A stretch of DNA of 51,885 bases from an uncultured Clostridia bacterium (GTDB lineage: Bacteria; Bacillota; Clostridia; TANB77; CAG-465): the NCBI GenBank assembly GCA_944386605.1, contig CALXBS010000007.1, positions 1-51,885 of the forward strand. The letters run 5' to 3'. Under the pieces are notes generated by a model. The model searched no databases, was not told where the DNA came from, and saw only the letters and a list, made by a program, of their open reading frames with translations. The translations under genes and the position numbers were made by a program. This document shows, piece after piece, positions 1 through 51,885 of the stretch. The stretch's first letter is position 1. Each line of letters opens with the position of its first letter.

Positions 1-54
1 TTGTAAAGAAAAAGAAACAAAGAAGTAAAAGAATATAAAGGAAAAATGGTACAA

Positions 55-78
55 AAAAGAGCCCTAAGGCTCTTTTTA
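55..78 (-). terminator. Intrinsic terminator of gyrA
   Basis: A hairpin with arms AAAAAGAGCC and GGCTCTTTTT overlaps the gyrA stop codon. It has a U-run on both strands, so it can end transcription leaving gyrA. Confidence 0.8.
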
Positions 79-2541
79 TGATTCTGTTACTTCTTCATTT
101 TTTTCTTCCATAGGAATTTTTGCAATATTGATTACTTTTCCACCATCTGATGTTCTCATTAATGTAACACCTTGTGTATTTCTTCCTAAAACACTGATAT
201 CTTTTACATTAATTCTAATAACAATTCCTGTATCTGTAATCATCATAATATCGTCATCATCATTTACAATCTTAATACCAATAATATGTCCTGTTTTTTG
301 TGTTGTTTTATATGTTAAAATTCCTTTTCCACTTCTATTTTGTCTTCTATATTCTTCAATTTCTGTTCTCTTTCCAAATCCATTTTCTGTAATTGCAAGA
401 ATATATCCATTTTCGTCCTTAATTGGTTCCATTCCAACAACTCTATCTTCATCTGAAAGTGTAATTCCTTTTACACCCATAGAAGTTCTTCCAACTGCTC
501 TTACATCTTCTTCATTGAAACGAATAGATAAACCTTTTTGTGTTACCATAACAATGTCATTTGTACCATCTGTAAGTCTAACATCAATTAATTCATCATC
601 TTCTTTTAGAGTAATTCCTTGGATTCCATTTTTTCTAATATTACTATATTCTGCAAGTTTTGTTTTCTTAATTAAGCCATTACGAGTTGCCATAAGGACA
701 TATAAATCATCTTCGTAATTTGTAACAGGAATAACAGCAGCAATTTTTTCACCCTGCGCTAATTGTAATAAATTTACAATAGCAGTTCCTTTAGCAGTCC
801 TATTTGCTTCTGGTAATTCATAAGCTTTCAATCTAAAAGCACGTCCATTATTTGTAAAGAACATAATGTAATCATGTGTTGAAGTAACAAACAAATGCTC
901 TACAAAATCTTCTTCACGTGTATTCATAGCAGTAAGACCTTTTCCACCACGTTTTTGGCTCCTATATACATCTGCTGAAATTCTTTTGATATATCCAAAA
1001 TGCGTCATGGTTACAATATTAGTTTCTTCTTTAATGAGACTTTCAATATCAATTTCACCTTCACCATGAACAATTGCAGTTCTTCTTTCATCGCCATAAG
1101 TATTTTTAATATTTAGTAATTCTTCTTTAATAATATTTTTAACTAATTCTTCAGAAGCTAATACTTCTTTATAATATTTAATTTGCTCTAATAAAGCATT
1201 GTACTCATCTTCAATTTTTTCTCTTTGTAATCCTTGTAATGTTCTAAGTCTCATTTCAAGAATTGCATTTGCTTGTATTTCAGAAAGACCAAATGCTTCC
1301 ATTAATTTAGCTTGTGCATCATCATAAGATTCTCTAATAATTTTTATAATTGCATCAATATTATCAATTGCAATTCTTAGTCCTTCTAAAATATGCAATC
1401 TAGCTTCTGCCTTGTTTAAATCAAACTGTGTTCTTCTTCTTACCACTGTTTCTCTATGTTTAATATATTCTGCTAGGATCTCATGTAATGTTAATACTTT
1501 AGGTTGACCATCTACCAAAGCAAGCATTAACATACTTTGTGTTGTTTGTAATTGTGTATGTTTATATAGCATATTTAAAACTACATTTGGATTTGCATCT
1601 CTTTTTAATTCAATTACAATTCTTAATCCTTCTCTATCAGACTCATCTCTTAAATCTGAAATTCCTTCAATGGTTTTAATTTGAGCTAACTTAGCAATAT
1701 TTTCAATTAAAGCAGCCTTGTTTACTTGATATGGAATTTCTGTTACGATAATTCTATATCTTCCACGGTTGTCCTCTTCAATTTCAGCTTTTGCTCTTAC
1801 ACAAACTTTTCCTCTACCTGTTGTATAAGCATTTCGAATTCCTTCTTTTCCTATAATAATACCAGCAGTAGGAAAATCAGGCCCTTTAATATATGCCATT
1901 AACTCTTCATTTGTAATATCTGGATTCTCTAGCTGAGCAATTGTACCATTTATTACTTCTGTTAAATTATGAGTTGGAATATTACATGCCATACCAACTG
2001 CAATTCCATAAGAACCATTGATTAATAAGTTAGGTAATTTTGCTGGTAATACAGATGGTTCTTTTACTGTGCCATCATAGTTAGGAAGAAAATCAACTGT
2101 ATCTTTGTCTAAATCATCTAACATTTCTAAAGAAATCTTATGTAGTTTAGCTTCTGTATACCTCATTGCAGCAGGTGGATCATTATCAATAGAACCAAAA
2201 TTACCATGTCCATTTACCAAAGGATATCTTAAAGAGAAATCTTGTGATAAACGTACAAGTGCATCATAAATTGCGGCATCACCATGTGGGTGATAATTTC
2301 CCATAACGTCTCCCACAATACTAGCAGATTTTCTAAATGGTTTTTCTGGCCATAATGAAAGCTCATTCATAACGTATAAAATTCTTCTATGAACTGGTTT
2401 CATACCATCTCTAACATCTGGCAAAGCACGAGATACAATAACACTCATTGCATAATCTATATAAGATTTTTTCATTTCTTCTTCTATTTTTACAGGTACA
2501 ATTTTTTGCGCCGATAAAAAGTTTTCATCATTAATGTCCAT
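76..2541 (-). CDS. gyrA: DNA gyrase subunit A
   Basis: The 821-residue product is the breakage-reunion subunit of gyrase (GyrA2GyrB2), which introduces negative supercoils. The N-terminal domain carries the winged-helix region, and the catalytic tyrosine is about Y128 in the RYTE motif. The C-terminal beta-pinwheel holds a GyrA box (QKRGGKG), which separates it from ParC. Length is normal. In the quinolone-resistance region ([10 protein letters not shown], residues 84-93) the position equal to E. coli Ser83 is alanine (about A89), while the Asp87 equivalent is kept. The ATG is set by an AGGAGG-type site 8 nt upstream. gyrB is not next to it within the window. Confidence 0.97.
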
Positions 2542-2568
2542 TCATTCATACCTCCATATTACCACCTT

Positions 2569-2597
2569 ATTATACAAGAAAAAAAATAAAAAAGCAA
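2569..2597 (-). promoter_or_regulatory. Candidate gyrA promoter
   Basis: On the minus strand a TTGCTT -35 (2592-2597) is separated by 17 nt from a perfect TATAAT -10 (2569-2574), ahead of gyrA. Confidence 0.55.
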
Positions 2598-2607
2598 GTC
2601 AAAATTA

Positions 2608-2635
2608 TTGAATTTTCTCATAAATATGATATAAT
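2608..2635 (+). promoter_or_regulatory. Candidate promoter of the DnaJ-like gene
   Basis: TTGAAT (2608-2613), a 16-nt spacer and TATAAT (2630-2635) lie 40 nt before the DnaJ-like start. This promoter is divergent from the gyrA promoter. Confidence 0.6.
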
Positions 2636-2675
2636 GTAAAAAATTGAAACAGTTGATTTTTTAGAGGTGTACTAT

Positions 2676-3617
2676 ATGAAATATAAGAATTATTATGAGA
2701 TTTTGGGAGTAACTAGAAAGACTCCTATCGATGAAATAAAACTTAGCTATCGACAGTTGGCCAAAAAGTATCATCCTGATACTAATAAAACTCCAGAAGC
2801 TGAAGAAAAATTTAAAGACGTAAACGAAGCATATGCTACATTAACAAATGAAGAAAAAAGAAAAAAATATGACAAACAAGTTGCTAGACTTGGATATGGT
2901 TTTGTAAATACAGATTCAAGTTTATCTAACGTAAAATATGAATTTAAATCAGGAATCAATGCTTTTAATGATTTACTTACCACAATATTAGGATTTAAGA
3001 AAGAAAATAGCGAAGATGAAGCTGAAATTCTGCAAACTTTAGATAGTGAAGAAAAGAAAGATAAAAAGAAAGCTATTAAAGGAACCGATATTATCACTCA
3101 TTTAAATGTTACTCTAGAAGAAGGTTATTTTGGAGTAGAAAAGAAAATTGCTATTAAAGCCTTTAAAACAGGTCTTAGAACTTTTTCTGTAAAAGTACCT
3201 GTTGGAATAAAAAGTGGGGATAAAATTCGTTTAGCTGCCTTAGGAAATCCTGGAAAAAACGGTGGAAAAAATGGTGATTTAATTATTAATGTAAAATTAA
3301 TGGATGATTCAGAATTTAAACTAGATGGAGTTGACTTAGAAAAAGAAATTGAAATTACTCCTGCTATAGCGGCTTTAGGCGGAAAGTACAAACTTCAAGT
3401 AATGGATGAAAGACTTTTTGTTTCTTTACCAAAACATCTACGTGATGGTGAAATTGTTACGGTTCCAAACAAAGGATATATAGATGAAAATGGAGATCGT
3501 GGCAATCTAAATTTAAAAATACACATCGATATGCCTGTAGACATAACAGAAAAAGAAGAAGAACTTTATAAACAATTGCTTACACTAGAAAAAAGAAAAG
3601 ATAATATTTATTTATAA
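2676..3617 (+). CDS. DnaJ-family co-chaperone without zinc finger (CbpA-like)
   Basis: A protein of 313 residues. The N-terminal J domain (about residues 3-67) has the HPD motif needed to stimulate DnaK ATPase. After a lysine- and glutamate-rich linker follows a DnaJ C-terminal substrate-binding domain (about 137-300). The CxxCxGxG zinc-finger repeats and a Gly/Phe region are missing, so this is a type II (CbpA-like) protein and not the main DnaJ. The ATG at 2676 is preferred over the in-frame GTG at 2667 because AGAGGTG, which contains that GTG, is the ribosome site. It is a single gene, ending in a hairpin shared with the convergent neighbour. Confidence 0.85.
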
Positions 3618-3620
3618 TTT

Positions 3621-3648
3621 AAAAGGGGCTTTTTTACAGTCCCCTTTT
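3621..3648. terminator. Bidirectional terminator
   Basis: The arms AAAAGGGG (3621-3628) and CCCCTTTT (3641-3648) lie between two convergent genes and have A/T runs on both sides. Confidence 0.7.
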
Positions 3649-4415
3649 TAAATTGGATATTCATTTTTTAACTTTATTAACTCAATATTTGCATTCTTTG
3701 GAAATGCTTTTATATATTCTCTATCTGCTATTTTCTTCTTCAAATGAGACGCCAATATTCTTTTAACCTGACTATCTAATAAATCTTCGATAATTTCTCT
3801 TGTTCTTCCATGATAGCCAGCTAAACATCTTACTTTATTATTACACGGATTTCCTGAATCAATTAAAACACAATTTGCTTTTTCACAAAACTTTCTAACA
3901 TCGCGCGAAGCGTATGCCATATCCGATGTATAAATAAAAATATGATCTTTCATACTTAGTTTCGTAGCATAAGATTCTCCCTTATGTTCTGTTAAGCAAA
4001 AAGAAAATTGACAATTTCCTATTTCAAAAAATGTATCTTCTTTGATTACATGAATATCAAATACTAACTTTAAAATATTCACATAAGAGAAAATCATACT
4101 TCTTTGAGGTAAGTAAACCTTTACCTTTTGTTTTAATTTTCCTTTTATTTTATAGCGTAATAAATAAAAAGATAAAGGAATTAATCCAGAAGAATGATCA
4201 ATATGATTATGGGATATAATAATATAAGCATCCATAATATCTTGATTTTCTTTTCTTAATTCACTCAATAATTTTTTAAATGTTCCCATTCCTAAATCCA
4301 AAATAACAGGCACATGAAATCCTTTTATTAGATAACAAGAACAAGGAAAGTTTTTATAAAATTTCATATTAGGGGCATAATTTCCTATCACTTTTATTTT
4401 TAATTTAGAATCCAT
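3648..4415 (-). CDS. Metallo-beta-lactamase-fold hydrolase (RNase Z-like)
   Basis: A 255-residue member of the MBL superfamily. The metal-binding HxHxDH motif reads HNHIDH, preceded by a typical LDLGMG strand. Later ligands are probably the Asp in YTSDMAY and a C-terminal His in ASHLKK. The fold resembles the RNase Z/ElaC and phosphodiesterase-like branch, but the substrate cannot be named. The ATG at 4415 has GGAGGA 5 nt upstream. A longer reading from 4475 would start inside the terminator of the upstream operon and is unlikely. Confidence 0.75.
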   Translation of the reverse strand: MDSKLKIKVIGNYAPNMKFYKNFPCSCYLIKGFHVPVILDLGMGTFKKLLSELRKENQDIMDAYIIISHNHIDHSSGLIPLSFYLLRYKIKGKLKQKVKVYLPQRSMIFSYVNILKLVFDIHVIKEDTFFEIGNCQFSFCLTEHKGESYATKLSMKDHIFIYTSDMAYASRDVRKFCEKANCVLIDSGNPCNNKVRCLAGYHGRTREIIEDLLDSQVKRILASHLKKKIADREYIKAFPKNANIELIKLKNEYPI

Positions 4416-4472
4416 AATGATCCTCCTACAAAGTATTGTTCCCCAAATATAAATTTTTTTACCTTTTTTAAA

Positions 4473-4506
4473 CAAAAAAGCTACAGTTTTTAAATAACCA
4501 TAGCTT
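4473..4506 (-). terminator. Terminator of the dnaD-dnaC operon
   Basis: On the minus strand AAGCTATGGTT pairs with AACTGTAGCTT (11 bp including G-U pairs, loop ATTTAAA) and is followed by a T-run. It overlaps the last codons of the 40-residue gene. Confidence 0.7.
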
Positions 4507-4612
4507 CAACACTTTTATTCTTCTTTCCTAACTCTAGTTTTACTCTATTTTCTTCTTTTATTTTTTCTATTTTGATACAACCATTTTCCATTTGAATGAT
4601 TATTTTTATCAT
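4490..4612 (-). CDS. Small conserved-looking protein after dnaC, 40 residues
   Basis: A short reading frame beginning MIKIIIQMENG and ending SVEAMVI, with a good GTGAGGTG ribosome site 6-7 nt before its ATG. It starts 41 nt after the dnaC stop and ends inside the operon's terminator hairpin, which is the usual place for a genuine last gene. The sequence is charged (Lys/Glu-rich middle) and looks like a small beta hairpin plus helix. I recognise no family. Expression is inferred only from the ribosome site and position. Confidence 0.5.
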   Translation of the reverse strand: MIKIIIQMENGCIKIEKIKEENRVKLELGKKNKSVEAMVI

Positions 4613-4653
4613 ATTCACACCTCACTATAAAATATTATACCATATTTTATGTT

Positions 4654-5682
4654 TTATGTCAACTTTTTTGCTTGAATAAGCTTTTTCTTTAATCTTATAT
4701 CTTCTCCAACAAATTTACAAATTGTAAAACTTCCGATTAGTCTTGACATAACTCTTTCATCATATTCTTTATATAAACTTTTTAATGAAAGATTGGTGGA
4801 AAATACCATCTTTTTATTTTTTAATAAACGGGTATTAATGATTTTAAATAATTCTGTGAATTTATGGTTATTCATACTTTCTGTTCCAAGATCATCAATA
4901 ATTAAAAGATCAACATCAAAAATCTTATTATATTGTTCTTTCTCATTTCCAGTCTTACTATATGAAAAACGATAATCCATGATTTGATCCATTAAAATAG
5001 GGGCTGTCTGATATACCACTGTTTTTCCTTTTTTAATGACTTCTGCTGCAATACAATTTGCTAGAAATGTCTTTCCAAGACCAGTATTTCCAACAAATAA
5101 TAAGTTTTTTTGATTGTGATCATCGATATGATTACAAAACTCTAATGCAATTTTTCGAATATTTTCTATATTTTCCATTGGAGATTTTTCAATTCCATAT
5201 TTTTCTACATCTGCTACCTTTGAGTAAAAACCTATGTCAAAAGTATCGAAATTTTCTTCTGATAACTTATTAATATTTACTTGCTTATATGTTTCATTAA
5301 TAACTGCCTGTGAGAAACAACTACAAATAGCATAGTTATTTTCATTCTTTACAATTCCTGTATCTTGACATCTTTCACAATCAAATTTTGGTTCAAAATC
5401 TTTTCTTGTTAAACCAATTTTATTTAATTCCCTGTCATATTTCTTATTTAGTTTATCTAATTTTATTGCTAAATTTTCTTGTTCTATTTGTTTGGTTACT
5501 TCATCTGCATTTAAAATAACTTTTGTTGTATTAAGTGCAAGTAAATTTATTTCATCTTCAATTTTACTTAAAACCGGATTTTCTAAATAAATTTTTTCTT
5601 TAAAACGTTTCGCAGTATCTATTTTTCTTTGTCTTTTTAAATCATACTCTCTCTTTATTTCTCTATATATACCACTATCCAT
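4654..5682 (-). CDS. dnaC: Replicative helicase loader, DnaC/DnaI-type AAA+ ATPase
   Basis: A 342-residue AAA+ ATPase that would load the replicative helicase DnaB/DnaC at origins or restart sites. An N-terminal helical region precedes a zinc-ribbon-like cluster (C102, C105, C120, C122). Walker A GNTGLGKT is at about 198-205, Walker B reads LLIIDDLG, and sensor 1 lies in FSTNLS. This matches DnaI/DnaC of Firmicutes. It lies 13 nt after dnaD in the same operon, the usual primosome pairing. Upstream in the same operon are type IV secretion-like genes, which is not usual. Confidence 0.9.
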   Translation of the reverse strand: MDSGIYREIKREYDLKRQRKIDTAKRFKEKIYLENPVLSKIEDEINLLALNTTKVILNADEVTKQIEQENLAIKLDKLNKKYDRELNKIGLTRKDFEPKFDCERCQDTGIVKNENNYAICSCFSQAVINETYKQVNINKLSEENFDTFDIGFYSKVADVEKYGIEKSPMENIENIRKIALEFCNHIDDHNQKNLLFVGNTGLGKTFLANCIAAEVIKKGKTVVYQTAPILMDQIMDYRFSYSKTGNEKEQYNKIFDVDLLIIDDLGTESMNNHKFTELFKIINTRLLKNKKMVFSTNLSLKSLYKEYDERVMSRLIGSFTICKFVGEDIRLKKKLIQAKKLT

Positions 5683-5695
5683 TTTTTCACCTCAC

Positions 5696-6652
5696 TTATA
5701 AGTTATCATAAAAAGTCTCAATATTATCATATTCACGTTGATCATAATCTTGATATTTTACTTTTGATTTTGATTGCATGCTTGGATTTTCCTTCTTTTC
5801 AGTTGCTACAGATTCTTTTTGAATATCTTCTAAAGTTTTATATCCTTTATCATGCCAGTTTTTTAAAATGCCATCTACATATTTTAAAGAAGGATTTGAT
5901 TTTGCCACAGTTCTTTTTAAAGCTTCCTCTATAATATTAAAATCATATTGATAATCCTTTACCCACTTATCAATATATTGATCTTCATATTTTGTAAAAT
6001 TTCTATTTAATCTTAAAGCTTTTAAAATCTTTTGCTTTATTTTACTTATTTTTTCATAGCTTTCTAAATATTCCTCTAATTGTTCAAAAGTTTTCACTCC
6101 GCCTTTATACCAATTCTCTGCTACTGCATATACATATTTTCTATTTAAAGCCTTTCTTTCTCTACAATAATGAAATAATGCGATCATAACATCACCAGAA
6201 AAAGAATAGTTTTTAAATAATGTTCCAATATCTGTATACCATCCTAATGACATAATTCCTTGGAAAAAACTTTCATTAATGGCAGAAGCTGCAGCCATTC
6301 GCATTTTTTCTAATTCTGACTGAACTCTATTTACCTTTGGTTCCATCTTAGGAATATATGACTTATTTACTTCTGCTTCTTTTAAATCATTCACTAAAAA
6401 GCCTTGTGATGTTTTGGTAATTAATTCTTCTGCCTGCAAAACATCTAGGCTATTTTTTATTTCAGCCTCTGTTACACAAAATCTTTTAGCTAAATCTGAA
6501 TTTTCAATTTCTATTTGATTCTTTAAAGCAAATAAAATATAAAGGTATAACTTAATATCTAAACTTTGCAAAGAAACCATTTGATTTAAAATAAATAAGT
6601 CTGGAACGCTTGTATCACTTAATTCTAATTTATTTTTAGATGTAATTTTCAT
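5696..6652 (-). CDS. dnaD: DnaD-domain primosome protein
   Basis: A 318-residue protein with an N-terminal winged-helix-like region (residues about 10-75) and two DnaD/DnaB2 repeats, each ending with the family's typical tryptophan pattern (AENWYKGG at about 180-190; LKNWHDKG at about 263-270). It would remodel origin DNA and recruit the DnaC loader. The last 20 residues, with pattern YQDYxQRxYDNxxxFYDN, are nearly repeated at the end of the mobile element's replication protein (15181-15246), suggesting a docking peptide. The ribosome site AGGAG lies ahead of the ATG. Neighbours are dnaC downstream and a small membrane protein upstream (about 45 nt). Confidence 0.88.
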   Translation of the reverse strand: MKITSKNKLELSDTSVPDLFILNQMVSLQSLDIKLYLYILFALKNQIEIENSDLAKRFCVTEAEIKNSLDVLQAEELITKTSQGFLVNDLKEAEVNKSYIPKMEPKVNRVQSELEKMRMAAASAINESFFQGIMSLGWYTDIGTLFKNYSFSGDVMIALFHYCRERKALNRKYVYAVAENWYKGGVKTFEQLEEYLESYEKISKIKQKILKALRLNRNFTKYEDQYIDKWVKDYQYDFNIIEEALKRTVAKSNPSLKYVDGILKNWHDKGYKTLEDIQKESVATEKKENPSMQSKSKVKYQDYDQREYDNIETFYDNL

Positions 6653-6697
6653 TTTTTATTCTCCTATAATAGACTTTTATGTCAGTTTATTATATCA

Positions 6698-7048
6698 TTA
6701 CTTTCTTTTTTTTACAATATATTTGTTTTGTTTATATATTTTGTTACATTTTTTTATAAATCTCTTATCTACATAAATTCCATTATCTAAATAAAACTTT
6801 ATCATAATTAAGATGACATCAATGGCACTTTCCGAATGAATATGAATTACAAATATAGAAAGAAATGGAACCATTAAAAGAACAAAAATAATAAAACTTT
6901 TCTCGAAAACTAAATTTAGTTTTTCTAAAAGCATTAAAACTAACCAAAGATAAATCATAATAATCGATAATGACTTATAATCTATTATTCCTAACCATTT
7001 TTTACTACTTTTAAACAAATATGTTTTTTGTTCATTTACTTTCTTCAT
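6698..7048 (-). CDS. Small two-helix membrane protein, VirB3/PrgI-like
   Basis: A 116-residue protein with a basic N-terminus, two adjacent membrane helices (about residues 24-43 and 51-70) with a proline in the second, an amphipathic segment and a lysine-rich C-terminus. This is the layout of VirB3/PrgI inner-membrane components of type IV secretion systems, and the genomic company fits. Its start overlaps the VirB6-like gene by 4 nt (ATGA), implying translational coupling. Sequence similarity to PrgI is judged by eye only, so the family name is tentative. Confidence 0.5.
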   Translation of the reverse strand: MKKVNEQKTYLFKSSKKWLGIIDYKSLSIIMIYLWLVLMLLEKLNLVFEKSFIIFVLLMVPFLSIFVIHIHSESAIDVILIMIKFYLDNGIYVDKRFIKKCNKIYKQNKYIVKKRK

Positions 7049-7860
7049 CGATTTTTTAGCCTTTCAAATATACCAGTAAAAAATGCACTAATAAAAGATG
7101 AAATTTTAGACATAAGATACAAACACCCTAAAACAATCACTTTATATATATCGCTATTTTTATCATCATATAAAATGGGTATTAAAATGATTAACTTAAT
7201 AAATATTTCAATTAGTAAATTGATTAATAATGTACGAAACCAAATTTTAGAAAAAGATACTGTAGCAGGATCGTATAAACATAAGAAAGCAAATGGAGAA
7301 ACAAGTATTAAAAATATAATTGTAACATAACGAATAGATAAAGTAATTAACAAAGAAATAGAAGCACCAGATAATATTCCTTTAATTAGCCCTGCTACAC
7401 TAATAAAATCAGCACTATCCATTCCTTTGATATTCATAATTTCTTTTCCTAATAATTCAAAATTAATCGTTTGATTTACTGTAGAAAAACAAAATTTCGT
7501 AATTCCATCTGATAAAGAATCAAAAATTTCAAATAAAAACTTACAAATTTCATAGCTATTATTTACTAGTATCATCATAAACACAAATTTTCCTAAAAAA
7601 TAATATACATTCTCCATTGAATCCCCATTATATAGAAAAATAAGCTGCTTTATAATATAAAATAGAACAAATAATAATAGTAATGTATTAGCTAACATAA
7701 TCATCCCATTATTTTTTCCATTCATTAAATCTTTTAATGGTTCTTTGGCAAGAATGCTACTATTTACTTCTAAAATCTGATCAATTAAAGGAAAGACATC
7801 TCTTTGCAGTATCTTGAAAAACTTTTCTGATAAAACGTTAAAATTATTAATAATATCCAT
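7045..7860 (-). CDS. VirB6/TrbL-like polytopic membrane protein
   Basis: A 271-residue protein with about six membrane segments. A hydrophobic core around residues 165-205 (RYVTIIFLILVSPFAFLCLY) is typical of the VirB6/TrbL channel family: a conserved SPFAFLCL-like stretch and then an aromatic KIWFRTLL segment. It would form the membrane core of a secretion channel. Its ATG shares one base with the stop of the pilin-like gene and its end overlaps the next gene by 4 nt, so four genes are translationally coupled. The closest alternative is an unrelated multi-spanning protein. Confidence 0.6.
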   Translation of the reverse strand: MDIINNFNVLSEKFFKILQRDVFPLIDQILEVNSSILAKEPLKDLMNGKNNGMIMLANTLLLLFVLFYIIKQLIFLYNGDSMENVYYFLGKFVFMMILVNNSYEICKFLFEIFDSLSDGITKFCFSTVNQTINFELLGKEIMNIKGMDSADFISVAGLIKGILSGASISLLITLSIRYVTIIFLILVSPFAFLCLYDPATVSFSKIWFRTLLINLLIEIFIKLIILIPILYDDKNSDIYKVIVLGCLYLMSKISSFISAFFTGIFERLKNR

Positions 7861-8183
7861 TATTTTACAATTGCTTCAACAAATTTTATAATCAAATTCA
7901 AGGATAAAATAATTGCATAACATACAATGGCGTTTACTATAATCTTTTTTCCCATTCGCATTTTCTCTTCATCACCAAAACTAAACTTTCTAATCAAAGC
8001 TCCTGCTGCAATAGCAACACCTGCTGCCGGAGTTGCTAGTTTTTCTAAATATCCCTGAATTTTTTTTAATGCTGAATTTAATTTATTTACTAATGTAGGA
8101 TCTGTAGCTGCATAAAGATTACTACTAAGAAAAAACATTAATAGAATTAAAGTAATAGAAAAAAACATAACTTTTCGATTCAT
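7860..8183 (-). CDS. VirB2/TrbC-like pilin subunit
   Basis: A 107-residue protein with a cleavable-type signal peptide (hydrophobic 6-22, AxA-like SNLYAATD). A short helical region and two hydrophobic helices follow, the first with a small-residue-rich PAAGVAIAAGALI motif. Signal peptide plus two hydrophobic helices in about 100 residues is the VirB2/TrbC pilin layout. It sits 4 nt after the coupling-protein gene. In Gram-positive systems such proteins are membrane components and need not form a pilus. Confidence 0.6.
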   Translation of the reverse strand: MNRKVMFFSITLILLMFFLSSNLYAATDPTLVNKLNSALKKIQGYLEKLATPAAGVAIAAGALIRKFSFGDEEKMRMGKKIIVNAIVCYAIILSLNLIIKFVEAIVK

Positions 8184-8187
8184 CGCA

Positions 8188-10110
8188 TCACTCCCATCTT
8201 TTCAAATAACATTTTTTATATAACTTCATTTCCATTCCATCAGAAATAAGACAAACTGCTTGAAATGTATTTAATTGATAAGAGAAATAATTTTCATCTA
8301 TTATATACTCTTTCTTTTCTGAAAAACTATAACTTTTTGATAAAGAAGAATGATAGCTCTTAAATTTATTTGAAAATATATTAAAATGAGTAAATTTTGG
8401 ACTTTCTGTTACATTAGTTGTTTGATAACGCATTGTTTCTTTTCCTATCTGTTTAATCACTTCAGAAATGGTATAAGTATCATCATTTCTAAACCAAATT
8501 TTATTTACTAAATTTTGTATAATAATTTTAGCTGCATATTCATTTCTTAGTTTCTCAATTAAAGAGCTATAACTTTGCATACTAATAATATTAATACATT
8601 GATATTCTCTAGATAAAGAGAAAAAATGCCCATCTTCTATATTTGCTATTTCTTGATATTCATCACAAATAAAAAATACATTCTTTCGATTAAAACTTGT
8701 TGATAAAACTTGCTTTTGAAAATCTAATTTTAAATAAGTACAGATAATTTTAGAAATTGCTTGATTTTCCCCTATGTTAATGGATACAACATAAATATGA
8801 TTATAAAAATTCAATTCATCACTTTTTTGACAAAAACAATCATACAATTTTTTATCTGAAACAAAGACACTAGTGATTCTTGTAATTTCTGATTTAATAA
8901 TTCCTACTGTTCTATCATCTAACATTAAAAACTCATTTTTTATATTAGAAATAGCACTTCTTAAATTAAATAAATCATCTTCACCAAATTTTCCGTTTAA
9001 AATTTTTTCTTTTAACTCTGCAATTGTTTCTAATAAATACTCTTTTTCTGTTACTAAACGATGTATTTCATAAAAACTTACAATTTTATCATTTGCTCTT
9101 ATCAAAACAATAAAATCTCTTAAAAAGTTTTCCACTTTATCCACCCAATAACTATCTGAATGCGACATATCAGATAAAAGTTCTAGTACTTTTCTCATAC
9201 GATTTGCTAACTCATTAGCAGAGACATAAGGTTTGTCTAAAGGATTATATTTAAAATCAGAATCAATTGAAATTTTATATATGGTGTTTTCTAAACAAAA
9301 TTTCCTTTTCATATCTAAGATTTCATTTATATAATTTCCTTTTACATCTATAACGAGCCCATTTAGTTGATATTTCATAAACTCTTTTGTAAAATTAGAA
9401 ATAGCAGAGCTTGTTTTTCCACTTCCAATACTTCCTGTTATTAAGACATTCTGATATAACCCTTTTTCTTTTATAACGACTTCATTTTTAGCTTCATCTA
9501 ACCCTACTTTAATAAATATTTGAGGATTCATTTCTTTAGGAATACATGATAAGGATCTTTTTTCAAAATACCAATTTACTATTTGGTATACAATACGAAT
9601 TGTAACAATTGAAAAGAAAAAATAATATAATACTTTAAATAGAATAAAATTGTTACCTAAAAGAGAAGCTAAATCTAGCGTCTTAGAAAAAAATTGAAAT
9701 GGTAAAAAATTTGTTTTGATAAAAGGATAGGTAAAAGCAAGCTTTACCAACAAAATAATAAAATATATGCTAAAAGTAACATATATTTTATTGGGTGATA
9801 AAATTTGATATACAAAATTTTTATTGAAAAAATATTTTAGAAAGAAAGTTTTATTTTGTTCTTCAAAGTTGCCAGTTATATTTTGCAGATCATTATTTAC
9901 ATACTTATCTAGTTTTGCACCATTACTATTTAGTATATAAAATTTGTCTACTAGAGAATATAACCAAAAGATAGAAAAAATAGAATAAAAAACAAATTCG
10001 ATAACATATATCATATTAAATCTATCACCTGCTGACATTTTAACACGATAAAATAAAGAAAACAACAATTTTTCATATTTCTTACAAATATTGCTAAAAG
10101 TTCTCGTCAT
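8188..10110 (-). CDS. VirD4/TraG-like type IV coupling ATPase
   Basis: About 640 residues. Three N-terminal membrane helices are followed by an ATPase domain with Walker A GSIGSGKT (about residues 226-233), a VIDVKGNY strand, Walker B FFICDEYQE and a sensor-like ISMQS. The C-terminal domain resembles TraG/TraD proteins. It would use ATP to drive substrates into the adjacent VirB-like channel. The start is uncertain: ATG 10110 lacks a clear ribosome site, whereas ATG 10014 has GGTGAT 9 nt upstream and begins right at the first membrane helix. It is first gene of the operon. No VirB4 or relaxase is nearby. Confidence 0.72.
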   Translation of the reverse strand: MTRTFSNICKKYEKLLFSLFYRVKMSAGDRFNMIYVIEFVFYSIFSIFWLYSLVDKFYILNSNGAKLDKYVNNDLQNITGNFEEQNKTFFLKYFFNKNFVYQILSPNKIYVTFSIYFIILLVKLAFTYPFIKTNFLPFQFFSKTLDLASLLGNNFILFKVLYYFFFSIVTIRIVYQIVNWYFEKRSLSCIPKEMNPQIFIKVGLDEAKNEVVIKEKGLYQNVLITGSIGSGKTSSAISNFTKEFMKYQLNGLVIDVKGNYINEILDMKRKFCLENTIYKISIDSDFKYNPLDKPYVSANELANRMRKVLELLSDMSHSDSYWVDKVENFLRDFIVLIRANDKIVSFYEIHRLVTEKEYLLETIAELKEKILNGKFGEDDLFNLRSAISNIKNEFLMLDDRTVGIIKSEITRITSVFVSDKKLYDCFCQKSDELNFYNHIYVVSINIGENQAISKIICTYLKLDFQKQVLSTSFNRKNVFFICDEYQEIANIEDGHFFSLSREYQCINIISMQSYSSLIEKLRNEYAAKIIIQNLVNKIWFRNDDTYTISEVIKQIGKETMRYQTTNVTESPKFTHFNIFSNKFKSYHSSLSKSYSFSEKKEYIIDENYFSYQLNTFQAVCLISDGMEMKLYKKCYLKRWE

Positions 10111-10139
10111 TCGACACAAATAATTGATAAAAATTGCAT

Positions 10140-10168
10140 ATTTTAAAAATTTCTATAAAATTTCACAA
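10140..10168 (-). promoter_or_regulatory. Candidate promoter of the T4SS-like/dnaD/dnaC operon
   Basis: On the minus strand TTGTGA (10163-10168), a 17-nt spacer and TAAAAT (10140-10145) lie directly before the coupling-protein gene. Confidence 0.4.
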
Positions 10169-10194
10169 AAATTTCATTTTTTTAAAGAAACCTA

Positions 10195-10223
10195 TTGACA
10201 ATCTCCAAAAAATATTGTATTAT
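10195..10223 (+). promoter_or_regulatory. Promoter of the tRNA cluster
   Basis: A perfect TTGACA (10195-10200), a 17-nt spacer and TATTAT (10218-10223) lie 28 nt before tRNA-Lys. Confidence 0.75.
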
Positions 10224-10251
10224 ATATGAGCAAGCGATATTACATGGAGAT

Positions 10252-10327
10252 GGGCTATTAGCTCAGTTGGCAGAGCACTTGACTTTTAATCAAGTTGTCC
10301 GCAGTTCGAACCTGCGATAGCTCACCA
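10252..10327 (+). tRNA. tRNA-Lys (TTT)
   Basis: A full cloverleaf: acceptor GGGCTAT/ATAGCTC, anticodon loop CTTTTAA, T-loop TTCGAAC and encoded CCA. It is first of three tandem tRNA genes. Confidence 0.95.
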
Positions 10328-10333
10328 TGAAGT

Positions 10334-10408
10334 GGCCCGTTGGTCAATCGGTTAAGACATCGCCCTTTCACGGCGGAGTGAGGAGTTCGACTCTCCTACG
10401 GGTCACCA
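10334..10408 (+). tRNA. tRNA-Glu (TTC)
   Basis: Acceptor GGCCCGT/ACGGGTC, anticodon loop CTTTCAC, TTCGACT T-loop and encoded CCA. Confidence 0.95.
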
Positions 10409-10423
10409 TTAAATATTGTTTGT

Positions 10424-10499
10424 GCTGGAATAGCTCAGCTGGTAGAGCAACGGTCTTGTAAACCGTAGGTCCTCAGTTCAAATCTGAGTTTCAGCTCCA
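10424..10499 (+). tRNA. tRNA-Thr (TGT), integration target
   Basis: Acceptor GCTGGAA/TTTCAGC, anticodon loop CTTGTAA, TTCAAAT T-loop and encoded CCA. The 3' part from the anticodon loop onward is repeated at 20378-20423, marking it as the integration site of the following element. The gene stays intact at the left end. Confidence 0.95.
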
Positions 10500-10519
10500 T
10501 TAAAAATTGGTAAATCAAG
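10454..10519 (+). repeat. attL: Left attachment site, 66-bp direct repeat
   Basis: A 66-bp sequence identical to 20378-20443. It begins in the tRNA-Thr anticodon loop, covers the tRNA 3' half and runs through the first arm of the tRNA operon terminator. The integrase gene lies just inside, and both repeats have the same orientation, as expected for att sites of a tyrosine integrase. Confidence 0.95.
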
Positions 10520-10545
10520 CGACTTTCAAAGGTTGCTTGATTTTT
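10509..10545 (+). terminator. tRNA cluster terminator at left junction
   Basis: AATCAAGCGAC pairs with GTTGCTTGATT before a T-run. The left arm begins inside att and the right arm is element DNA, so the element brings its own terminator for the tRNA operon. Confidence 0.75.
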
Positions 10546-10561
10546 TATTTTATAAATAATA

Positions 10562-10590
10562 TCAAAAATTGTGGCGAATTTGTGGCGAAA
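10562..10590 (+). repeat. Left arm-type integrase site (tandem TTGTGGCGAA)
   Basis: Two tandem copies of TTGTGGCGAA form a 29-bp block repeated exactly at 20235-20263, near the other end and in the same orientation. Position and tandem layout fit integrase or Xis arm-binding sites. Confidence 0.65.
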
Positions 10591-10663
10591 GTTTTAACAC
10601 TTTAAAATATTTCAGAACAACTTAAGGTAAATTTGCCTCTTTATAGAAGAATTAATAATATAA

Positions 10664-10689
10664 AAAAACCGGATAACTTTTTATTATCC
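10664..10689 (-). terminator. Terminator of the integrase gene
   Basis: On the minus strand GGATAA pairs with TTATCC across TAAAAAG, followed by GGTTTTTTT. It overlaps the integrase stop codon. Confidence 0.65.
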
Positions 10690-11829
10690 AATTATATTTT
10701 TATCTTTTGTATTATCTGTAAAAAATCCATTCATTGTATTTGCTATTTCTTTAAAGCTATCATCAAAATAATGTGAATATATTTTATGTGTTGTGCTGAC
10801 ATTTGAATGACCAGCCCTTTTTGATATTAATTGAATAGGTATATTACTATTAGCCTGTAATGAAATTGATGTGTGCCTCAAAGCGTGAAAATTTATATAT
10901 CTTAAATTATATTTCTTTATTATTTTAGTTAATATTTTTGAAGGTGTATCTGGGTGCATATCATAACCATAATCAGTTGTAAAAACTCTTTTACTATTGC
11001 CCCATTTACTACCTAAACGCATACGCATTAACAATTGATTTTTTTCATAAGCTTTTAATATCTTACAAGTTGTTTCAGATATATATATTTTTCTATTACT
11101 TGTTTTATTTTTAGGTTCCTTTTCATATATGCCTAATTCTTTTGAATATTGTGTAATCTTATTTATACTAATAGATGAATTATCTAAATCTATATCATTC
11201 CACGTTAAACCTGTTAACTCTCCTCGCCTTGCTCCTGTATCTAAAGCTAATAATATTACAGCTTGATATTTAATAGGCTCCAATTCAATAGCTTTTACAA
11301 GTTTATGTACTTCATCAGGAGTATAACATTGTAGTTCTTTTTCTTTAACTTTTATGTGTTCTACGTTCTCATTAGAATTATTTTCAATATATCCCCATTT
11401 TTTAGCACATACTAACATATTATTTATTATCTGATAATGATGTTTTATTGTTCTATCTGAAAAAGTTGTATTTTCCTTTAAATCTGTGTAAAAATCTTCT
11501 AATATTTTTGTGTTTAAGTTCTTTAACTTTATATGTCCTAATCCATTTACGATATTTTTACTATATAAAGCATAAGTACTATATGTTTTTGGTGCTAATT
11601 TATCCTTTTTAAACTTTAACCACTCAATAGATAAATCATTTACAGTCATTTTATTATTTATTAAAGAGGCTTTATTCATATACTTAGCCTTTATTTGATT
11701 TTCTCTTATTATAGCCTCTTTCTTTCCACCGTAAAAAGTTTCTGTATGCCTTATTTTCTTTTTTTTATTATATCCTAATACAACTTCTATTCTATATTTT
11801 TTTCCTTTTTCTATTTCTTTTATTGACAT
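10684..11829 (-). CDS. int: Tyrosine recombinase (Tn916/phage-type integrase)
   Basis: A 381-residue integrase for site-specific insertion and excision. An N-terminal arm-binding domain (about 1-45) and a SAM-like core-binding domain (about 55-150) precede the catalytic domain. Its pentad is visible as R in GARRGEL, K in the following beta hairpin, HALRHT, GHS and the nucleophile Y in IYSHYF. The ATG at 11829 has GGAGAG 6 nt upstream; a TTG at 11853 is less likely. It overlaps the repressor gene by 38 bp, so both are made from the repressor promoter. Confidence 0.93.
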   Translation of the reverse strand: MSIKEIEKGKKYRIEVVLGYNKKKKIRHTETFYGGKKEAIIRENQIKAKYMNKASLINNKMTVNDLSIEWLKFKKDKLAPKTYSTYALYSKNIVNGLGHIKLKNLNTKILEDFYTDLKENTTFSDRTIKHHYQIINNMLVCAKKWGYIENNSNENVEHIKVKEKELQCYTPDEVHKLVKAIELEPIKYQAVILLALDTGARRGELTGLTWNDIDLDNSSISINKITQYSKELGIYEKEPKNKTSNRKIYISETTCKILKAYEKNQLLMRMRLGSKWGNSKRVFTTDYGYDMHPDTPSKILTKIIKKYNLRYINFHALRHTSISLQANSNIPIQLISKRAGHSNVSTTHKIYSHYFDDSFKEIANTMNGFFTDNTKDKNIIG

Positions 11830-12739
11830 TTGTTGCTCTCCATTCTTTTTCAATTCGCATTAATTCATCTACTTTTTTTATCCTTAAAGAACCGTATATA
11901 TCATTATATAATTCATTTATTGAAATTTTAAAACAGTCTGTTATAACCTCTATTAAATCATAAAATTTATGGCTTTCTTCTATAATTTGGTTCATAACTT
12001 CTGCAACCTTTACTCCTATACTATATTTTCCGTTTCCAATTAGTTCAATAATTAACTTATATTGGTTCATTATATAGTTTAATTTATCGTTTACATTTAA
12101 TTCTCTATATATAATTCCTAATTTACTATAATCTAATTCACCTTGATTACTTTTATTTATATATTTATTAATATTTCTGTTTATAAAATCTAACCTTAAA
12201 TTTTTTTCTTGAGATATTTTTTTTATTACACTTAAAGTATATCCTCTTATTTCCTGTTCTCTAAAAGAAAAGTATTCTATTTTTTTATTATTAGAATTAT
12301 AACTATACTCAAATGTATCTGCAACAAACTCATCTCTAAAAGTATTTATAAGAGTATATTCTAAAAAATACTCAATAAATTCAGTAAAAATATATTCGTT
12401 CAATAAATCATCGAATAAATTATAATATTCGTTATTGATTCTCTTTATATTCTCAATAGATTTGTCAGTTAATTTTAATTCTTTGCCTATATTTAAATTT
12501 TCTTTTTTATAAGTTGTTATATTATCATCAATCAAATATTCTAATGTTACATCATAATATCTTGCTAATGCTAATAATACATCGCCTTGCGGTATTCTAG
12601 GAGCTTTTACGTTTTCATAATTTCTTATAGAACTAATAGCAACATTTATATTTTGTTTTTCCTTTAATTCTTCTATAAGCTTATTTTGAGATATTCCTTT
12701 TTCTTCTCTTAATTTACGTAGTTTTTCAGCTATATTCAT
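11792..12739 (-). CDS. XRE-family repressor of the element
   Basis: A 315-residue protein. An N-terminal helix-turn-helix of the Cro/C1 type (about residues 4-70, EKLRKLREEKGISQNKLIEE) precedes a long helical C-terminal region I do not recognise. It has no visible LexA-type Ser-Lys peptidase motif, so induction is probably not by self-cleavage; antirepressors encoded in the element are the likely partners. It is transcribed leftward with int from the operator region 12787-12839. Confidence 0.8.
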   Translation of the reverse strand: MNIAEKLRKLREEKGISQNKLIEELKEKQNINVAISSIRNYENVKAPRIPQGDVLLALARYYDVTLEYLIDDNITTYKKENLNIGKELKLTDKSIENIKRINNEYYNLFDDLLNEYIFTEFIEYFLEYTLINTFRDEFVADTFEYSYNSNNKKIEYFSFREQEIRGYTLSVIKKISQEKNLRLDFINRNINKYINKSNQGELDYSKLGIIYRELNVNDKLNYIMNQYKLIIELIGNGKYSIGVKVAEVMNQIIEESHKFYDLIEVITDCFKISINELYNDIYGSLRIKKVDELMRIEKEWRATNVNKRNRKRKKI

Positions 12740-12786
12740 TTTATCCCACCTTTAAATAAATGTTTCACATTTCTTTATGCAGTATG

Positions 12787-12839
12787 TGTATACATTTTTT
12801 TGTATACATATTGACAATGATACATTTTTATAGTATTAT
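12787..12839. promoter_or_regulatory. Divergent promoters with paired repressor operators
   Basis: Two copies of the palindrome TGTATACA (12787-12794 and 12801-12808) are spaced 14 bp centre to centre. The rightward promoter is TTGACA (12811-12816), 17 nt, TATTAT (12834-12839). A leftward promoter TTGTCA, 17 nt, TGTATA overlaps both operators. The arrangement fits a lysogeny-type switch controlled by the XRE protein. Confidence 0.7.
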
Positions 12840-12940
12840 ATTGTTGTAGTTATTATTATGTATCTAAATTAAGTATAATACAAATTTTTGTTCTAGTCAA
12901 TAATAATAACAATAATTTATTATAAGGAGGTGTATAAAAG

Positions 12941-13132
12941 ATGAAAGCAAATCAAGAACTAAGAACAAGAATAGAAGAAAATCATATCAGATATTGGCAA
13001 GTAGCCTATGAATATGGTATTGATGACACTGCATTTTCTAAAAAACTAAGAAGAGAATTACCAGAAGAAGAAAAAGAAAAAATCAATAAAATAATTGATA
13101 AGTTAATCAAAGAAAAAGAAGAAAAGAAATAA
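12941..13132 (+). CDS. Small phage-type HTH protein, 63 residues
   Basis: A 63-residue basic protein (core RYWQVAYEYGIDDTAFSKKL) of a type often seen just after the divergent promoters of Firmicute prophages and integrative elements. The core reads as a helix-turn-helix, followed by a Glu/Lys-rich helix. It could be a Cro-like or excision-control protein; no precise role can be shown. It is the first rightward gene, with AAGGAGG upstream, 15 nt before the next gene. Confidence 0.65.
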   Translation: MKANQELRTRIEENHIRYWQVAYEYGIDDTAFSKKLRRELPEEEKEKINKIIDKLIKEKEEKK

Positions 13133-13147
13133 AGGAGGTAGATATTA

Positions 13148-13399
13148 ATGTCAAAATTTTACAATGTAAGTACAGATGAGCAAGAAACAATAATTAATAT
13201 AGATTATAAAGCTAAAAAATTAAAATGCTATACCAGCAGACAAAGTGTATATGACAGACTATTTAAAAAATTAGGTACCCCAACAAAAACATTTTATACA
13301 AATAAAAAAATAAGTGGAGCAAGTTGGAGTATCCCTTTTAAGGATAAAAAGAAAGCAAATATTATATTTTCAAAAACTATTGTTGTAGGTAATCTATAA
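13148..13399 (+). CDS. Conserved element protein, 83 residues, function unknown
   Basis: A small basic protein with an N-terminal STDEQET motif and a TSRQSVYDRLFKKLG helix. Similar short proteins occur in Firmicute prophages beside the small HTH protein. AGGAGG precedes the ATG. It is co-directional with the preceding gene. Possible role in transcription or translation control is a guess; only the recurrent neighbourhood supports it being real. Confidence 0.6.
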   Translation: MSKFYNVSTDEQETIINIDYKAKKLKCYTSRQSVYDRLFKKLGTPTKTFYTNKKISGASWSIPFKDKKKANIIFSKTIVVGNL

Positions 13400-13540
13400 T
13401 ATCCCCTTTTTAATTCAAAATACTATAACAGGATTAAGCATATAAAATTTAAATATAAAAATAGTATAAGATTATACCTTGACATATAAAGGTGTCTTAA
13501 AATGCGTTATAACCATCAAAAAAAGGAAGAGGTGTAAAAA

Positions 13541-13762
13541 ATGGATATAATGAATGTAAAAGAATTAGCAAAATATTTAAAATGTTCTGAGTCAGTAATA
13601 AGAAACTTAATAAGAGATAATGCAATACCATATTTTAGAATAGGTTATCGAATTAACTTTAATAAAGAGGCAATAAATGAATGGATAAAAAATCAAGAAA
13701 TAAAAAATATGAAACAACAATCAAAACCGAATGAAATAAAAAGTATTAAAACTGTAATTTAA
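13541..13762 (+). CDS. xis: Excisionase-family DNA-binding protein
   Basis: A 73-residue MerR/Xis-like winged-helix protein: MNVKELAKYLKCSESVIRNL, then RIGYRINFNKEAINEWI, the typical HTH_17 layout. It would bend DNA at the att arms for excision or act as a transcription regulator. GGAAGAGGTG lies upstream. It contains one exact copy of the dispersed TAAAGAGGCA word (13663-13672) in the codons for Lys-Glu-Ala. It has its own upstream region with TTGACA (13488) but a poor -10, suggesting an activated promoter. Confidence 0.75.
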   Translation: MDIMNVKELAKYLKCSESVIRNLIRDNAIPYFRIGYRINFNKEAINEWIKNQEIKNMKQQSKPNEIKSIKTVI

Positions 13763-13780
13763 AGAAATAGAGGTGTTTAT

Positions 13781-13831
13781 ATGTTAGATAAAAAATACAA
13801 GGCAATAAATCCCCATTTAAAAGCCTTGTAA
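13781..13831 (+). CDS. Possible 16-codon peptide gene coupled to a hairpin
   Basis: ATG at 13781 with AGAGGTG 6-7 nt upstream encodes MLDKKYKAINPHLKAL and a stop. An 8-bp perfect inverted repeat, TACAAGGC (13796-13803) and GCCTTGTA (13823-13830), lies inside the frame, with no T-run after it. It may be a leader peptide or only an RNA structure. Too short to judge by sequence. Confidence 0.3.
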   Translation: MLDKKYKAINPHLKAL

Positions 13832-13871
13832 TGTATTACCAAATACACTAATATTATATAATGCCTCTTTA

Positions 13872-13907
13872 AAATTGTAAAGACTTTTATAGTAAACTTT
13901 ACAATTT
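13872..13907. promoter_or_regulatory. Perfect inverted repeat before the antirepressor
   Basis: The arms AAATTGTAAAG (13872-13882) and CTTTACAATTT (13897-13907) have a 14-nt loop, directly after a TAAAGAGGCA word (13862-13871, reverse). It may be an operator or an mRNA hairpin for the gene at 13956. Confidence 0.5.
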
Positions 13908-13955
13908 CAACGCATTAGCAAACAAATGTTTTGTGAAATGGTATGGAGGTAAAAA

Positions 13956-14681
13956 ATGAAGATGAATAATTTAATAAATATAAATGAAAATCAGGAACCA
14001 GTTGTAAATGGTAGAGAATTGTATAAAGCATTAGAAATTAAAACAGATTATAAAGACTGGTTTCCTAGAATGTGTGAATATGGTTTCAATGAAAATCAAG
14101 ATTACACTACAATAATTGAAGAAGTAGACGCTCAAAAAAGAGCGCGTACTTATGAACAAAGAAATCACATTTTAAGTTTAGATATGGCAAAAGAAATAGC
14201 TATGCTACAAAGAAATGAAAAAGGAAAAGAAGTAAGAAAATATTTTATACAAGTAGAAAAAGATTTCAATAGCCCAGAAAAAATAATGGCAAGAGCTTTA
14301 AAAATAGCAGAAGATAAAATAAATATATTACAATTAGACAACGCAAAATTAAATGAACAAAATCAATTAATGCAACCTAAAGCCTTTTACTTTGATGAAT
14401 TAGTAAACAGAAACTTATTAACTAACTTTAGAGAAACAGCAAAAGAATTAAAAGTAAAAGAAAAAGACTTTATAAACTATTTGCTTGATAACAAATATAT
14501 ATTTAGAAATAAAAAAGGTAAATTAGAACCTTATGCGCATAAAAATAATGATTTATTTGAAGTTAAAGAGGCAATAAAAGGTAAATGGAGCGGTACACAA
14601 ACATTAATAACCCCAAAGGGTAGAGAAACATTTAGACTATTACTTGACAATGTATCAAAAGGGGTGAGAAATAATGGATAA
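13956..14681 (+). CDS. Phage antirepressor, AntA and KilAC domains
   Basis: A 241-residue protein. The N-terminal AntA/AntB domain (about 12-95, NGRELYKALEIKTDYKDW) is followed by a coiled linker and a C-terminal KilAC DNA-binding domain (about 125-235, LLTNFRETAKELKVKEKDF). Such proteins inactivate or compete with phage repressors. GGAGGT lies 5 nt before the ATG, and the gene overlaps the replication gene by 8 nt, so the two are coupled. One TAAAGAGGCA word lies in its 3' part. Confidence 0.88.
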   Translation: MKMNNLININENQEPVVNGRELYKALEIKTDYKDWFPRMCEYGFNENQDYTTIIEEVDAQKRARTYEQRNHILSLDMAKEIAMLQRNEKGKEVRKYFIQVEKDFNSPEKIMARALKIAEDKINILQLDNAKLNEQNQLMQPKAFYFDELVNRNLLTNFRETAKELKVKEKDFINYLLDNKYIFRNKKGKLEPYAHKNNDLFEVKEAIKGKWSGTQTLITPKGRETFRLLLDNVSKGVRNNG

Positions 14682-15246
14682 TATAAGCAGTAAAAAAGCT
14701 TTTCAACTTTATTATGATAGTTACACATTATTTAAAAAACTAGGAAACACAAAAGCAGGAGACTTAATATTAGCTATTTTTGAATATGAAACTAAAGAAG
14801 TGCTTCCAAATTTTAAAGATGATATGGCACTAGATATAACTTTTGATGTAATAAAAGCATATTTAGATAGGAATAGAGAAAACTATAATAAAAAATGTGA
14901 AAAAAATAGAGAAAATATCAAAAAAAGATGGAGCAATAAAAATGATATTACTAATGATGAACAAATACAAAATGATACAACTGTATACGATCGTATACCA
15001 TCGTATACAAATGGATACGAAACGATACGAAGCGATACCAAAAATACCGATAATGATAGTGATAAAGATAGTGATAATGATAATGATAATGATAATGATA
15101 ATGATAGTGATAGTGGTAATGATAATGATAGTGATAAAAAAATAAAAAAGAAAAAAATAAAAAAAGAAAAAAGTTATAAAAAAGCATATCAAGACTACTC
15201 ACAACGTAAATATGATAACTTAGATGACTTTTACGATAATATATGA
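14674..15246 (+). CDS. Replication-type protein (DUF6291-like N-terminus) with acidic repeat and DnaD-like tail
   Basis: A 190-residue protein. The N-terminal helical domain (about 1-90, SSKKAFQLYYDSYTLFKKLG) is of the type found in phage replisome-organiser proteins. A middle region (about 125-155) is a Ser/Asn-Asp repeat encoded by GATAAT/GATAGT units. A lysine-rich stretch and a 20-residue tail nearly identical in pattern to the C-terminus of host DnaD follow. The gene contains a palindromic CGTATAC/CGATAC cluster that could be an internal origin. RBS AGGGGTGA lies upstream. It likely recruits the host DnaC loader; this is inference. Confidence 0.65.
   Translation: MDNISSKKAFQLYYDSYTLFKKLGNTKAGDLILAIFEYETKEVLPNFKDDMALDITFDVIKAYLDRNRENYNKKCEKNRENIKKRWSNKNDITNDEQIQNDTTVYDRIPSYTNGYETIRSDTKNTDNDSDKDSDNDNDNDNDNDSDSGNDNDSDKKIKKKKIKKEKSYKKAYQDYSQRKYDNLDDFYDNI
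14983..15038. repeat. Iteron-like CGTATAC/CGATAC cluster within the replication gene
   Basis: A perfect 16-bp palindrome, GTATACGATCGTATAC (14983-14998), is followed by further CGTATAC and CGATAC copies in about 55 bp, and then an AT-rich GATAAT tandem tract to about 15135. Phage replication genes often embed their origin this way. Confidence 0.5.
15055..15137 (+). repeat. GATAAT/GATAGT hexamer tract
   Basis: Some thirteen tandem 6-bp units code for alternating Asp and Ser/Asn. The tract is prone to slippage, changes only protein length, and probably acts as a flexible acidic linker. Confidence 0.8.
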
Positions 15247-15251
15247 TTATT

Positions 15252-15276
15252 TAAAGAGGCAAAGAATGCCTCTTTA
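15252..15276 (+). terminator. Hairpin built from two inverted TAAAGAGGCA words
   Basis: TAAAGAGGCA (15252-15261) and TGCCTCTTTA (15267-15276) with loop AAGAA form a 10-bp stem right after the replication gene. It has only a short T-run, and probably serves as its terminator. Confidence 0.6.
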
Positions 15277-15439
15277 TTAATAAAACACATAAAATTATCT
15301 TTTAAATCCACTTATATGCTTTTATCATAAAATTAAATCTACTTGAATATAAATCCAATAATAATCTAATTTTTATATAATGAATGGCTTATAGAAAGCT
15401 CAAAGTAAAGCGAAAGCTCTATAATTAAAAGAGAAAAAG

Positions 15440-15472
15440 TACGACAAAAATACGACAAAAATACGACAAAAA
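15440..15472 (+). repeat. Three tandem TACGACAAAAA units
   Basis: A perfect 11-bp unit occurs three times in tandem. Length and spacing match the tandem TTGTGGCGAA arm sites at the element ends, so it may be the arm site of an earlier integrase. Confidence 0.55.
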
Positions 15473-15560
15473 ATATATGTGTATTCAAGTAACAATTTTT
15501 TAACAATAAAAATATAAATACAGTTCAATAAATATCAATTTTATAAGGGGTGAACTAAAA

Positions 15561-15676
15561 TTGAACGATAAACAAGAAAAGTGTATAAATCTAATGATTA
15601 CAACAATTAAAACTAAAAAGAAATTGCAAAAGAAATTGAAGTGTCTAAAAAGACCAATATGCGAATAGAAGAGTGA
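15561..15676 (+). pseudogene. Frameshifted small HTH gene
   Basis: A TTG start after AAGGGGTG gives NDKQEKCINLMITT. The continuing homology lies in the +2 frame as KEIAKEIEVSKKTN, a helix-turn-helix of the kind seen in phage small terminase or phBC6A51 proteins. One frameshift thus breaks the gene, and no C-terminal part follows. Confidence 0.45.
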
Positions 15677-16251
15677 TTAAGTTCTTTCTTGATTATACTT
15701 CTATATCACTTTTTATAAAAAATTATTTAACTTAGCAAAACTTAGCAAATTTATAAAATATTATTTAAATTTTCCCAACTAATTGGGAAAACAAAAAACT
15801 AAACTATAATGCTGACAATTGCTGACATTCAGGAATATATTTTAGAAAAAAATTTATTCTATCTATTTACTATAATGTATTCACCTTTTAATACCTCTTT
15901 ATTTTTCAATAAGGATAATACACTATTTAAATATAAAAATTCTATATGCTTAACCTTGTTAGCGTATTTTAATCGTAAAATCGATTTTAATAATTAATAT
16001 TAAGACATGTTTATATAAAAAGTTATTTAAAGAGGCAAAACCAAATTTAGTCTATAGTATTTTTTATTTCACTGATTCATCGATGACTAATCGTGGAATA
16101 GTCTCTCCTAAGTTCGGTACTTATGTCGAAAATAAAATATGATACCTTGAATATAAAAAATATATTAAAAAGGCTTATATAAATTCATAAATAATACAAA
16201 AAGATGACCTCAATACTAATGAAATCATCTTATTTTTTAATTAATGTTATT

Positions 16252-16593
16252 TTATATAATTAACTTCGAATAAATTTTAAATCTCAGTATTCTCAACATA
16301 ATTAAATAGCATAGGTTTTCTGGTATATATTCTGGTAACTTACTAGAAAGTATTAAACTATATAATCCACTTTCATTTATTACTACCATTTTTCTGTTTT
16401 GTCTACCGTCGTGAAATGCGACGTCAGATATTTTATCTTCTTCATCAACATGTTGCAATGAAGCGTCTCTTGTATTTCTATATCCTAGTATAGAGGCTAT
16501 ATCATTCCCAACAAAATATGGTTGTCCATTTATTTCTTGTACTCTAACCTTTCCAAATTCTTTATTTTCAAATATTTTTAATTTATTATCCAT
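16252..16593 (-). pseudogene. Truncated Bro-N antirepressor
   Basis: A 113-residue frame. Residues 1-85 form a clear Bro-N domain (GQPYFVGNDIASILGYRN, HVDEEDK, INESGLYSLILSSKLPE). Normal proteins continue with a lysine-rich helix and a C-terminal domain; here the sequence changes to an unrelated hydrophobic tail after SSKLPE and stops. It may be non-functional or a single-domain DNA-binding form. GGGGGA lies before the ATG, 2 nt after the small membrane-protein gene, in a leftward operon. Confidence 0.7.
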
Positions 16594-16595
16594 TA

Positions 16596-16763
16596 TTATA
16601 TCCCCCTTAATATTAACTTTTTAAATTCATTATATATACTTATCCTTGTTATCCAATATACAACAGCTTGTATACTTATTAAAATCATTAAACTTGGTAT
16701 ATGTATTGTTACCATTTTTATTAAACACATTATTATTAAAATTATTCCTTCTAGTATTCCCAT
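16596..16763 (-). CDS. Small two-helix membrane protein, 55 residues
   Basis: A short frame (MGILEGIILIIMCLIKMV...) with GGAGGA 9 nt before its ATG. Two hydrophobic segments (about 4-18 and 23-43) are separated by a short loop, and a basic tail (YNEFKKLILRG) follows. It is placed between the 89-residue gene (2-nt gap) and the Bro-N fragment (2-nt gap), so it belongs to the same leftward operon. The layout would suit a small inner-membrane effector, for example a holin-like or toxin-like peptide, but no family is recognised. Confidence 0.55.
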   Translation of the reverse strand: MGILEGIILIIMCLIKMVTIHIPSLMILISIQAVVYWITRISIYNEFKKLILRGI

Positions 16764-16765
16764 GT

Positions 16766-17035
16766 TTATTTTTCCTCCGAACTTTCTTCTTTTGATAAGT
16801 CATCCAAACTTTCTAAAACTTCATTCATTTTATAAAAAATTATATTTAATATATTTTGTGTATCTACATAAAGCTCCTGAGCTCTTGCTATTTGATAATA
16901 ACTATCGCTTTTATTTTTGTCAGCATAATATAAATATACGTAATCTTTCTCTAGTAAATAATTTAATAGTTTACTTGCTGTACCTAATTGATACTTTATA
17001 TCTTCTACTTTATCAATATCGACCATTTTTCTCAT
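16766..17035 (-). CDS. Small acidic helical protein A, 89 residues
   Basis: An all-helical, acidic protein (VEDIKYQLGTASKLLNYLLE near the start, Glu/Ser-rich end). It shares a loose pattern with the next two upstream genes: a helix with LLxYLL, an aromatic middle segment and a C-terminal EDL-like helix. AAGGAG lies upstream. It is 15 nt after gene B. No known family; possibly a diverged triplicate. Confidence 0.5.
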   Translation of the reverse strand: MRKMVDIDKVEDIKYQLGTASKLLNYLLEKDYVYLYYADKNKSDSYYQIARAQELYVDTQNILNIIFYKMNEVLESLDDLSKEESSEEK

Positions 17036-17050
17036 AATAAATCAACTCCT

Positions 17051-17290
17051 TTATATTAAATCTTTCAATAAATCTTCTGCCTCTTTAGATATAACATCTA
17101 TATAATCACTTAATATATCTAAATATACAGACTCATTTTTTAAATATAATGATATATTACTATTTTCTGCCTCCATACTTAATTTAAAATTTTCATCCAT
17201 CATTATATTAATTAATTCTTTTATTGTAGTTGATTTACTACTTATCTCTTGTAAACTATTTTCACTTATTACCTTGTTTTCATTTTTCAT
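17051..17290 (-). CDS. Small acidic helical protein B, 79 residues
   Basis: A 79-residue helical protein (EISSKSTTIKELINIMMDEN...KEAEDLLKDLI) with the same overall pattern as its neighbours A and C. GGAGGTT lies before the ATG. One TAAAGAGGCA word is embedded in its 3' end (codons for Lys-Glu-Ala). Function unknown. Confidence 0.5.
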   Translation of the reverse strand: MKNENKVISENSLQEISSKSTTIKELINIMMDENFKLSMEAENSNISLYLKNESVYLDILSDYIDVISKEAEDLLKDLI

Positions 17291-17419
17291 AAAAAATAAC
17301 CTCCATTCATTTACTTGAACTTTGGCTCTTACTATGATACAATAAATTTGTAAGAGCTAAAATTCTTACTTGTTGAGATAATCTGTCAGTCGTCAAACTT
17401 AATCAGATTATCCCTTTTT

Positions 17420-17707
17420 TTATACTGATTTTTCTTCATCAGCTTCATAATATGTTATGATTATCTCTTCTAAATCTTCTTTAATTTTTAATGAAGAATC
17501 AAAGAATATATCAAGAAAGGTTTGAGTTATATGGTACTTTCCATTTGCTTTTCTAACTACTTTTCTTAATTCTAGATCCTTATTATTTGTAGTTTCAATC
17601 AATTCTCTTGTCGAATACTCTTGATTTATAAAATAAGTTAATAAATTATATATCAGCTTTACCTTTGAGCTTATTTTTTCTATATCTTTTATTTTTATAT
17701 CTTTCAT
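17420..17707 (-). CDS. Small acidic helical protein C, 95 residues
   Basis: First gene of the leftward cluster. It begins MKDIKIKDIEKISSKVKLIY and ends with an acidic stretch (EDLEEIIITYYEADEEKS). GAGGGGTG is upstream. The KISSK motif and spacing resemble protein B (EISSK), suggesting common ancestry. It is driven by the strong promoter at 17784-17812. Function unknown. Confidence 0.5.
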   Translation of the reverse strand: MKDIKIKDIEKISSKVKLIYNLLTYFINQEYSTRELIETTNNKDLELRKVVRKANGKYHITQTFLDIFFDSSLKIKEDLEEIIITYYEADEEKSV

Positions 17708-17783
17708 GTTTTACACCCCTCTTTCAGCTTCTTATTTAAATTAAAAATCAACTCTACATTTGAATTGTTAACTTCATACTTTA

Positions 17784-17812
17784 ATTATATAGTATATATT
17801 TAAACTTGTCAA
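17784..17812 (-). promoter_or_regulatory. Consensus promoter of the leftward small-gene cluster
   Basis: TTGACA (17807-17812), exactly 17 nt, TATAAT (17784-17789) on the minus strand. It is a perfect sigma-A type promoter, so the cluster is probably expressed during lysogeny. Confidence 0.8.
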
Positions 17813-17911
17813 TAGATTTTTTAAAAAAATGTTAAACTTTTTAATTAAAGAATTGATTTTTCAAACGATTAGTTATAAAATAATATTATAATAAAGAAAG
17901 GAATTGATAAA

Positions 17912-18136
17912 ATGACAAATAAAGAACAGATACAAAGAGCTTTAGCAAGACGTAATATAACATTAACAGAATTATATAAACGTTTAAAAGAAAAATATAA
18001 TAAAACTTACAGTTTTGCAAATTTAAGTAGTAAAATAAATCGTAATACTTTAAAAGATAGCGAAATACAAGAAATAGCAGACGTATTAAATTGTGATATA
18101 CAATGGATAGATAAAGAAACAGGTGAAAGAATATAA
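17912..18136 (+). CDS. Small XRE-type HTH protein, 74 residues
   Basis: A 74-residue DNA-binding protein: KEQIQRALARRNITLTELYK, then NLSSKINRNTLKDSEIQEIADVL, an LLM-class Cro/C1 helix-turn-helix seen in many phage elements. It is divergent from the leftward cluster, so it may regulate the promoter at 17784. AAAGGAA lies ahead of its ATG. Confidence 0.75.
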   Translation: MTNKEQIQRALARRNITLTELYKRLKEKYNKTYSFANLSSKINRNTLKDSEIQEIADVLNCDIQWIDKETGERI

Positions 18137-18189
18137 TTTATTCTATATAGTACATTATAATAGATTAAAGAGGCAAAATGGAGGTTTTT

Positions 18190-19098
18190 ATGAATAAAAA
18201 AGACGAAATTGCAAACAATAATTTAATATATAAAGAAAGTATTGTTGTAAACAATTTACCAATAAATATAATATCAAATGACAATGAAAATGATTTTATA
18301 TCTTTAACAGACTTGGCAAAATATAAGAATGCAGAATTTCCAAAGGACGTTATAAAAAATTGGATGCGTTCAAGAGCTACAATTGAGTTTTTAGGATTAT
18401 GGGAAATGATGCATAACCCCAATTTTAGACCTGATGACTTTGATAAATATAAAAATGCTGCAGGAGAACATTCTTTTGTAATGACTCCTCAAAAATGGAT
18501 AGAAAGTACTAACGCAATAGGTATTGTTTCACGTTCTGGTAATGGTGGTGGAACATATGCCCATAAAGATATAGCTTTTGAGTTTGCTAGTTGGTTGAGT
18601 CCTGAATTTAAATTATATGTAATAACAGACTATCAAAGATTAAAAAATGATGAGTCAAATAAATTGTCTTCAACTTGGAATATAAAAAGAGTTATATCAA
18701 AAACTAATTATAGATTGCAAACTGACGCAATTAAGAATAACTTAATACCTGAAAATGTATCTATTCAGCACCAAAGCATTACATATGCAAATGAAGCTGA
18801 TTTATTAAATGTAGCTCTTTTTGGAAAAACAGCAAGAGAATGGAAAAAAGAAAATCCAAAAGCAAAAGGTAATATAAGAGATAATGCAACAATAACTCAA
18901 TTAACAGTATTGTCTAATTTAGAAAGTTTTAATGCTCAATACATAAAAGAAGGTATATCTTCTAAAGAAAGGCTTATAAAATTAAATCAAATAGCAATAG
19001 AGCAATTAAGTATATTTAAAAATAATACAAATTTGTTAAAATTAGAAAGAGAAAAAAATCAAAAATTATTAAACTCTAAAAACGAAAATAATAAATAA
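18190..19098 (+). CDS. KilA-N domain protein
   Basis: About 302 residues. The KilA-N domain covers about residues 35-150 (ISLTDLAKYKN, NWMRSRATIEFLGLWE, GGTYAHKDIAFEFASWLSPE). A helical C-terminal part with AREWKKENP follows, a form common in phage regulators and bacterial genomic islands. It probably binds nucleic acid. The ATG at 18190 has GGAGGT 7 nt upstream, better than the codon at 18178. A TAAAGAGGCA word sits just before this ribosome site. Confidence 0.85.
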   Translation: MNKKDEIANNNLIYKESIVVNNLPINIISNDNENDFISLTDLAKYKNAEFPKDVIKNWMRSRATIEFLGLWEMMHNPNFRPDDFDKYKNAAGEHSFVMTPQKWIESTNAIGIVSRSGNGGGTYAHKDIAFEFASWLSPEFKLYVITDYQRLKNDESNKLSSTWNIKRVISKTNYRLQTDAIKNNLIPENVSIQHQSITYANEADLLNVALFGKTAREWKKENPKAKGNIRDNATITQLTVLSNLESFNAQYIKEGISSKERLIKLNQIAIEQLSIFKNNTNLLKLEREKNQKLLNSKNENNK

Positions 19099-19106
19099 CA
19101 TATATC

Positions 19107-19134
19107 TCAAAGGGGTCGATTTCGACCCCTTTGA
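19107..19134. terminator. Strong GC-rich hairpin after the KilA-N gene
   Basis: The arms TCAAAGGGGTCG and CGACCCCTTTGA form 12 perfect pairs with loop ATTT. There is no U-run, so it may be a terminator of atypical type, an mRNA 3' stabiliser or a protein-binding palindrome. Confidence 0.5.
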
Positions 19135-19442
19135 AACTTGTACGAACTAACTAGAATTTATAAGACTTTATATTACTTCTTATAAAAAATATTTAATTTA
19201 TGTGTCAGCAAAACTTAGCATTTTATATTATGAAAACTTGTCAAAACTTGACTTTTTATAAAAATATTTAAAGTTTTTTTGCTAAGAAAAATAAAAATCT
19301 AAAATACCCAAATAGTGCATTAATGTCCTATATTTAACATACCCTATTAAAATATCGACTTATTTTTTAACGGATATTCTATGCACTTAAACGTTTCCAC
19401 TTAACGCCCTCCTTAGTAAGGCGTTTTCTACTTCATAATCTA

Positions 19443-19590
19443 TTATTCCTTTTCCTTTTTTAAGGAGTCAGAAAAGTCAGGATATTTCTTCTTGTATTCA
19501 TAAAATGTATTTTTACTTATATTCAAATTATATGATAAATAAGATTAACAAAGAAGTATATCTTTTTAAGGACTCGGAAAACTCGGGATA
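19443..19590 (-). pseudogene. Remnants of a phage HTH (small terminase-like) gene
   Basis: On the minus strand a fragment reads LSYNLNISKNTFYEYKKKYP then DFSDSLKKEKE, a helix-turn-helix typical of phage small terminase or packaging-initiation proteins, without start or C-terminus. A second piece just upstream repeats YPEFSESLK, so two partial copies lie in tandem. Both are broken by stops. Confidence 0.5.
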
Positions 19591-19865
19591 CTATTAAACT
19601 GACAATTGCTTATATTAAATTTAATGCAAATTATTAAGAAATGTTAAGCTTCAAAACTGAAAAATATTAAGATTTATTCATTTAAAGAGGCAATAAATAC
19701 AAAATAAGCAAGTAAAAAATTGGAAAGAAAAAAAGGCACAAAAAGAGCACCAAAAGAGCACTAAAATTATACAAAAACTATAGAAAAAGAAGCAAAAAAG
19801 AGCAAAAAAACAGTTGAAAAATTAAATCTTATCATTTCTAAGCATAAAAAAATATAATATATCTT

Positions 19866-19960
19866 ATTATAATCTAAAATAATATGATTCCAAAAAGGAT
19901 TTACATTCATTGCCACAAGTGGCAAGTTTCATTATAGTCTAAGATAATATGATTCTAAAA
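19866..19960. repeat. 30-bp direct repeats flanking a TTGCCAC/GTGGCAA palindrome
   Basis: The copies at 19866-19895 and 19931-19960 differ at 3 of 30 positions. Between them lies the inverted repeat TTGCCAC-AA-GTGGCAA (19910-19925). It resembles a recombination or replication-control site; no family is recognised. Confidence 0.5.
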
Positions 19961-20234
19961 CTAGTGAGTCAACAAAAAGCCAACAACTTTAAAGTTAATT
20001 AAATTTTTTGAACATATTTTAAAGTATAAAATCCATATAATATTTTATTAAAAAGCACTTCCAGACATTTTAAATAGGCAAAGAGCAAAAGCTTGAATAA
20101 ACTCATATATAATTTAATTCATCATAAAATATTATGCAAGTATGATATATTATATATTTAGCTAATTTCTAAATAATTGATCTATATAAAATATATAAAT
20201 TTAAAACCTACTAAATATTAATATAAAATATTGC

Positions 20235-20263
20235 TCAAAAATTGTGGCGAATTTGTGGCGAAA
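20235..20263 (+). repeat. Right arm-type integrase site
   Basis: An exact 29-bp copy of the left block 10562-10590 with tandem TTGTGGCGAA, located 115 bp inside attR. Confidence 0.65.
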
Positions 20264-20377
20264 ATTAAAATAAGTTATAATAAGGAAGATATTTATAAAA
20301 TAAATAAAAATATCAAATATACTATTATAGGATAAGTTAGAACATATTAAGACAACATAAAACAACCCGCTTTTCAC

Positions 20378-20443
20378 TCTTGTAAACCGTAGGTCCTCAG
20401 TTCAAATCTGAGTTTCAGCTCCATTAAAAATTGGTAAATCAAG
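20378..20443 (+). repeat. attR: Right attachment site, 66-bp direct repeat
   Basis: Identical to 10454-10519. It carries the 3' half of tRNA-Thr as a non-functional fragment and continues into the original chromosomal terminator. Confidence 0.95.
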
Positions 20444-20468
20444 TAACTTAAGGTTACTTGATTTTTTT
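20435..20468 (+). terminator. Original tRNA-operon terminator at right junction
   Basis: AATCAAGTAAC pairs with GTTACTTGATT before a T-run. It is the chromosomal counterpart of the left-junction terminator. The variable arm bases change together with their partners. Confidence 0.75.
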
Positions 20469-20629
20469 ATGATTAATAAAATTTCTATTATTATTTGCTA
20501 TTTTTATATCAATCTCTTAATTTTTTCTAAATATTGAGCCTAATATACTTATATAGTTTTTTATCACTATTATCATTATTTCTTACATTCATAATTACTT
20601 AATATATCAATAAATTGTATTACTTATTT

Positions 20630-21004
20630 TTATAAACCAGCCATATTACAAGTAACATATATATAACCACATATTATATATACTAAACATATAACAAGAT
20701 AAGTTCCTACACCCCATAAACTAATTTTTAAATATTCTATTGCTTTTTCATGATTTTTCTTCCAATTTACAAGTGTCAATATAATACCTATAATTGGTAA
20801 TATATATGTAATAACTTTTAATCCCTTATTTTTTTCATATTTATTTGCATGTTTGATAATAAGTGCTAATCCTACTATAAAAATAAAAATTGGTAAAATA
20901 AATCTACAATAATATAAAAATACTAAAAAGTCAGACACTGGAAAAGGCTCAAGTATTTCACTTGAACTACCTGGCAAACTAGCAGATACAGCATATAAAT
21001 TCAT
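20630..21004 (-). CDS. Small three-helix membrane protein, paralogue 1
   Basis: A 124-residue protein beginning MNLYAVSASLPG, with about three membrane helices (about 31-53, 66-86, 99-120) and the conserved EYLKISLWGVGTYL segment. It is a clear paralogue of the gene at 25000-25359 (same MNLYA start, IIGIIL and EYLKISL motifs). Its 5' leader is also nearly duplicated there. GGAGGTG lies 6 nt before the ATG. Family not recognised; the short N-terminal tail before the first helix could be exported or processed, but this is a guess. Confidence 0.7.
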   Translation of the reverse strand: MNLYAVSASLPGSSSEILEPFPVSDFLVFLYYCRFILPIFIFIVGLALIIKHANKYEKNKGLKVITYILPIIGIILTLVNWKKNHEKAIEYLKISLWGVGTYLVICLVYIICGYIYVTCNMAGL

Positions 21005-21135
21005 ATATTTCACCTCCAATTTCTTTATAAGCTAATATAATAAGGATAATTTACCTATTATATTCATTATATAAAAAGTTTTTATATAATGCTATATTTT
21101 AATAGAATTTTAGAAAAAATTAGAAAAAAATTACT
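21005..21135 (-). promoter_or_regulatory. Duplicated leader region, copy 1
   Basis: About 130 bp upstream of paralogue 1, alike at most positions to 25360-25490. It holds an AATATAATAGG/CCTTATTATATT hairpin and a second hairpin with ATTATATAAAA/TTTTTATATAAT arms. Conservation outside the coding part suggests a shared promoter and regulatory mRNA leader. Confidence 0.55.
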
Positions 21136-21193
21136 CATAAAAAACATATAACCAAAAATCAGGATGACTTCTTATCACCCCGATTTTAAAAAT

Positions 21194-22867
21194 CTATTGA
21201 TTATATTGATACATTTTTCCTTCTATTATTGAATATACTCCTCCATGATATTTTGTTTCTTCTATTATCTGATACTCTTTATTATATTCAATTGCCTCTT
21301 CAGAAGTTAATATTTCTTTTCTATCATTTAATTGATAAGCACAATATTTCCTATCCGTAGTTCCACACATAAGTATACCAGAATCTTCATATAATGTTAC
21401 ATCCCTATAGCTATTTATTTCAAGAATACTGTTTGCCTCCCTATCAATAATATATGTTTTATCGTCCATTTCTCCTATAAAATATTGATTTGAATACTTA
21501 CCTGTTTCTTCATTTACTAATAGATCTATTTTTTCATAATTTTTTGCATCCATTAATTCTCCATTTGCTAGTACTCTATATGTTTTTCCATCTGTTGATA
21601 ATAATAAATTACCTATATTTGATTTTTTACTATATGCAGTATCGTTTAAACTGTTTCCTTTTCCATCATATAAATATATTTCTACTTTAGATGTATAATT
21701 GATTAGTGCAACTACATCTTGTGAAGCATCCATGCCTAGACTAATAGCATTATAATTAATTTCTCTATTTTCTAAAGTAGTTACTTTCTCATTTTTATTA
21801 TAAACATCTACATTTGTTCCATTCTGTATAAATATATAATCTTCTCCTATTACACAATCAGACAAAAGACTAAAGAATTCAGAGTCATATTCATATTCTG
21901 TTAAAGTTGTTCCATCCTTATACATTATTTTTACTTTATTATTAGTAGTAAGATATCCTAAATATCCATAATCACTTAAGTGATTGGTAATTTCTACACC
22001 TTCATATATGGATCTATACTTATTCCATGTAGTATCAGTTTCTATCAAACAATCTTTTAACTCAAGTACTTCATTTACTTGATCATCAAATGCATAAGTA
22101 ACATTATGAGTTATATCTGTAACATAATTAAGACCAACTCCAACATTATCACTCTTAAAATGATATTTACATTCAAATTTATTTTTATCAATAATATACA
22201 AATCGCTATTATTAACCCAAATTACTACAAATTCTCTTGGACTTTCCCATATCTCTAGATCACTTGACATAAGATAATCTTCTGTTTCATGTAATACAAC
22301 TCCAGTTGCAGTAATAATTTGTGTTACATTATCTTTTTTAGCTAAGTAAACGCCTTGAAAATCTAATTGACTAATATTATCATACAATACATCATTTATA
22401 GCATTTCCATTTAAATCTAATAAAGTATAATCACCATTAATTGCAATATAATTATATCCTGTATATATTATATTATTATAAGTACCATAATCTATTACAG
22501 TTTCTCCTTTATAATTGATTAATGCTGTTCTACCTTGTGTATCTTCCACTACTCCAGTTCCATAACTAAAATCGGTTTCTCTGCTATCATTAGATACTAA
22601 TGATTTAAGATCAAGCATTTCTCCTTGTTTATTAAAATATATTTGTTCATCTTCATTAGGTTTATATAAGATTTTTTCTGGTATTGTACTTGTTGCTGTT
22701 CCTGATAAATTAGAATTTGGAGAATTAATATCCCCATCATTATTTTTATCTTTTCCATTAAAGATAAAAATACAAGCAATTCCTGCTGATACTATCACTA
22801 TTACTGCAACCACAATTAATATAATAGTGACTAATGATAATCCTCTTTTGTTTCTTTTATTTTTCAT
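21194..22867 (-). CDS. Membrane-anchored extracellular protein, probably beta-propeller
   Basis: A 557-residue protein with a short basic N-terminus, one membrane helix (about 11-34) and a large Asp/Asn/Tyr-rich exterior. The exterior repeats short YxxIxxxGxxV strands in a WG-repeat or propeller-like manner (ALINYKGETVIDYG, YTLLDLNGNAINDV). It probably serves as an anchored sensor, binding or wall-associated protein. The N-terminal GLSLVTII superficially recalls a pilin but lacks Glu5. It stands alone, with GGAGAG before the ATG, and lies between the two paralogous membrane genes. Confidence 0.55.
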   Translation of the reverse strand: MKNKRNKRGLSLVTIILIVVAVIVIVSAGIACIFIFNGKDKNNDGDINSPNSNLSGTATSTIPEKILYKPNEDEQIYFNKQGEMLDLKSLVSNDSRETDFSYGTGVVEDTQGRTALINYKGETVIDYGTYNNIIYTGYNYIAINGDYTLLDLNGNAINDVLYDNISQLDFQGVYLAKKDNVTQIITATGVVLHETEDYLMSSDLEIWESPREFVVIWVNNSDLYIIDKNKFECKYHFKSDNVGVGLNYVTDITHNVTYAFDDQVNEVLELKDCLIETDTTWNKYRSIYEGVEITNHLSDYGYLGYLTTNNKVKIMYKDGTTLTEYEYDSEFFSLLSDCVIGEDYIFIQNGTNVDVYNKNEKVTTLENREINYNAISLGMDASQDVVALINYTSKVEIYLYDGKGNSLNDTAYSKKSNIGNLLLSTDGKTYRVLANGELMDAKNYEKIDLLVNEETGKYSNQYFIGEMDDKTYIIDREANSILEINSYRDVTLYEDSGILMCGTTDRKYCAYQLNDRKEILTSEEAIEYNKEYQIIEETKYHGGVYSIIEGKMYQYNQ

Positions 22868-22982
22868 TTGGCTCTCTCCTTATTATAAAAATATAAATAA
22901 ACTTATGTTTTTACAGAATCATAATCACCTCTTTTCCATAACTTTATTAAAATATTACTTGATTTTTCATAACGATATTTTC

Positions 22983-24065
22983 TTAAATCTCATTTTTTTC
23001 TTTTAATTTTAATCTTCTCCATGCCTTCTTTTGACTAATGTGATATAGCTTATTATAATAAGAACGCCACATTTTCGTTACATTCTCCTCACTGTAATAT
23101 TTAGCACAGTTAGAAGCCATTTTAACCGCCTTATTATAATATACCTTATCTTCTCTTAATTTCGTAATTTGATTTACAAATTCTTCTACATTATTTCCTT
23201 TTAAATAATAACCGTCTAATATTCCTTTATAAAGATCAATATCTCTTAACAAAATTGGCTTTTTACAATTGGCAGATTCTAAAATCGTCATAGGGAATAA
23301 TTCTTCATAAGAAGCAAGAAACATGACATCAGCAATGTTATACAAATTATTCATATCTTCTCTTGGAATAATTCCTAAAAATTTAACATTTGGAGGTGGA
23401 TCTTTCACAATTTCTTTTATCTGTTCATAACCATCTGAAATTTTCTTAAATGAAAAACCTCCAGCCCAAATAAATTGTACATCTGGCATTTTTTTCGCAA
23501 CTTCAATAAAATCAAGAATTCCTTTTCTAATTTGAAGCTGACCAACACATAAGACCACAAATTTATCTTGATCAATTCCATATTTTTTCTTTACTTTATA
23601 AATTTTATCTTTTTTAATACTATGAAATCTCTTTTGTGATACATAATTAGGAATGTAAGTTATTTTTTCCCTTTTTATTCCATAGTCTACAAGCTTATCA
23701 ATAAAAAACGGATTGACTACAATCAAATAATCCATACATTTATAAAAATCTATCACATATTTATAAAATACTTTTTTAGCAAATTTTGGTAAACGGATAC
23801 TATTTTCAAGAGTTTCTGGTAAAAAATGAACATATCCGACTGTAACAGATTTTATCTTTGCAAAAGGTAAACTTAAAAAGTACCCTAAATTAACCGTATG
23901 ATAATGCATAATATCAGCAAATCTTACCTTATTAATCATCAACTTGTAGGTATCACTTAAATTATTATTTACTAAACTTACAAGCTCCTCATATGCAGAA
24001 AGAACCCCTTGGCCTTTTACTGTATACGCTTTAGATTTCATATTGATTGTTCTTGTTTTGGTCAT
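22983..24065 (-). CDS. GT4-family glycosyltransferase
   Basis: A 360-residue GT-B glycosyltransferase of family 4. The acceptor half has KGQGVLSAYEEL and HYHTVNLGY. The donor half has FVVLCVGQLQIRKGILDF and the EX7E-type motif EELFPMTILE. The GYVHFLPETLENSIRLP segment suggests the branch acting on membrane or wall acceptors, but neither sugar nor acceptor can be named. ATG 24065 is chosen because GGAGA lies 8 nt upstream; an ATG at 24074 overlaps that site. It is a single-gene unit. Confidence 0.85.
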   Translation of the reverse strand: MTKTRTINMKSKAYTVKGQGVLSAYEELVSLVNNNLSDTYKLMINKVRFADIMHYHTVNLGYFLSLPFAKIKSVTVGYVHFLPETLENSIRLPKFAKKVFYKYVIDFYKCMDYLIVVNPFFIDKLVDYGIKREKITYIPNYVSQKRFHSIKKDKIYKVKKKYGIDQDKFVVLCVGQLQIRKGILDFIEVAKKMPDVQFIWAGGFSFKKISDGYEQIKEIVKDPPPNVKFLGIIPREDMNNLYNIADVMFLASYEELFPMTILESANCKKPILLRDIDLYKGILDGYYLKGNNVEEFVNQITKLREDKVYYNKAVKMASNCAKYYSEENVTKMWRSYYNKLYHISQKKAWRRLKLKEKNEI

Positions 24066-24190
24066 AAAAAGCATCTCCTTTGCCTTATTATACTATATAA
24101 CGGATCAATTTTAAATAAATTAACGTATTTTTTATGAAAATTTATATAAAAATTCTTTTTCTTTTAGTAAAAACAATAATCATTTCTTTT

Positions 24191-24219
24191 TTGACATGAT
24201 TCTTTTCTTATGGTAGAAT
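24191..24219 (+). promoter_or_regulatory. Promoter of the Spo0A-like gene
   Basis: TTGACA (24191-24196), 17 nt, TAGAAT (24214-24219), 55 nt before the ATG. Confidence 0.65.
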
Positions 24220-24273
24220 AATATCGAATAAACTGTATAATACTACTTATTAAAAAGCATAGGAGTGAATGAT

Positions 24274-24990
24274 ATGCAAAAAGCCATAATTGTGGATGAT
24301 AATTATCCATTTGTCGAACAACTTTATAATTACCTTTATCAAGAGAAACCAGAAAATATTGAAATTGTTAGAATTTTTTCAGATGGAAAACAAGCACTAG
24401 ATTATTTATCCAAAAATTCTATCCAAATTCTTTTAGTTGATTTAAATTTACCAAAATTAAATGGTATTGAATTAATTGAAGAAGTGCATAAATTAAATCA
24501 AGATATTCATATTATCGTTATGTCTGGATATTTTCATTTAATTAAAACATTAAAGTCTAAAAACATTCCTATTGATAGTTATCTTTTAAAACCATTTAAT
24601 ATGAAAGAATTAATGACAGTTCTTAAAACCATTCAACAAACGCCCCATACGCAAATAGACATTATGCAATTATTAGATCATTTTTATTTTAATAAAAACC
24701 ATATTGGCTATTTTTATATTATTGATTGTTTAGAATTTTGTTTAGAAAACCACTATGCTTCTATGCCATCTTCCAAAATTGTTTATCAATACATTGCTGA
24801 AAAGCATGGTTATAATAACTATTTAAAAATTGGATGGAATATAGATAAGTGTATTAAAATAATGAATGAACTTACAAGTGACGAGGTAAAACAAAAATTT
24901 TTTCACAACGCTCTTGTTCCATCTACCAAACATTTTATAAATGCCATGTTAAGAATTTTAAATGCGCAAAAAAGCAGCCTATTTTTGTAG
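24274..24990 (+). CDS. Orphan Spo0A-like response regulator
   Basis: A 238-residue protein. The receiver domain (about 1-120) keeps the acidic pair (IVDDN), the phospho-acceptor Asp in LLVDLNLP, Ser in VMSGY and Lys in LLKPF. The C-terminal domain (about 130-235) resembles the Spo0A DNA-binding domain: an early HIGYFYIIDCLEF helix and a final STKHFINAMLRIL helix. The recognition-helix region diverges from the usual SRVERAIRH, so its DNA target must differ. No histidine kinase is adjacent. ATG 24274 lies 8 nt after AGGAG. A hairpin overlaps the stop. Confidence 0.7.
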   Translation: MQKAIIVDDNYPFVEQLYNYLYQEKPENIEIVRIFSDGKQALDYLSKNSIQILLVDLNLPKLNGIELIEEVHKLNQDIHIIVMSGYFHLIKTLKSKNIPIDSYLLKPFNMKELMTVLKTIQQTPHTQIDIMQLLDHFYFNKNHIGYFYIIDCLEFCLENHYASMPSSKIVYQYIAEKHGYNNYLKIGWNIDKCIKIMNELTSDEVKQKFFHNALVPSTKHFINAMLRILNAQKSSLFL

Positions 24991-24999
24991 GCTGTTTTA
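24975..24999. terminator. Terminator shared by convergent genes
   Basis: CAGCCTA (24975-24981) pairs with TAGGCTG (24988-24994), followed by TTTTATT. Confidence 0.75.
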
Positions 25000-25359
25000 T
25001 TATCCAGCAGTAGCTAAAGATAATCTTACATATACACAAATTGCAAAAACGATAAGCATAGCTACGTAAGTAATAATACCAAATAAACTAATTTTTAAAT
25101 ATTCAGTTGCTTCCTCACTGTCATTTTTTCTATTTACAAAGAATAATATAATTCCTATAACTGGTATTATAAAAGAAACAATTTTAAGAGCTTTATGGTT
25201 AGGATTTTGAATGCGTTTTAATGCAAACATCAAACCAATCACAAAAACAACTACAACTAAAATAAATTGAAAATAATAAAAATAATTCCAAAAATTTGGT
25301 GCTATTGTTCCTACTTCAGCTCCATTTGGAAGCTCTGCTGTCATCGCATATAAATTCAT
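25000..25359 (-). CDS. Small three-helix membrane protein, paralogue 2
   Basis: A 119-residue paralogue of the protein at 20630-21004, with the same MNLYA start, three membrane helices and EYLKISLFGIITYV segment. It lies alone, convergent with the Spo0A-like gene. GGAGGTG is 6 nt before the ATG. Both copies are intact, about 45% alike by eye and share the 5' leader, so a duplicated and co-regulated pair is likely. Function unknown. Confidence 0.7.
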   Translation of the reverse strand: MNLYAMTAELPNGAEVGTIAPNFWNYFYYFQFILVVVVFVIGLMFALKRIQNPNHKALKIVSFIIPVIGIILFFVNRKNDSEEATEYLKISLFGIITYVAMLIVFAICVYVRLSLATAG

Positions 25360-25490
25360 ATATATCACCTCCCAATTTTTTATGGGCTAATATAATAAGT
25401 ACAACTTACCTATTATATTCATTATATAAAAAGCTTTTATATAATACTATATTTTAGTCGAATTTTAGAAAAAATTAGAAAAAAGGTAAA
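25360..25490 (-). promoter_or_regulatory. Duplicated leader region, copy 2
   Basis: The counterpart of 21005-21135, with the same two hairpins and similar spacing to the start codon. Several differences fall in the loops. Confidence 0.55.
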
Positions 25491-25494
25491 CTAG

Positions 25495-26538
25495 CTATAA
25501 ATCAAATAATGTTCTTTCTATATTTTCCTTCCATTTAGCAAAAGCAGTTGGCAATGCATATGTTTTATCTAACTCATCTTTTTTAATCCAAATAAAAAGA
25601 TCATTTTTGTTCTTTAATTCTATACGATATCCTTGCATTTCCCATGTAATATGTGTAAAAATATGCTTCTTTCTTCCAAGATTTGTTATTTTTTGTGATT
25701 CTAAATTCCATTTTTGCATTTGTTCTTTAATATCTTTTTCTTCCATAAAACCATCTATATTAATAAATTCATATAAATTTGCAAGAAGTCCAGTAGCAGG
25801 TCTTTGCAAAATTGCAATTTCATCTTGATAAACTAAGATAAAAATCGTTTTATCTTCTATTTTTCTTTTTGTTTTCTTAATTCTAACCGGAATAATATTT
25901 GTTAATTTTTCCTTCTTAGCGATACAATGATTACATAGCGGACATTTATCACAAAGTGGAGCAGCATTTGGTAGACAGATTCTTTCCCCTATTTCCATTA
26001 ATCCCTCATTAAATAAATCCGCTTCTACAGGTATAATTTCTTTTAATAATTCAGTAATTTCTTGTTTGGTTTCTAAAAGTAAAATATCTTTTTTACTTCC
26101 TATAACTCTTGAAATTACTCTTAACACATTACCATCGACTGCCGGTACTCTTTCTAAAAAAGCGATTGAAGCAATTGCCCCAGCTGTATATTCTCCAATA
26201 CCAGGAAGTTTTAATAGTTCCTCATAATTTTCAGGCATTTTCCCTTGATATTTTTCTACAATAATTTGTGCAGATTTTTTTAAATTTCTTGCTCTACTAT
26301 AATATCCTAAACCTTCCCATAATTTTAATAATTTTTCTTCATCTACATTTGCCAAATCAACAATAGTAGGTAAATCTTTTAAAAAACGTTCATAATATTT
26401 TTTTACTGCTTCTATTCTTGTTTGTTGTAGCATAATTTCAGAAATCCAAATATGATATGGATTTTTATCTTCTCTCCAAGGTAAATCCCTTTTATTTTCT
26501 TGATACCAATTTATAATTAAAGGTGCTATTTCTTTCAT
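25495..26538 (-). CDS. mutY: A/G-specific adenine glycosylase
   Basis: A 347-residue base-excision repair enzyme that removes adenine mispaired with 8-oxoguanine. The HhH-GPD core shows IMLQQTRIEAVKKYYERF, hairpin LLKLPGIGEYTAGAI and catalytic Asp in VPAVDGNVLRV. Four clustered cysteines (CLPNAAPLCDKCPLCNHC) bind the 4Fe-4S cluster. A NUDIX-like C-terminal domain (about 230-345) recognises 8-oxoG. Length is normal. It is a single gene, 140 nt from a divergent transporter gene. Confidence 0.95.
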   Translation of the reverse strand: MKEIAPLIINWYQENKRDLPWREDKNPYHIWISEIMLQQTRIEAVKKYYERFLKDLPTIVDLANVDEEKLLKLWEGLGYYSRARNLKKSAQIIVEKYQGKMPENYEELLKLPGIGEYTAGAIASIAFLERVPAVDGNVLRVISRVIGSKKDILLLETKQEITELLKEIIPVEADLFNEGLMEIGERICLPNAAPLCDKCPLCNHCIAKKEKLTNIIPVRIKKTKRKIEDKTIFILVYQDEIAILQRPATGLLANLYEFINIDGFMEEKDIKEQMQKWNLESQKITNLGRKKHIFTHITWEMQGYRIELKNKNDLFIWIKKDELDKTYALPTAFAKWKENIERTLFDL

Positions 26539-26679
26539 TTAACTCACTCCAATTTTAAACATTATAAAACAGAGGACAAAAAATGACAATCTTTTTTGCA
26601 ATAATTTTTAAAATATTTTCACTTTTCTATTTTCTTAATTTTTATTTTTCGATATAATAAATATAATAAGGGGGAAAAT

Positions 26680-27648
26680 ATGGCACTTACTTTACTATAT
26701 TTAGCAATTGGATTTGTTTTTTTAATTATTGGTGCTGATCTTCTAGTAAGGGGATCTAGTGCAATTGCTAAAAGATTTCATATTCCAGATATTGTTATTG
26801 GACTTACCATTGTATGCATTGGAACATCTATGCCTGAAATTGTGATTACGATTAGTTCTGCTTTTAAAAATTATACAGAATTAATTGTTGGAAATGCCAT
26901 TGGAAGTAATTTATGTAATTTAATGCTAATACTTGGTGTCGTTAGCTTTTTAAGACCTGTTAAAATTGAAAAAGAAATACAAAAAATTCACATTCCAATT
27001 TCTATCTTTTCCACTTTTTTTCTTTTATTAATAGGAAATGGACTTTTAGGAACAGAAAAATTTGTAATTACCAGATTAGATGGTGTAATTTTACTTATTT
27101 TATTTATCATTTATTTTTCTTATCCTATCGTATTGGCTATCCGTGATATCAAAAAGAACAAACAACAACTACAAAAAAAAGATAAAAATAATCTAAGTGT
27201 CATTACATCTTGTATTTTTATCATTGCAGGAATTGTTTTATTAAAATATGGTGGTGACTTCGTAGTAGATAATAGTGTTACAATTGCTCATCGTTTTGGA
27301 ATTAGCGAACAAGTAATTGGATTAACTATTGTAGCAATTGGTACTGCAATGCCAGAATTAATTACTTCGATTATTGCAGCTATAAAAAAAGATACCAATC
27401 TTGCTATTGGAAATTTGATTGGATCATGTATGCTAAATTTATTATTAATTTTAGGACTAGGAGCTGTTATCACACCACTTTCTTTTGAACCTACTTTTAA
27501 TTTTAGCATGATTTTATTATTAATTACATGTTGTGCTATTTTAATTTTTAATTATGTAGGTAAAAAAAGAACAATCACAAGACTCGAAGGAGTCTCATTA
27601 ATTGTCGCTTTTATTTTTTATATTGTTCACCTTGTAATAACTGGTTAA
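26680..27648 (+). CDS. Na+/Ca2+ exchanger family transporter (YrbG-like)
   Basis: A 322-residue cation/Ca2+ exchanger with ten or so membrane helices and the two inverted alpha repeats of the family: GTSMPEIVI with GNAIGSNLCN, and GTAMPELIT with GNLIGSCMLN. It would export Ca2+ in exchange for Na+ or H+. It has its own TATAAT-bearing upstream region. It ends in a hairpin shared with the convergent phosphodiesterase gene. Confidence 0.9.
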   Translation: MALTLLYLAIGFVFLIIGADLLVRGSSAIAKRFHIPDIVIGLTIVCIGTSMPEIVITISSAFKNYTELIVGNAIGSNLCNLMLILGVVSFLRPVKIEKEIQKIHIPISIFSTFFLLLIGNGLLGTEKFVITRLDGVILLILFIIYFSYPIVLAIRDIKKNKQQLQKKDKNNLSVITSCIFIIAGIVLLKYGGDFVVDNSVTIAHRFGISEQVIGLTIVAIGTAMPELITSIIAAIKKDTNLAIGNLIGSCMLNLLLILGLGAVITPLSFEPTFNFSMILLLITCCAILIFNYVGKKRTITRLEGVSLIVAFIFYIVHLVITG

Positions 27649-27649
27649 G

Positions 27650-27672
27650 CAGAGATTTTTTCTCTGTTTTTT
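27650..27672. terminator. Bidirectional terminator
   Basis: CAGAGA (27650-27655) pairs with TCTCTG (27661-27666) and is followed by a T-run, between convergent genes. Confidence 0.7.
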
Positions 27673-28411
27673 ATTTTCTATTCTCTTGAATATATTGTAA
27701 TATTTCTTCCGAATAATTAAATATAAGACCATCACTTTGTTTTTCAGCAAATTTTAATTCTTCCAAATTTTGTATTGTCCATAAAAATAATTTTCTATTT
27801 TTTCTTTTTGTTTTTAAATATATTTTTTCATTAAAATATTTTATATCATAAGCAATAAAATGTGGTTTTGTAAAAATATTAAATAACATATGAGATAAAA
27901 CAAACTGTAATGCTTTACTATTAATATCATCAATTTTTTTAGTACAAAGCTGTCCTCTAACAATAGATTTTGCATGTCTTTTAAAATATAATAAACTTAA
28001 TGGATTAAAGGACTCAATAAAATAATTGCCCGAATAATTTTTTAAAACCTTTAATAAATTTTCTTCTAACTTTCCAACTTTTCCTTTATTTTTTATTTCT
28101 ATAATTAATAATACTTTTCCATTAATTAATTTTAATACTTCCTCCAATGTTGGAATTTTTTCTTGTGTAGAGAATAAATACAACTTTTTTAGATCCTCTA
28201 AAGCAGATTCTTCTACTATTAAATCTTTCCCAGTAATTCTTTTTAAATGATGATCATGAACCACTACTAACTTTTCATCTTTTGTTAAATGAACATCTAA
28301 TTCAATAGCAAGTCCATATTTTAATGCATTTTCAAAAGCCATCAAAGAATTTTCTGGGATTTTTTGATCTTTTGTAAACAAACCTCTATGTGCAACATAA
28401 CGATCATTCAT
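27671..28411 (-). CDS. Glycerophosphodiester phosphodiesterase
   Basis: A 246-residue GDPD (TIM barrel) hydrolysing glycerophosphodiesters to glycerol-3-phosphate and an alcohol. Catalytic motifs are AHRGLF, PENSLMAFENAL, ELDVHLTKD and VVHDHHL. There is no signal peptide, so it is cytoplasmic. ATG 28411 has the AGGA of TGAGGA about 9 nt upstream. It overlaps the end of rsmA by 8 nt and is translationally coupled to it. Confidence 0.88.
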   Translation of the reverse strand: MNDRYVAHRGLFTKDQKIPENSLMAFENALKYGLAIELDVHLTKDEKLVVVHDHHLKRITGKDLIVEESALEDLKKLYLFSTQEKIPTLEEVLKLINGKVLLIIEIKNKGKVGKLEENLLKVLKNYSGNYFIESFNPLSLLYFKRHAKSIVRGQLCTKKIDDINSKALQFVLSHMLFNIFTKPHFIAYDIKYFNEKIYLKTKRKNRKLFLWTIQNLEELKFAEKQSDGLIFNYSEEILQYIQENRK

Positions 28412-29279
28412 TTCCATTTTCCTCACCTATTGCATTTACAATTTTTATATAATCTTGAATAGTTAATTCTTCAGCACGAGTATTTAAAGAATATCCAAGT
28501 TTTTCTAGTAATTGATTTAATTCTTCTTTTGTCATATTTCTAAAATGTTTTGATTCTAAAGAATTAACAATCTTTTTTCTTCTTTGTGCAAAAGCACTAT
28601 GAATGAATTCAAAAAATAACTTCTCTTCTTTTACATCATATTTTTTATTTTTTACTAATTTAATCACTGCAGAAGTTACTTCGGGTTTAGGTATAAAACT
28701 ATCATTTGGTACCAAAAAGCAAATATTTGCATCTGATAAATAATCTACCATTAACGTTAATATTCCATACTCTTTACTTTTATTTTTAGCTACCATTCTT
28801 TCTGCTACTTCTTTTTGTATCATTACAATAATTTCATTAATTCGTTTAGATTCTTGCAATAATTTAAATAAAATTGGAGTTGTAATATAATAAGGTAAAT
28901 TAGCAACCACTTTTACTTTTTGAAATTTTTTATTAAGTTCTTTTTCTACTTTTTCGATAAAATCATCTATATTAATTTTTAAAATATCTTCATTTATTAA
29001 TTTATAATTATGAAAATTTGAAAATCTATTTTTTAATATAAATTCCATTTTAGGATCAATTTCTATTAAAATAGCATAATTTGATTTTTTCAAAATATAT
29101 TCTGTTAAATTTCCAAGTCCTGGACCAATTTCTAGAATTAAATCATTTTCTTGAATATCCGCTACTTCTACTATTTTTTCTAAAATAGAATCATCAATTA
29201 AAAAATTTTGACCAAATTTTTTGTTTGCTTTTATATTATATTCATTTATTATTTTTCTTGTTTTTTCTAAAGTATTCAT
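28404..29279 (-). CDS. rsmA: 16S rRNA dimethyladenosine transferase
   Basis: A 291-residue SAM-dependent enzyme dimethylating the two adjacent adenines of the 16S rRNA 3' hairpin. Markers are KKFGQNFLIDD, LEIGPGLGNLTEYIL and the catalytic NLPYYI. It follows the YabE-like gene by 50 nt, which keeps part of the yabE-rnmV-ksgA order known in Bacillus; rnmV is absent here. Confidence 0.95.
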   Translation of the reverse strand: MNTLEKTRKIINEYNIKANKKFGQNFLIDDSILEKIVEVADIQENDLILEIGPGLGNLTEYILKKSNYAILIEIDPKMEFILKNRFSNFHNYKLINEDILKINIDDFIEKVEKELNKKFQKVKVVANLPYYITTPILFKLLQESKRINEIIVMIQKEVAERMVAKNKSKEYGILTLMVDYLSDANICFLVPNDSFIPKPEVTSAVIKLVKNKKYDVKEEKLFFEFIHSAFAQRRKKIVNSLESKHFRNMTKEELNQLLEKLGYSLNTRAEELTIQDYIKIVNAIGEENGNE

Positions 29280-29329
29280 TTTTTTCTCCTAAAAAATAAT
29301 TGCCAGCTTCATAACTGACAATCTTTATT

Positions 29330-30337
29330 TTATAATCCGCCATTTGCAATTAAATTTGCTCTATGGTTTAAAACTGAATTTGCATATGGATTATTTGAAA
29401 TTCTACCATTATATGCATTTAATGCCGTTACAGTATCGCCATACATATTTAAATAATTCGATAATAAATAAGCACCAGCCATCATATTTTCATATGGATT
29501 TAAGAAATCACTAATTCCTAAAATATTACTTAATGAACTATGATTTCCAATATATATTTGACAAAGTCCATAAGAATTACCACCACCAATTGCTGTTGGG
29601 GTATATCTACTTTCTTGATACATCACTGCTAAAAATAATTCATAATCAAATCCATATTGTTGTGACAAATTATAGGCAAATTGTTGTTGCTCTACTGGTA
29701 AAGTAATATTATATTCTCTAAAATTTCCATCTACTTGCACTGCTGCAATTGAATTAATTGTTGAACTTCTTGAAACAGTTACTCTTGTCCCTACTTCAAT
29801 TACTCTATTTTTAGCCTCTGTGATAACTTCTGAGTCAACTTGTGCTCTATTAATCTCACCATTTTGATTATATCTAACAATATAACTTGTTGTTTTCTTT
29901 CCTTCTTCACCTTCAGAAACAACATTACTTGTTCCTTGGTCTATTTCTGGATTATCTTTTGTTTCTTCTGTAAATGGTATGGTTTCGATAACTTCTTCAT
30001 ATTTAGCTACCATCGGAATATAGTCATTTTTCATGCTATCAATATCTAGTTTTGCTAAATCTTGACTTGCATAAATTGTAATTTGCATACCGTCTACGAT
30101 TTTATTTGTTTTTCCTGGTGATACTAAAGTATCATCATCTAAGTAAATTTTGTTTTGTATTAAGAAACTATCAATTGAAGACGCAAGTGTTCTAACAGTT
30201 TTTTCGCTACCAAAGTAGTTTAAAGTTACTGTTTTAATTTGTGTAGTGATAGATATTAAACCTGCAGTTACAAAGAATAAAACAATACAAACTACGGTTA
30301 ATACTTTTCTTAATACATGCACAATATTGTCTTTCAC
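29330..30337 (-). CDS. YabE-like cell-wall protein: DUF348, G5 and lytic transglycosylase domains
   Basis: A 335-residue exported protein. It has one N-terminal membrane helix (about 11-30), a DUF348 ubiquitin-like domain (about 35-90), a G5 domain (about 140-215) and a C-terminal SLT lytic transglycosylase (about 222-330; catalytic Glu in MYQESRY, then GLCQI and ALNAYNG). Usual YabE/Rpf-like proteins end in a 3D domain; here an SLT domain takes its place. It begins with GTG, 6 nt after AGGAGGA. It is probably involved in wall turnover, spore outgrowth or resuscitation; this is inference from the family. Confidence 0.85.
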   Translation of the reverse strand: MKDNIVHVLRKVLTVVCIVLFFVTAGLISITTQIKTVTLNYFGSEKTVRTLASSIDSFLIQNKIYLDDDTLVSPGKTNKIVDGMQITIYASQDLAKLDIDSMKNDYIPMVAKYEEVIETIPFTEETKDNPEIDQGTSNVVSEGEEGKKTTSYIVRYNQNGEINRAQVDSEVITEAKNRVIEVGTRVTVSRSSTINSIAAVQVDGNFREYNITLPVEQQQFAYNLSQQYGFDYELFLAVMYQESRYTPTAIGGGNSYGLCQIYIGNHSSLSNILGISDFLNPYENMMAGAYLLSNYLNMYGDTVTALNAYNGRISNNPYANSVLNHRANLIANGGL

Positions 30338-30626
30338 AAATATTCCTCCTAATCCTTTCTAGACAGTGTCTATTATACTATAATTCTTATGCATTGTCAA
30401 TTTTTCTATACCTTTGCTTATGGAAAAAAAGACATAAAACTTTTAAAAATGCTTGATATTTCCACACTTAAATTCTTATATATTATTTACGTTACACTTT
30501 TTTGTTACAAATTTATTCCTTTTAAAATATATTTTCTTGAAAATAAAATAAATTGTGTTATAATTTTTATATTATAAAAAAATTATTTTTTAATAATTTA
30601 AATAATGAAGAAAGGATTGAAAAAAT

Positions 30627-31140
30627 ATGAAAATACGAGGCTTTGAAGTATGCAAGGGATATGAAAACAGTAAAATTCATTTACCAGAAAGAAAAACCAA
30701 AAATTCTGTATGCTATGACATTGAGTGTGCAGAAGATACTGTTATTCCTTCGATATGGAAAACCATTTTTGAAAATTTTAAAATATTTTTAAGTGGTTCC
30801 AAAAATTATTTAGAAATAAAACCTACCTTTGTTCCTACTGGCTTAAAATCCTATTTTCAAGAAGATGAAGTATTATTACTTGCTAATAAAAGTTCATTTC
30901 CATTAAAAAAAGGACTTGTTAGTGCAAACAGTCTACGGAATTATAGAAAGTGATTATTATGAAAATGAAACAAATGATGGCCACCTTATGTTTATTTACT
31001 ACAATTTTTTCCCAACAGATACAATTATTAAAAAGGAAGAAGCATGTGGACAGGCATATTTTCAAAAATTTTTAAAAGCAGATAACGATTTAGCAACTGG
31101 TATTAGAAAAGGTGGGTTTGGTAGCACATCTATCAATTAA
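30627..31140 (+). pseudogene. dut: dUTPase gene split by a frameshift
   Basis: The first frame (30627-30953) holds dUTPase motifs up to NKSSFPLKKGLVSANS, including the motif 1 region (YDIECAED). The protein then continues in the next frame as YGIIESDYYEN (motif 3), an FFPTDTIIKKEEACGQ region and the C-terminal GGFGSTS arm, ending at 31138-31140. The break lies at about 30930-30935 (AGTCTACGG), where one extra or two missing bases shift the frame. It may be a real mutation, an assembly error or recoding. An AGAAAGGA-type ribosome site precedes it. The phosphoesterase gene follows after 22 nt. Confidence 0.85.
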
Positions 31141-31162
31141 ATAAAATAAAAGGAGAAAAAAT

Positions 31163-31996
31163 ATGAAAATAGCAATTATTTCAGATATTCATAGTAATTT
31201 AGAAGCTTTAAAAGCAACGCTTAGAGATATTTACACAAAAGATGTAGAAAAAATTATTTGTCTTGGAGATATTATTGCAAAGGGACATCATCCTAAAGAA
31301 TGCCTTCAACTCGTTCAAGAAAATTGTGATATTGTTTTACAAGGAAATTGTGATAAAGTGTTTTCAACAGGAGTTTTCTATGGAACCCCTACAGAACAAG
31401 ATAAAGAAAGGCTTGTTTGGAATCAGTCTTTTTTAAATGATCAAGATAAAGAATTTTTAGCTACTCGACCTTTTAGTCATGAATTTTATATGAGTGGTAG
31501 CTTAGTAAGACTATTTCATGCCACCCCTATCTCTGATCATACACCTGTTATTGCACAAGATAGCCTTGAAACAAAATATCAAATGTTTTTACCAAGTGAA
31601 AATACTTCTTCACAAAAAACAGCAGATGTAGTTATCTACGGGCATATTCACCATCAATATATGGATCTTTTGTATAATAAAACAATTATCAATGTTGGAA
31701 GCGTTGGAAACTCTTTTAATGTTATTCGAAATCCTCAAAAAGATAGTCCTGTTTTAGAAACTACAAAAGCGTGTTATGTCATTATAGAGGGAGATTATGG
31801 TAATACGAATTATACCCAAGATATTTCTTTCCAGTTTGTCAAAGTGCCTTATTCTATTGACAAGGAATTAGAAGATATTGATAAAAATTTAGAAAAAGAT
31901 AATTACCTTTTTGAAATAAGGAATGGAAAATATCGTAATATGCAAAAAATTAATGATAATTTTTCCAGACTAGGAGTAGATGTATCTAAAATTTAA
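31163..31996 (+). CDS. Calcineurin-like metallophosphoesterase
   Basis: A 277-residue protein with the dinuclear-metal motifs of the YfcE/MJ0936 group: ISDIHSNLEAL, LGDIIAKG, QGNCDKV and YGHIHHQY. Substrate not predictable; phosphodiesters are typical. There is no signal peptide. It follows dut in the same direction with GGAG upstream, probably one transcript. The terminator at 32002-32042 ends it. Confidence 0.85.
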   Translation: MKIAIISDIHSNLEALKATLRDIYTKDVEKIICLGDIIAKGHHPKECLQLVQENCDIVLQGNCDKVFSTGVFYGTPTEQDKERLVWNQSFLNDQDKEFLATRPFSHEFYMSGSLVRLFHATPISDHTPVIAQDSLETKYQMFLPSENTSSQKTADVVIYGHIHHQYMDLLYNKTIINVGSVGNSFNVIRNPQKDSPVLETTKACYVIIEGDYGNTNYTQDISFQFVKVPYSIDKELEDIDKNLEKDNYLFEIRNGKYRNMQKINDNFSRLGVDVSKI

Positions 31997-31999
31997 GCA

Positions 32000-32042
32000 A
32001 AAAAATAAACCTAAATTGTTTTTTAATTTAGGTTTATTTTCA
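32000..32042 (+). terminator. Strong terminator
   Basis: AATAAACCTAAATT and AATTTAGGTTTATT arms across GTTTTTT, shared by two convergent units. Confidence 0.8.
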
Positions 32043-32056
32043 TTTTAATTTATTTT

Positions 32057-34663
32057 TTATATATTTTCATTTCTAATTGTATCTACAATATTTAATTTTT
32101 CTGCTTTTTTCAAAGAATATCTCATGGTGCACCATACAATTAAAATTACAAAAATAATACTAATTAAAATTGCATTATATGGTAAATGATATGGCATTTC
32201 TATGCTATATAACATTGTTTGATACATAGCATAAGATAAAATACATCCAATAGGAATTCCATATAATAATGCTTTTAATCCATAAAAAATACTTTCAAAA
32301 TTAATCATTTTTCTAAACTCTTTATCCGTCATTCCTATTGATTTTAATACTGCAAATTCTCGATGTCTTAAACTCATATTCGTTGTAATGGTATTAAATA
32401 TATTTGTAATTCCGATTAAAGAAATAACCGTAATAAATCCATAAAGGAAAATAGAAATTACAAGTATAATTGCATTTTCTTGTCTTACACTTTCATCAAT
32501 ATTATTAATTGTATTAGATACATAAGAAGGTAATTTTTCAATATCTTTTTCAAGTTGCGTAGCATTACTACTATCTATATATACTCCATCAAACCTATAA
32601 TCAAATTTTTCCATATATTCATCAGATATAATAATAATTGGCATTTGACTATATACAGATTGTGATGTAATACTAAATGGATATTGATCCGTTCTTTTTC
32701 CGATTTGAATTTGATGTTTTTCTCGTTCTTCTGTTTCATTATTATACATTTCAACTTCTAAAAATTCTCCTTCTTTTATATTCATAAATTGAAATAATTT
32801 ACGTTTTACAGCTCCATTTTCATCTTCATAAGTTGTCATTCCTTGATCAATTAAAATACCTTTTTCTTTATACTCAGTAGCATTTAATCCTAATTTATTT
32901 AAGTATTCCTGATAAGTTGCATTATCAAATGAAATTACCATCACACCAAATGTATCTCCTAGCTTTCTTTCGCCATTTTCATCATAATAATAGCCACTTG
33001 TTTCTGTTGCTTCTGGTGTAAAATATTTTTCTATACTAAAAGCAGATGATTTTTCTTTTCTAATTGCATATTTCGTAATATTAGGTAATTTTATAATATC
33101 TTGATAATATGCTTCCATTTCTTCATTATCTTCTGGACCACTTCGATTATATATATAAATATTATAATCTAAATTTTCATAATAAACATTCCCCATCAAA
33201 AAGCCAAAATCAACAAATGTATTTAAAGAAATAAAAACAATAATACTTAAGGCAATGGATAAAATAGTAGTTCTATATTTCTTTTTGCTACGTTTTAAAT
33301 TTTTTAATGCAATTTCTCCTTCAATTCCAAATAATTTTCTAGATAGTTTTGAAATTTTTAACTTTTTACTTTTCACTTTAATATCATTATTAGAACGAAT
33401 TGCTTCAAGTGGTGATATTTTAGCAACTTTTCTAGCGGGTAAATAACTAGATAAGAAAATAGTAATAGCAGATATGAAAATTGTAATTACAATTGCTATA
33501 GGCGAGATTGCAAGGACTAACTCAATACTACCAAGAAGATCTCCTAATATTCCATTTACAACTAATAATAAAATATATATTGCAAAAATACCTGAAACAA
33601 TACCAATTGGTATTGCAATTAATCCCAAAATAAATCCTTCAAATAATACATTCTTTTTTATTTGTTTAGAAGTTGCTCCAACACTAGCTAGCATTCCATA
33701 TTGTCTAAATCTTTCTGTTATAGAAATACTAAAACTATTTCTAATAACAAAAACAGATGTAACAACAATAATTCCTATAATAATAGCAGATAAAGAATAA
33801 AGTGTTGAATTAATAGCGCTATTTTGTGTCATACCAGAATATCTTAAAACTTCATAATTTAGTTTAAATTCATATTTTGGTGTATATCCTTCTGCTAGAA
33901 TTTCAGGCATGCCAAGTATTTCAGCAGTCAAATTATATGTATCATAAACATTTTTAAATGACACGAAAATATTTACATTTTCTTTTAATATTTGATCCAT
34001 ATGAGAAATAATCGTATAACCAGGCGCACTATAGCTCTCAAAATTTGGTCTTTCCATAATTCCTACTATTGTATATTCTTTTGTAAATAAAGGATCAATA
34101 TACTCTGTTATCTCTCCTGTCTCCTCTTCATCCTTTAAAGAATTATACGGATTACCTTGATCTAACTCATGACCACTATCCATTCTTTTTCCAACATCCA
34201 GTGTTATTTTTTGACCAACAGATAATTTTACTCCTCCATCTGTTATAATATGTTGTGATATAACAATTTCATCTTCATTTTGAGGTAACCTTCCTTCTAC
34301 CAAATGAACTGCTAAATTATTGAGAGCTTCGTCATCAAATTCCATTAAATATACATATGGTTTATATTCGTTTTCACTATTTTCTAGTTTTGCATACCCT
34401 ATATCTTGCGTTAACATTATTTTTTCTATTCCCACATGATTTTTAAAATATTTTTGATCCTCTACTGGAACATTTTGAAATTCTGTATGATAATTTCCAT
34501 GTGTATATTGTGCTTCTGCATAAAGTGCGCTTTGAAAACTAGTAACTAACGTAGTAACACCACAAATTAAAGCACAAGATAAAATAATTCCAATAATAGT
34601 TACTAATGTTCTTTTTTTATTTAATAAAAGGCTTCTAATTGTAAGCTTATTTAAAATATTCAT
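32057..34663 (-). CDS. ABC exporter permease, two FtsX domains
   Basis: An 868-residue permease of the MacB/FtsX class. It has an N-terminal membrane helix (about 17-38) and an extracellular domain, then three helices of the first FtsX core (about 285-415, VFVIRNSFSISITERFRQYG and LPARKVAKISPLEAIR). A second membrane helix (about 465-487), a long extracellular domain and the second FtsX core (about 755-860, EFAVLKSIGMTDKEFRKM) follow. Such permeases export or sense peptides and antibiotics. Its start lies 2 nt after the ATPase gene and their partners are the kinase and regulator upstream. Confidence 0.9.
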   Translation of the reverse strand: MNILNKLTIRSLLLNKKRTLVTIIGIILSCALICGVTTLVTSFQSALYAEAQYTHGNYHTEFQNVPVEDQKYFKNHVGIEKIMLTQDIGYAKLENSENEYKPYVYLMEFDDEALNNLAVHLVEGRLPQNEDEIVISQHIITDGGVKLSVGQKITLDVGKRMDSGHELDQGNPYNSLKDEEETGEITEYIDPLFTKEYTIVGIMERPNFESYSAPGYTIISHMDQILKENVNIFVSFKNVYDTYNLTAEILGMPEILAEGYTPKYEFKLNYEVLRYSGMTQNSAINSTLYSLSAIIIGIIVVTSVFVIRNSFSISITERFRQYGMLASVGATSKQIKKNVLFEGFILGLIAIPIGIVSGIFAIYILLLVVNGILGDLLGSIELVLAISPIAIVITIFISAITIFLSSYLPARKVAKISPLEAIRSNNDIKVKSKKLKISKLSRKLFGIEGEIALKNLKRSKKKYRTTILSIALSIIVFISLNTFVDFGFLMGNVYYENLDYNIYIYNRSGPEDNEEMEAYYQDIIKLPNITKYAIRKEKSSAFSIEKYFTPEATETSGYYYDENGERKLGDTFGVMVISFDNATYQEYLNKLGLNATEYKEKGILIDQGMTTYEDENGAVKRKLFQFMNIKEGEFLEVEMYNNETEEREKHQIQIGKRTDQYPFSITSQSVYSQMPIIIISDEYMEKFDYRFDGVYIDSSNATQLEKDIEKLPSYVSNTINNIDESVRQENAIILVISIFLYGFITVISLIGITNIFNTITTNMSLRHREFAVLKSIGMTDKEFRKMINFESIFYGLKALLYGIPIGCILSYAMYQTMLYSIEMPYHLPYNAILISIIFVILIVWCTMRYSLKKAEKLNIVDTIRNENI

Positions 34664-34665
34664 AC

Positions 34666-35346
34666 TTACCCATTCCTTTCATCGCTTATAATTTTACCAT
34701 CTTCTATTGTGATAATTCGATCTGCTTCTAATGCAATATTTTCATCATGTGTAATCATAATCAAAGTTTGATTATATTTTTTATTCGATAATTTTAATAA
34801 CTCAATGATTTCTTTGGAAGATTTACTATCTAAATTCCCAGTTGGTTCATCTGCAAGCATAATTGCTGGACGATTAACAACCGCTCTTCCTATTGATACT
34901 CTTTGTTGTTGCCCACCAGATAATTCATTTGGTAAATGCGATCTTCTATTTTCAATTCCTAATGTTTTTAACAAATCGTCCATTACTTTTTTGTCTACTT
35001 CTTTTCCATCTAATCTACAAGGTAAAGCGATATTTTCTTCTGCATTTAATATTGGAATCAAATTATAGAATTGATAAATTAATCCTACTTGTCTACGTCT
35101 AAAAATTGCTAATTCATCATTATTTAAGCTATAAATATCTGTTCCTTCTATAAAAACTTTTCCACTACTTGGTCTATCTACGCCACCTAACATATGCAGT
35201 AAAGTAGATTTTCCGCTACCACTAGCTCCTACTATTGCTACAAATTCACCTTTTTCAACTGAAAAAGATATATGATCTAAAGCAACCACTTTTGTATTTT
35301 TTGCTCCATACTCTTTTGTTAAATTTTCTACTCTTAAAATTTCCAT
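34666..35346 (-). CDS. ABC exporter ATPase (LolD/MacB/BceA class)
   Basis: A 226-residue nucleotide-binding subunit: Walker A GASGSGKST, Q-loop YQFYNL, signature LSGGQQQR, Walker B IMLADEPTGNLD, H-loop ITHDE. It energises the adjacent permease. GGAG precedes the ATG and the promoter at 35370-35398 lies 24 nt or more upstream. Confidence 0.95.
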   Translation of the reverse strand: MEILRVENLTKEYGAKNTKVVALDHISFSVEKGEFVAIVGASGSGKSTLLHMLGGVDRPSSGKVFIEGTDIYSLNNDELAIFRRRQVGLIYQFYNLIPILNAEENIALPCRLDGKEVDKKVMDDLLKTLGIENRRSHLPNELSGGQQQRVSIGRAVVNRPAIMLADEPTGNLDSKSSKEIIELLKLSNKKYNQTLIMITHDENIALEADRIITIEDGKIISDERNG

Positions 35347-35369
35347 TCTTTTATCCTCCTTTTATTTTT

Positions 35370-35425
35370 ATTATATCATCCTAACCTTAAATTTAAGTGA
35401 CTTTTTTAATGACAATTTTGTCACT
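35370..35425 (-). promoter_or_regulatory. Regulated promoter with Bce-type response regulator box
   Basis: On the minus strand TGACA-AAAT-TGTCA (35410-35423) lies directly upstream of a poor -35 (ACTTAA) and a perfect TATAAT (35370-35375), 17 nt apart. Outer AGTGAC/GTCACT arms extend the dyad. The box fits the published BceR-type pattern TNACA-N4-TGTAA and a promoter needing an activator. Confidence 0.55.
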
Positions 35426-35430
35426 AAAAA

Positions 35431-35466
35431 AGATAATGTTTTAACATCAAAAACATTACCTTTTTT
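35431..35466 (-). terminator. Terminator of the two-component genes
   Basis: On the minus strand GGTAATGTTTT pairs with AAAACATTATC and is followed by TTTTTT. Confidence 0.65.
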
Positions 35467-36693
35467 CTATATACTTTTTACTTTATAAAATTTAATTATA
35501 AATAAAGTATATACACCTTTTTTACTTTTTACACGAATGTCTCCATTTTGATTTTCTACAATACTTTTTACAAAAGAAAGCCCAAGTCCCAAGCTATTTG
35601 ATTTCGCATTTTTGGCTTTATAAAATCGTTCAAAAATGTGTTTTATATCTTTTGTATCAATTCCTTCACCATCATCTTTAACACTTATTTCTACAAATAG
35701 ATCATTCTCTGTTACTTTTACTTCTATATTTTTCGCTTCATGTTCTATTGCGTTTTTAAATAAATTATTAATAGCCTCTAAAGTCCAATACTTATCACAA
35801 TTTAATTTTATATGCTCATCACAATCTATTTTGATTGTAACCTGATTAATTTCTGTAAGTACACTAAATGTATCTTTAGCTTCTTGTAATAACTTATTTA
35901 AATCAATATTTTCTTGTTTTAAATGCAAAGTTTTAGAATCTAACTTTGCTAAATTTAAAACATTTTTGATTAACCAATCAATTTTTATAAGTTCTTTATT
36001 CATGCTTTCTAAAAATTCTTTTCTTTTTTCTACTGGTAAATTCTCATCATATAATAAATCATTTAATAAATATAAAGAGGTAAGTGGTGTTTTTAATTGA
36101 TGAGAAATATCTGCTAGTAACTTTTCTGTTCTTTTTTTATCTTGTAACAATAATTCATTTTTTTCTTTTAACATAATTGTCATATCATAAATTTGATTTC
36201 TTAAAATACTTAACTCTGACTCATCATTTTCATGTATATCTAATGTATAATTTCCTTTTAATATTTCTTTTGTATATAAATTAATAGTATTAATTTTCTG
36301 ATCTTGCCTATTAACAAATTTCCAAATGAAAATAATAATAACTATTAAAAAAATACTAGTAGGAATAAAAATAATTAAAAAATTTCGGCTTAAAAAATTC
36401 ATACCATAAGAAGTAACAGAAATATTTTCCACATTAATTCCATAGGATTGTAAAATATCTTGTGAAGAATGCCCAGAAATATCTTTATGGAAAATATCCT
36501 TGATCACCTCTTCTTCTAATTCTGGATATTTTTCATGAATATTTTCCATGATAATACTACTTATTTGATACAAATCATTTTGATACAATTGATTTTGTAA
36601 TACAACCGCAACTCCTATTATAACAAAAAATATAATACCTAGCACTCCTATTTTTAGTAATAATTTATCTCTATCCAAATTTTTAAATTTCAT
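35467..36693 (-). CDS. Membrane sensor histidine kinase
   Basis: A 408-residue kinase. Two membrane helices (about 12-32 and 106-128) frame a short extracellular loop of about 70 residues. A HAMP-like segment follows, then HisKA with the phospho-His in ISHQLKTPLTS and HATPase with NNLFKNAIEHE, VKDDGEGID and GLGLSFVKSIVE. It pairs with the regulator ending 2 nt upstream. With the ABC exporter alongside, the group resembles peptide-antibiotic sensing modules (VanS/Bce type), but the loop is longer than the few residues usual in BceS. Confidence 0.9.
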   Translation of the reverse strand: MKFKNLDRDKLLLKIGVLGIIFFVIIGVAVVLQNQLYQNDLYQISSIIMENIHEKYPELEEEVIKDIFHKDISGHSSQDILQSYGINVENISVTSYGMNFLSRNFLIIFIPTSIFLIVIIIFIWKFVNRQDQKINTINLYTKEILKGNYTLDIHENDESELSILRNQIYDMTIMLKEKNELLLQDKKRTEKLLADISHQLKTPLTSLYLLNDLLYDENLPVEKRKEFLESMNKELIKIDWLIKNVLNLAKLDSKTLHLKQENIDLNKLLQEAKDTFSVLTEINQVTIKIDCDEHIKLNCDKYWTLEAINNLFKNAIEHEAKNIEVKVTENDLFVEISVKDDGEGIDTKDIKHIFERFYKAKNAKSNSLGLGLSFVKSIVENQNGDIRVKSKKGVYTLFIIKFYKVKSI

Positions 36694-36695
36694 AC

Positions 36696-37367
36696 TTAAT
36701 CTCCTATTTTATAGCCTAGTCCACGAATGGTTAAAATAATTTGTGGATTGTTAGGATCTATTTCAATTTTTTCTCTTAAACGTTTAATATATACGGATAA
36801 AGTATTGTCATTTACAAATTCTTCAGATACATCCCAAATACTTGCTAAAATTTTTTCCCTACTTAATATTTTTCCTTTATTTTCTAATAAAACCAATAAT
36901 AATTTATATTCTAAACTTGTTAAAAACACAATTTCATCATCTTTATATACTTTTGCTTGTTTTACATTTATTTTCAAATTTTTATAAATAATTTCTTCTG
37001 TAGAAGAAGAACATCTTCTTAAAACTGCTTTTATTCTTGATAACAACTCACGAGCTCTAAAAGGCTTTGTAATATAATCATCTGCGCCCATTTCCAAACC
37101 TCTTACCACATTGATTTCCTCATCTAATGCTGTTAAGAAAATAATTGGAATGTTGGTTAATTTTTTTATCTGATGAAATAAATCAAATCCATTTTCATTG
37201 CCAAGCGTAATATCTAATAAAATTAAATCAATTACATTTTCTTTTATAATATTTAAACTTTTTTCTTCATTATCTGCAGTAAAAATTTGAAATCCTTCAT
37301 TTTCTAAATAATATTTTATACTACTAGCTATTACACTATCATCTTCTATCAATAATACACTGCTCAT
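36696..37367 (-). CDS. OmpR/PhoB-family response regulator
   Basis: A 223-residue regulator. The receiver has IEDDSV, phospho-Asp in LLDITLG, Thr in FLTALDE and Lys in ITKPFRA. The winged-helix DNA-binding domain runs from about 130 to 222 (LTSLEYKLLLVLLE, SVYIKRLREKIE, IRGLGYKIGD). It is predicted to bind the box at 35410-35423. ATG 37367 is preferred because GGTGAT is upstream; an ATG at 37394 has no ribosome site. Confidence 0.93.
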   Translation of the reverse strand: MSSVLLIEDDSVIASSIKYYLENEGFQIFTADNEEKSLNIIKENVIDLILLDITLGNENGFDLFHQIKKLTNIPIIFLTALDEEINVVRGLEMGADDYITKPFRARELLSRIKAVLRRCSSSTEEIIYKNLKINVKQAKVYKDDEIVFLTSLEYKLLLVLLENKGKILSREKILASIWDVSEEFVNDNTLSVYIKRLREKIEIDPNNPQIILTIRGLGYKIGD

Positions 37368-37459
37368 ATCATCACCAACATTATTATATATCATTTTTAA
37401 GATTTTGTCATTTTTTCATAGCATTTTATTGTAAATTCATGTTAATTACGGATAAGCAC

Positions 37460-37488
37460 TTAACTTTTTCCATAAACTATGTTATAAT
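37460..37488 (+). promoter_or_regulatory. Promoter of the 195-residue gene
   Basis: TTAACT (37460-37465), 17 nt, TATAAT (37483-37488), 30 nt before the TTG start. Confidence 0.6.
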
Positions 37489-37517
37489 ATTTCATGATAT
37501 TTTAGAGGTGTATATAC

Positions 37518-38105
37518 TTGGAAAATTTATTTATATATGTAGAAAATGAAAAAGTTGAAAATTGTTTAAAATATGGTATTAAATTATCTGAATTTGCTAA
37601 TAAAATTATATCTTATAACCAAATAGAAAAAAGAGGAATTATTGCCTTTCTAACTCCAAAAGATAGTGATTTATATGATAACTCCTTTTTTACTTGTCTT
37701 AGAATTTCTACTAATAATTTAAATGCTATTATTTATAATCAAGTTTACGAACATCATCAAGAATTATTATCAAAATCTGTTTGTTCTGTTCAAGATTATA
37801 ACTTAGCAGATTATGAGGATCCAGTAGGAATTATTTGTTCTACAATCTTACCAGAAAATATATTTTTATATAATAAATTATTAGATTTACCTCTTATTGT
37901 AGAAAATTCAAAAGAATATTATTATGACAAACATGTCAATGATTTTATAGAAAATGATCAATTTACAAAATATGAATTATATCAAATTCTTCTTTTACTA
38001 GGAGAACAAAAAAATATATTTACTTCAGAAAAAATAGATGATCATTTAAAAATTTATACCGATCAAATTAATCATAAAACATATACCAAATACATCAAAA
38101 AATAA
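37518..38105 (+). CDS. Conserved clostridial protein of unknown function
   Basis: A 195-residue soluble protein starting with TTG, 8 nt after AGAGGTG. Sequence begins ENLFIYVENEKVENCLKYGI and contains KLSEFANKII and AFLTPKDSDLY. The pattern resembles a family of uncharacterised clostridial proteins that place a YGIKLSE motif near the start. No catalytic motif is visible. It is a single gene between divergent and convergent neighbours, with its own promoter and terminator. Confidence 0.65.
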   Translation: MENLFIYVENEKVENCLKYGIKLSEFANKIISYNQIEKRGIIAFLTPKDSDLYDNSFFTCLRISTNNLNAIIYNQVYEHHQELLSKSVCSVQDYNLADYEDPVGIICSTILPENIFLYNKLLDLPLIVENSKEYYYDKHVNDFIENDQFTKYELYQILLLLGEQKNIFTSEKIDDHLKIYTDQINHKTYTKYIKK

Positions 38106-38146
38106 AACAGGTAGTAATTGTTAAAAATTCTACCTGTTTTGTTTTC
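38104..38146. terminator. Bidirectional terminator
   Basis: AAAACAGGTAG (38104-38114) pairs with CTACCTGTTTT (38130-38140), with T-runs on both sides. Confidence 0.8.
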
Positions 38147-39383
38147 ATTCGATTACAATTTTATCATAATTTTCTAAAATAAAATATGTTGAAAGTCCAA
38201 GCTGTTCTTTTATACTATTCTCCACATTTTCCACAACACAAAAGCCATCTTTTTCAATAACAATTTCAATAGGTACTTCTACATATTGACTTCCATAAAC
38301 CAAAGTAACATAATCATAATTTTTTTCGATGTTTTTATGAATTGCTTCTTTTGGAATTGTCATTCCACTTATTTTTTTCCAAACAATTTCAATATCCATT
38401 GTTCTAAGATCACAAATAGATTCTATTCCATTTTGAATTTTGAAAATAATATATTTTTTATCATTTTTATTTTCTGCTCTAACAATTTCACCTGTAAAGC
38501 TATCGATGTCATTATCAAGAACTTTTAATTCATATTCTTCGCCCACTTCAATATATGGATCATATAAATCATCTTGATCTTGTATAATTAAAATATAGGC
38601 ATTAAAATTATCTACCACTTTAATTCCAAAATTACTATTATTAGAAGCCTTATATTTTTCCATAATTTCATCTAATTTTGTTGTATCACATTCTAAAATG
38701 GTTTGAATATCTAGCATATTCTCTAAACCATCAATTTTATAAGTAACAACTCCTGACTCAGGCGCTAAAATACTACTTTCTGATGAAGCCATGGCATTTT
38801 TTTCAACAGTTTCTCTTTCTTCAATTAACTCTCTTACTTTTGAACCATCTGGGCTTAAATCTCCTAATATAATAATTTTTTTATAAGCTAACTCATCTAA
38901 TTTATTTTTATACTCCTGCATTTTTAAATAAGAAGTTTCACCTTTTAATAATTTAGCAGTTTCCCTAATTTGCGCATCTATATTTTCTACTTCATTAGAA
39001 TAAGTTGCAGGTAAATCTACAATTAAAGTCTCAATAGCTTTATCTAGCTCACTAATAGTGCTAATATATTGATCATATTCCTCATTTTTATACATAGCAA
39101 TCATTTGATTTTTAGCTACCCTTTTATTTTGCTCTACTAATGAAACAGCAACTTGTGTATTATTTAATGGTACTACCGTTTCCTCTGTTAAAATACTAGC
39201 CTGTGTACTACTTGATATCTCTACATACCCATTAGAAACGGTATAAGTTATTTTTTCATTTAAATATTTTTTATAAATAATAATGGTTATTATAATTGCC
39301 ATAATGATAATAATCACTAAAATATTATGTTTATTTTTTTTAAAGAAGTTTAATACCTTTTCACTTTTCTCTTCTTTTTTCAT
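38145..39383 (-). CDS. HlyD-family membrane-fusion-like protein
   Basis: A 412-residue protein with a basic N-terminus, one membrane helix (about 19-40), a coiled-coil region (about 100-190) and a split lipoyl/beta-barrel part (ILAPESGVVTYKIDG at about 200-215; PKEAIH near 345). This is the adaptor-subunit layout. Gram-positive homologues often lie near division or envelope genes and lack a linked transporter, as here. It follows miaA by 10 nt, so it is the last gene of the mutL-miaA unit. Confidence 0.75.
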   Translation of the reverse strand: MKKEEKSEKVLNFFKKNKHNILVIIIIMAIIITIIIYKKYLNEKITYTVSNGYVEISSSTQASILTEETVVPLNNTQVAVSLVEQNKRVAKNQMIAMYKNEEYDQYISTISELDKAIETLIVDLPATYSNEVENIDAQIRETAKLLKGETSYLKMQEYKNKLDELAYKKIIILGDLSPDGSKVRELIEERETVEKNAMASSESSILAPESGVVTYKIDGLENMLDIQTILECDTTKLDEIMEKYKASNNSNFGIKVVDNFNAYILIIQDQDDLYDPYIEVGEEYELKVLDNDIDSFTGEIVRAENKNDKKYIIFKIQNGIESICDLRTMDIEIVWKKISGMTIPKEAIHKNIEKNYDYVTLVYGSQYVEVPIEIVIEKDGFCVVENVENSIKEQLGLSTYFILENYDKIVIE

Positions 39384-39393
39384 ATGTTTACTC

Positions 39394-40329
39394 CTAATTC
39401 ATATATCTTATGATATCATTTGTTAATTCTTCCGTGCCTTTTTTTCCATCCAAATAAATGAGATCTAATTGATTTTTAAACCATGTTTCTTGTCTCTTAG
39501 CATATCGTCTTGTATCTTGCTTTAATTTTTCAACTGCTTCTTCTAAAGAAATTTTATTTTCAAAATAAGGGAAAAATTCTTTATATCCAATTGCTTGCAT
39601 ACAAGTAGAATTTTTATCTAAATGAGACTCATATAATTTTTTTGCTTCTTCTAATATTCCTTGATTTAACATGATATCCACTCTTTGGTTGATTCTATCA
39701 TATAAAACATTTCTATCAAAGTCAATATAAAAAACAGTAAATTGATAAATGGAATTTTTATTTTGGATTCTTATTCTTTCTTTTTCCATATGTTCTGATT
39801 TTGTCTTATTAGAATTTTTAGCAATTTCTAAAGCTCTAATCACACGTTTTAAATTATTAGGATGAATTACCTCAGCAGAATGTGGATCTACTTTTTTTAA
39901 CATATCATGTACATATTCGTTAGAATGTTCTTGCGCTAACTTTTCTAAATATTCCCTATAAGCAAAATCTGTCTCTTCTTCCTCAAAATTCATATCATTG
40001 ATTACGGCATTAATATATAGACCAGTTCCACCACAAATAATTACTTTTTTTCCTCTTGATAAAATTTCTTTTATCTTTTCATAGCATAGTTTTTTGTAAT
40101 CTGAAACGCTAAAATATTCATTTATGCTACAAATATCAATTAAATGATGTTTTATTCCTTGTGCTTCTTCTTCTGTTACTTTAGCCGTTCCTACATTTAA
40201 TTCCTGATAAATTTGCATAGAATCAGCAGATATAATTTCTGCATTTATTTTTTTTGCTACATTTACTGCTAAAGATGTTTTTCCGGAAGCAGTCGGTCCA
40301 ACAATTACAATAATATCTTCTGGTTTCAT
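39394..40329 (-). CDS. miaA: tRNA dimethylallyltransferase
   Basis: A 311-residue enzyme adding dimethylallyl to A37 of tRNAs that read UNN codons. Markers are the P-loop GPTASGKTS, ISADSMQIYQELNVGTAK, GGTGLYINAV and QAIGYKEFFPYF, then RRYAKRQETWFK. It starts 7 nt after mutL, the conserved mutL-miaA order. Confidence 0.96.
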   Translation of the reverse strand: MKPEDIIVIVGPTASGKTSLAVNVAKKINAEIISADSMQIYQELNVGTAKVTEEEAQGIKHHLIDICSINEYFSVSDYKKLCYEKIKEILSRGKKVIICGGTGLYINAVINDMNFEEEETDFAYREYLEKLAQEHSNEYVHDMLKKVDPHSAEVIHPNNLKRVIRALEIAKNSNKTKSEHMEKERIRIQNKNSIYQFTVFYIDFDRNVLYDRINQRVDIMLNQGILEEAKKLYESHLDKNSTCMQAIGYKEFFPYFENKISLEEAVEKLKQDTRRYAKRQETWFKNQLDLIYLDGKKGTEELTNDIIRYMN

Positions 40330-40336
40330 AACGTTC

Positions 40337-42256
40337 CTACTTTCTTAAAAATCTACGTTCTATTTCATATTTGGTAATTTCATATGCGGTTGGTCTACCA
40401 TGAGGACAAGTAAATGGATTATCTAATTTTACCATCTTATCAATTAAAGCAATTTGTTCTTCTTCTGTTAATTTCATATTTCCCTTGACAGCCGCCTTAC
40501 AAGCAAGTGTTGCTAAAAATCTAAATTCTTTTTCTTTCTTTTCTGTTTTAGTAGCTCCTAGTAATTCATCAATCATATCTTTAAACATCGATTTATAATC
40601 AATATCATAACCAATATTAGGCACTCCTGAAATTTTAATAGCATTATCTCCAAATTCTTCTAACATAAAACCACTTTGTTCAAACATTTCTAAATTAGAA
40701 GAAACAATTTCCATTTCCTTAGAAGTTAACTCTACTAGAACAGGAATTAATAGCAACTGACTTTGTTTATCTTTAGCATAATATGCTTCTTTAATTTGTT
40801 CATATAGTAATCTTTCATGTGCTGCATGTTGATCAATAATATACATTGTTTCTTTTATTTGAATAATAATATATGTATCAAAAACTTGACCAATATAACG
40901 ATAAGGAAGAGTATTTTCCATTTTTATTTCTACATTTTCAGCTAGTTCATTTTCCTTTTTAATTTCTTCTGAAATTTCATAATGGAAATCCTCCACAATT
41001 TCTTTTTCTTCTTTTACAGGGATATCTTTTTGTAAAAATATCTCTTCTTTCTTTTCTTCTTTAGGAATTTCTATATTTTCTTCCAATGCTACTTCTTCTT
41101 TTGGAGTTTCAGTACTTTTAAAACTTGCCTTTGAAAAATCAAATTTTTTAGGTGTTTCTATCGCCACATTTTTAATCATCCCATGGTTTATCAAATCTTT
41201 TGAAATTTGCTCTACCTTGTCCACATTTTCCACAGAAGCAATGTTTGTAAATGGACTTGCTTCCCTATTATTTTTTTCTATAGTTGTTCTAACCGCATAA
41301 TAAATTGCATCAAATACCTTTGCTTCATCATCAAATTTCACTTCCAATTTAGAAGGATGTACATTAACATCGATATGTGAAGGATCAATATTCATATTTA
41401 AAATAATAAATGGAAATTTATTAATTGCATATTTTTGTTCGCATGCCCTATCAATAGCAGAGTTGATTGTTTTATCCTTAATATATCTTTTATTAATAAA
41501 TGTATATTGATGCATTCTAGTTGATCTTGAAATACTTGGTAATCCTATCATTCCAGTTATTACAATATCATTAAATTGATACTCAATTGGAATCACATTT
41601 TCATAAATCTCTTTACCAAAAATGTCATAAATAGTTGCTCTTAAATCATTCTTTCCAGATGTTTGAAGAATGGTTTTTCCATTATTTACATATTTAAAAC
41701 TAACTTGTGGATTAGCAAGTGCACTACGAATCACTACATCTTCAATATATCCTGCTTCTGTATAATCTTTTTTTAAGAATTTAAATCTTGCTGGCACGTT
41801 ATAGAAAACATCATGAATCTCAATTTTTGTACCCGTAATTGCAGGAGCATTTTCAATAGACTTGATAACTCCCGCTTCTACTTTTGCTTGAACACCTGTA
41901 TCTTCATGAATATTTTTAGTAGTTAATGTTACTTTTGAAATCGCTGCAATAGAGGCTAACGCTTCACCTCTAAACCCCATTGAAGTAATTTTTAATAAGT
42001 CTTCTTCCTTTCTAATTTTGCTTGTAGCATGGCGTTCAAAAGCCATTTCAATATCATCTGAGGCAAAGCCAATTCCATTATCGATAATCTTGATATAACT
42101 TATACCACCTTTTTGGATTTCTACAGTTATAGCAGTTGCCTTAGCGTCAATGGAATTTTCTATTAATTCTTTTACGATAGAAGCTGGTCTATCTACAACT
42201 TCTCCTGCAGCAATTTTATTAATTGTATGTTCATCTAATAATACAATACTTCCCAT
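40337..42256 (-). CDS. mutL: DNA mismatch repair protein MutL
   Basis: A 639-residue GHKL ATPase with N-terminal IAAGEVVDRPASIVKELIEN, DNGIGF and GFRGEALASIAA. A Glu/Lys-rich linker (about 330-440) precedes the C-terminal dimerisation/endonuclease domain with DQHAAHERLLYEQ, ACKAAVKGN and CPHGRPTAYEI. The DQHA-type and CPHGRP motifs indicate a nicking MutL, as in bacteria without MutH. GGAGGG precedes the ATG. Confidence 0.96.
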   Translation of the reverse strand: MGSIVLLDEHTINKIAAGEVVDRPASIVKELIENSIDAKATAITVEIQKGGISYIKIIDNGIGFASDDIEMAFERHATSKIRKEEDLLKITSMGFRGEALASIAAISKVTLTTKNIHEDTGVQAKVEAGVIKSIENAPAITGTKIEIHDVFYNVPARFKFLKKDYTEAGYIEDVVIRSALANPQVSFKYVNNGKTILQTSGKNDLRATIYDIFGKEIYENVIPIEYQFNDIVITGMIGLPSISRSTRMHQYTFINKRYIKDKTINSAIDRACEQKYAINKFPFIILNMNIDPSHIDVNVHPSKLEVKFDDEAKVFDAIYYAVRTTIEKNNREASPFTNIASVENVDKVEQISKDLINHGMIKNVAIETPKKFDFSKASFKSTETPKEEVALEENIEIPKEEKKEEIFLQKDIPVKEEKEIVEDFHYEISEEIKKENELAENVEIKMENTLPYRYIGQVFDTYIIIQIKETMYIIDQHAAHERLLYEQIKEAYYAKDKQSQLLLIPVLVELTSKEMEIVSSNLEMFEQSGFMLEEFGDNAIKISGVPNIGYDIDYKSMFKDMIDELLGATKTEKKEKEFRFLATLACKAAVKGNMKLTEEEQIALIDKMVKLDNPFTCPHGRPTAYEITKYEIERRFLRK

Positions 42257-42352
42257 TCTTTCCCTCCAATTTCTACATAAAATTTATTTTTTTATGAACT
42301 TATTATACTATTTTTTTACTATTTTATCAATAACCTATATACGATTTTAAAA

Positions 42353-42424
42353 TTGACATAATACTATAAATATGCTATAATAATTTCCTGACCATTCCAA
42401 AGGATAACTTGTAATCAAGTTATC
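42353..42424 (+). promoter_or_regulatory. Perfect promoter and 5' hairpin of the PLC-like gene
   Basis: TTGACA (42353-42358), 17 nt, TATAAT (42376-42381). The leader carries a 9-bp hairpin, GATAACTTG/CAAGTTATC (42403-42424), before the ribosome site. Confidence 0.8.
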
Positions 42425-42455
42425 AAAGACTCTAAAATTAAAGGAGGAATTTTAT

Positions 42456-43100
42456 ATGCCAGGAACTTTGTATCACCTTGTTTTCGCAGAAGAAGTTTAC
42501 AAACGTTTAGTCCCTATACAAAAAATGGACAAAATTTCTTTTATGTGCGGAAACTTAATCCCTGACCTTGCCACCGACAAAGAACACTCTCACTACCGTA
42601 AAAATGCTTCTGTAGAAGGTTTTTTTGTTCCAGAAATAGAAGCAGTAAAAAAAGATCTTTTTTGCCTAAATAATCCCATTTACTTCGGAATGTACACCCA
42701 TTTATACTTAGATCATTATTTTATCGAAGAATTTTTGCTCAGGCAATTTATTTGGGATCTTAAAAATCGGATGGTAATAAATCCTAGGAATCATAAAAAA
42801 TGGGACGCAAAAACCTTTTTCTCAAACGATGGCATGTATGGTGCTTATACTTCTATTAACCATTTGATCTTAAAAGACGGGCTAATTTCTAAGGACTTGC
42901 TAGATCAAATTCCTGCCATTTTGCCACCTACTGGTATTCCCTTATTTGATACAAGACGATCAAAAACGTGGAAACAGGAATTGGAAGAATATTTTGCACA
43001 GAAAAAAGAATACACTGGTGATATTTTTGATTATTCTATTTTATGTGAACACATCCAAAAAATCGCCAACCAGCTTATCGAAGAAATTTTAGTAAGTTAA
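42456..43100 (+). CDS. Zinc-dependent phospholipase C-like protein
   Basis: A 214-residue protein with the layout of the zinc-dependent PLC family: GTLYHLVFAEEVYKRL, the MCGNLIPDLATD segment and HLYLDHYF, with several His and Asp residues able to bind Zn2+. It has no signal peptide, so it is probably cytoplasmic. It is on the opposite strand between mutL and mutS and uses C-ending codons more than its neighbours (GACCTTGCCACCGAC, TACTTCGGAATG), suggesting transfer from another host. AGGAGG precedes the ATG. A terminator follows at 43106-43146. Confidence 0.7.
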   Translation: MPGTLYHLVFAEEVYKRLVPIQKMDKISFMCGNLIPDLATDKEHSHYRKNASVEGFFVPEIEAVKKDLFCLNNPIYFGMYTHLYLDHYFIEEFLLRQFIWDLKNRMVINPRNHKKWDAKTFFSNDGMYGAYTSINHLILKDGLISKDLLDQIPAILPPTGIPLFDTRRSKTWKQELEEYFAQKKEYTGDIFDYSILCEHIQKIANQLIEEILVS

Positions 43101-43105
43101 GTAAT

Positions 43106-43146
43106 AATAAAGAGGCTGTAAAGTTTTTACACTTTTACAGTCTCTT
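43106..43146. terminator. Terminator between PLC-like gene and mutS
   Basis: AAAGAGGCTGTAAA and TTTTACAGTCTCTTT arms across GTTTTTACAC. It also serves mutS on the other strand. Confidence 0.75.
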
Positions 43147-43154
43147 TTCTAAAT

Positions 43155-45755
43155 TTATTTTAATTTTTCTTTTAAACGATACAAAACCTCTAAAGCATCT
43201 TTAGGCGTCAACTCATCTAAATTTGTTTTTTCTAATATTTTGCTTACTTCTGCCATTTTATAATTAAACATATCAACTTGTATTTCTTCTGTTGTAATCT
43301 TTTTTCTTTTTTCTTGAATGGTTTTTTTAGCTAAATCTACATTTTCTAAATATTTTAATATTTCTTTTGCACGATGAATTACTGGTTTTGCGACTCCTGC
43401 AAGTTTTGCAACATAAATTCCATAAGATTCATCTGCACCACCTGGTATAATCTTTCTTAAGAAAATAACTTCATCGCCTTTTTCTTTTACTTCAATAGAA
43501 TAGTTTTTCACTCCCTCTATTTTCTTTTCTAACTCAATTAATTCATGATAATGTGTAGCAAATAATGTTTTTGCACCAATTTTATTTAAATCTGCTATAT
43601 ACTCTACCGTTGCCCAAGCAATTGCAAGTCCGTCATAGGTAGAAGTTCCTCTTCCAATTTCATCTAATATAATAAGACTACTTTTTGTTGCATTTTCTAA
43701 AATATTAGATAACTCTTGCATTTCAACCATAAAAGTAGATTGTCCCATTGCTAAATCATCTGAAGCACCAATTCTTGTAAAAATTCGATCTACTATGGAA
43801 ATAGAAGCTTGCTCTGCAGGCACAAAACTTCCTAATTGAGCCATATAAGTAATGATAGCTACTTGACGCATATAAGTTGATTTACCTGCCATATTAGGAC
43901 CTGTAATAATTAAAAAACGATCTGTATCATTATTTAAAGTAGTATCATTTGGAATAAAATCTGCATTTTTTAATGCTTTTTCAACAACCGCATGTCTTCC
44001 ATTAACAATATGAATGCTTCCGTCTTCTACAATTTGCGGTTTTACATATTGATTTTCAACTGCCACTGTTGCAAAAGAAGCTAGTACATCCAGTATAGAA
44101 ATCGTATTTGCAGTTTTTTGAATTCTAATAACTTGATCTGCTACTTTTTTCCTTATATCACAAAAAATATTATATTCTAAATCAACAAGTTTATCCTTTG
44201 CTCCTAAAATCTTTTCTTCAATTTCTTTTAATTCTTCTGTAACATATCGTTCAGCCCCAGCTAATGTTTGCTTACGAATATAACGATCTTCTGGAATTAA
44301 ATTTTTATACGAATTGGTAACTTCTATATAATAACCAAACACTCTATTATATCCAATTCTTAGCCATTTGCCTCTTATTCCAGTTCTTTCTTTTTCTTTT
44401 GCTTCTAATTCCATTAACCATTTTTGTCCTTCTGTAGAAGCATTACGATAATCTCGTACCTGTTCATCATAACTGCTTTTTATAATTCCACCTTCTTTGA
44501 TATTAATTCCTACATCTTCAAGAATAGAAGCATTAATTAAATCATATATATCACGTAAAATATCTAAATTCTGATATAATTCTATAAAATAATGATCCTG
44601 TGTAGACTGTGCAATATCTCCTAGTAATGTTTTTAACTGAGGTAGCTTTTCAAGAGAGTTTTTTAAAGAAATCATTTCTCTTGCATTCGCACTAGCTCCA
44701 ACTACTTTTGCCATCAAACGTTCCACATCATAAACCGTTTTTAATACATCACGTAAATCATCCCTTAACATATTATCTTGTACCAAAACTTCTACTGCAT
44801 TTTGTCTTTTTATAATTTCATTTTTATCTAGTAAAGGTGCTTCAATCCAATGCCTTAAAGCACGTCCACCCATAGAAGTAACAGTTTCATCTAACACCCA
44901 TAACAAACTTCCTTTTTTTGTTTTTTCTCTATTAGATTCTAATATTTCAAGGTTCTTTCTAGTACTTGTATCTAATTGCATATATTTTTCAATTTCATAT
45001 CTTTTAATTTGATTTAATTGATTAATACTGGTTTTTTGTGTTTCTAAAATATAATTTAACAATAATTTAGAAATTTCTTGTTCAATAGAAGAAAGATGAG
45101 TTTCATGATTTTTTAGCATATTTTGCAAAACATCATTTTCTCTATCGTCGTTATATACACTAATATATACATCAAAATACTTATTTAATTCTTTCATAAA
45201 AACAGTATTTTTCTTTGTCTCATCTGGAAGTACAATTTCAGATGGATTAATCCTAGAAATTTCATTAATAATTTTAATATTTACGTCAAAGCCTTTCATA
45301 CTGGTTACTGTAAATTCTCCTGTAGAAATATCACAAAAAGCAATTGCACATTCATTTTTAATATACAAAATAGCTGCAATATAATTATTTTTCTTTTCAT
45401 CTAACATTGTAAGATCTGTTATCGTTCCAGGAGTAATAATTTTTACAACATCACGTTTTACAATTCCTTTTGCTTGTTTAGGATCTTCTAGTTGTTCACA
45501 AATAGCAACTTTATATCCTTTTTCAACAAGTTTTGGAATATAGGTATTAACAGCATGATATGGAATTCCACACATAGGTGCACGCTCTTCTAACCCACAA
45601 TCTTTCCCTGTTAATGTTAATTCCAATTCTTTACTACATGTTTTTGCATCCTCAAAAAACATCTCATAAAAATCGCCTAATCTATAAAATAAAATGCAAT
45701 CCTTGTATTTTTCTTTTGTATCTAAATACATTTGCATCATAGGTGTTACTGGCAT
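43155..45755 (-). CDS. mutS: DNA mismatch recognition protein MutS
   Basis: An 866-residue mismatch sensor. The N-terminal Phe-x-Glu motif lies in RLGDFYEMFFEDA. Connector, lever and clamp regions follow, then the ATPase with Walker A TGPNMAGKST, STFMVEMQELSNIL, Walker B LIILDEIGRGTSTYDG and ATHYHEL. Full length for MutS1. GAGGGGG lies ahead of the ATG. It is separated from mutL by the inserted PLC-like gene. Confidence 0.97.
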   Translation of the reverse strand: MPVTPMMQMYLDTKEKYKDCILFYRLGDFYEMFFEDAKTCSKELELTLTGKDCGLEERAPMCGIPYHAVNTYIPKLVEKGYKVAICEQLEDPKQAKGIVKRDVVKIITPGTITDLTMLDEKKNNYIAAILYIKNECAIAFCDISTGEFTVTSMKGFDVNIKIINEISRINPSEIVLPDETKKNTVFMKELNKYFDVYISVYNDDRENDVLQNMLKNHETHLSSIEQEISKLLLNYILETQKTSINQLNQIKRYEIEKYMQLDTSTRKNLEILESNREKTKKGSLLWVLDETVTSMGGRALRHWIEAPLLDKNEIIKRQNAVEVLVQDNMLRDDLRDVLKTVYDVERLMAKVVGASANAREMISLKNSLEKLPQLKTLLGDIAQSTQDHYFIELYQNLDILRDIYDLINASILEDVGINIKEGGIIKSSYDEQVRDYRNASTEGQKWLMELEAKEKERTGIRGKWLRIGYNRVFGYYIEVTNSYKNLIPEDRYIRKQTLAGAERYVTEELKEIEEKILGAKDKLVDLEYNIFCDIRKKVADQVIRIQKTANTISILDVLASFATVAVENQYVKPQIVEDGSIHIVNGRHAVVEKALKNADFIPNDTTLNNDTDRFLIITGPNMAGKSTYMRQVAIITYMAQLGSFVPAEQASISIVDRIFTRIGASDDLAMGQSTFMVEMQELSNILENATKSSLIILDEIGRGTSTYDGLAIAWATVEYIADLNKIGAKTLFATHYHELIELEKKIEGVKNYSIEVKEKGDEVIFLRKIIPGGADESYGIYVAKLAGVAKPVIHRAKEILKYLENVDLAKKTIQEKRKKITTEEIQVDMFNYKMAEVSKILEKTNLDELTPKDALEVLYRLKEKLK

Positions 45756-45860
45756 ATTTTTTCCCCCTCAATATTTTCCTATTATATCAAAAAAGTAGAA
45801 AAAAAACAATAAAAAATATTAAGAATCGACACATTCATGCATAACAAATTTGCTAGTAAT

Positions 45861-46388
45861 TCAAGAAACAAAATGCGCATTTACTAATAAAACACCAATA
45901 ATCATAATTGTAATATCTGCTAATAGCCCTGCTATTAAAATTCCTCTTGTTTTTTTGATACCAACAGATCCTAATAAAACAGTAGCCGTATAAAAAGTAG
46001 TCTCCGAAGCCCCCATTACAATAGAAGCAATTAAGCCTGCGGTAGAATCTACACCACTTGTTTTAAAAATATCCATTACAACAGATGTAGAAGCACCTCC
46101 TGATAAAGGTCTCATTAGAAATAGTGGAACCACTTCCGTAGGAATATGAAAATATGTTAGAATTGGAGTTAAAGGAGCAAGTAATATTGTAAGAGCTCCC
46201 GTATCTTTCAAAAGTCCCATAATAATTGTAATTGCTAATATATACGGAAAAATAGAATAGACAATATGTAATCCTTCTAAAACTCCTTCAATAAATAATT
46301 TAAAGACATCCTTTTTTTCTTTTACACCACAAAGAATGATTAGTAAAATAGAAAAAGGAACCACATATGAAATAACTTTAAAGAACAT
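45861..46388 (-). CDS. spmB: Spore maturation protein B
   Basis: A 175-residue polytopic protein of the nucleoside-recognition (Gate) family: FPYILAITIIMGLLKDTGAL, FLMRPLSGGASTSVVMDIF and VMGASETTFYT. With SpmA it is needed for spore core dehydration in Bacillus. It overlaps spmA by 11 nt; GGAGAA precedes the ATG. Confidence 0.92.
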   Translation of the reverse strand: MFFKVISYVVPFSILLIILCGVKEKKDVFKLFIEGVLEGLHIVYSIFPYILAITIIMGLLKDTGALTILLAPLTPILTYFHIPTEVVPLFLMRPLSGGASTSVVMDIFKTSGVDSTAGLIASIVMGASETTFYTATVLLGSVGIKKTRGILIAGLLADITIMIIGVLLVNAHFVS

Positions 46389-46962
46389 AAATTCTCCTTT
46401 TATTTAAAAATTTAATACTACACAATCCTACTATTAAAGCAATGGTACTAGCAATCCAGACTGCTACAATAATACTAGAGGGATTTTGAGAACCATACAT
46501 AGCACGTAAAGCTATCATACTCGTTGGAATCAGTTGCAAGGAAGCCGTATTAATTAAAATAAAAGTAGTCATATTGTCACTTGGTTCATCTTTTTTAGGA
46601 TTTTCTTTTTGCAATTCTTGTACTGCTTTAATACCATTAAGCGTTGCTGCATTACCAACACCTAATATATTAGAGGCTATATTTAAACTCATATATTCTA
46701 TTGCTTTTTCGTTTAGCTGTTTTTTATCAAATAGAAAATACAATATTTTAGACAATGCATGTGAGAATTTTTTAATTACTTTTGTCTCTGATAAAATTTT
46801 AAAAATACCACTCCAAAAACACATCATTCCTGCTAACCCTATTACATTTTCTATACTACTTTTTCCACTTTCCATAATAGAACTTAAAACCACATCTACA
46901 TTTCCTGAAAACATTGCAACCAGTATAGAAAAAATAAATATAAAAGACCATATTTTCGACAT
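46378..46962 (-). CDS. spmA: Spore maturation protein A
   Basis: A 194-residue Gate-domain membrane protein: LAGMMCFWSGIFKIL, NIASNILGVGNAATLNGIKA and ILINTASLQLIPTSMIALRA. It forms a pair with spmB. ATG 46962 is chosen for the upstream TGAGGA site. Presence of the pair suggests endospore formation in this lineage, though such genes also persist in non-sporing relatives. Confidence 0.92.
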   Translation of the reverse strand: MSKIWSFIFIFSILVAMFSGNVDVVLSSIMESGKSSIENVIGLAGMMCFWSGIFKILSETKVIKKFSHALSKILYFLFDKKQLNEKAIEYMSLNIASNILGVGNAATLNGIKAVQELQKENPKKDEPSDNMTTFILINTASLQLIPTSMIALRAMYGSQNPSSIIVAVWIASTIALIVGLCSIKFLNKRRIYVL

Positions 46963-47074
46963 AATTTTATTCCTCACTTTACAGACATTATATGTTTTTC
47001 TTTTATTTTAATCACTTCTATTTTTATTTTTCTTGTAATATTATATAATATGGTTATTAATAAAGGAGGAACTT

Positions 47075-47254
47075 ATGAAAGGATATCGATTAAATCCAGA
47101 CTTGGACTATGTAATGAAAATTATGCAAGGAACGGAAAAAAAAGAAGGACATTGTCCTTGTAGAATCAAAATGGATGAAACTACTTTATGTCCTTGCGAT
47201 GAATTTATAGAAAAAGGAATTTGTAAATGTAAGCTATTTTTGCCAATAGAATAA
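47075..47254 (+). CDS. Mini ferredoxin-thioredoxin-reductase-like CxC protein, 59 residues
   Basis: A short protein beginning MKGYRLNPDLDYVMKIMQG with three CxC pairs: CPC, 9 residues, CPC, 8 residues, CKC. The catalytic chain of ferredoxin-thioredoxin reductase has CPC-X16-CPC-X8-CHC, binding a 4Fe-4S cluster next to a redox disulfide. Here the first spacing is shorter and the His of the last motif is Lys, so it is a reduced relative, perhaps redox-active or a simple metal binder. AAGGAGG lies 6-8 nt before the ATG. It is followed directly by a terminator. Confidence 0.8.
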   Translation: MKGYRLNPDLDYVMKIMQGTEKKEGHCPCRIKMDETTLCPCDEFIEKGICKCKLFLPIE

Positions 47255-47275
47255 TTATGTAAATTTTTTCTTTTA

Positions 47276-47302
47276 AAAAGCACCACTAAAAGGTGCTTTT
47301 AT
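47276..47302 (+). terminator. Terminator of the CxC protein gene
   Basis: AAAAGCACC (47276-47284) pairs with GGTGCTTTT (47292-47300), then ATTT. Confidence 0.75.
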
Positions 47303-47331
47303 TTGACATTTCTTCAAAACTATGGTATCAT
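47303..47331 (+). promoter_or_regulatory. Promoter of the choline-binding-repeat gene
   Basis: TTGACA (47303-47308), 17 nt, TATCAT (47326-47331). Confidence 0.65.
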
Positions 47332-47392
47332 TATTTATGTAGACAGTTCATCATTTTATTCTAAAAAAATTTATTTGGAAGGAGAACAATTT

Positions 47393-48580
47393 ATGAAACG
47401 GAGAAAACAATTTTTAATCACAATCGTCAGCATGCTCGTCTTATTATTTAGCATGAGTGTCACGGCCTATGCGGCAGAAACGATCAAAAAGATCGAAGTC
47501 AAGTTCAAAGTACAAGAAGAGGGCGAAGAACCCGAAATCACCTTAGATTCTGACTCCCACAGTCACATTACCTCTATTCGCTGGTATGATGACTACGATG
47601 ATGAATGGTACGATTCCTTTAGTGATTTTGGCGATGACTTAGATCCCAACGCAACCGTAAGAGGAACTTTACGGATAGCGGCAGACGAAGGTTATGAATA
47701 CGATAATCTTGACCGAAGATCTGCATGGAAGTTTACGGGAGACAAATCCCGCGTTTCTTACCGCTCCGCAGATTACAATTCCACAGAAGCTATTTTCCGC
47801 TTCTATTACGGTCCTGTAGGAGGGAACGTAGAATTAGAAGATGTCTACTGGGACGGCACCGTTGCAAGATGGGATAGTGCAAAGGGAGTTGACTCTTATA
47901 CTCTAACTTTGTACAAAGGCAGCACAAGAAAGCAGGTAATCGACAATATCACATCCAACCGCATTGATCTTTCCTCTTATTTAACCGAAAAGGGAACATA
48001 TTACTTCAAAGTAAAACCAGTATTTTCTGATAGTCGTATTGAAGGCAAATATGTTGAGTCCTATAACTCCTTAAGAGTCGATAATCCATATTCCGGATCT
48101 GGTAGTAACAACAACTACAATAATTCTGGCAATTATAGCTATGATTATAATTATCGGAATAACTGGAAATGGTGTTCAGATTCTAGATGGAGATACTATG
48201 ACGCTAACGGAAATGCTATCACTTTCGGCTGGCAGAAGATCAACAACGTCTACTATTACTTTAAAGACGGTTATATGCAGACTGGATGGATTTTAGACGG
48301 AAATCAGTGGTACTACTTAACTACTAGTGGTGCAATGGCTACAGGTTTAATTCAGGACAATGGCCGATATTATTATTTATGGCCAACCGGTAATATGGCT
48401 ACCGGCTGGGTAGCAATTAACAGTCAGTGGTATTTCTTTGATAGAACCAGCGGACATATGCTGGCAAATCAGTATATTACTGACAATGGTAAAAATTATT
48501 ACCTCTTCCCTGATGGTCACATGGCCGCCAATCAGTATATTGGCAACCTGTATGCTGGTCCTGACGGATCACTCCGTTAA
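47393..48580 (+). CDS. Secreted protein with choline-binding-type repeats
   Basis: A 395-residue secreted protein. A signal peptide (MKRRKQF..., hydrophobic to AYAAE) is followed by an acidic unknown domain (about 30-140), a fibronectin-like segment (about 150-225, VARWDSAKGVDSYTLTLYKG) and an Asn/Tyr/Ser linker. Five or so cell-wall-binding repeats (about 255-395) have the GWxxxxxxWYYLxxxGxMxTG pattern, which bind choline or wall polymers. Base composition is clearly GC-richer (many C/G third positions), indicating acquisition, probably from a Lachnospiraceae-like source. AAGGAG lies before ATG 47393. Confidence 0.85.
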   Translation: MKRRKQFLITIVSMLVLLFSMSVTAYAAETIKKIEVKFKVQEEGEEPEITLDSDSHSHITSIRWYDDYDDEWYDSFSDFGDDLDPNATVRGTLRIAADEGYEYDNLDRRSAWKFTGDKSRVSYRSADYNSTEAIFRFYYGPVGGNVELEDVYWDGTVARWDSAKGVDSYTLTLYKGSTRKQVIDNITSNRIDLSSYLTEKGTYYFKVKPVFSDSRIEGKYVESYNSLRVDNPYSGSGSNNNYNNSGNYSYDYNYRNNWKWCSDSRWRYYDANGNAITFGWQKINNVYYYFKDGYMQTGWILDGNQWYYLTTSGAMATGLIQDNGRYYYLWPTGNMATGWVAINSQWYFFDRTSGHMLANQYITDNGKNYYLFPDGHMAANQYIGNLYAGPDGSLR

Positions 48581-48591
48581 AAAAAGAAAAG

Positions 48592-48622
48592 CTCGAAGAG
48601 TAACATCTTCGAGTTTTTCTTG
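48592..48622 (+). terminator. Terminator of the choline-binding-repeat gene
   Basis: CTCGAAGA (48592-48599) pairs with TCTTCGAG (48606-48613), followed by TTTTTCTT. Confidence 0.85.
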
Positions 48623-48634
48623 TATATGTAAATA

Positions 48635-48711
48635 AATATATAAAATAAGCATAAATGCTTATCTGGTATTGCTAGAGGAACTATTTCCTCATCCTTTCGG
48701 CTTATAGCATT
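48635..48711 (-). ncRNA. Unidentified structured small RNA with own promoter and terminator
   Basis: On the minus strand a promoter (48718-48746) is followed by about 75 nt that fold into outer GCTA/TAGC pairing around CC-GAAA-GG and GAGGAA-ATAG-TTCCTC hairpins. A terminator hairpin, ATAAGCAT/ATGCTTAT, and a T-rich tail close it. No reading frame with a ribosome site fits. It lies between the convergent-side terminator of one gene and the divergent mgtA gene. I could not match it to a known riboswitch or sRNA class. Confidence 0.5.
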
Positions 48712-48717
48712 GTATCT

Positions 48718-48746
48718 ATTATATCATCAAACAAATTTAAAATCAA
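48718..48746 (-). promoter_or_regulatory. Promoter of the small RNA
   Basis: TTGATT (48741-48746), exactly 17 nt, TATAAT (48718-48723) on the minus strand. Confidence 0.65.
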
Positions 48747-48804
48747 TATAAATTTTTGTCTTTTTTATTATAAAATTACATAGTTTTATTTTATTAAGAT
48801 ATGT

Positions 48805-48810
48805 TATAAT
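48805..48810 (+). promoter_or_regulatory. -10 box of the P-type ATPase gene
   Basis: TATAAT at 48805-48810. Transcription would begin near 48816-48818, so the ATG at 48815 cannot be the start codon and TTG 48839 must be used. The -35 is weak. Confidence 0.55.
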
Positions 48811-48838
48811 ATTTATGATCATAAAAGGAGATGATATT

Positions 48839-51445
48839 TTGAAAAATGAAAAAGAGGATGTAGATATATGTAAAATATATGGTGAAGATTGCACTATATC
48901 AAAAGAAGATTTTATTCAAAAATATAAAATAAAAGAGTCTGGCTTAATTTCAAAAGAAGTATCTAAAAGAAGAAAAAAATATGGTGAAAATCAAGTGAAA
49001 CAAACAAAATCTAAGAAATGGTACAACTATTTTTTTGAAAGTTTATTTACACCATTTAATTGTATATTACTTGGAATCATATTAATATTAATATATACAG
49101 ATATTTATCTTGCTGATCCTCCAAGTTATGCAAATATTATTGTGATCATTATTTTAGTAACCGCAAGTACATTTTTAGATTTTTTTGAAGAATACCGTTC
49201 AAATAAAGCAGCTGAAAAATTAAAAGAAATTGTAGAAACAACAACTTGTGTCATTCGAAATGGAAAAGAAGTAACTATTCCTATTAAAAACATAACAATA
49301 GGAGATGTTGTCAAGCTTTCAGCTGGTAGTATGATACCAGCCGATTTAAGAATCATTGAAGCAAAAGATTTATATGTTAGTCAATCATCTCTTACTGGTG
49401 AATCGGATAGTGTAAAAAAAGAGGAAAATTCTAATTTATCTTTAAAAGACATTGAAGATTTAACAGATTTAGATACCATTTGTTTTATGGGAACAAACGT
49501 TGTTTCTGGTAGTGCTACAGGTGTTGTTATACATATAGCAGACGATACATATTTTGGAAAAGTAGCTCACACTTTAACTTTAGGTAAACCTCAAACTGCT
49601 TTTCAAAAAGGAATTGAAACCATTAGCAGATTATTAATTAAAATTATGCTTTGTGTTATTCCTATTGTGTTCTTATTTAATGTATGGAAACATGACAATA
49701 TAACTGCTTTTACTTTTGCAGTAGCAATAGCAATATGCATAACTCCTTTACTCTTGCCTGTCATTTTATCATCTAGTTTATCAAAAGGCGCTATACGAAT
49801 GTCTAAGAAAAAAACAATTGTTAAAAAGTTAGACTCAATCCAAAATTTCGGAGCTATGAATATTTTATGTACTGATAAAACAGGAACTTTAACAGAAGAT
49901 AAAATTGTTCTTGAGAAATATTTAGATATAAAAGGAAATCCAGATATTCGAATTTTAAAAAATGTTTTTCTTAATTCTTATTATCAGACTGGTCTTAAAG
50001 GAAATATAGATGAAGCTATTATAAAAAAAGGGCTTGCTAATGGAATGGATGAATTAAAGAAAATATTCAAAAAAGTGGATGAAATCCCATTTGATTTTTC
50101 ACGTAGACGTTTATCTGTTATTGTAAGTGATGGCACTAAAAAACAACTTATTACTAAAGGTGCAGTAGAAGAAATATTAAGTATTTGCACAACTGTAGAT
50201 TATAAAGGGCAAATATTTCCTATAACTAAAGAAATTAAAGACAACATAAAAAATATAAGTAAAAGTTTAAATGAAGAAGGATTAAGAGTAATAGCTGTTG
50301 CTCAAAGAAATGATATTGATGAAATTCAACATTTTGAAGTAAAAGATGAAAAAAATATGATACTACTTGGATTTATAGGCTTTCTTGATCCACCTAAAAA
50401 AACTGCTAAAGAATCTATAGCTAAATTAAATAAAGCTGGAATTCGCGTTATGGTTTTAACAGGAGATAATGTAGAAGTAACTAACTGTATTTGTAAAAAA
50501 GTAAATATTCATTCAGAAAAAATAATACTTGGTAGCCAAATAGATAAATTAACAGATATGGCTGTTTTAAGACTTCTTAAGAAGAACAATATATTTGCCA
50601 AATTATCACCTATTCAAAAAGCAAGAATTGTAAGAATATTAAAAGAAAGTCAAAATATAGTAGGATATATGGGTGATGGTATAAATGACAGTCCTTCGCT
50701 TACAACCTCAGATGTAGGTATTTCTGTTGACAGTGCTGTAGACATTGCAAAAGATTCTGCAGATATTATTTTATTAAAGAAAGACTTAAATGTATTACTA
50801 GATGGAGTTACAGAAGGTAGACGTACTTTTTCTAATTTAATGAAATATATTAAACTTGCAACCAGTTTTAACTTTGGTGAAGTTTTATCTTTATTTCTTG
50901 CTAGTATATTTCTACCATTTTTACCAGAAACCCCAATACAATTACTAGTTGAAGGTTTATTATATGATTTAGGACAAATGACTTTACCTTTTGATAATGT
51001 TGATCAAGAAGATTTAGAAAAGCCTAAAAAGTTTTCCTTAAGTAAATTAAAAGATTTCATATTCTTTATGGGACCTTTAAGCGCGCTATTTGATATTATT
51101 GTATATTTATCATTATGGTTTATCTTTAAAGTAAGAGATGTTGCAACCTTCCAAACAATGAGTTTCTCTTTTAGTATTGTATCTAACTTAATAGGCCTAC
51201 ATATCATTAGAACTGGTAAAATACCATTTATTCAAAGCAATGCACATATAGCCGTATATTTCTCTTCCATAGCTTTAATGTTGGTAGGAATTATTATTCC
51301 TTTCACTCCCCTTGGAAATATTTTAGGATTTATCCCGTTACAAGCTAATTATATATTTTTAATTTTTGCCGTAACTTTCCTATACTGTATTGTTGCTATG
51401 ATTGCAAAAAAAATATATATCAAAAAGTTCAAAGAATGGATTTAA
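48839..51445 (+). CDS. mgtA: MgtA-type magnesium-translocating P-type ATPase
   Basis: About 868 residues, a P-type ATPase of the Mg2+ importing P3B branch. It has an N-terminal cation ATPase domain, actuator TGES (SLTGESDSVKK), and the phosphorylation site DKTGTLTED with the family's preceding KKLDSIQNFGAMNILC. Nucleotide-binding domain, hinge GDGINDSPSL and about ten membrane helices follow; LPFDNVDQEDLEKPKKF near the C-terminus is typical of MgtA/MgtB. TTG at 48839 follows AAGGAG by 8-10 nt. No M-box leader is visible, so Mg2+ control must use other means. Confidence 0.9.
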   Translation: MKNEKEDVDICKIYGEDCTISKEDFIQKYKIKESGLISKEVSKRRKKYGENQVKQTKSKKWYNYFFESLFTPFNCILLGIILILIYTDIYLADPPSYANIIVIIILVTASTFLDFFEEYRSNKAAEKLKEIVETTTCVIRNGKEVTIPIKNITIGDVVKLSAGSMIPADLRIIEAKDLYVSQSSLTGESDSVKKEENSNLSLKDIEDLTDLDTICFMGTNVVSGSATGVVIHIADDTYFGKVAHTLTLGKPQTAFQKGIETISRLLIKIMLCVIPIVFLFNVWKHDNITAFTFAVAIAICITPLLLPVILSSSLSKGAIRMSKKKTIVKKLDSIQNFGAMNILCTDKTGTLTEDKIVLEKYLDIKGNPDIRILKNVFLNSYYQTGLKGNIDEAIIKKGLANGMDELKKIFKKVDEIPFDFSRRRLSVIVSDGTKKQLITKGAVEEILSICTTVDYKGQIFPITKEIKDNIKNISKSLNEEGLRVIAVAQRNDIDEIQHFEVKDEKNMILLGFIGFLDPPKKTAKESIAKLNKAGIRVMVLTGDNVEVTNCICKKVNIHSEKIILGSQIDKLTDMAVLRLLKKNNIFAKLSPIQKARIVRILKESQNIVGYMGDGINDSPSLTTSDVGISVDSAVDIAKDSADIILLKKDLNVLLDGVTEGRRTFSNLMKYIKLATSFNFGEVLSLFLASIFLPFLPETPIQLLVEGLLYDLGQMTLPFDNVDQEDLEKPKKFSLSKLKDFIFFMGPLSALFDIIVYLSLWFIFKVRDVATFQTMSFSFSIVSNLIGLHIIRTGKIPFIQSNAHIAVYFSSIALMLVGIIIPFTPLGNILGFIPLQANYIFLIFAVTFLYCIVAMIAKKIYIKKFKEWI

Positions 51446-51457
51446 TAATAATTATAT

Positions 51458-51500
51458 AAAAGGAATGTTATCGTAAAAAACTAATAACATTCCTTTTTAT
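51458..51500 (+). terminator. Terminator of the P-type ATPase gene
   Basis: AAAAGGAATGTTAT pairs with ATAACATTCCTTTT, followed by TAT; it also closes the tRNA-Arg unit from the other side. Confidence 0.8.
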
Positions 51501-51501
51501 T

Positions 51502-51578
51502 TGGTACACCCGACAGGATTTGAACCTGCAACCCCCAAGTTCGTAGCCTGGTACTCTATCCAGTTGAGCTACGGGTGC
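51502..51578 (-). tRNA. tRNA-Arg (ACG)
   Basis: On the minus strand acceptor GCACCCG/CGGGTGT, anticodon loop CTACGAA, TTCAAAT T-loop and encoded CCA. The A34 is normally changed to inosine. Confidence 0.95.
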
Positions 51579-51729
51579 TTAAATTATCATAATACAGTAA
51601 TTATTATACATCAAAATACAAATAATTTCAATATAAATTTCAAAATCCTTATAACTTCTTCTTAAAAATATACTTGCATAAAAATAGAAACATGATATAA
51701 TTATATATAATTTTAATAAAAAACTATTT

Positions 51730-51806
51730 GACTTTGTAACTCAGCTGGATAGAGTGCTTCCCTCCTAAGGAAGAAGTCGGCGGTTCAAATCCGCCCAAGG
51801 TCACCA
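51730..51806 (+). tRNA. tRNA-Arg (CCT)
   Basis: Acceptor GACTTTG/CAAGGTC, anticodon loop CTCCTAA, TTCAAAT T-loop and encoded CCA. Confidence 0.95.
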
Positions 51807-51837
51807 ACATAAAGGGGCTGTAAAAAAAGTCCCAAAG

Positions 51838-51868
51838 AAAAATGAGTGAAGAAAATTCACTCATTTTT
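51838..51868 (+). terminator. Terminator after tRNA-Arg (CCT)
   Basis: AAAAATGAGTGAA and TTCACTCATTTTT arms with a short A-rich loop. Confidence 0.75.
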
Positions 51869-51885
51869 CGTATAAAAAAATAGCT

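What the first reader, a model, noticed from the sequence alone, without database searches (positions are those of the whole stretch)
4490..10119. Type IV secretion-like genes fused into one operon with the dnaD-dnaC primosome genes
Seen: seven leftward genes with gaps or overlaps of -4 to about 46 nt (coupling ATPase, pilin-like, VirB6-like, VirB3/PrgI-like, DnaD, DnaC, 40-residue protein), one candidate promoter and one terminator. Known: VirD4, VirB2, VirB3 and VirB6 are parts of type IV secretion systems, which normally also need a VirB4 ATPase, and mobile versions carry a relaxase. Both are missing beside this set, and the locus has no integrase or att site. Inference: a chromosomal, domesticated DNA-handling membrane machine may be tied to replication initiation or restart (DNA uptake, export or chromosome anchoring).
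Basis: partly seen in the sequence, partly recalled or inferred. Interest (0 to 1): 0.78.

Follow-up and report, generated by a model that had tools for sequence, protein, structure and literature searches.

The report
Domesticated transfer machine beside helicase-loader genes
A whole order of uncultured gut Clostridia keeps, as an ordinary inherited chromosomal gene set just upstream of its DNA-helicase-loader genes, a bacterial DNA/protein transfer machine (type IV secretion system) that has lost its link to mobile DNA; what it transports is unknown.

Summary
The genes are real. Leftward from about 10014 to 6698 lie a VirD4 coupling ATPase, a VirB2 pilin, a VirB6 channel protein and a PrgI/VirB3-like protein, followed by dnaD and dnaC. 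The arrangement is ancient: the D4 family is in 219 of 287 genomes of the order (40 of 45 genera) and in 2 genomes outside it in a 391-genome class sample; 87 of 90 loci have the order D4-B2-B6-B3-dnaD-dnaC. The 'missing' VirB4 exists: it lies in a second operon with a TadZ-like ParA ATPase, just beyond gyrA in several families. Three relaxase families are absent from the genome. This is a vertically inherited, relaxase-less ('MOBless') T4SS, probably domesticated from a conjugative element. dnaD has its own conserved promoter after B3 (87% of 107 loci), so these are tandem units, not one fused operon, and a functional tie to replication is unproven. An integrase with a perfect 66-bp att repeat does lie next to D4, but it belongs to a separate 9.9-kb phage element. 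One clade lost D4 once yet kept B2-B6-B3 and VirB4. Substrate (DNA or protein) is open.

The parts
8188..10014 (-). VirD4/TraG-type coupling ATPase (D4), 608 aa from ATG 10014 (ORF open to TTG 10119); N-terminal transmembrane segments, Walker A GSIGSGKTS, Walker B FFICDEY
   Evidence: Pfam TrwB_AAD_bind 2.6e-11, TraG-D_C 1.5e-9; Walker B DE invariant and Walker A glycines/Lys nearly invariant (90% or more) in 23 homologues across the order
7860..8183 (-). VirB2/TrbC-type pilin (B2), 107 aa
   Evidence: Pfam TrbC 2.3e-8, T4SS_pilin 1.8e-6; present in 101 of 104 D4 loci
7045..7860 (-). VirB6-like polytopic membrane protein (B6), 271 aa
   Evidence: AlphaFold2 pLDDT 83.5; first eight Foldseek PDB rows are TrwI/VirB6 stalk/IMC chains of R388, E 5e-3 to 0.11; VIA-align Z 10.5 over 233 residues
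6698..7048 (-). PrgI/VirB3-like protein (B3), 116 aa, two transmembrane segments
   Evidence: hhalign against PrgI-type family of the second T4SS, E 3.3e-5, probability 72% over 96 columns; lies directly before VirB4 in family f2 (L115, L214)
6689..6717 (-). conserved dnaD promoter TTGTAA-17-TGnTATAAT
   Evidence: score >=10 upstream of dnaD in 87% of 107 loci versus 0-14% for the other genes, shuffled mean 8.4
5696..6652 (-). DnaD-domain primosome protein (conserved neighbour, own transcription unit)
   Evidence: Pfam DnaB_2 5.5e-31, TIGR01446 4e-22
4654..5682 (-). DnaC-type helicase loader (conserved neighbour); mostly the only clear copy per genome
   Evidence: NCBIfam PRK06835 1.6e-97; genome search
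4490..4618 (-). 40-42-aa ORF behind a perfect sigma-70-type promoter and before a terminator-like hairpin; not conserved, probably not part of the system

Best explanation
A chromosomally fixed, relaxase-less type IV secretion system, most likely domesticated from a Gram-positive conjugative element early in the history of this order. Its parts sit in two units: D4-B2-B6-B3 upstream of dnaD-dnaC (in the window), and B4N-VirB4-TadZ(-VirB11/TadA-TadB in some families)-p243, just beyond gyrA in several families and on another contig in this genome. Inferred working: B6 and B3 with VirB4 form the membrane channel, B2 a short pilus, VirD4 feeds the substrate, and the ParA-like TadZ positions the machine. 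It moves a macromolecule, DNA or protein, across the envelope towards or from neighbouring cells. dnaD-dnaC downstream is the host primosome with its own promoter; the linkage is probably positional or regulatory. Shown: identities, conservation, separate promoter, detached VirB4, no relaxase of three families. Inferred: assembly, substrate, direction.
For: Order-wide: D4 in 219/287 genomes, 40/45 genera; outside the order 2 hits in the 391-genome class sample. Gene order canonical in 87/90 loci, with block gaps of 10-12 nt; in two of the three exceptions the D4-B2-B6-B3 block moved whole. Pairwise-distance correlation D4/dnaC 0.78, B6/dnaD 0.89: vertical descent. Detached VirB4: P-loop_TraG 6.8e-12, matches the solved VirB4 4AG5 at 3.1e-24, strong (E<=1e-40) in 52/57 relatives. 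One system: loci A and B about 8 kb apart around gyrA in several families; in family f2 B3-B4N-B4 are adjacent and B2-B6-x-TadZ are adjacent. No relaxase: PF03432, PF02486 and PF01076 absent from the genome; no relaxase-like gene family was recognised among those recurring beside D4. Mobile relatives: in other Clostridia related genes cluster with RepA_N, Topo III or M23.
Against: B3 and B6 assignments rest on weak profile and fold matches. No VirB8 or cell-wall hydrolase was recognised in either operon, although monoderm T4SSs normally need them. The genomes are fragmented metagenome assemblies. Only three relaxase families were searched in the own genome. There are no expression or phenotype data. 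A second chromosomal VirB4 could also be D4's partner.
Confidence: 0.82

Rival explanations
1. It is a Ced-like DNA exchange/import system: chromosomal DNA moves between kin cells through VirB6/VirB4/VirB2, with or without VirD4.
For: D4 has the TraG/TrwB DNA-coupling domains. The D4-less clade keeps the VirB2+VirB6+VirB4 set that defines Ced/Ted, plus B3 (PMC9905601). No effector gene was recognised among the families recurring beside D4.
Against: MOBless T4SSs are mostly linked to protein secretion (PMC3158045). ComEC is present in 57/57 genomes, so a standard DNA-uptake route exists. Processing nucleases were not sought.
Confidence: 0.4
2. It is a protein (effector) secretion system acting on neighbouring cells, as suspected for other MOBless T4SSs and for Patescibacteria.
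For: Relaxase-less chromosomal T4SSs in proteobacteria are mostly known protein secretors (PMC3158045). Patescibacteria keep a similar relaxase-less system whose genes were found essential for epibiotic growth in Saccharimonadia (PMC12102498). The helical orphan p243 recurs at the end of the VirB4 operon.
Against: No toxin/immunity pair or recognisable effector beside either operon; p243 matches no known fold; loss of the coupling protein in one clade would normally abolish effector recruitment, with exceptions such as Bordetella Ptl.
Confidence: 0.4
3. The machine is functionally coupled to dnaD-dnaC (replication initiation/restart or strand synthesis of transferred DNA), which is why the linkage persists.
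For: Linkage in 87 of 90 loci; read-through from B3 into dnaD is possible, as no terminator is predicted between them.
Against: dnaD has its own conserved promoter and a wider gap. Family f2 carries dnaD-dnaC without the T4SS genes. Two loci have the block moved to the other side of gyrA (L174, L188).
Confidence: 0.1
4. It is a decaying remnant of a conjugative element.
For: D4 is lost in one clade and split in a few genomes (G024); B6 diverges faster in the D4-less clade.
Against: Catalytic residues and gene order are conserved at about 50% protein divergence; 219/287 genomes keep D4.
Confidence: 0.06

Closest known systems
T4SS of Patescibacteria (PMC12102498)
   Same: Chromosomal, widespread in a lineage, mostly relaxase-less, monoderm-type VirB4, coupling protein usually away from virB4, often near replication genes (dnaA, dnaN).
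   Different: Here VirD4 is in one block with VirB2/B6/B3 directly before dnaD-dnaC, and VirB4 is in a separate operon with a ParA-like TadZ and, in part, VirB11/TadA and TadB. VirB4 clade membership was not tested.
Ced/Ted DNA-import systems of archaea (PMC9905601)
   Same: Domesticated conjugation machinery without relaxase; VirB4+VirB6+VirB2 core, as in the D4-less clade.
   Different: Bacterial; most members keep VirD4 and a PrgI/VirB3 protein; DNA import is not shown.
MOBless T4SS category (Guglielmini et al. 2011, PMC3158045)
   Same: T4SS without a relaxase on the chromosome.
   Different: Fixed across most of an order with constant gene order, split in two units.
Conjugative-element-like clusters of other Clostridia (e.g. 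L196, L197, L217)
   Same: Homologous D4, VirB4, B6, B3 in varying combinations.
   Different: There the genes cluster with RepA_N, Topo III or M23 genes and are rare; here no mobility genes belong to the set and inheritance is vertical.

Membership tests
Type IV secretion system | VirB4 ATPase | tested here: met
   Not in the window; C9:41481-43292 of the same genome, PF19044 6.8e-12, PDB 4AG5 3.1e-24; E<=1e-40 in 52/57 relatives
Type IV secretion system | VirD4 coupling protein | tested here: met
Type IV secretion system | VirB6 channel protein | tested here: met
   Fold match to TrwI/VirB6 ranked first; no sequence-level Pfam match, so moderate
Type IV secretion system | VirB3/PrgI protein | tested here: met
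   hhalign E 3.3e-5; adjacency to VirB4 in f2; moderate
Type IV secretion system | VirB2-type pilin | tested here: met
Type IV secretion system | VirB8 and cell-wall hydrolase (monoderm type) | tested here: inconclusive
   None recognised in the two operons; candidates present in the second T4SS of the genome
Conjugative element (ICE) | relaxase | tested here: not met
   PF03432, PF02486, PF01076 absent from the genome; none recognised among families recurring beside D4. Other relaxase families not searched
Conjugative element (ICE) | integrase and att sites bounding the T4SS genes | tested here: not met
   The adjacent integrase/att pair (10454-20443) bounds a separate phage element
MOBless chromosomal T4SS | T4SS genes on the chromosome without relaxase, vertically kept | tested here: met
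Ced/Ted-like DNA exchange system | VirB4 + VirB6 + VirB2 without relaxase | tested here: met
Ced/Ted-like DNA exchange system | imports or exchanges cellular DNA | not testable with these tools
   needs a mating/transfer assay
Single operon with dnaD-dnaC | no own promoter before dnaD | tested here: not met
   conserved promoter and wider gap; read-through not excluded
Patescibacteria T4SS clade | VirB4 inside the Patescibacteria clade | not tested
   no Patescibacteria VirB4 set was aligned

The most novel reading that the evidence does not exclude
The machine is a bacterial counterpart of archaeal Ced: a domesticated conjugation apparatus by which cells of this order exchange chromosomal DNA. 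Its genes are kept next to dnaD-dnaC because incoming or outgoing single strands are handed to that primosome.
Probability: 0.1. Interest if true: 0.88.

Novelty: new variant of a known kind. Interest (0 to 1): 0.66.

Why it matters
Conjugation machines are normally the property of mobile elements. Here an order of uncultured gut Clostridia appears to have kept one as a chromosomal gene set, split between two sites around gyrA and dnaD-dnaC. A single loss of the coupling ATPase with retention of the rest provides a natural experiment on what the core does alone. It parallels archaeal Ced and the Patescibacteria systems, and a full-text search for papers combining type IV secretion, VirB4, DnaD and Clostridia found none. 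If it moves DNA, it would be a bacterial case of cell-encoded conjugation; if it moves protein, an unrecognised interaction system of gut bacteria.

Tried and rejected
Chance cluster: rejected by order-wide gene order. Part of the adjacent integrated element: rejected, since the att repeat bounds 10454-20443 and the tRNA Lys-Glu-Thr cluster lies upstream of D4 in many relatives too. 40-aa ORF as a component: no homologue. Another gene before D4 in the operon: among the ORF families recurring beside D4, none was recognised as a T4SS part or relaxase; the commonest upstream one is a divergent FabG-like gene by sequence (families judged by eye, not by HMM). Origin of replication in the window: the GC-skew turn near 47-48 kb lies by mutS/mutL/miaA-like genes and no dnaA was seen, so nearness to oriC is not shown. 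PDB sequence search with D4 found nothing. p243 fold search found nothing convincing. VirB11/TadA and TadB are not obligatory: absent here, in the three D4-less genomes inspected and in several f3 loci. D4 absence in G026, G031, G033 and G041 is uninformative because dnaC is not found there either.

Full report
What is there. Leftward from about 10014, the window holds a VirD4-type coupling ATPase (D4), a VirB2/TrbC pilin (B2), a polytopic protein (B6), a small two-helix membrane protein (B3), then dnaD and dnaC. D4 has TrwB_AAD_bind and TraG-D_C domains. Across 23 homologues of the order its Walker B Asp-Glu is invariant and its Walker A residues are nearly so. D4 probably starts at ATG 10014: the closest relatives start there and an AGGTGA lies 10 nt upstream. 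B6 has no Pfam match, but a confident model (pLDDT 83.5) ranks the R388 VirB6/TrwI chains first in the PDB (Z 10.5 over 233 residues). For helical bundles that Z alone would be weak; the consistency of the top rows and the gene context carry the assignment. B3 aligns with PrgI-type proteins of another T4SS in these genomes (E 3.3e-5).

How general it is. In 57 related genomes D4 is clearly present in 36. In a sample of the order it is in 219 of 287 genomes and 40 of 45 genera. In 391 genomes of the class only two hits lie outside the order. Named records are uncultured Clostridia, many from gut, including Candidatus Merdicola; from memory this is GTDB order TANB77, which was not verified. Among 104 distinct D4 loci, 90 include dnaD and 87 of these have the order D4-B2-B6-B3-dnaD(-dnaC) within 6.5 kb. 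One further locus (L141) has the same order over a longer distance; in L174 and L188 the four-gene block moved whole and stays near gyrA. Protein distances of D4 and B6 track those of dnaD and dnaC (Spearman 0.78-0.89), as expected for vertical descent.

Is it one operon with dnaD-dnaC? Gaps inside the T4SS block and between dnaD and dnaC have medians of 9-12 nt, but the B3-dnaD gap has a median of 99 nt. A TTGTAA-17-TGnTATAAT promoter lies there in the window (6717-6689). A promoter-like site scoring 10 or more lies upstream of dnaD in 87% of 107 loci, against 0-14% for the other genes and a shuffled mean score of 8.4. Two tandem transcription units are therefore the better reading; read-through is possible because no terminator separates them. 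Family f2 carries dnaD-dnaC without the T4SS block.

The missing VirB4. The genome has a VirB4 of 603 aa on contig C9, matching the solved VirB4 4AG5 at 3.1e-24. It is preceded by a 195-aa protein (B4N) and followed by a ParA/TadZ-like ATPase and an orphan protein, p243. The name TadZ-like rests on domain layout and on TadA/TadB-type neighbours in other genomes, not on a family match. The VirB4 family is strong (E<=1e-40) in 52 of 57 relatives. In several families this operon sits directly beyond gyrA, about 8 kb from D4 (G048, G050), and in the own genus about 30-36 kb away on long contigs. Some families add a VirB11/TadA ATPase (VirB11 1.4e-44) and a T2SSF/TadB-like protein between TadZ and p243. 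In family f2, B3-B4N-VirB4 are adjacent near gyrA and B2-B6-x-TadZ are adjacent elsewhere. This exchange of partners between the two loci is the best evidence that they form one system.

Loss of D4. Thirteen species of the same genus form one clade (support 1.0) that lacks D4 but keeps B2-B6-B3-dnaD-dnaC; VirB4 is retained in all of them, and B6 evolves faster there. The machine therefore outlived its coupling protein, leaving the VirB2/VirB6/VirB4 set of the archaeal Ced/Ted systems, plus B3 (PMC9905601).

Mobility. Three relaxase families are absent from the genome. PF03432 occurs in 16 of 57 relatives, not beside these loci. The integrase next to D4 belongs to a 9.9-kb phage-derived element bounded by a perfect 66-bp repeat of tRNA-Thr. 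Related genes outside the order sit with RepA_N, topoisomerase III or M23 peptidase genes, which suggests a conjugative element as the source.

Function. ComEC occurs in all 57 relatives, so the machine is not the only possible DNA channel. Relaxase-less ('MOBless') T4SSs are often protein secretion systems (PMC3158045), while Ced imports DNA (PMC9905601) and the Patescibacteria system is tied to epibiotic growth (PMC12102498). Protein export and DNA exchange are held about equally likely. A link to dnaD-dnaC beyond neighbourhood is possible but has no direct support.

Noticed in passing
window 10454-20443: A 9.9-kb phage-derived element (integrase, repressor, anti-repressor) inserted in tRNA-Thr with a perfect 66-bp att repeat (10454-10519 / 20378-20443).
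   Followed up: partly
L038:6089-18199 (G000:C8): A second chromosomal T4SS-like set (PrgI, VirB4 N-part, VirB4 692 aa, VirB6-like, two VirB8-like candidates, 1402-aa cell-wall hydrolase) whose VirB4 recurs in nearly all relatives; core gene order kept in L202-L205 and L207, with no coupling protein or relaxase recognised in it.
   Followed up: partly
L037:14446-15177: p243, an all-helical soluble protein (pLDDT 88.7) recurring at the end of the VirB4 operon, with no known fold match; possible effector, adaptor or regulator.
   Followed up: partly
window 4490-4662: A 40-aa ORF with a perfect consensus promoter (TTGACA-17-TATAAT with TG) and a terminator-like hairpin but no homologue in related loci; might be a small RNA or a recent gene.
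   Followed up: partly
L098:2974-5020: VirB11/TadA-type ATPase and T2SSF/TadB-like protein inside the VirB4-TadZ operon of some families, mixing T4SS and Tad-pilus parts.
   Followed up: partly
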